DNA of 24,402 nucleotides from Hysterium pulicare CBS 123377 (taxonomy: Eukaryota > Ascomycota > Dothideomycetes > Hysteriales > Hysteriaceae): the NCBI GenBank assembly GCA_000467715.1, contig AJFK01000002.1, forward strand, positions 1 to 24,402, read 5' to 3'. Shown here piece by piece: positions 1 to 24,402 of the stretch. The position numbers were made by a program, and so were the translations under genes. Numbering within the stretch: the stretch's first letter is position 1; every line of letters starts with the position of its first letter. The notes below the pieces were generated by a model that was not told the DNA's origin, made no database searches, and worked only from the letters and a program-made list of their open reading frames with translations.

Positions 1-473
1 TGTATCATCGAAAGGAAAACCCGTAGGGTTACTGAGCCGAAATGGATCATACATCTAACCCTAGCACTCTATCTCCTCAACTCTCGGAAACTGTTCAAGA
101 TGAATTCTCTGCGCATACCCGGACACCAAGCTTCTGAAACGCGCGCGTTCAAACATCGCTAGACCATGCCACCGACGTAGAATCTACTTGGGATGCTGGA
201 GAGTATTGGGTAGGAGTGTGCTTGGAGTTTTACGTGGGATTTGAGGAGGTGAATATGGGAAATTGGGACAGGAAGTGTTCGATGAAGGGAAGGGAAAATT
301 TGGGAAATAGGTGTCGGGTGGCTTTGTTTGATTCACGGTTGCCAGATGAGGGGACGGCGCATAACGAACATCTGATGGCTTCTTCTAGTTTCTCTTTTGT
401 TGTCTAAAGCGAGTAAAGAATTTGGGACGACCTTCAAGTAGAATTCAAGAGTGCATGTGATACTAAACCCGTA
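1..473. other. Left-edge region without a supported gene
   Basis: I see no convincing gene here. The open frames are short, and the longest plus-strand frame (216-407) begins at GTG and has no recognisable motif. A single TAACCCTAG at about 57-66 is not a telomeric array. The right end grades into the G1 promoter. Confidence 0.6.
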
Positions 474-508
474 TTTTCACTATTTCCCCTTCCAATCTCG
501 TATATATG
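474..508 (+). promoter_or_regulatory. Likely core promoter of G1 (diverged box plus TATA)
   Basis: TTTTCAC lies at 474-480, 118 bp before the chosen ATG, and a TATATAT tract begins at 501. The layout matches the TCACTTTCA plus TATA module of G2, G4, G7 and G8, but the upstream box here is only a partial match. A pyrimidine-rich stretch lies between the two and a C/T-rich leader follows. Confidence 0.4.
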
Positions 509-591
509 CCACTGTTTCTACGACACTTCCTCTTCCACTTCAATCAACCACCACTTCCTCACCTCACCCTTGTACTATATTCTCAACAAAC

Positions 592-1287
592 ATGGTATCT
601 ACTACTGCTCGTCTGGCCTACAATCAAGCTGCAGAGGATTCTCCATGTTCAGATTCAGACCTTTCATCCTCCTTCGTACTCGTCAACCCGAAACCAGAGG
701 AAATACCTCTTCCCGTCTCTCCTCGCGGGTCGATGTCCTATATCCCGAAAACTCCTGGATATTCCGATAACGAGGATCACAACAGCGGGAATCATCAACT
801 GAGTCCCTCCTCGCTTTCAGGGGTTACCATCACTAGCTTGAACACGATTCCGTCGGCTGAAACGATCGATCTCAGCGATTTGTCATCGGACGAAGATGAA
901 GAATTGAATAACCCGCAACATAAAGTGGATCCGGCAGCCGCTCGCGGCGTTGAAGGAACAGCGAACCCTCGTCGAGGCCGTCGCGGTAAGAAGTCCGAGG
1001 ACAACGTAGGAAAGCGTAAGACGACTTTCGATGCAACTTCAGGTGCCGCCGCCACGAATGGTGCATCAAACTTTCGGAAAGGCTTTGAATGGACCATCAT
1101 GGGTGCTGGTGCTCTGCTCGCTCTTGGAGCTACTTTGCATACATCTGTAAATGAGGGCGAATTTAGTGTCGCGAATCTGAAGAAAGATGTTACGGAGCTG
1201 GCTATGGGGTTGAAGATTGCTTTTGGGGTCATTGTTAAGGTTGTACCCCGGCTTGTATCCAACTTCATCAGGATGTTTGGTGCATAA
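592..1287 (+). CDS. G1: tail-anchored-type membrane protein, cluster member, function unknown
   Basis: Predicted 231 residues, no intron, family not recognised. The start at 592 is chosen because AACATGG is a good initiation context, it lies about 90 bp after the TATA tract, and the frame upstream only extends to a GTG inside the promoter. Residues 1-150 look disordered. They carry SSSFVLVNPKPEE at about 25-37, also seen in G2, and SLNTIPSAETIDL at 82-94, shared with G4. The latter runs into an acidic Ser/Asp tract (DLSSDEDEE), which resembles a SUMO-interacting motif. A basic stretch follows at about 127-143. A moderately hydrophobic segment at about 167-183 is probably the membrane span, and an amphipathic helix at about 197-230 ends the protein. 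It is the first of eight same-strand genes. Confident as a gene, with unknown function. Confidence 0.75.
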   Translation: MVSTTARLAYNQAAEDSPCSDSDLSSSFVLVNPKPEEIPLPVSPRGSMSYIPKTPGYSDNEDHNSGNHQLSPSSLSGVTITSLNTIPSAETIDLSDLSSDEDEELNNPQHKVDPAAARGVEGTANPRRGRRGKKSEDNVGKRKTTFDATSGAAATNGASNFRKGFEWTIMGAGALLALGATLHTSVNEGEFSVANLKKDVTELAMGLKIAFGVIVKVVPRLVSNFIRMFGA

Positions 1288-1492
1288 GCAAGGGGAGATT
1301 GTTGGGGCATTTTTGAGAGGGTCTGAGGCTTATAGGGCCGTAGAGTGAAGTAATCAACGAATGAACCCATCTTCACGGAACGTAATAGACGGTCTGAGAC
1401 TTCAAACTGATGAGCAACGATTTCTTGCAAGATAGTTGCTAAGAAATTGTGAAAGTATAAGGAAGTCATGAATTTGGCACTTAGGAATTAGC

Positions 1493-1572
1493 TACATTCA
1501 CATCTTTATCTTCCATTGCTGAGCTAAGATGAATCACTTTCAGTCTATCCTGGACTACGGAGAACATATAAC
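1493..1572 (+). promoter_or_regulatory. G2 promoter: TCACTTTCA box plus TATA
   Basis: A TACATTCAC sequence (1493-1501) resembles the TACTCAC box. An exact TCACTTTCA follows at 1534-1542, and ATATAA begins at 1566. The box starts 115 bp before the ATG at 1649. An in-frame ATG at 1529 overlaps this module, which argues that it is not the real start. Confidence 0.55.
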
Positions 1573-1648
1573 TGGCGATAATATACTCCCCTTCCTCAGC
1601 AACCAACTTACTACGAGGAACCACCGTTGTATTCCAACCTCAACTACC

Positions 1649-2578
1649 ATGGCTTCAACACCCTCCTCTCCCCAGGAACCTCTCTCGCCATTCTGGAGTC
1701 GTTCCTCCTCTTTCGTGCATGTCCCGAGTCCGGAGACGGTATCTCCACCAGAATCGCCCAACGCCTTTATTCCCTTAAACAGCATTCCTCGTAGTCCTAC
1801 CTCTCCAGCTCCTAGCACCTCCTCCCTCTTTGCGCAAGGTGGGGAACCAATACAGCTGTTTTCCCAAGAGACACCCAGCCAGACTACAGCATCCGGACCA
1901 CGAGCTTCCCCGACATCAAGCTTTTTCAGCACGCCTCGTGCATCTACGCCCATCGGATTACGCCTCTCCCCCACCTTCAGTGCTTCCAACCATTACGAAA
2001 CGCCTCGTCCGTCCCCACCAACCGAATCACGTACTGTGAGTTCCCACGTCCATGGAGCAGGTGCTTTCGGAACGCACGTCACCCACTCCCACCCTCCAGC
2101 TGCTGGAGGCAACTTAGGCTCGCATCCACCCACTGTTAACCAACTTAACCCCTCTAATCTTTATTCTACCTCGTCTCCGCATACCGGAGCGGCTTACCAA
2201 TCTCCGGCTAGGGCTCCAGGACCACCATTATCCCGCGTTGGCGCTACCGGACCACGTCGCGGCCATTCGGCCTCACAGCAGCATACAGGAACAGCTTATC
2301 AGACCACAACCCCAGCTCCACAAAATTTCCACAATGGTGTTCCCGGACATGTTCGACCACGTCGCGGCTATCGCGCCCAGACTCTTCAGAGCATGGACCC
2401 ACATCGCCAGATTATTATCTACATTGGACGGCACGGTGGCGGTAATTACAACACTGACGATGACGACGGCATAGGTGGACGAGATATGTCATTCTTTATT
2501 GGCGGCGCCTTGGCTATGGTCGGTTTGGCTAGCATGGTGTATGGCGTGGCAGGCTTGCTTGCGCACAGTGGTTTTTGA
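1649..2578 (+). CDS. G2: Pro/Ser-rich tail-anchored-type protein, cluster member
   Basis: Predicted 309 residues, intronless, family not recognised. The ATG at 1649 (CTACCATGG) is preferred over the in-frame ATG at 1529, because that one lies inside the conserved promoter module and adds residues unlike the rest. The N-terminal part is strongly Pro/Ser/Thr-rich and disordered. It carries SSSFVHVPSPE at about 19-29, matching G1, and a loose IPLNSIP at 41-47 reminiscent of the SLNTI motif. Two tandem 34-residue units (H178-Q211 and H212-T245) both begin HTGxAYQ and both contain a PRRG element. An acidic DDDD patch precedes a Gly/Ala-rich hydrophobic segment at about 281-304, with only a few residues after it, as in tail-anchored proteins. 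The low-complexity composition weakens homology inference. Function unknown. Confidence 0.7.
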   Translation: MASTPSSPQEPLSPFWSRSSSFVHVPSPETVSPPESPNAFIPLNSIPRSPTSPAPSTSSLFAQGGEPIQLFSQETPSQTTASGPRASPTSSFFSTPRASTPIGLRLSPTFSASNHYETPRPSPPTESRTVSSHVHGAGAFGTHVTHSHPPAAGGNLGSHPPTVNQLNPSNLYSTSSPHTGAAYQSPARAPGPPLSRVGATGPRRGHSASQQHTGTAYQTTTPAPQNFHNGVPGHVRPRRGYRAQTLQSMDPHRQIIIYIGRHGGGNYNTDDDDGIGGRDMSFFIGGALAMVGLASMVYGVAGLLAHSGF

Positions 2579-2796
2579 TGCGAATGCCAGAGCATGCGGT
2601 TCCAGTGATGGAAAGAATGAGGCATGATGACGATGAATGAGATGAGTTCTCTGTGAAATGGGCTGTTGAGATCTTCTTAAGCTACGTGGAAATGTGCTCA
2701 TGGTAGTTAGTAGGTGTTGATGGTAAAGTAAGGGGGATTCATCGAGAGGGAATGCAGTTTCACGATAATAAAATAAAAAAAGAATGGTGTGGTGCG

Positions 2797-2856
2797 TATT
2801 CACAAATAGCAATACATACTACGTGATGCAGTATACTTTTCATCAAATCCTATATC
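2797..2856 (+). promoter_or_regulatory. Likely G3 promoter, diverged form of the cluster module
   Basis: TATTCAC at 2797-2803, ACTTTTCA at 2835-2842 (118 bp before the ATG) and TATATC at 2851 appear in the same order as in G2, G4, G7 and G8. The central box has one extra T, so this is a weaker match. Confidence 0.4.
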
Positions 2857-2952
2857 ACCAGCTGTAAGAACAGCACAAACTCGATGTGTCAATAAACCCC
2901 CTCACAACCACCTAATCCACCTCAAACCAGGAATACGCACCGCTTCAATATC

Positions 2953-3684
2953 ATGTCTGCCCGTATAGATTCTTCCGTCCCTCCAATTTCCCTAGAGGAA
3001 GTGTCACCGTCCCATCTCACCCGCTCTACCATAAATCAACTCATGACACGAACCAAAATCTCGGAAGAGTCCACAAAAAACTTGCAAGCACGCCTTGCAG
3101 TGCTGGCAAACACATTCCCTGGTATAATGCGGGACTCCGACGAAGATGAAGCGCACTACCGGGACGAAATCGAAAGTGGTTCTAATCGTGATCTTTTCAA
3201 CGCTTGTTGTTCTCCAGATGGCACACTCGCCAGTCTCAACACGCTTCCCTCAGACTGCACCGCTCAGCTCGAGAGTCTCCTATGGGACAAGTTAGACAAA
3301 GAAATTGCGATCGAAACGGAAAATGTCTTGCGAAAAATCAAGAAAACTTCGATTACAGAACAAATCGAAATTGAATGTAATTCTGGAGATATCACTGCTG
3401 CGACGAAGAAGATCTTGCGCAAGATCGAGAGAGATACAATTACAGAGCAAATTAAAGTTGAAGCTATATCCAGAGTTATCTCAGCTCGGACCGAAAAGGT
3501 GCTGAAGAAAATCGGGGAAGTTGGAGAGTCCAAGGTCGGAGTGAAGAGAGCGCCGAAAGCTGTTCTGTGTCAGGGGTGTAAACGAGCTGTCTTCAGGTCA
3601 CTAATATTTGTAGGCCTTTGCGTGGTGGTAGCTATGGTGGGATACGCGTATAGGATGTATTTCCAGTTGAAAAGGATAATATGA
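2953..3684 (+). CDS. G3: repeat-containing helical tail-anchored-type protein, cluster member
   Basis: Predicted 243 residues, intronless, family not recognised. The start has A at -3 and lies about 100 bp after the TATA-like sequence. Residues 1-92 are probably partly disordered, with an acidic patch (DSDEDE) at 61-66. A weak SLNTLPSDCTAQL (94-106) corresponds to the SLNTI motif of G1 and G4. A charged helical region follows with three units of 29-residue period starting near 117, 146 and 175. The first two share a LRKI core and then TEQI, while the third keeps only the front half (VLKKI). A basic linker with CxxC (206-209) leads to a strong membrane segment at about 213-232 and a short basic tail ending KRII. 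The repeats suggest a coiled coil or an amphipathic helix at the membrane surface. Confidence 0.75.
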   Translation: MSARIDSSVPPISLEEVSPSHLTRSTINQLMTRTKISEESTKNLQARLAVLANTFPGIMRDSDEDEAHYRDEIESGSNRDLFNACCSPDGTLASLNTLPSDCTAQLESLLWDKLDKEIAIETENVLRKIKKTSITEQIEIECNSGDITAATKKILRKIERDTITEQIKVEAISRVISARTEKVLKKIGEVGESKVGVKRAPKAVLCQGCKRAVFRSLIFVGLCVVVAMVGYAYRMYFQLKRII

Positions 3685-3890
3685 AGAGAATGGGGTATAA
3701 TTGGAACGTGTGACGGAGGCGATTGAGAGTATGTTGGAGAAAATGGAAGGTCATCAAGATCTACTGGGTTGATAGCGGCCACGCCATAGCTCCCAGACAC
3801 ATCAGTATATAAGGGTTGAAATTCGCAACTGGCATGTAATGAATCTGGTGACTTAATTCAAGGGCAAAGCTGATTGTGAAATTGGGCCCA

Positions 3891-3957
3891 TACTCACTAC
3901 TGGATGGGAAAAGCCATGACCGGTCACTTTCATAAACCTCTTCGAACCCATATAATA
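3891..3957 (+). promoter_or_regulatory. G4 promoter: TACTCAC, TCACTTTCA and TATA
   Basis: TACTCACT at 3891-3898, an exact TCACTTTCA at 3924-3932 and TATAAT at 3951 appear in the cluster order. The central box starts 118 bp before the ATG. The 15-mer CTGGATGGGAAAAGC (3900-3914) between the first two boxes recurs at 16057-16071. Confidence 0.6.
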
Positions 3958-4041
3958 TCTCCTCGTTCTTCGGTAGATTAATCCACTAATCTAACCACTC
4001 TCCCTGACCACAACCAACTCATCCGGGGCCACTTATAAATT

Positions 4042-4539
4042 ATGGAAAATACCACAAATGACACTCATCTGGAGCTAACGGCCGACAATATCGCTCGACT
4101 CTTAGACCTCTTACGCGAACGAGCTACATCGCAAGCTTCGAGCACCACGTTCGATAAGGAAAGCATTGGCTCGAAAACTTCTGCCGAAACAATCAGTAGC
4201 CTCAACACGATCGAGTCAGCTTCTACTATCGATCTCGACAACAAGAAGCTTTCATCGAAATCGAACAAGACAGTGGATGTGTCTTCACTAAATCAGGACT
4301 CTCAGGCTGACTACAGCTTTGATATAGCCGATGGTTTTAGGCCTAAGAATGAGTACGAGAATGACGAAGAAAAGCAAGAAACAGAAGAAGAAGCGAAGAT
4401 CAGTAAGGGCCATGGCTTTAGTATCTTGCATGAACTGGAAGAGGTAACGTGGAGTGATATCTTCATCGGTGCACTTGTGGAGGTTGTCATTGGCACTTGT
4501 TTAGTTAGATTTGGTCTCGTACATGATGCAGACGGTTGA
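4042..4539 (+). CDS. G4: small tail-anchored-type protein with the SLNTI motif, cluster member
   Basis: Predicted 165 residues, intronless and the smallest of the array; family not recognised. The ATG has A at -3 and G at +4. Residues 9-30 form a short leucine-rich amphipathic helix. SLNTIESASTIDL at 53-65 is the best match to the G1 motif in the window: 11 of 13 positions are identical while the flanks are not alignable, which suggests a constrained short motif. A Glu-rich stretch occupies about 103-120. The hydrophobic segment at about 139-158 is followed by a short acidic tail (HDADG). A Trp just before the membrane (EEVTWSDI) fits the loose W-x-x-I pattern, but it may simply be an interfacial Trp. 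Function unknown. Confidence 0.75.
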   Translation: MENTTNDTHLELTADNIARLLDLLRERATSQASSTTFDKESIGSKTSAETISSLNTIESASTIDLDNKKLSSKSNKTVDVSSLNQDSQADYSFDIADGFRPKNEYENDEEKQETEEEAKISKGHGFSILHELEEVTWSDIFIGALVEVVIGTCLVRFGLVHDADG

Positions 4540-4978
4540 GCGAATGCTAGAGCCCCGACGGTGAGATCTCTGGGAAACTCAAGTTAACGTGGATCTATTC
4601 GATTGACGGAAACTGGATAAGAGTCTTAAGGGGTGTGAAAAATAAATCTGAGAATTCACAGATCGGGTCGTGAATTTACAATATGCATCCCAGATCAAAG
4701 AAGGAGTAGTCGATTAATTGAACTCACCTAAATCATTTAATCTCAATAACTCGGAAAGCCTGCCTTCATCGATTATTAAATACATTCAGATGTTGCTTAA
4801 ATCCCATATTTATACAACCTTTTCTAAGTGAATATGCTTGCAAGTAAGCATTTTGAAGACTTTCATTTTCTTCTCGGAGATTTAGTACTTGACCTTTCTA
4901 TTCTCTTTTTTAACTCCTATACCCTCCATAACCTCTGTAACTGTTTCACAACCATCGACCGCATTTTTGCTCTGCAAC
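4540..4978. promoter_or_regulatory. G4-G5 intergenic region with likely G5 promoter
   Basis: No gene seen. AACTCACC at 4721-4728 and ACTTTCAT at 4859-4866 are partial matches to the two upstream boxes of the cluster module; the second starts 120 bp before the G5 ATG. There is a TATA-like TTTATAC near 4808, but it is upstream rather than downstream of that box, so the module is not cleanly conserved. A C/T-rich leader precedes the ATG. Confidence 0.3.
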
Positions 4979-5548
4979 ATGTCGTCGGCGAAAAAGTCTT
5001 CCTCGGTACAGTCTTCTAAGGGCTCCGAAGAGTACTCTACCCTAGCGGACACGATTGCCACCGAGACTACATCCATGAGCTCTTCACGTTCTAGTCTCGA
5101 TTCTCACATTGCTATCAATGAGAATGGGAATAGAGAGGATGTTGAGAACGCTTGGATCAACCAATACAGCAATAATGACCAAAATACCGAAGAGCACGGC
5201 TTCGACAATATCTCTACTCCAGCATCCGAGCCAACCAATAACGCAATCCCATATTTCTTGGCTACTCAGTACCTCGAATGTTCACAGCACGTCTCCGACG
5301 ATCAAAATGTGCAACTGGAGCGCCGTGTCGCTGATCTAGAACGCCGTCTGGCGATACTGGACCCCATGGGCGTTCAACACGAATACGATATACAGGAACT
5401 TAGGAAGCGGCTGAGGGTGGCCCGAGAGATATTTTGGCGGGTTATGGCTATAGGTTTCATCGTTGCAGTTACGGTCTATCATTTGGCGAAGGAGTCGAGT
5501 GCGAATAAGGCCAGAGCGAAGGCGAATGGTGGAGAGATGAGTTTGTGA
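4979..5548 (+). CDS. G5: coiled-coil tail-anchored-type protein, cluster member
   Basis: Predicted 189 residues, intronless, family not recognised. The ATG at 4979 (CAACATG) is preferred because the frame upstream extends only to a TTG in the leader. Residues 1-105 are Ser/Thr/Asn-rich and probably disordered. A heptad-like charged stretch from about 110 to 150 (VQLERRVADLERRLAIL, then ELRKRLRVARE) predicts a coiled coil and so dimerisation. It runs straight into the membrane segment at about 151-169. A basic 20-residue tail follows, longer than in most members. In tail-anchored proteins, basic tails can favour mitochondrial or peroxisomal targeting, but that is inference. The SLNTI motif is absent; TLADTIATET at 21-30 is at most a distant echo. 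Confidence 0.75.
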   Translation: MSSAKKSSSVQSSKGSEEYSTLADTIATETTSMSSSRSSLDSHIAINENGNREDVENAWINQYSNNDQNTEEHGFDNISTPASEPTNNAIPYFLATQYLECSQHVSDDQNVQLERRVADLERRLAILDPMGVQHEYDIQELRKRLRVAREIFWRVMAIGFIVAVTVYHLAKESSANKARAKANGGEMSL

Positions 5549-5948
5549 AGATTGCGCTGTAGAAGCAATTGAGAGGAACTGACTGCCCTCTTAGATAGTC
5601 AGAATGCTGTAGGATGTAGCTTCTGATATAAGTTGCGGCGAACGGATTTCGACAACGATGGAATTCATCAATTGGTTAGACTGGGTTTTACGAGTTCACC
5701 CTCTTCAAAAATACCCCCAGGTAGAACTTGGAACCACCAGAGTGCTCGTGAATGAAACGCACAACATTTGACGATTTTCGTGATACACAAAACATATCTG
5801 TTTCTTTGATGTTTTTCCATTCACAACGTACATGTCTGCTCCTGAACATGGCCTTACATCTTGCAACACCTGCGTTACTCTCACTCCACTACCACTTCCA
5901 ATCCCACACTTTCTCACATTGGATAATCCATGCGGAAGATCCACCACC
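5549..5948. other. G5-G6 intergenic region
   Basis: No gene and no clean copy of the cluster promoter module. CATTCAC at 5818-5824 is a weak partial match. A pyrimidine-rich stretch (about 5799-5820) could mark the transcription start. An ATG at 5832 is in frame with G6 but has a poor context (T at -3). Confidence 0.4.
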
Positions 5949-7772
5949 ATGCCAACCGATCCATATAAGCCACCCTACGACCCGGATTTCCCCAAATCTC
6001 TTCTCAACGGATCTAGGACTACTTCATACTATCCGAAACAGCTCTTAAACCAGCTCACTCGACCAATACTATCCCAAGAGGATGATAAACATGTTTCCAG
6101 TGGAGGCAAGAGCGCCTTCCAGCGATTGAATAGGGCGTTCGGACCCAATGGATGGTGGACAATATCGAAAAATGCAGCTGGAGAGCCAGTCCCTTGGGAG
6201 GCTACCTCAAGCTCATCGGTTCATGAAGTTTTTGGAGTTGCTCAGGGTGAGACTTTGAGCCCCTTAGGCTTTTTGGGTGGGCTGAAGGAGTATGAGGAAC
6301 ATACCAGCCAGAGTAGTTGGGTTGATATTCTAGAAGAGTTTACCAAAGACGCAGCTAGCCACGACAGGGGATACCCGGAGGAGATCGCTCGTGCTCCAGC
6401 TACGCTTTCAATTATCGTAGAAGAATCGGATTCAGACACTTCGAAGGAATCACGACGTAAGCGGACTGCGCAGGACTCAAAGAAGGAGGTCGAGGACCCT
6501 GAAGATGCGGTATCCGAAGTCTCTAGCTACGCAAGCAGTTCCTCAGGTGACTCCGTGCGGTCTGCTTGGAGTCCGCCATCCCGATTCTATCGACCGATAC
6601 ATGGAGGCGGTAGTTTAGTCCAGGACGAAGTGAACGACAGTAACGAAGCTCTGGACCAGTCACTGGTGCCGGAAATCACAGTCCCCGGTGGTGTCATCTA
6701 CCCACATGGCACTCGAGATGCCGGGGCAAGTGATCATGGTCGGGACGAAAAAGATACGGAATCTAATGTCAAGAGAGGAGAGCGGATTAAGAAAGATAAT
6801 GAAAGCGAGAAATATGAGGCAAAATTACCGGAGATCACCGCTTCTGGTAGCATCATTTACCATGAAAGATGTCAGGATAGCATGGCGAGGGATCCTGGTG
6901 ACAATGAGCAGAACGTTGCATCCAAGATTGATGTGCCAGAGCAGGGTGATGCGGAGGAGGGTGACCTCAAGAAAGATGCAGGCGATTTAGGCTCCATCGA
7001 CGAAGACGACAATGTGGAACCTCTAGCTTTGGGTCAGGTTAGCTACGTTGAAAAGAGTCTCAATACTATTGTAAGCGAAAATGTCCGTAGGGAAGAGACT
7101 CTTGTGTCTGATGGCGATGCGAAAGAGCTTGCCGGTTGGGATAAGACGAAAGCCAAGCGAAAGAAGGTACATATTGGCAACGAAGACCAGAAGCCACCGG
7201 TTCCACAAGCAAATCGACTTCTCAAGCAACATGGTCTAGGCAACGATGACAGCGATGACAATTTCGACTTAAGTTGCCTTGCCTTACGGAGCAACTCAAG
7301 CAGCAATAGTGACGAGGGTAACGACATATTCGAAGATGCACTGGCCACATTCATTAGCGATATGGAACAAGAAGACATAGCCAGCGACAATATTCTGAAG
7401 GCCGAGGACGTCTCTCAACCGCAAGGCCAACATATCAACGTTCCAGCTGAAGCTCCAGATACGGTCAAAAGCCCCAATCAAGGCGGCCGAAGCGTAAGCT
7501 TTCGCTGCGATGTTTGTCAGAAGTTTGGCGTTAATCCTTGGGAAGTCATCCGTGACGTAGAACAGCAAATAAGCGAAATGATCGAGCTAATCTGTCAGAG
7601 ACAGGCGGAATTGAGCGCTGAAGAAGCCCAAATACGAAAGGAAGCGCAAGCTATTTCTGGTTATCGATCAGAAAACACTATGCCCTGGGTCCTGGTCTCT
7701 TTTGGGGCACTTTTATTGTATATTGGTTCCGTCGTGTTTGCCTTCTATTGCGGCAAGCACGACCTTCTATAG
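5949..7772 (+). CDS. G6: acidic tail-anchored-type protein, cluster member
   Basis: Predicted 607 residues from the ATG at 5949 (ACCATG). A start at 5832 would add 39 residues and cannot be excluded. Intronless, family not recognised. Visible parts are: a Trp-containing stretch WVDILEEF at 124-131 (loose Atg8-interacting type); SIIVEESDSD at about 154-163, which resembles a SUMO-interacting motif; and two diverged units beginning PEIT (241 and 295), each followed by a Gly and then a V/I-I-Y triplet. SLNTIVSENV at 370-379 keeps the first half of the G1/G4 motif. A CDVC pair lies at 520-523 and a Glu/Gln-rich coiled-coil-like stretch at about 530-570. A strong membrane segment at about 579-600 is followed by a short tail (CGKHDLL). 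The middle is highly charged and probably disordered. Confidence 0.75.
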   Translation: MPTDPYKPPYDPDFPKSLLNGSRTTSYYPKQLLNQLTRPILSQEDDKHVSSGGKSAFQRLNRAFGPNGWWTISKNAAGEPVPWEATSSSSVHEVFGVAQGETLSPLGFLGGLKEYEEHTSQSSWVDILEEFTKDAASHDRGYPEEIARAPATLSIIVEESDSDTSKESRRKRTAQDSKKEVEDPEDAVSEVSSYASSSSGDSVRSAWSPPSRFYRPIHGGGSLVQDEVNDSNEALDQSLVPEITVPGGVIYPHGTRDAGASDHGRDEKDTESNVKRGERIKKDNESEKYEAKLPEITASGSIIYHERCQDSMARDPGDNEQNVASKIDVPEQGDAEEGDLKKDAGDLGSIDEDDNVEPLALGQVSYVEKSLNTIVSENVRREETLVSDGDAKELAGWDKTKAKRKKVHIGNEDQKPPVPQANRLLKQHGLGNDDSDDNFDLSCLALRSNSSSNSDEGNDIFEDALATFISDMEQEDIASDNILKAEDVSQPQGQHINVPAEAPDTVKSPNQGGRSVSFRCDVCQKFGVNPWEVIRDVEQQISEMIELICQRQAELSAEEAQIRKEAQAISGYRSENTMPWVLVSFGALLLYIGSVVFAFYCGKHDLL

Positions 7773-8457
7773 TTCAATGGTGTGGGTGGAGACTAAATTG
7801 CGCAGGAAGACAGTGATTCATTTCCTTGCTTGCTATGGGTTACAGCAAGTCTTCAAGAACACCAGTAGGACCGGAGTAGAGGCTGTTGTGGCCTTGGGTA
7901 CTAGCAGGATTAGATGTATCTAGGACCCTATCAAATGACCAACAGACATTGTGAAAATACACGTTCATTTCCATCCAGCACATATACTTGCAATATTCGA
8001 GCGATACGGAGACATTTACGAAGATATTAGGAAAACAATGAGGTAAGGTGTTTGATACGCACGGTCGAACATGCGGAGATGTGTCAGGATAGAAACTGCT
8101 AAGCGTTCTCTATTGAACACCCAACCTATATTGAGAATTATCACCTGAAGTGTTAAAAAGTTTGATGATTCAACCGACAAAGACCAAAAGTATATAACAT
8201 ACCGTACGAGCTATTCGCCGATGAAGGTACTATTTGTTACACATGCTGGAGCGGTGATACTTGAAATTTGCAACGAGCAAGCTCTTGACAATCACGTCCT
8301 CGCTACAGCAATTCGAGACTATTCTCTTGCGGGCTCTACGATTGTAGTGAACAAAGAATTGATGAAAGGGGACGCAGACATGCGGCTTTCGTCGCTAATT
8401 GAAGTCAGACGTATCTCAAATCACTTAAGTAGATTCAAGGGGCATACGATGGTCATG
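7773..8457. other. G6-G7 intergenic region, one doubtful small ORF
   Basis: There is no convincing gene. A plus-strand ATG frame at 8221-8469 could encode 82 residues starting MKVLFVTHAGAV, about 30 bp after a TATATAA-like sequence near 8191. Its start context is poor, it lacks the cluster features, and its 3' end runs into the G7 promoter boxes. I treat it as probably spurious. Confidence 0.3.
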
Positions 8458-8508
8458 TACTCACCGTAACTTTTTGCGTCACTTTCACCACCTGATTTTC
8501 CTATAAAG
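8458..8508 (+). promoter_or_regulatory. G7 promoter: TACTCACC, TCACTTTCA and TATAAA
   Basis: TACTCACC (8458-8465), TCACTTTCA (8479-8487) and TATAAA (8502-8507) are followed by a C/T-rich initiator-like tract. The first two boxes are spaced 21 bp start to start, exactly as in G8, and the 12-mer CGTCACTTTCAC is identical in both. The ATG lies 177 bp after the central box, so the leader is longer than in G2 and G4. Confidence 0.65.
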
Positions 8509-8655
8509 TCTCGCTTCTCTCCCTCTCTCAGATAAAACATAAACTCGAAACACTGCTTCAGCCGCAGCAACTCCACTACACAGCTTTGCAACCTGCGCAG
8601 AAACAGAATCATCAACATCTTTTCCAACTTCTAATTATACTTACAATCAAACAAC

Positions 8656-11600
8656 ATGTCCGACTCTCCTAGATCCAGCTCTAGGCCTCCCTCAGAAGTT
8701 GTTGAAGACTCTGTCAGTACTACTGACACTGGTGAAGACATGGTTCATCCTCAGGTCGTGGCGAAGGAGCCTGAAGAGGACGGTTTTGAGACCGACCACA
8801 GTTCATCTGATGATACAGGAATCGTGGTAAATTCTTCTAGCTCATCTGATGATGAGGAATGGGAGGATCTTGGCCCTGTAGTTGACGCATATCAGCTGGC
8901 TGACAACCGATTGGCACAGCATTCCGATTCACTTGATAACGACGAAGAAGCTTCTGGAGGCATCGAGCTTGGTCAGAAAACAAAAGCAAACTCTGAAGAC
9001 GCAGCTGGCTCCTCAGAGAAGGATCCAATCAGAACTTCTGAGACAGTCTCGGAAGATGTAAATCAGGCAAACATTGAAGTCAGCAAACAGTCCGCGGCAA
9101 AGGACTCCAACGATGATTATAAGGAAGGAGATGCTCATGATTCAACCAATACTCAAAAAAGCTCCCCACAAAAGCTCATGGAGAACGAAGCTGCCGCAAC
9201 CCCTTTGCCGCCGAGCCCACAATCAGGTCATATACAAAACGATCCTTCCACAGAAGCTGGGGAAGTCAGTACTGCTGTTTGCACTGACGAGCAGACGGAA
9301 AAGAAGGAATCCGATCGTTTGATCGCCGATGAGGTCGCAGCGTCCGCCAAAGAAGATGATGGCGATTTAAAGGACTCCAAAATTGGCCCCGCTCAAGGAG
9401 CGCCAGATAACGAAGCTGCTGCGACACCTTTACCACCAAGCCCACCATCGGTGGACGTACAACAACATGATCCAGTGATTGAAATTGGGAAATCAAATGA
9501 GGAAGTCCGTGCTATTACTTCCAATGACCCAGAGGAGAAAACTGAAATGAAGGAAGTCGGACCTTCAACCATCGACGAGTTCGACAAGCAAGCTGAAGAT
9601 GGTGCAGCACATTCAACGAACACAGACGTAGATTCTTTTCAACAAGCCCGCGACAACGAGGCTATAGTAACTGCTATGTCACCGAACCCATCCTCGGCCG
9701 ATGTACCAGAAGATCAGTCGACAGCAGCTCTCAATAATACGGAGGGTGATCATTTTACAGGCACGAATGATCCTGTAGCGACGGATAAACCAAAGGAAGA
9801 AGATCAGTTGCTCGCGGATGACTTTGCAGATCAACCGATGGACGGACCTGAGAAATCGACAAGCCTTAAACAGGAAGGGCAGACTTCTGAGAACTCAGTA
9901 CAAATGGCTGTAGACCATGAGCCTACCACAACGTCTTCGCTGAGTCTGCAGACGGGGCAGCCTTTGGCTGAGGACTCACAGACCGAAGGATCTTTAATGG
10001 AAGAATCTACCGTTGAGGATCCGTCGACCGATGATCTAACAATTGAGAAATCGGCAATTGCGGAACCATTGACCGTAGAACTATCAGTTGAAGAACCTTC
10101 AACCCAGGAACCTTTGACTGAGGAACCTCTGACCAAGGAACCATCCATTGAGCAAGCACCAATTGGAGAATTTTGCGTTGAAGAACCATCTATCGAACAA
10201 CCAGTGACGGGAGAGTCATCAACTGCTGAGCCGCTTGCCGATTCCTCGGATGAAGCTGGCGGGCTCAAGGACCAAAATACTTCTACATCTCTCGGAAGCG
10301 ATGAGGATCAGCATGGAACGACGGAAGAACATGAAGTAGCTTCTTTAACCACAGATAAGCCCACGATACAAAATGAGGACGGCGAGATCCACATGCATGT
10401 CGAAGACTCTGATGTCAATACCAAATCTGCTCTCAGTCCGGTTACCGAGGAACAGACTCCGGTTACTGCCCTGACCGAGATCGACGAGGCCTACAAGGAG
10501 TATATTCGTAAAATTGTCGAAGACGAATTTGAGAAAGAGCTCTTACTCACCCAACAACAGTTCGACAAAGGTCGCCAGCTGACGCAGCACGAAATGGAGC
10601 GAGTCTACCGGGAGTTTGGGAAGTTTCATCAGGACTTTCAGAAGGGAGCTGGTGTCATTCAGGACGCTTTCAACGACGCGGCTAATAAGGCTGAAACACT
10701 TGTTAAGGAGTCCGTTGAAACTGTGGCCAAGAAATCGAACGAGGATGCCACTGGTTCGATCAGCATTGCAATTGAGAGGTCAGCTAGGGACTCCGTTAAA
10801 GGTTCCATCCGGGATGCCATCCGCAAAATCGAGTCGGCTGTCACGGACTCGGTCGAGATTGCTGCCAAGGATTCATTCCAGCATGCGTCCGAGGACTCCT
10901 TTGAGGCTGCTTTGACTTCGATTGAGAAAGCAGTCAAGGGCGCGATTGAGACGTCTGCGAAAGGTTCGGCAGAGAATGCATTTGGTTCAATCAAGGAAGA
11001 TATCCAAACTACTATTCAAAACTCTGCCAAGATGTCGATTGGCCAGGCTGTCAATTCGATCAAGGATGCAATTCAAACCTCTGCCGATGGTGTTATCAAG
11101 GATGCCATCAAGTCAATTCAGAGCGCTATGCAGAGCACGCTTCAGAACACCGTCAAGAACGAGATTGAGAAGCACACAAATGCTTCGGGCGAAGCCTCTG
11201 CGAATTCAATCCAGGAAGCAATTGAAAACTCATTACAGGATATCCAGAAATTGGTGGCCGAGAAGCACACAAAGGCTTCGGGCGAAGCTCCAGTCAAGTC
11301 AATACAGGAAGCAGCTCAGAACTCAATACAGGATGTTCAGGCATCGGTAGGAAATACTGTCAAAACTTCTATCAATACCGTCCTTAAAGACTTCGTCGTC
11401 GACACCCGTAAATCCATTAGCGCCGACGTAAAAGCAGCAGCTGAGGATGCAGTCAAGCAATCGACTCTCAATACCATCGTCCAGAACCTGCTCGGGCAAT
11501 CACTCCGAGACTCGATCCGGCAGACAGTTGATACGGCGACTCGTCTCGCTTTAGAGGATACCGTCAAAGGTGCTGTGCGGCGAGAGATGAAAGCCGCTGA

Positions 11601-12255
11601 GAATACCATTCAGGCGTCGATAACGAATGGGCTGCACAGCTCTGTGAACGATGTTTTCCGGACTTCGCTCCAACCTGCGGTCGAGTCTGCGATCAATGGT
11701 GCCATTGCAGACTCTCTTGAGTTTGTCGTCACCGATGCTATCGAGGATCGCGTAAAGTCGTCAATGGAAACTGCAGGTGGGGATCTCCGGAAGAGTCTTA
11801 AAGACTCGACCGATGATACTATTAAGTCTTCAGTCAGCGATGCGATCAGGGGATCAATTGGAAGCATGATAAAACCCTCGGTCGAGAGCGCCATCATTAC
11901 GACTTTTGAGAGCCGAGTGGAGGAGGTAATGCAGCATCGTCTGCAAAACTTCATCCAACAAGAGATCCAGAGCACCTGGACCGTTGTGGCAGCGCAGTAT
12001 GGGACGTCCTTCGGAACAGCATATGCGGAAGCTGCTAAGCAGCCGAAACGGGCTCGAGATCAGACCCAAGCTGATGCAAACGTAGAAGACAGTACGGCGG
12101 ATCAGGGAACCAACCCGCAAGATGCTTGGGTCGTCATACGAGCATGGCGAGGAACTCGCGACTTTCTTTGGGATCAGCGGTTATTGATTGCTTTCCTTGT
12201 CTTCAATTTGATCTCACTCGCTCTTGTGTATGAGTACACTCGCGACTTCATCTAG
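8656..12255 (+). CDS. G7: giant acidic and amphipathic-repeat tail-anchored-type protein
   Basis: Predicted 1199 residues in one exon; start CAACATG. Family not recognised. Residues 1-600 are acidic and disordered. They contain DDEEWEDL at 65-72, which fits the Atg8-interacting pattern W-x-x-L with acidic residues before it and is matched in G8. Three diverged units of about 75-82 residues begin NEAAATPLPPSP (177, 252) or a variant (334). A degenerate run of short EEPST/EEPLT-like units fills about 448-528. From about 605 to 1105 the protein is a long Ala/Ser/Ile/Lys-rich helical region with many short pseudo-repeats (SIxxAI, DSVxxAI) and almost no Pro. It resembles in style the amphipathic repeats of apolipoprotein- or perilipin-like proteins, with no family claim. 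It contains a 31-residue tandem repeat at about 838-899. The membrane segment is at about 1175-1192, followed by a short tail. The C-terminal third is clearly related to G8. Confidence 0.8.
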   Translation: MSDSPRSSSRPPSEVVEDSVSTTDTGEDMVHPQVVAKEPEEDGFETDHSSSDDTGIVVNSSSSSDDEEWEDLGPVVDAYQLADNRLAQHSDSLDNDEEASGGIELGQKTKANSEDAAGSSEKDPIRTSETVSEDVNQANIEVSKQSAAKDSNDDYKEGDAHDSTNTQKSSPQKLMENEAAATPLPPSPQSGHIQNDPSTEAGEVSTAVCTDEQTEKKESDRLIADEVAASAKEDDGDLKDSKIGPAQGAPDNEAAATPLPPSPPSVDVQQHDPVIEIGKSNEEVRAITSNDPEEKTEMKEVGPSTIDEFDKQAEDGAAHSTNTDVDSFQQARDNEAIVTAMSPNPSSADVPEDQSTAALNNTEGDHFTGTNDPVATDKPKEEDQLLADDFADQPMDGPEKSTSLKQEGQTSENSVQMAVDHEPTTTSSLSLQTGQPLAEDSQTEGSLMEESTVEDPSTDDLTIEKSAIAEPLTVELSVEEPSTQEPLTEEPLTKEPSIEQAPIGEFCVEEPSIEQPVTGESSTAEPLADSSDEAGGLKDQNTSTSLGSDEDQHGTTEEHEVASLTTDKPTIQNEDGEIHMHVEDSDVNTKSALSPVTEEQTPVTALTEIDEAYKEYIRKIVEDEFEKELLLTQQQFDKGRQLTQHEMERVYREFGKFHQDFQKGAGVIQDAFNDAANKAETLVKESVETVAKKSNEDATGSISIAIERSARDSVKGSIRDAIRKIESAVTDSVEIAAKDSFQHASEDSFEAALTSIEKAVKGAIETSAKGSAENAFGSIKEDIQTTIQNSAKMSIGQAVNSIKDAIQTSADGVIKDAIKSIQSAMQSTLQNTVKNEIEKHTNASGEASANSIQEAIENSLQDIQKLVAEKHTKASGEAPVKSIQEAAQNSIQDVQASVGNTVKTSINTVLKDFVVDTRKSISADVKAAAEDAVKQSTLNTIVQNLLGQSLRDSIRQTVDTATRLALEDTVKGAVRREMKAAENTIQASITNGLHSSVNDVFRTSLQPAVESAINGAIADSLEFVVTDAIEDRVKSSMETAGGDLRKSLKDSTDDTIKSSVSDAIRGSIGSMIKPSVESAIITTFESRVEEVMQHRLQNFIQQEIQSTWTVVAAQYGTSFGTAYAEAAKQPKRARDQTQADANVEDSTADQGTNPQDAWVVIRAWRGTRDFLWDQRLLIAFLVFNLISLALVYEYTRDFI
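11167..11352 (+). repeat. 93-bp tandem duplication inside G7
   Basis: Two adjacent 93-bp units (11167-11259, 11260-11352) both begin GAGAAGCACACAAA and encode 31-residue units sharing EKHT, ASGEA, SIQEA and NS.QD. The start of the units is nearly identical at DNA level while other parts of the helical region are much more diverged, so this duplication is younger than the rest. Confidence 0.75.
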
Positions 12256-12853
12256 GTTTGAAGTAGTTTGAGCTGGCGGGGTGGTATATGCATTTTATCC
12301 TTTTGATTTGGTTGGGCTGGTGATTTTCGGCTCGTAGGTTTGGTGACGACGCCGTATCTAGAATATTTTACGAGTAATTGAGCTGAGGTTGTCACATCAT
12401 TTCTTCCTTGAAAAGTTAGCAATGCACCTTGCGAATTGACAACTCCTACAGAGGGATGAAATGAGTCTGCAAGCCAGGGCATGTAATCGGAAGATGACTA
12501 ACAAGCACGAGAGATGCTCCAACTGCTAAATCAGTTGCAATAACGACCATCGCCATCTTTAGCAGATCATCGCTAGGTCTAAGGGTGTGTGTTGGAATGT
12601 TCTAGTCCTATAAGCAAACATCAGCAGCAAACAGTGGTGTTGGGCTATATCAACCGCCCAATAGCCTTCATCAAGGAATCAAAGCTTCATGATCCAACAA
12701 ATATATCATGTGATTCGAGACTCATAGGTCTATTTTATGGCTAAACCTTGAGATCGTGAGAAATGCCTTTGGTAGGGTAAGTGTACGGCTTTCATCGCTG
12801 AAAGGTCGAGTGATTCCAAAATTACCAGACCTAATCCAAATGCGGGTATCATT
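12256..12853. other. G7-G8 intergenic region
   Basis: No gene or RNA seen. A small hairpin-like pair (GGGCTAT near 12641 and ATAGCC near 12661) is noted but is short enough to be chance. Confidence 0.5.
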
Positions 12854-12908
12854 TACTCACCAAGGGAGGTTTCGTCACTTTCACTTCTTGTAGCCCAAAT
12901 ATATATAC
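12854..12908 (+). promoter_or_regulatory. G8 promoter: TACTCACC, TCACTTTCA and TATATA
   Basis: TACTCACC (12854-12861) and TCACTTTCA (12875-12883) have the same 21-bp spacing as in G7. A TATATATA run begins at about 12900, and the ATG follows at 13016. A CT-rich, CAAC-containing leader lies between. Confidence 0.65.
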
Positions 12909-13015
12909 TCTTAGATCCTGGGCAAAATATCTCACGAACGTCAACTCCTACCATCTTCCAAACCACTCTCAACTCCAAACACAACTGCTTCAAAGCTAAA
13001 AAGCAACGACTCACC

Positions 13016-14593
13016 ATGGTTCATTCTCAATCCAAATCAATCTACTCTCCCCCTGACTCTCCTATTGTCGAGCCCCAATCCAACGAGAATCAACCTATGC
13101 AACCCGTCAAGAGCAACGAAGAAATGGCCAGGGATGTGGATGTCCATCCAGTCGCGTCAGTTGATGCTAGGGATAAGGAAGTCGGAGATTCTCCTGTCTT
13201 GGTTAGTGATCATGACAGTCCTGTAATGGGTTTTGACGATGAGGGCTGGGAGGTCTTGTGCCTAGCCAAAGACGAAGAGCTTACTGACGTGTTCCAGCAT
13301 CCGGGAGAACAAGGAAATGGCGAAAGTGTACTCGGCTTGGGTATTGACATAAGCCAAAAACCAGATGCATCAAGCGAAGCCACAGAAGTCGTGGTCACCC
13401 CCAAAGAGACTCAAAATAAAGAGACAGACAACTTTCAGGCCTCAGCTCAAGCAAACCAAGTCTCAACCTGTCCTGACTCGAAGGCCGAAGCGCTTGCTTC
13501 GTCTCTTCTGGTAGTATCGACTGACAACGAGGACGCGAGGTCTGAGACAGAGGACAAAGAAATGCTACACACTCCTCCAGAGTCAGACGATGAAGATCCT
13601 GCCGATGTGTCAGCAAATGTGAATCAGACACACATCAGTGATAAACATCATACTGAAAACGGCATCGCCAATCTTGATCAGACTGGAGTTGCCACAAAGT
13701 TGTGCTCAGTCAACCACAACGATCATAACGAGGTCCCCTCCCAAAGCACTGCCGAGCGCGTTGCTGGAGACACTATTCCGGATCCTCCTCCAAAGCAAGG
13801 CGAGGCTGAAGAGGCGAGCGTCGCTGACGAGGGAAATGCAGGGGTCATCGATGAATGGGCTGAGAATAAACTCGAGAGAGGCATCGCAGGGCTTCTACAT
13901 GCCTTCAGCCGTGCTAGCAAGCAAGCTGATAAAGTAATCATCGGCTCAGCCCAAGCTTCAGCAAAAACAACCCACGACATCGTGAAGCACTTAGCCACTT
14001 CAATTGATAGTGCAGTCAAGCCGGCAGTGGCTGCATCTATTCAAGACTCTGTTCCCGACGCCATTCAATCGATGCAAACTGTCGTAAAAGAGTCGCTCAA
14101 AGTTGCTATCAAGACCTCAACGGTGACAGTACGCTTCAGCGATTATTTCAACAACACGGTAAAGGAGAATATCAATGCAGCACTCGAGAATGCGATCAAT
14201 CCAGCACTTGAGACTCATTTGACGGAATTTATTCAGCGGAATCTTCGAGACGCCATCCGACAGGAAGTAAGGGCTACTCTGGACAACAATGATGTCGCGG
14301 TCCAAGAGGAAGTCAACGGAGAAGACTGCGATAATCAACCTAGTAATGACAGCGCAACTGATCAGCCAGCTGACGGAGCGGTTGATGACGTCTTCGTGCG
14401 AAACAGATTTCGCAGCAAGCGGTGTTTGATCGCACTTGCGATGCTATTCTATGTCATCTCGCTTGTTGTGGCGATGAAGTATGCTTTCGAACTTGGCGAT
14501 CAATCTCTGAGGTATGATAATGAAAAACTGGCTGAGGCATGGGTTAATGCGATCAACAACAAGAAGCAGCACTTGACTCGGGGTGCTATATAG
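13016..14593 (+). CDS. G8: G7 paralogue, helical tail-anchored-type protein
   Basis: Predicted 525 residues in one exon; start CACCATGG is optimal. Residues 1-270 are acidic and disordered, with DDEGWEVL at 74-81 lining up with DDEEWEDL of G7. Residues about 275-425 form an Ala/Ser/Ile-rich helical region like that of G7 but much shorter, ending in FIQRNLRDAIRQEV, which aligns with FIQQEI and its surroundings in G7. A basic RxRFRSKR patch precedes the membrane segment at about 468-490 (CLIALAMLFYVISLVVAMKY), which resembles the G7 segment. Unlike G7, a 35-residue tail follows it. G8 may be a shortened duplicate, or G7 may have grown by repeat expansion. Function unknown. Confidence 0.8.
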   Translation: MVHSQSKSIYSPPDSPIVEPQSNENQPMQPVKSNEEMARDVDVHPVASVDARDKEVGDSPVLVSDHDSPVMGFDDEGWEVLCLAKDEELTDVFQHPGEQGNGESVLGLGIDISQKPDASSEATEVVVTPKETQNKETDNFQASAQANQVSTCPDSKAEALASSLLVVSTDNEDARSETEDKEMLHTPPESDDEDPADVSANVNQTHISDKHHTENGIANLDQTGVATKLCSVNHNDHNEVPSQSTAERVAGDTIPDPPPKQGEAEEASVADEGNAGVIDEWAENKLERGIAGLLHAFSRASKQADKVIIGSAQASAKTTHDIVKHLATSIDSAVKPAVAASIQDSVPDAIQSMQTVVKESLKVAIKTSTVTVRFSDYFNNTVKENINAALENAINPALETHLTEFIQRNLRDAIRQEVRATLDNNDVAVQEEVNGEDCDNQPSNDSATDQPADGAVDDVFVRNRFRSKRCLIALAMLFYVISLVVAMKYAFELGDQSLRYDNEKLAEAWVNAINNKKQHLTRGAI

Positions 14594-15287
14594 GGTGAGC
14601 GGGGTGTGAGATCATACTGATCTTAAGGGTAGAGGGACTTCGTATCTTGGATCTACCTCGATGTTGAAGGAATCTCACTGGTGTATAGTTCTTCCGCGCC
14701 CGTTACGTAGCTCCAGCACTGCTCTCCTTCATCAGACCTACAATGCATTTAATTCATAACACATGGTAGCTGAAAACCTTCTATTTACGTGAATTTTCTA
14801 TTCATTTGATGAACCAAATAATTGTTCGATGAAATATTATGGTTCCATCTAAAATGGTGAACCATCCCAAGACGATCCTGAATCCTGATATTTGGTCTTG
14901 CCTCTCCTTACATCCAAAATACGAAACACCATCCTTTCCGATCGAGAAGAGAATTCTACGGCCAACTGCCTTCCAGTCGAGCTCTCTGCTGTCCAGGAAA
15001 ATTTTGAGAGTGAATCCACACAAATCATAACAACAAATGCCATTCTCTTTCCACTTTTAAACAAGCCGCGCATGTATGTCTTCATATCAAGGTTGCAAAA
15101 CTACATAAGTAAGTCATTTTACTCAACATCCACTACATTTTTTCTGATACAAGAAGCTCTCCTCACTCTTTGGAATTGACGCTCTCGCCCACGCGTAAGT
15201 AAGTAAGCAAGTCACAAGTAGAAAGATCACTTGCCCTATTTGCAAAAATGAGTAGATTTTCCGTAATCGTATGGAAAGCACCAGAGG
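14594..15287. other. Gene-poor region after the array, part 1
   Basis: No gene supported. Short overlapping frames on both strands around 14802-15180 have no recognisable motif. An inverted repeat with arms ATGGTTC and GAACCAT lies at 14839-14865, and a short GTAA microsatellite near 15195-15208. Confidence 0.5.
14839..14865. repeat. Small inverted repeat
   Basis: Exact 7-bp arms (ATGGTTC / GAACCAT) are separated by 13 bp that are partly complementary. It could form a small hairpin or be a binding site. There is no terminator-like T run and no transposon context, so a chance origin is possible. Confidence 0.3.
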
Positions 15288-15910
15288 GTGAGTCTTGATC
15301 CGAACAGAGTAATCCTACATCCCAATAACCGTGAAACGCTTATGAAAACGTACGTGACCAACCTGCTTTCACTCTCTTCTTCTCGCTCATCTAACACATT
15401 ACTATTCAACAACGTCCCGAACCAACCCATCCACTGTATCCAACCCTCGATCTTTGAAGTCGACAACAGTCTCCTTGCGCCCATTCCTAGCCATCGCAGT
15501 CGAGCTCCTCATACCCTACGCCGTGGGCGCCTCCGTCGACGCGAAGGACCTCAACCGTGGCGAACAGGATACCTATCAGCCTATTACACCCCTAGCAATG
15601 GCTGCGGATCCTCCAGAATGCACCACGGAGATGCCGAACTCAGCGACTCCACCGCAAAGAAAACCTCTATCAACACAACTATGACCAAGCGTGTAGCGGC
15701 AGAGGTTCGGGAAGACATATTTTCGCACCTCCACAATCGAGGAGGCTATTGAGGTCTTGAAATAACGTCAAACAGTGTTGTTCAAGTGGTAATCAGTAGT
15801 CTACTTCTGCTGGCACGGATATAAGACTTGCGTGGAATGCGATCGCAATCATCCCGTAAGTGAAGTCCAACCCGTCCAAAACAGATACAGCTGGCAGCAG
15901 CTTATAGTGC
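15288..15910 (+). other. Possible decayed or unresolved small gene
   Basis: A frame that opens without an ATG near 15454 reads like a secreted-protein start (LRPFLAIAVELLIPYAVGAS) and then a Thr/Pro-rich stretch, stopping near 15684. A second frame (15288-15752) overlaps it. Further on, about 15815-15870, a short frame reads FCWHGYKTCVECDRNHP. No consistent splice model with an ATG joins them. It could be a remnant of a small secreted protein gene or simply noise. Confidence 0.2.
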
Positions 15911-17102
15911 ATGAGTTATGGTAACTGCTGTAATTGGTTCAACTACTTCCCAACGACCGTCTGCCACTAGGCTGGACATGCTTATTATAACGACTTATAT
16001 CGACCAAGACGGTGTTCAGGTTGGCTGAACATGGTCATGGTGGATTGGGCTCGGCCCTGGATGGGAAAAGCTAAACTATAAGGATGTTAGGTCGGTTAGA
16101 TGCACTGCTATTCCATGAAATCTTAATGAGAGACAGAAAGATCTACAGAATCCACAAGAGTGAACTTTTGGGATCCAACATGGTGATGTTTACCTCTTTT
16201 CGCGTCGATTCCGGTTACGTCTTGGGACACATGACAGTGCCATGTGCGATAATCATTTTACAACATGATAAGACTGGTTTGAACTACCTAGGTATATACA
16301 ATACACTCGTCACGAACATGCTGTCATCACCCAATAGCTCCCATAAGCTCCGGCCACATACCTTCCCAAACCCACGTGGATTGGACGGGCGACTTTCCAA
16401 GAGACCTCCCAAGAAACCCAAACCACAAAATCTTCTGCAAGGAAAGCGGTCTTCAGCATAGATCCAAAGTTTCTTCCAAGTTCCGGAAAACTACTACTCT
16501 TTCAACTCGCAACCTATGCGGCTATAGAACTTCCAATTAATATATTCTATTGCAGTATTCTAACTTGTATGGGAGATAGTCACACCAGAAAGTTAACTCA
16601 GCGGTATGAGTCTGTGGTCTACATGGCGTTTGTTACAACAGGGGATGTACACATGTGGTGATGCTTGGCGTGGAGATCTGATATGCAGCTAGTGGTAACC
16701 TGCATCCAAGTCTGGATCTTACCTAGCCTCGCTCAACCTAGCTGCAGCTGAGAAGCTTCGCTGGCCTCGACGTCACTTCTTGCTGCCTTGGGGCTTCAGC
16801 TATTGCCAGAAAAACCAAAGCCCACGCTCTACATACTTCTTGGCTTATACTTGAAAAAGACTGTTTTGTTATATTAACGATATTCCTTTGACGTTGGACG
16901 CTCTCAGCCTTGTGCATACTACCCGAGGTGCTTTTCTAGCCTTGTCAACACCACGGGATTAAAGACGTGGGAGATAGCAAGCAAGGGCTTTTTGAACAAT
17001 TGGACTCGTTTTTGGTCACTAGTGTACGGTCGCTTTTCCTTCAAATCAGCATTATAATCGCGAACCAGCTTAAAGGCATTAAACCAGATCTTATACTTTA
17101 TC
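15911..17102. other. Gene-poor region upstream of the gasdermin-like gene
   Basis: A plus-strand frame at 16084-16461 (125 residues, ATG start) has no recognisable domain, and I judge it doubtful. A 15-mer at 16057-16071 matches the G4 promoter region. Palindromic spots such as AGCTGCAGCT near 16741 are seen. From about 17040 the DNA becomes AT- and TA-rich, which could reflect promoter composition or old repeat-induced mutation. No transposon ends were recognised. Confidence 0.45.
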
Positions 17103-17108
17103 TATAAA
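17103..17108 (+). promoter_or_regulatory. TATA-like box of the gasdermin-like gene
   Basis: TATAAA at 17103-17108 lies 151 bp before the ATG in an AT-rich stretch. The TCACTTTCA box of the upstream array is absent here, so this gene is not obviously part of that regulon. Confidence 0.35.
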
Positions 17109-17253
17109 GGTTAATGATTTTTGCTATAAGGCTGAGAACTGGACTTTAAAAGTATTCCAAAATCCTGCTCCTTCTACCGCCGTAAACTGGCTTTTAGGAG
17201 AATCCCATACATCATTCCTACCCGGCTACCGTCTGGAAAGGGCATATAGAAAC

Positions 17254-18132
17254 ATGGCCAATCCAAAGAAGACCTATTTCCTCACTCCTTCCTTCGACTA
17301 TCCCCCGACAGGCCCAATCCTCCTCGGTAACATTCTCCGCGATCCTACGAAACCCAACAAATCCATGAACCCGGGGAAAGCCCGCGTTCCTCCTCCATTA
17401 GATGCGCTCACGACGCATAAAAAGACGGATTGGGAAGCGAACATCAGTAAAGGGCATTCAGGGAGCGTAGGCATCTATGTAAAGTTTCTCGAGATGATCC
17501 TAGGTGCCGGAATCGACGTAGGGACGAACTGGGAAAGGAAGAAAGAAGATACGTATAAATTCGAGACCCTGGAAACCACGTCTTTTGAACCGGACTTGGT
17601 CATGGAGTATCTTCAGGAGGCTTTGAAAGCTCCGAATGTGGCTCGGTTTTTGGAACAGTCGAAATGTCGGAAGCCAGTATATATAGTTACTGGATTGAAG
17701 ATTGCGAGGGGGGCTAAGATTAAAACGTTGCGCACGAAGGGGAATGGTGGAACGGTTGATGTTGGTTTGGATGGCACGATGCTTGCTGCACCTGTGAGTG
17801 CTGGACCCAAGGTTGAAGTGAACAAGGAAAGAGAGGAAGGTGTTGAATGGGGTGGTAGCGATGATTTCGTGTTTGCATATCGAGTCAGTAGGCTGAAGGT
17901 GTCACGGAAGTCTGGCGAGCTGGATGAAGAGGGCTATGTGAAGGGCGCTTTGTACGGCTTAGAGTATGGGGAGGATGGGGAGGTCGTGAACGTGCCAGAA
18001 GCATTCGTTGTCGACAATATTGAGGGAGATGAAGAGGTTGCGGGTGAATTTGCGGAGGGCGAGAAAGGGGATGCAGAGGATGATGGTGAAGAATGCGTGT
18101 GCGTTCTGCCTCCAAAAGATACAAACTCATAA
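17254..18132 (+). CDS. Gasdermin-like pore-forming domain protein (HET-Q1/RCD-1 type)
   Basis: Predicted 292 residues, single exon, intact; start AACATGG. The pattern fits the gasdermin pore-forming fold. Near the N-terminus, FDYPPTGPILLGNILRDP (14-31) matches the animal type in which an aromatic/Pro stretch is followed by a leucine-led ILEP-like turn. YIVTGLKI at about 147-154 corresponds to the conserved VVTE-like strand, and FVFAYRVSRLKV at about 207-218 to the FRV-x-x-L strand that closes the domain. Residues from about 225 on are a long acidic tail (EEVAGEFAEGE and similar) ending in Cys residues (ECVCVLPP). In fungi, HET-Q1 is activated by removal of a C-terminal piece by a subtilisin-like protease, and RCD-1 by meeting an incompatible partner; both cause regulated cell death at membranes. 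No protease gene is seen in this window. The assignment is by eye, and another fungal family is possible. Confidence 0.55.
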   Translation: MANPKKTYFLTPSFDYPPTGPILLGNILRDPTKPNKSMNPGKARVPPPLDALTTHKKTDWEANISKGHSGSVGIYVKFLEMILGAGIDVGTNWERKKEDTYKFETLETTSFEPDLVMEYLQEALKAPNVARFLEQSKCRKPVYIVTGLKIARGAKIKTLRTKGNGGTVDVGLDGTMLAAPVSAGPKVEVNKEREEGVEWGGSDDFVFAYRVSRLKVSRKSGELDEEGYVKGALYGLEYGEDGEVVNVPEAFVVDNIEGDEEVAGEFAEGEKGDAEDDGEECVCVLPPKDTNS

Positions 18133-18156
18133 ATGTATCACTTGCTTTTCGGAGTT

Positions 18157-18643
18157 ACCATCAGCCTACAAAATCGAGTGAGACTGAGGAAAAGCTATGA
18201 AAGCGGGTTGCAATCCTTAAGGTGAGTCGGAAGATAGTATATAGAATGGGACTTTCCACACATATACCGTCAAAGGAGTTCATAATATACATTGTGCATG
18301 ACGGCAATTTTACTTTTGCAGAGATAATCAAGGCTCACAATTCATCTGCCATCGGGTTGGAGACTCTTATTCGCTTGAAAGCATTTGATAGAAGATAGGT
18401 CTGAATTTGCCGCGACTGTACTGAACAACATAACAGTAAAGGGTGAAATGGTAATGGAAAAGTAGGATGATCCTCACGGGATATCGCAATTCGTCGTTTG
18501 CGGAGGATGCTACCAGCTTTGCCATTAGCCTACAAGACGATTTGGACTCTGGGCAAGGTATTAAAGCCAGTTACCATCCTTGAGGTGATTTGGAAAGTAT
18601 CATATGAAATAGGCACTCTGCAGGCTTATACAGTCAAGGGAGT
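18157..18643. repeat. Diverged direct repeat pair between the gasdermin-like gene and rtt106
   Basis: Two copies of about 124 bp (18157-18280 and 18521-18643; offset 364 bp) share CCATnAGCCTACAA, ATCCTTnAGGTGA and a TATAC-GTCAA-GGAG end, with small gaps. By eye about two thirds of positions match. Neither copy has an open frame. They may come from an old tandem duplication of the 3' flank of the gasdermin-like gene or from an unnamed short repeat. The stretch between and around them shows no gene. Confidence 0.5.
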
Positions 18644-18793
18644 GCAGCACGACGAATCATGACACCCATCGTGATCGGATGGATGTTTGGCGCCAAGGCG
18701 CGTCGCCATGCAACTTCAACACCAAACTGCTATCACCAACTTTCGATCCCCCCAAATTCTCGAGGGCAGCTCTCAGATCACAACTCCCCCGAC

Positions 18794-20384
18794 ATGCATC
18801 CTCAGGAGATCGATGTCGCGTTCTCAGGCAACCATGAACTCCGTAAGAGAGTTCACGCCGCCATAGGTAATTCTTCCAATTTCCCAACATCTTCTTCGCC
18901 TTGCCCAAGCTGACGACATAACTCTTCATTAGACGAGTATCCTGCCCATAGTACTCTCTTCCGTGACATCTCGAACTATATTCTCAGTAACCCTACAAAC
19001 CAATCGACTCTTGTCAACGGAGAACCGGCGGCAAAGAAGCGTAAATTGGATGAGAGCAACGGCGCACAGAACGGAACAAACGGAGGCTTGGGAAGGCTAG
19101 CCGATGCGTCAGTGTCGGCATGGCGAACTATACCAAATGTCAGCTTCTCGATTCCGCAGAGAAAGAAGTTTACCCTGGAACTGGTGGCTGGCAAAGAAGG
19201 GGGCATCCGAGCCGTTGGGGCTGGAAATAGCGTGGAATTTGGCATATCATGCAGAAATATCGGTAAGTGGGGAAAATCCTTGGGTCTCATAAAACCCAGG
19301 TTTGGGCGATATGTTCAATCACGAAGCACATGGAGCTAACAGACTATCTACAGACCAAGTCTTCTGCTTACCGATCCCTGAAAAGGCGAAGCGACAGCAT
19401 AATTTTATCGTAATACCCTTTCATGGCGATGGTGTCAATCCTGTGCCGGAATCAGTCAATCCACCTCCAGAACCCATGGTCTGGACATTTGAAGAAGCGA
19501 CTGGTAAGAACATAGTGGAAGGGGAGGATCCAGGGCCTGCACCGATGGCGGAAGCTATAGATCATTGCTTGATACAAGCTGGTACAGGGAAGTCGGTGAT
19601 ATTTCCCAACGACAAAGATTTTGCGAGCGCAATTCCGCAGAGCCATCGTAAAGGAGAGAAGGCATATCATGTGAAGGCTTTTAGAGGGAGCAAAGAAGGT
19701 ACGTCAATATCGCCACCACATGGCTCGTTGTCTGGAAGATCTTTTGTGTTTCTATTGGACAGGCTCATTCATTAACTACGCCTATATCTGTTCCTTTACT
19801 AATCGCACGTAGGCTACTTATTCTTCACTTCTATCGGAATAGTGTTTGGTTTCAAGAAACCTCTTGCATATTTTGCATTCGACAGCATTAACTCGGTATC
19901 CTACACTTCCGTCCTCCAGCGAACCTTCAATCTCAATGTTACCGTTGCGGATCCGAAGGATGCATCGAAGACGCAAGAAATTGAATTTGCAATGTTGGAT
20001 CAGGCGGATTATGCTGGCATAGACGCATACATCAAGGACCACGAGCTCCAGGATGCTAGTATGGCAGAACAGAGGAAGGCAAAGAAACTCAACGTCAACC
20101 CTCCAGCTGTAAAAGCGGAGAACGGTACCACGACCGGTGATGCAGCAAATGGAGACGAAGAGGAATCCGAACTGCAGAAGGCCGAAAGGTTACTACAGGA
20201 GCAGGAAGATGAGGACGAAGAAGACTACAACCCCGGAAGTGAAGAAGAAAGTGATGGAAGTGGGGAGAGTGAGGACGAAGACGAGGGGCAGGAGTATGCG
20301 GAGGGCGAAGAAGTATATGAAGAAGGCTACGAAGAAGGCGACGAAGAAGGCGAGGGCGAGGGAATGGAGGAAGAGGGATATTGA
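18794..20384 (+). CDS. RTT106: Histone chaperone Rtt106
   Basis: Four exons: 18794-18866, 18933-19262, 19354-19698 and 19813-20384, giving 439 residues, close to the roughly 455 of the yeast protein. Each junction keeps the frame (phase 1). The N-terminal helical part ([12 protein letters not shown], then [10 protein letters not shown]) is typical, followed by an AAKKRK nuclear signal at about 57-62. The double PH-like region follows, with [11 protein letters not shown] in the first half and [20 protein letters not shown] plus [17 protein letters not shown] in the second, and a long Asp/Glu-rich C-terminal tail from about 330. Rtt106 binds H3-H4, preferentially with acetylated H3 K56, and works with CAF-1 in replication-coupled nucleosome assembly and silencing in the nucleus. 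The start at 18794 is chosen because it opens the conserved N-terminal helix; the frame extends upstream without matching the family. Confidence 0.9.
18867..18932 (+). other. Intron 1 of rtt106
   Basis: 66 bp with donor GTAATT, branch-site candidate CTGAC near 18910 and acceptor TTAG. Splicing joins AAI to DEYPAH in phase 1. Confidence 0.8.
19263..19353 (+). other. Intron 2 of rtt106
   Basis: 91 bp with donor GTAAGT, branch-site CTAAC near 19336 and acceptor ACAG. It joins CRNI to DQVFCLP in phase 1. Confidence 0.85.
19699..19812 (+). other. Intron 3 of rtt106
   Basis: 114 bp with donor GTACGT, branch-site candidate CTAAT near 19799 and acceptor GTAG. It joins GSKEG to YLFFTS in phase 1. 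Confidence 0.8.
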
Positions 20385-20960
20385 AGGAAGGATGTATTGG
20401 ATATGCAAGAAATATAATGTCTTATGCCTCAAGCGTGTCATGTATTAGATAATGCTGCTTACATAGTCTTGATCTCGAACATGGGATAGATCCACTTTTG
20501 GACATCGATCAGCCCTACAGCCACGAGAAGATTGAACCGACCTCAAACTCCGAACTCGTATATTCTGCTCCCGACTATACTGTTTTTACGCGCATTCAAC
20601 ATGAAAATGGCACAGTTCCCTGTTTATGCGATAGTTAGGAAAAATATATACCCCGCCAAGGAAATATACGAGATCAAGGGGCGGGTTTATCTCTGTAGAT
20701 TGCCACACGCGGCACAGTATAGACAAGGTTGCGCGAAATCTCTCAAGATACGGCGCTGGCTTCTCCTTTTACACACTTTCACGTCTTGTACACTCTTTTG
20801 AATGTTAAATCGTTTCTGAGGTGCTTCCTCCATAAATTCTCTTCCACAGGCACGTTTCACCCCAGTTTCTCCGCATCCCCGCCCTCCGCAACCCAGAAGC
20901 TCGTCACGTCGCGCGAGCAGTTTCGAATAATTCAGTGATATGCCCTGAACCTTGCTCACC
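20385..20960. other. Intergenic region between rtt106 and the GT90 gene
   Basis: No gene seen. The open frames lack ATG starts or family features. The last 200 bp are C/T-rich and probably form the promoter and leader of the glycosyltransferase gene. No clear TATA box was found. Confidence 0.5.
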
Positions 20961-23120
20961 ATGCTTTCAACGACCCCGAGACCTTCATGGCGATTCCTTA
21001 GGCTCATCACATTTACATCTGTGACTATTGCGGCCCTCGTACTTCTAAATTGGACCTACGGTCCCCCTACGCACATTCCTCTCTCGATCCCTTCGATACC
21101 GGGCGTCACAGATCGCTTCAAGAAGCATCCCATCGATGAGCTTATAGCGAAAGCGGAGGTGGAATTCGCGGCCGTTCTCAAGAAAGAAGTCAAGAGCTTG
21201 GACGAAGCGGCAAAGGCATACAGGAAACGGCGCGGACGACACCCACCTCCGGGCTTCGATGCATGGTACAAATTCGCGACGGAGAGGAATGCAGTATTGG
21301 TGGAGGACTTCTTCGATCGGATATACGATGATCTAGGGCCTTTTTGGGGAGTCGTACCAGGAAAGATTAGGCGCAAGGCGCATGCGTTTAGCTGGAAGAT
21401 TAGTGTGAGAAATGGCACAACTACACAGGAGACCGACGTGGATAGGGAATGGATGAATCTATGGAAGGATCTTATCGGGACTATTCAGGAGCATCTACCG
21501 GATGTGGATGTACCCATCAATGTCATGGATGAGCCAAGGTTACTTGTACCATGGGAGACAATCAATGACTACATGATGGAAGCCAGACATACTATGCCAT
21601 CTGCCTCGGACGTCGTTACAGAATATTCCGGTCTTAAATATGCGGATAAGGGCAACTATACATTTGATCCTGACTGGAAAGGACCGCGCTTGACTTTCCC
21701 GGCCAAACATGAAGGTCCCCGGCCATATTGGTCTCTTGCTCGGCCGGCCTGTCCACCAAATACTCCCGCCAGGAGGACTCCAATCTATGAAGACATTTGG
21801 ACCGAACATCCCCGTCCGGAGCACGCTGCACCACTGCTTCTCCCAACCGACTTTCCAAACCATACGTATCATGGATACGTACAGAATTGGACATTGGCTA
21901 CTGATCCATGTCAGCATCCTCATCTTCAGGGTCTTCATGGTAGCTTTGTAGAACCCATCTCAATGGCGACATCCACGAAACTCTTCCCTCTTTTTGGTGG
22001 CTCCAAACTTCCAATGAATAATGAGATTCTGCTTCCGCCAGCCATGTATTGGAGCGATAACGAACTTTACTCCGGTGGCGAAAGCACCCACGGTAACCCT
22101 TGGGAAAAGAAACATAACCAAATCATTTGGCGAGGTGCTGCAACCGGTGGTCGCAACAAGGAAGACACATGGAACCGCTTCCAGCGCCACAGATTCGTTT
22201 CCATGCTCAACTGGACACAAGTTGGCGCTGCTGAATTGACCTTACGGGATGGCGCCGAGCTAATTGCCGGAATTGGGCCAGGCGGAAACTTTCGTCTACT
22301 TCCATCAAACCCTTATAGTCTATCCAAGCAAGCTTCTGGCCAGCTCGGCTCTTGGATGGCAGATATTGCCGATGGCGAATTCATGGATCTGCTATGCTCG
22401 CCTGGCGAAGATGCGCCCACGTGTAGCTATACTAACGAGTTCTTTTCCGTTATGTTGGAACGCATGCCAATGAGCGAGCAGTACGCTTACAAGTACCTGC
22501 CGGACATTGACGGAAACTCGTTTTCGGGGAGATATAGAGGCTTCTTGAGAAGTAACAGCTTGCCAATTAAAGCGACTATTTACAAGGAATGGCATGATAG
22601 TAGGCTCTGGCCTTGGGTACATTTCGTTCCGATGGATAACACCTTTGTGGATTTCTACGGTATTATGGAATATTTCATCGGTAGTGACCCAGGCCAAACA
22701 CCCTCCCGTCCAAAAAAGCCATCACCATCTTCCGAGGATGAACAAATTGAAGATCCCAACTCTTCCTCCGAAACGCCACAGTCCTCGAATCCAGCCGCAA
22801 CCGAAGAAGAGGGTATCTCCGACCTCGAAAAACGCAGACGCTCATTCAGAAACACGCCTTCGCCGGGCGTCGGCCACGACGAAGCCGCGCGAAAAATCGC
22901 TTCAGCCGGCCAAACTTGGTCCGAGAAGGTGTTGCGTCGGGAGGACATGCAGATTTACGTTCTTCGCCTGCTGCTTGAGTACGCCAGGGTGAGTGATGAC
23001 CGTCGTGAGCGGCTTGGCTTTGTTGGGGATCTCTTGGATTCGGCTGAGCACGAGGACGGCCATACTGTACCTTCGAGTCCGAAAATGTCTCCTGGCGTAA
23101 AGGCTCGGATTGAAGAGTAG
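20961..23120 (+). CDS. Family 90 glycosyltransferase (CAP10 type), type II membrane protein
   Basis: Predicted 719 residues in one exon; start CTCACCATG at 20961. A hydrophobic segment near residues 13-31 follows a short basic N-terminus, as in type II Golgi enzymes. The catalytic CAP10 region carries IIWRGAATGG and then NRFQRHRF at about 387-410, and KYLPDIDGNSFSGRYRGFL with LPIKATIYKEWHD and WVHFVPMD at about 510-557. These are the usual late motifs of the family, where the DG and R residues are expected to contact the nucleotide sugar. Cryptococcal relatives include the capsule protein CAP10 and the beta-1,2-xylosyltransferase CXT1, so transfer of xylose to a cell-surface glycan is plausible but the donor is not proven. 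A Ser/Pro/Glu-rich, probably disordered insert at about 575-640 interrupts the C-terminal part. The gene stands alone on this strand. Confidence 0.85.
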   Translation: MLSTTPRPSWRFLRLITFTSVTIAALVLLNWTYGPPTHIPLSIPSIPGVTDRFKKHPIDELIAKAEVEFAAVLKKEVKSLDEAAKAYRKRRGRHPPPGFDAWYKFATERNAVLVEDFFDRIYDDLGPFWGVVPGKIRRKAHAFSWKISVRNGTTTQETDVDREWMNLWKDLIGTIQEHLPDVDVPINVMDEPRLLVPWETINDYMMEARHTMPSASDVVTEYSGLKYADKGNYTFDPDWKGPRLTFPAKHEGPRPYWSLARPACPPNTPARRTPIYEDIWTEHPRPEHAAPLLLPTDFPNHTYHGYVQNWTLATDPCQHPHLQGLHGSFVEPISMATSTKLFPLFGGSKLPMNNEILLPPAMYWSDNELYSGGESTHGNPWEKKHNQIIWRGAATGGRNKEDTWNRFQRHRFVSMLNWTQVGAAELTLRDGAELIAGIGPGGNFRLLPSNPYSLSKQASGQLGSWMADIADGEFMDLLCSPGEDAPTCSYTNEFFSVMLERMPMSEQYAYKYLPDIDGNSFSGRYRGFLRSNSLPIKATIYKEWHDSRLWPWVHFVPMDNTFVDFYGIMEYFIGSDPGQTPSRPKKPSPSSEDEQIEDPNSSSETPQSSNPAATEEEGISDLEKRRRSFRNTPSPGVGHDEAARKIASAGQTWSEKVLRREDMQIYVLRLLLEYARVSDDRRERLGFVGDLLDSAEHEDGHTVPSSPKMSPGVKARIEE

Positions 23121-23862
23121 GAGGAGTGAGTGGATCGGGCTTGCGGTTCAGGCTGGGAGTGTGGTTATGGTGTCGATGGTGATCTCCATGCCCATGTCCA
23201 TGATGCCCATGCCCGTGCCAATGTCCATGACTGTGGTGGCTATACGCGTATCCTGGCCCATGATCATCTTGCGGAAGCTTCACGGTCTGCGTTGGCTGTT
23301 TCCAATTCCTTCCCGTCTGCGACGTTTGGTCAGGCGATTTAGGGGCCCTATGATTCGTGTGATACCGATCGTATGTATGGCGATAGCTGAGATCAGGATC
23401 CGAGCTCGACCACATCGTGCCTGGTGTCACAGAGCTCTGTGGTTTACTTGGTGGCGCTCCAAAAGCCCCAAACGCCGTAATAGGCATACCCATGCAGAAG
23501 GCCATGTTGGATCTGCGTTTGGCATAGGAGCCCTACCACCTACAATTGGTTGACGACAATCTGGCGAGCAATTTGGAGGACGAGATGGTGGCTTTCGTTG
23601 GCGTGGGAAGGGTGCGTAGCCGATGGGGAAATTGTATGCACCGGATGCGTTAATTGTAACTGTGTAATAGTAAGGGGGGGCCCAAAACCCCGAGGTCGAA
23701 TAAGACGTTAGGTTTTCGTAGGTGAGAATAAATATCGTTATGTTGAGAACGTACTGAGGTTTTGAAGGTTTGCTTGGTCAGGCAGTGTTGTTGTCGTTTG
23801 CTTTGGAGAGCTGAAGGTAGTATTTACTTTACTTGACGCATGAGGTGAGAAGGTAGGAGCAT
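22846..23862 (-). CDS. Possible spliced gene with His/Gly-rich stretch (weak model)
   Basis: A minus-strand model would read exon 23862-23833, intron to 23754, exon 23753-23490, intron to 23317, and a last exon from 23316. Both introns have GT/AG ends, a CTGAC branch site 15-25 nt before the acceptor, and are phase 0. Exon 2 reads like protein (GFWAPPYYYTVTINASG, then a Pro/Arg/Cys-rich stretch), and exon 3 has a run of His with Gly (about 23236-23160) that could bind metals. Against it, the frame only stops at 22846, inside the GT90 gene on the opposite strand, so the true 3' end is unclear, and no family is recognised. An alternative donor (GTAAAC) exists for intron 2. Confidence 0.3.
23161..23240. 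repeat. Short CCATG(C/T)-type tandem repeat
   Basis: An imperfect 6-bp repeat (CCATGC / CCATGT) lies just after the GT90 stop. On the minus strand it encodes alternating His and Gly. On the plus strand it would be part of the GT90 3' untranslated region. Confidence 0.6.
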
Positions 23863-24185
23863 ACCACTCGGTCTCGACTTCCTCCTCTCACCGCTCAACA
23901 CATGCACCTCACTATTATAATTCGACATAGTCTAGAGCGGTTTCTAAGGCGGCCTACCTGATCTCACTTTCATTCTTTCGCCAAACCTACAATTACCTTT
24001 CCACGCTCGATACACCAAAACACGAAACCTCATTTTCACCTAGCCGTCCTACAAACTCTCTCACAACAACCAAATACCCAGCACCTTCCTTCACCAGCAG
24101 ACAAACACCCGCATCTCTCCCGTCTCGAAAACCCAAACTCTCGCCCATCCGAACCGAAATCGCTCCGCTCTATGCTCCACCATCA
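23863..24185. other. Region upstream of the right-edge gene
   Basis: C/T- and A/C-rich leader-like DNA without a gene. TCACTTTCA, identical to the box of the tail-anchored array, occurs at 23964-23972, but without a TATA box at the usual distance, so it may be chance. If the minus-strand model is right, this is a bidirectional promoter. Confidence 0.4.
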
Positions 24186-24402
24186 ATGCCATACCTCGTC
24201 GCCACCTCAACATTCCTAGCCCTCCTCCCTCTCCTCACACTCACATACCCATTCTCGACGGATTCTAAAAACGAGAACGACGCCACGCCATCGAAATCCC
24301 TACCTACAAGATCCCCATCAACAATCTACGCCACGAAAGTCTCCCCCTTCTCAATCACACTCCCGCAAATTTACCCACGCCTCCCTCATCACCGGATCTT
24401 CC
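24186..24402 (+). CDS. 5' part of a probable secreted protein gene (runs off the window)
   Basis: An ATG at 24186 opens a frame that stays open to the window end (72 codons seen). The first residues look like a signal peptide: a short N-region, a hydrophobic core rich in Ala/Leu (FLALLPLLTL) and a break near TYPFS. A Ser/Thr/Pro/Asn-rich stretch follows. No family can be named from this fragment. The start context is not strong (T at -3), and a short out-of-frame ATG at 24172 precedes it. Confidence 0.4.
   Translation, partial: MPYLVATSTFLALLPLLTLTYPFSTDSKNENDATPSKSLPTRSPSTIYATKVSPFSITLPQIYPRLPHHRIF

Follow-up and report, generated by a model that had tools for sequence, protein, structure and literature searches.

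Eight successive intronless genes with C-terminal hydrophobic segments in Hysterium pulicare: a possible array of organelle-anchored autophagy receptors

The window analyzed here, a stretch of 24,402 nucleotides on contig AJFK01000002.1 of Hysterium pulicare CBS 123377, carries eight intronless open reading frames (ORFs), termed here g1 to g8, which follow one another on the plus strand between positions 592 and 14593 and encode proteins of 165 to 1199 residues, just as an earlier, sequence-only reading of this DNA had claimed. Because the contig begins at position 1, the array may extend further to the left. All eight have a coding look: in-frame codon scores range from 0.05 bits per codon (g2, the lowest) to 0.28, versus -0.20 to -0.09 for the best other frame. 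The first third of every protein is net acidic, and disorder, as the term is used below, is judged from composition alone.

The first gene, g1 (592..1287; 231 residues), encodes an acidic and Ser-rich N-terminal part with an FVLV peptide resembling an Atg8-interacting motif (AIM, or LIR), an SLNTI motif and two weak C-terminal hydrophobic segments; g2 (1529..2578; 349 residues) is Ser/Pro-rich, with PRRGxR motifs and a C-terminal hydrophobic segment at 2492-2563. (A further in-frame ATG occurs at codon 41 of g2.) An SLNTL motif at 3223-3258 and a hydrophobic segment with basic flanks at 3589-3654 characterize g3 (2953..3684; 243 residues); g4 (4042..4539; 165 residues) has an SLNTI motif at 4171-4236 and its C-terminal hydrophobic segment at 4459-4521, and g5 (4979..5548; 189 residues) has such a segment at 5429-5488, followed by a basic tail. 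The acidic g6 protein (5832..7772; 646 residues) includes SLNTI at 7056-7070 and a C-terminal hydrophobic segment at 7686-7745. The largest gene, g7 (8656..12255; 1199 residues), encodes an acidic N-terminal half, a long helical repeat and a hydrophobic segment at 12181-12237; its homologue g8 (13016..14593; 525 residues) has a helical region at 13841-14290, a hydrophobic segment at 14423-14479 and a tail of 37 residues.

The sequence-only reading had proposed a shared plan with one C-terminal membrane segment, and hydropathy bears this out: in all eight proteins the strongest hydrophobic 19-mer lies 4-37 residues before the C-terminus (Kyte-Doolittle means of 1.74-2.38), and the second-best segment reaches at most 1.35. 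The marginal case is g1, whose two weak segments score 1.74 and 1.35 (C-terminal segment at 1189..1245). Under a rule that was defined once the eight ORFs had been inspected, and whose segments are hydropathy calls, a C-terminal span is found in 8/8 array ORFs versus 2 of 53 non-overlapping background ORFs of at least 150 residues from 15 loci (150 kb) elsewhere in this genome (Fisher P = 1.5e-8). By the same kind of rule all eight (g1, with its two weak segments, marginally) fit the plan of tail-anchored proteins, with one C-terminal span and neither an N-terminal signal nor another span, although the g8 tail of 37 residues is long. The same reading suggested that the family could coat one membrane, a notion that finds no support here: the 15 residues before the span vary in net charge from -4 (g2, g4) to +5 (g3), and the 4 to 37 residues after it from -2 to +2. 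By rules of thumb, which are no proof, such differing flanks and tails suggest that the proteins are bound for different membranes.

Scans of all eight proteins against Pfam and NCBIfam gave nothing above the curated cut-offs, and a search of PDB sequences with the g7 helical part and g8 gave no match at E-values up to 1, in line with the earlier description of the genes as being of unknown family; together with the hydropathy results, this supports the view of the locus as an array of predicted C-terminal spans outside known families. Two sub-threshold matches were set aside because they seem to reflect composition: Extensin_1 for g7 (E = 5e-5; 23.7 bits, cut-off 105) and Dynamitin for g5 (E = 0.006; 16.3 bits, cut-off 31.8). 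When each of the eight was used as a query against the organism's own 37 Mb genome, no confident paralogue turned up outside the window; besides the queries themselves, these searches returned only g7 (with g8 as the query) and a weak antisense match within the g7 gene (E = 0.02), and they are insensitive, inasmuch as the g7 query missed g8 and the g1 query missed g4. Weak outside matches to g4 (E = 0.07, locus L034) and g5 (E = 0.11, locus L032) fall in ORFs that have no segment above the hydrophobic cut-off in the DNA examined.

Kinship within the array was assessed by blastp on all pairs and by shuffled Smith-Waterman comparison of 11 chosen segment pairs. The earlier description of the members as mostly too diverged to align proved correct: only g7 and g8 (E = 5e-8) and a 22-residue stretch of g1 and g4 (68% identical, E = 9e-4; at 808..873 in g1, around its SLNTI motif) match well by blastp. 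Sequence similarity thus shows common descent for g7 and g8 and makes it likely for g1 and g4. Short motifs alone are common to g1 and g3, to g1 and g2, and to g3 and g6, and SLNT occurs in g1, g3, g4 and g6; this motif sharing, which had also been noticed earlier, hints weakly that g2, g3 and g6 are kin to the rest. For g5, the best non-self blastp match has an E-value no better than 0.58, and Smith-Waterman comparison with its two tested partners, g1 and g2, found no match. Descent from one family is hence shown for g7/g8, likely for g1/g4 and weakly indicated for g2, g3 and g6, and neither comparison ties in g5.

Of the shared promoter boxes previously reported, a two-part module can be upheld for three genes and not for the other five. 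It consists of TACTCAC, then 13 or 25 bases, then GTCACTTTC, and lies on the plus strand upstream of g4 (3891..3931; TACTCAC-n25-GTCACTTTC), g7 (8458..8486; 13-base spacer) and g8 (12854..12882; 13-base spacer); though defined post hoc, when the upstream regions had already been inspected, it has 0 occurrences in 171,867 background bases (18 loci, both strands). Among the upstream signals tried, this module is the only one that is clean against background. The exact 10-mer GTCACTTTCA by itself is likewise absent from the background, where it occurs 11 times with one mismatch. A motif-free search, whose random sets could contain pieces of the window, found one 9-mer, allowing one mismatch, in 6/8 upstream regions, a figure that 1 of 30 random sets also attained; the best 10-mer was common to three regions, as it was in 30 of 30 random sets. 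Exact 10-mers common to three of the eight upstream regions also appear in 31 of 1000 random sets free of window pieces.

Five of the eight proteins match the published xLIR/AIM pattern (PMC5119064) within their cytosolic parts: SSFVLV in g1 (667..684), SSFVHV, the shared counterpart of the g1 peptide, in g2 (1706..1723), SSWVDI in g6 (6312..6329), EEWEDL in g7 (8854..8871), whose Trp is the sole one in g7 residues 1-1107, and EGWEVL in g8 (13241..13258), all on the plus strand. The pattern scan found no xLIR in g3, g4 or g5, and EEYSTL in g5 (5027..5044) fits a relaxed pattern only; a sixth match, STWTVV in g7, sits after the helical region. The random rate reported for the pattern is 1.5e-3 per position (PMC5119064). 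Relative to whole-arm shuffles, the number of xLIR-bearing proteins (5 observed, mean 1.85) gives P = 0.012, or P = 0.009 with shuffling in 30-residue blocks, and the motif count (6 versus 2.29 expected) gives P = 0.030; four of 18 cytosolic Trp residues lie in an xLIR, versus 0.34 expected (P = 3e-4; pattern without Leu at position 1). Against genomic ORFs, however, there is no significant enrichment (5/8 versus 23/58; Fisher P = 0.20). A stricter cLIR pattern occurs in g7 alone, and the FVxV of g1 and g2 fits the GABARAP-type motif (W/F)(V/I)xV. Within aligned stretches, which were picked where blastp had found similarity (the receptor idea itself came after the sequences had been read), the top-conserved 8-column window is DDExWExL among 145 N-terminal columns of g7/g8 and SSSFVxV among 133 columns of g1/g2, each identical at 6/8 columns.

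The helical repeat region of g7 (residues 610-1110; 10483..11985), recognized from periodicity and autocorrelation, has a main period of 3.85-3.96 and autocorrelation at lags 8, 4, 31 and 23, and a single-sequence AlphaFold model of residues 609-1199 is nearly all helix (mean pLDDT 49.6). The 11-residue lipid-binding helices of perilipin or synuclein type have a period of 3.67. Such a helix is not favored for g7, inasmuch as the 100-residue blocks of residues 710-1109 peak at 3.85-3.98; in block 610-709, the peak falls at 3.69, which would suit that period.

The reading that we prefer, albeit tentatively and well short of even confidence, is that the array encodes candidate organelle-anchored autophagy receptors. 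It builds on the architecture seen by hydropathy, on the AIM-like peptides and their conservation within two pairs, and on an ATG8 gene in the H. pulicare genome (one match); from these features we infer Atg8 binding, phosphorylation, localization and cargo. Tandem, at least partly duplicated and fast-diverging single-exon genes would give rise to tail-anchored proteins, most of which would be held in an organelle membrane by the C-terminal span while a disordered cytosolic arm presents the AIM/LIR to Atg8. When removal of the organelle is needed, the Ser/acidic flank of the peptide would be phosphorylated, so that the peptide would bind Atg8 more tightly on the membrane of the expanding autophagosome and that patch of the organelle would be enwrapped. 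Differing spans and tails would route the paralogues to different membranes, and the g7/g8 helical rod might serve as a spacer or self-assembly part.

Several known systems come close to the proposed proteins. BNIP3 and NIX are tail-anchored, and Atg32 has a single span; yeast Atg32 and Atg39 are transmembrane receptors, as is proposed for the array. If the proposal is true, this would be, to our knowledge, the first array of membrane autophagy receptor genes. Like the array proteins, the animal mitophagy receptors BNIP3/NIX and FUNDC1 are described as membrane-anchored, with an LIR beside a Ser/acidic flank; QSSWVDI of g6 resembles the NIX LIR NSSWVEL, and DDEGWEVLCL of g8 the FUNDC1 LIR DDDSYEVLDL (PMC7615515). 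Unlike those proteins, the array has several members in tandem and no Pfam family, and its Atg8 binding is putative. Filamentous fungi reportedly lack orthologues of Atg32 (no clear one), Atg30 and Atg36 (PMC7711908), so that as yet unrecognized receptors are plausible. In the same source, however, Atg24 is listed as having been proposed as a receptor for mitophagy, and NBR1 as a conserved one for pexophagy (PMC7711908), so H. pulicare may need no others, which counts against the receptor reading, as does the looseness of the xLIR pattern, also present in those 23 of 58 background ORFs. Should the proteins bind Atg8, candidate membrane receptors of a filamentous fungus would be available as a ready-made set.

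The absence of significant xLIR enrichment over genomic ORFs would be expected if the matches were due to chance and the proteins were instead membrane tethers or scaffolds, whose disordered and coiled-coil arms hold organelles or septal structures in the manner of leashin--an explanation to which we give about the same weight as to the receptor reading. Aspergillus leashin (Lah), which tethers Woronin bodies, is reported to have a long arm and a C-terminal part with a coiled coil and then a span (PMC5345055); the g7 plan of an acidic N-terminal half, a periodic helix some 500 residues long and a span near the C-terminus is similar. However, in the last 1000 residues of Lah the span is at 761-781, with about 220 extracellular residues after it (PMC5345055), versus 4-37 residues in the array proteins; g4 and g5 are small, with little arm for tethering; and an AIM-like peptide as the top-conserved window of both pairs goes unexplained. 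The septal proteins SPA of Neurospora and SPP of Aspergillus share long disordered parts with the array, but these are described as rich in Arg/His and poor in Lys/Gly (PMC10023807), unlike the net acidic first thirds seen here. It is rather unlikely that the genes are merely orphan ORFs of mixed origin and similar low-complexity composition, brought together by chance, with only g7/g8 and perhaps g1/g4 paralogous: against this stand the succession of eight C-terminal spans (2/53 in the background), the promoter module in 3/8 upstream regions (none in 172 kb) and the SLNT motif common to four members. Even without Atg8 binding, eight orphan genes with C-terminal spans would constitute an unusual locus and a natural comparison of tail sequences.

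A gasdermin gene of RCD-1/HET-Q1 type (17254-18132), identified by sequence similarity, lies 2.7 kb downstream of g8, and its presence suggests a connection with cell death in fungi that can be tested. It matches rcd-1-1 in the PDB (E = 2.5e-13, two-sequence profile), HET-Q1 (E = 7.7e-7) and NCBIfam prok_gasdermin (E = 1e-7, although its 32 bits fall below the cut-off of 100); a two-sequence structure model has a mean pLDDT of 28. In fungi, more than 80% of gasdermin genes reportedly sit in a cluster with a gene for a protease (PMC12881547). Among the scanned ORFs of this 24 kb contig no protease family was found (multi-exon genes could escape), so the regulator of the gasdermin may be something else nearby. 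Array and gasdermin might belong to a single locus for regulated cell death or allorecognition, the fast-diverging membrane proteins serving to sense the pore former, to guard it or to hold it back. We regard this as quite improbable: linkage in one genome can be accidental, Pfam detects no protease, NLR or other signaling domain in the array, and a paralogous gasdermin on C239 (31% identical) has no such array: none of the 14 ORFs of 100 residues or more in its two flanking stretches (L027 and L028) passes the hydrophobic cut-off. A conserved gasdermin-array link is hence not seen there, one small hydrophobic-ended ORF aside. A very long shot would be to join the two ideas, such that eight or more membrane-anchored autophagy receptors, each sent to its own membrane by its tail, form a fast-evolving organelle-clearance locus, and a gasdermin genetically coupled to this locus kills the cell whenever clearance breaks down. 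The small ORF beside the C239 gasdermin (90 residues; L026:3469-3741, minus strand) is below the scanned size and perhaps an exon of a larger gene, and a copper amine oxidase adjoins that gasdermin.

The window comprises the complete contig C2 (24,402 bases, in an assembly of 37.2 Mb and 596 contigs, fungal by its gene content), within which an ORF scan places eight consecutive, intronless plus-strand ORFs at 592-14593, as the sequence-only reading had proposed: g1 (592-1287), g2 (1529-2578), g3 (2953-3684), g4 (4042-4539), g5 (4979-5548), g6 (5832-7772), g7 (8656-12255) and g8 (13016-14593). Codon scores for these ORFs are higher in frame than in every other frame; because the array's left edge is the contig end, eight genes is a lower bound. 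The array is real and unusual, and its members, as had been claimed, are orphans in the libraries searched; as to their kinship, part of the set forms a family. No description of an array of this plan was found among the listed titles and abstract openings of the open-licence literature. Additional in-frame ATGs occur in g2 (codon 41) and g6 (codon 40), so that the true starts may lie at 1649 and 5949. An antisense ORF of 224 aa (795-1469, minus strand) crosses g1 and, with a codon score of 0.07 versus 0.16 for g1, probably is its shadow.

Tentatively, the array proteins may be viewed as candidate membrane-anchored autophagy receptors, a proposal that is concrete, can be tested and is modestly supported. 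What is shown is the hydropathy architecture, the peptide matches, pairwise conservation and the presence of ATG8, for which the genome yields one match above cut-off. In such receptors the tail would insert into an organelle membrane, the Ser-rich or acidic flank would become phosphorylated, the AIM-like (that is, Atg8-interacting-motif-like) peptide would dock on Atg8, and the membrane patch would then be enwrapped. Excerpts of PMC7711908 report no orthologues of Atg32, Atg30 or Atg36 in filamentous fungi; a proposed receptor for mitophagy, Atg24, and a conserved one for pexophagy, NBR1, are named there as well, and the gap that the array genes would fill is therefore partial.

By hydropathy, the predicted tail anchors were borne out: all eight proteins have their strongest hydrophobic 19-mer near the C-terminus, at a distance of 4-37 residues, and its Kyte-Doolittle mean is 1.74-2.38 (next-best segment at most 1.35); g1, with two weak hydrophobic segments, is the doubtful case. 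A single tail-anchor rule selects 8/8 array ORFs and, in the background, 2 of the 53 ORFs that reach 150 aa; the Fisher P of 1.5e-8 is indicative only, since the rule was set once the eight had been seen and many background ORFs probably are single exons of larger genes. Charges around the span (net -2 to +2 after it, -4 to +5 in the 15 residues preceding it) do not favour the single membrane that these proteins had been suggested to coat.

The published xLIR pattern, in the form excerpted from PMC5119064, matches g1 (SSFVLV), g2 (SSFVHV), g6 (SSWVDI), g7 (EEWEDL and STWTVV) and g8 (EGWEVL), and does not match g3, g4 or g5; STWTVV sits where the helical region ends, and its exposure may be doubtful. 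Six motifs compare with a mean of 2.29 in shuffles (P 0.030) and five motif-bearing proteins with 1.85 (P 0.012), or P 0.018 and 0.009, respectively, when shuffling is confined to 30-residue blocks; against genomic ORFs, 23 of 58 of which (17 loci) have a match, the excess is not significant (Fisher P 0.20). Trp is rare in the cytosolic arms; of the 18 present there, 4 fall within xLIR matches (STWTVV counted) versus 0.34 expected (P 3e-4). Within stretches selected where blastp showed similarity, the eight-column window with the highest conservation is DDExWExL in g7/g8 (out of 145 aligned N-terminal columns) and SSSFVxV in g1/g2 (out of 133 columns), with 6/8 identical in each. In g1, TIDLSDLSSDEDEE (862-903), where the SLNTI motif ends, resembles the consensus of a SUMO-interacting motif with an acidic flank. 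The array's xLIR flanks are Ser-rich or acidic, like those of receptors in the tabulated part of PMC7615515, such as NIX (NSSWVEL) and FUNDC1 (DDDSYEVLDL). Disordered regions are where validated motifs are usually located, and predictions should be strengthened by recourse to conservation, according to excerpts of PMC9907853. Trp placement, pairwise conservation and the Ser-rich or acidic flanks favour motif function.

The closest rival, about as probable as the receptor proposal, is that the array is a set of tethers. Residues 610-1110 of g7, nearly all helix in a low-confidence structure model, have an overall period of 3.85-3.96 residues, with 3.69 for the first 100 residues. Their autocorrelation is far above shuffles at lags 8, 4, 31 and 23. 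The 11-residue lipid helices of perilipins have a period of 3.67; the g7 helical part fits these less well than it fits a rod or coiled coil, its first block perhaps excepted. Elsewhere in g7 a 57-base repeat occurs in three copies (9181-9237, 9406-9462, 9652-9708; 63-100% identical), two of which encode NEAAATPLPPSP, possible kinase or SH3/WW sites. That the array is a mixed set of orphans seems rather unlikely; the C-terminal anchor common to all eight speaks against it. The common promoter boxes that had been described speak to the same question and survive in part: a two-part module, TACTCAC-n(13 or 25)-GTCACTTTC, lies upstream of g4, g7 and g8 (3891, 8458, 12854) and is absent from both strands of 171,867 background bases. 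A motif-free search of all eight upstream regions is at best borderline, one 9-mer in 6/8 being equalled by 1 of 30 random sets and 10-mers not exceeding random sets, drawn from a background partly contaminated with window pieces.

A gasdermin-linked locus is improbable, even with a fungal gasdermin of the RCD-1/HET-Q1 type right of the array (17254-18132, plus strand; intronless, 292 aa, with an acidic tail past the matched part). This protein matches HET-Q1 (E 7.7e-7) and RCD-1-1 (E 1.9e-6) in phmmer, its profile with its own-genome paralogue matches RCD-1-1 at E 2.5e-13, and the NCBIfam prok_gasdermin match (E 1e-7) is below the family cut-off. More than 80% of fungal gasdermin genes cluster with a protease gene, according to excerpts of PMC12881547; no protease family was recognised among the scanned ORFs near the window gasdermin, where split genes could escape, or among eight scanned ORFs neighbouring the second gasdermin (1495-2403, minus strand, of stretch L026 on contig C239), which is 31% identical to the first and adjoins a copper amine oxidase gene. 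In the two outer stretches flanking that paralogue, 14 ORFs reach 100 aa, and none of them has a hydrophobic segment above cut-off. Also adjoining the paralogue, a Thr-rich 90-aa ORF (L026:3469-3741, minus strand) ends in a hydrophobic stretch; it may encode a small membrane protein or belong, as one exon, to a larger gene. Further right in the window lie an exon of an Rtt106-type histone chaperone (19803-20384; PF08512) and a GT90 glycosyltransferase gene (20961-23120). Between array and gasdermin, 15248-15770 contains MSRFSVIVWKAPEG followed by a splice-like GTGAGT, possibly remnants or exons of a further gene.
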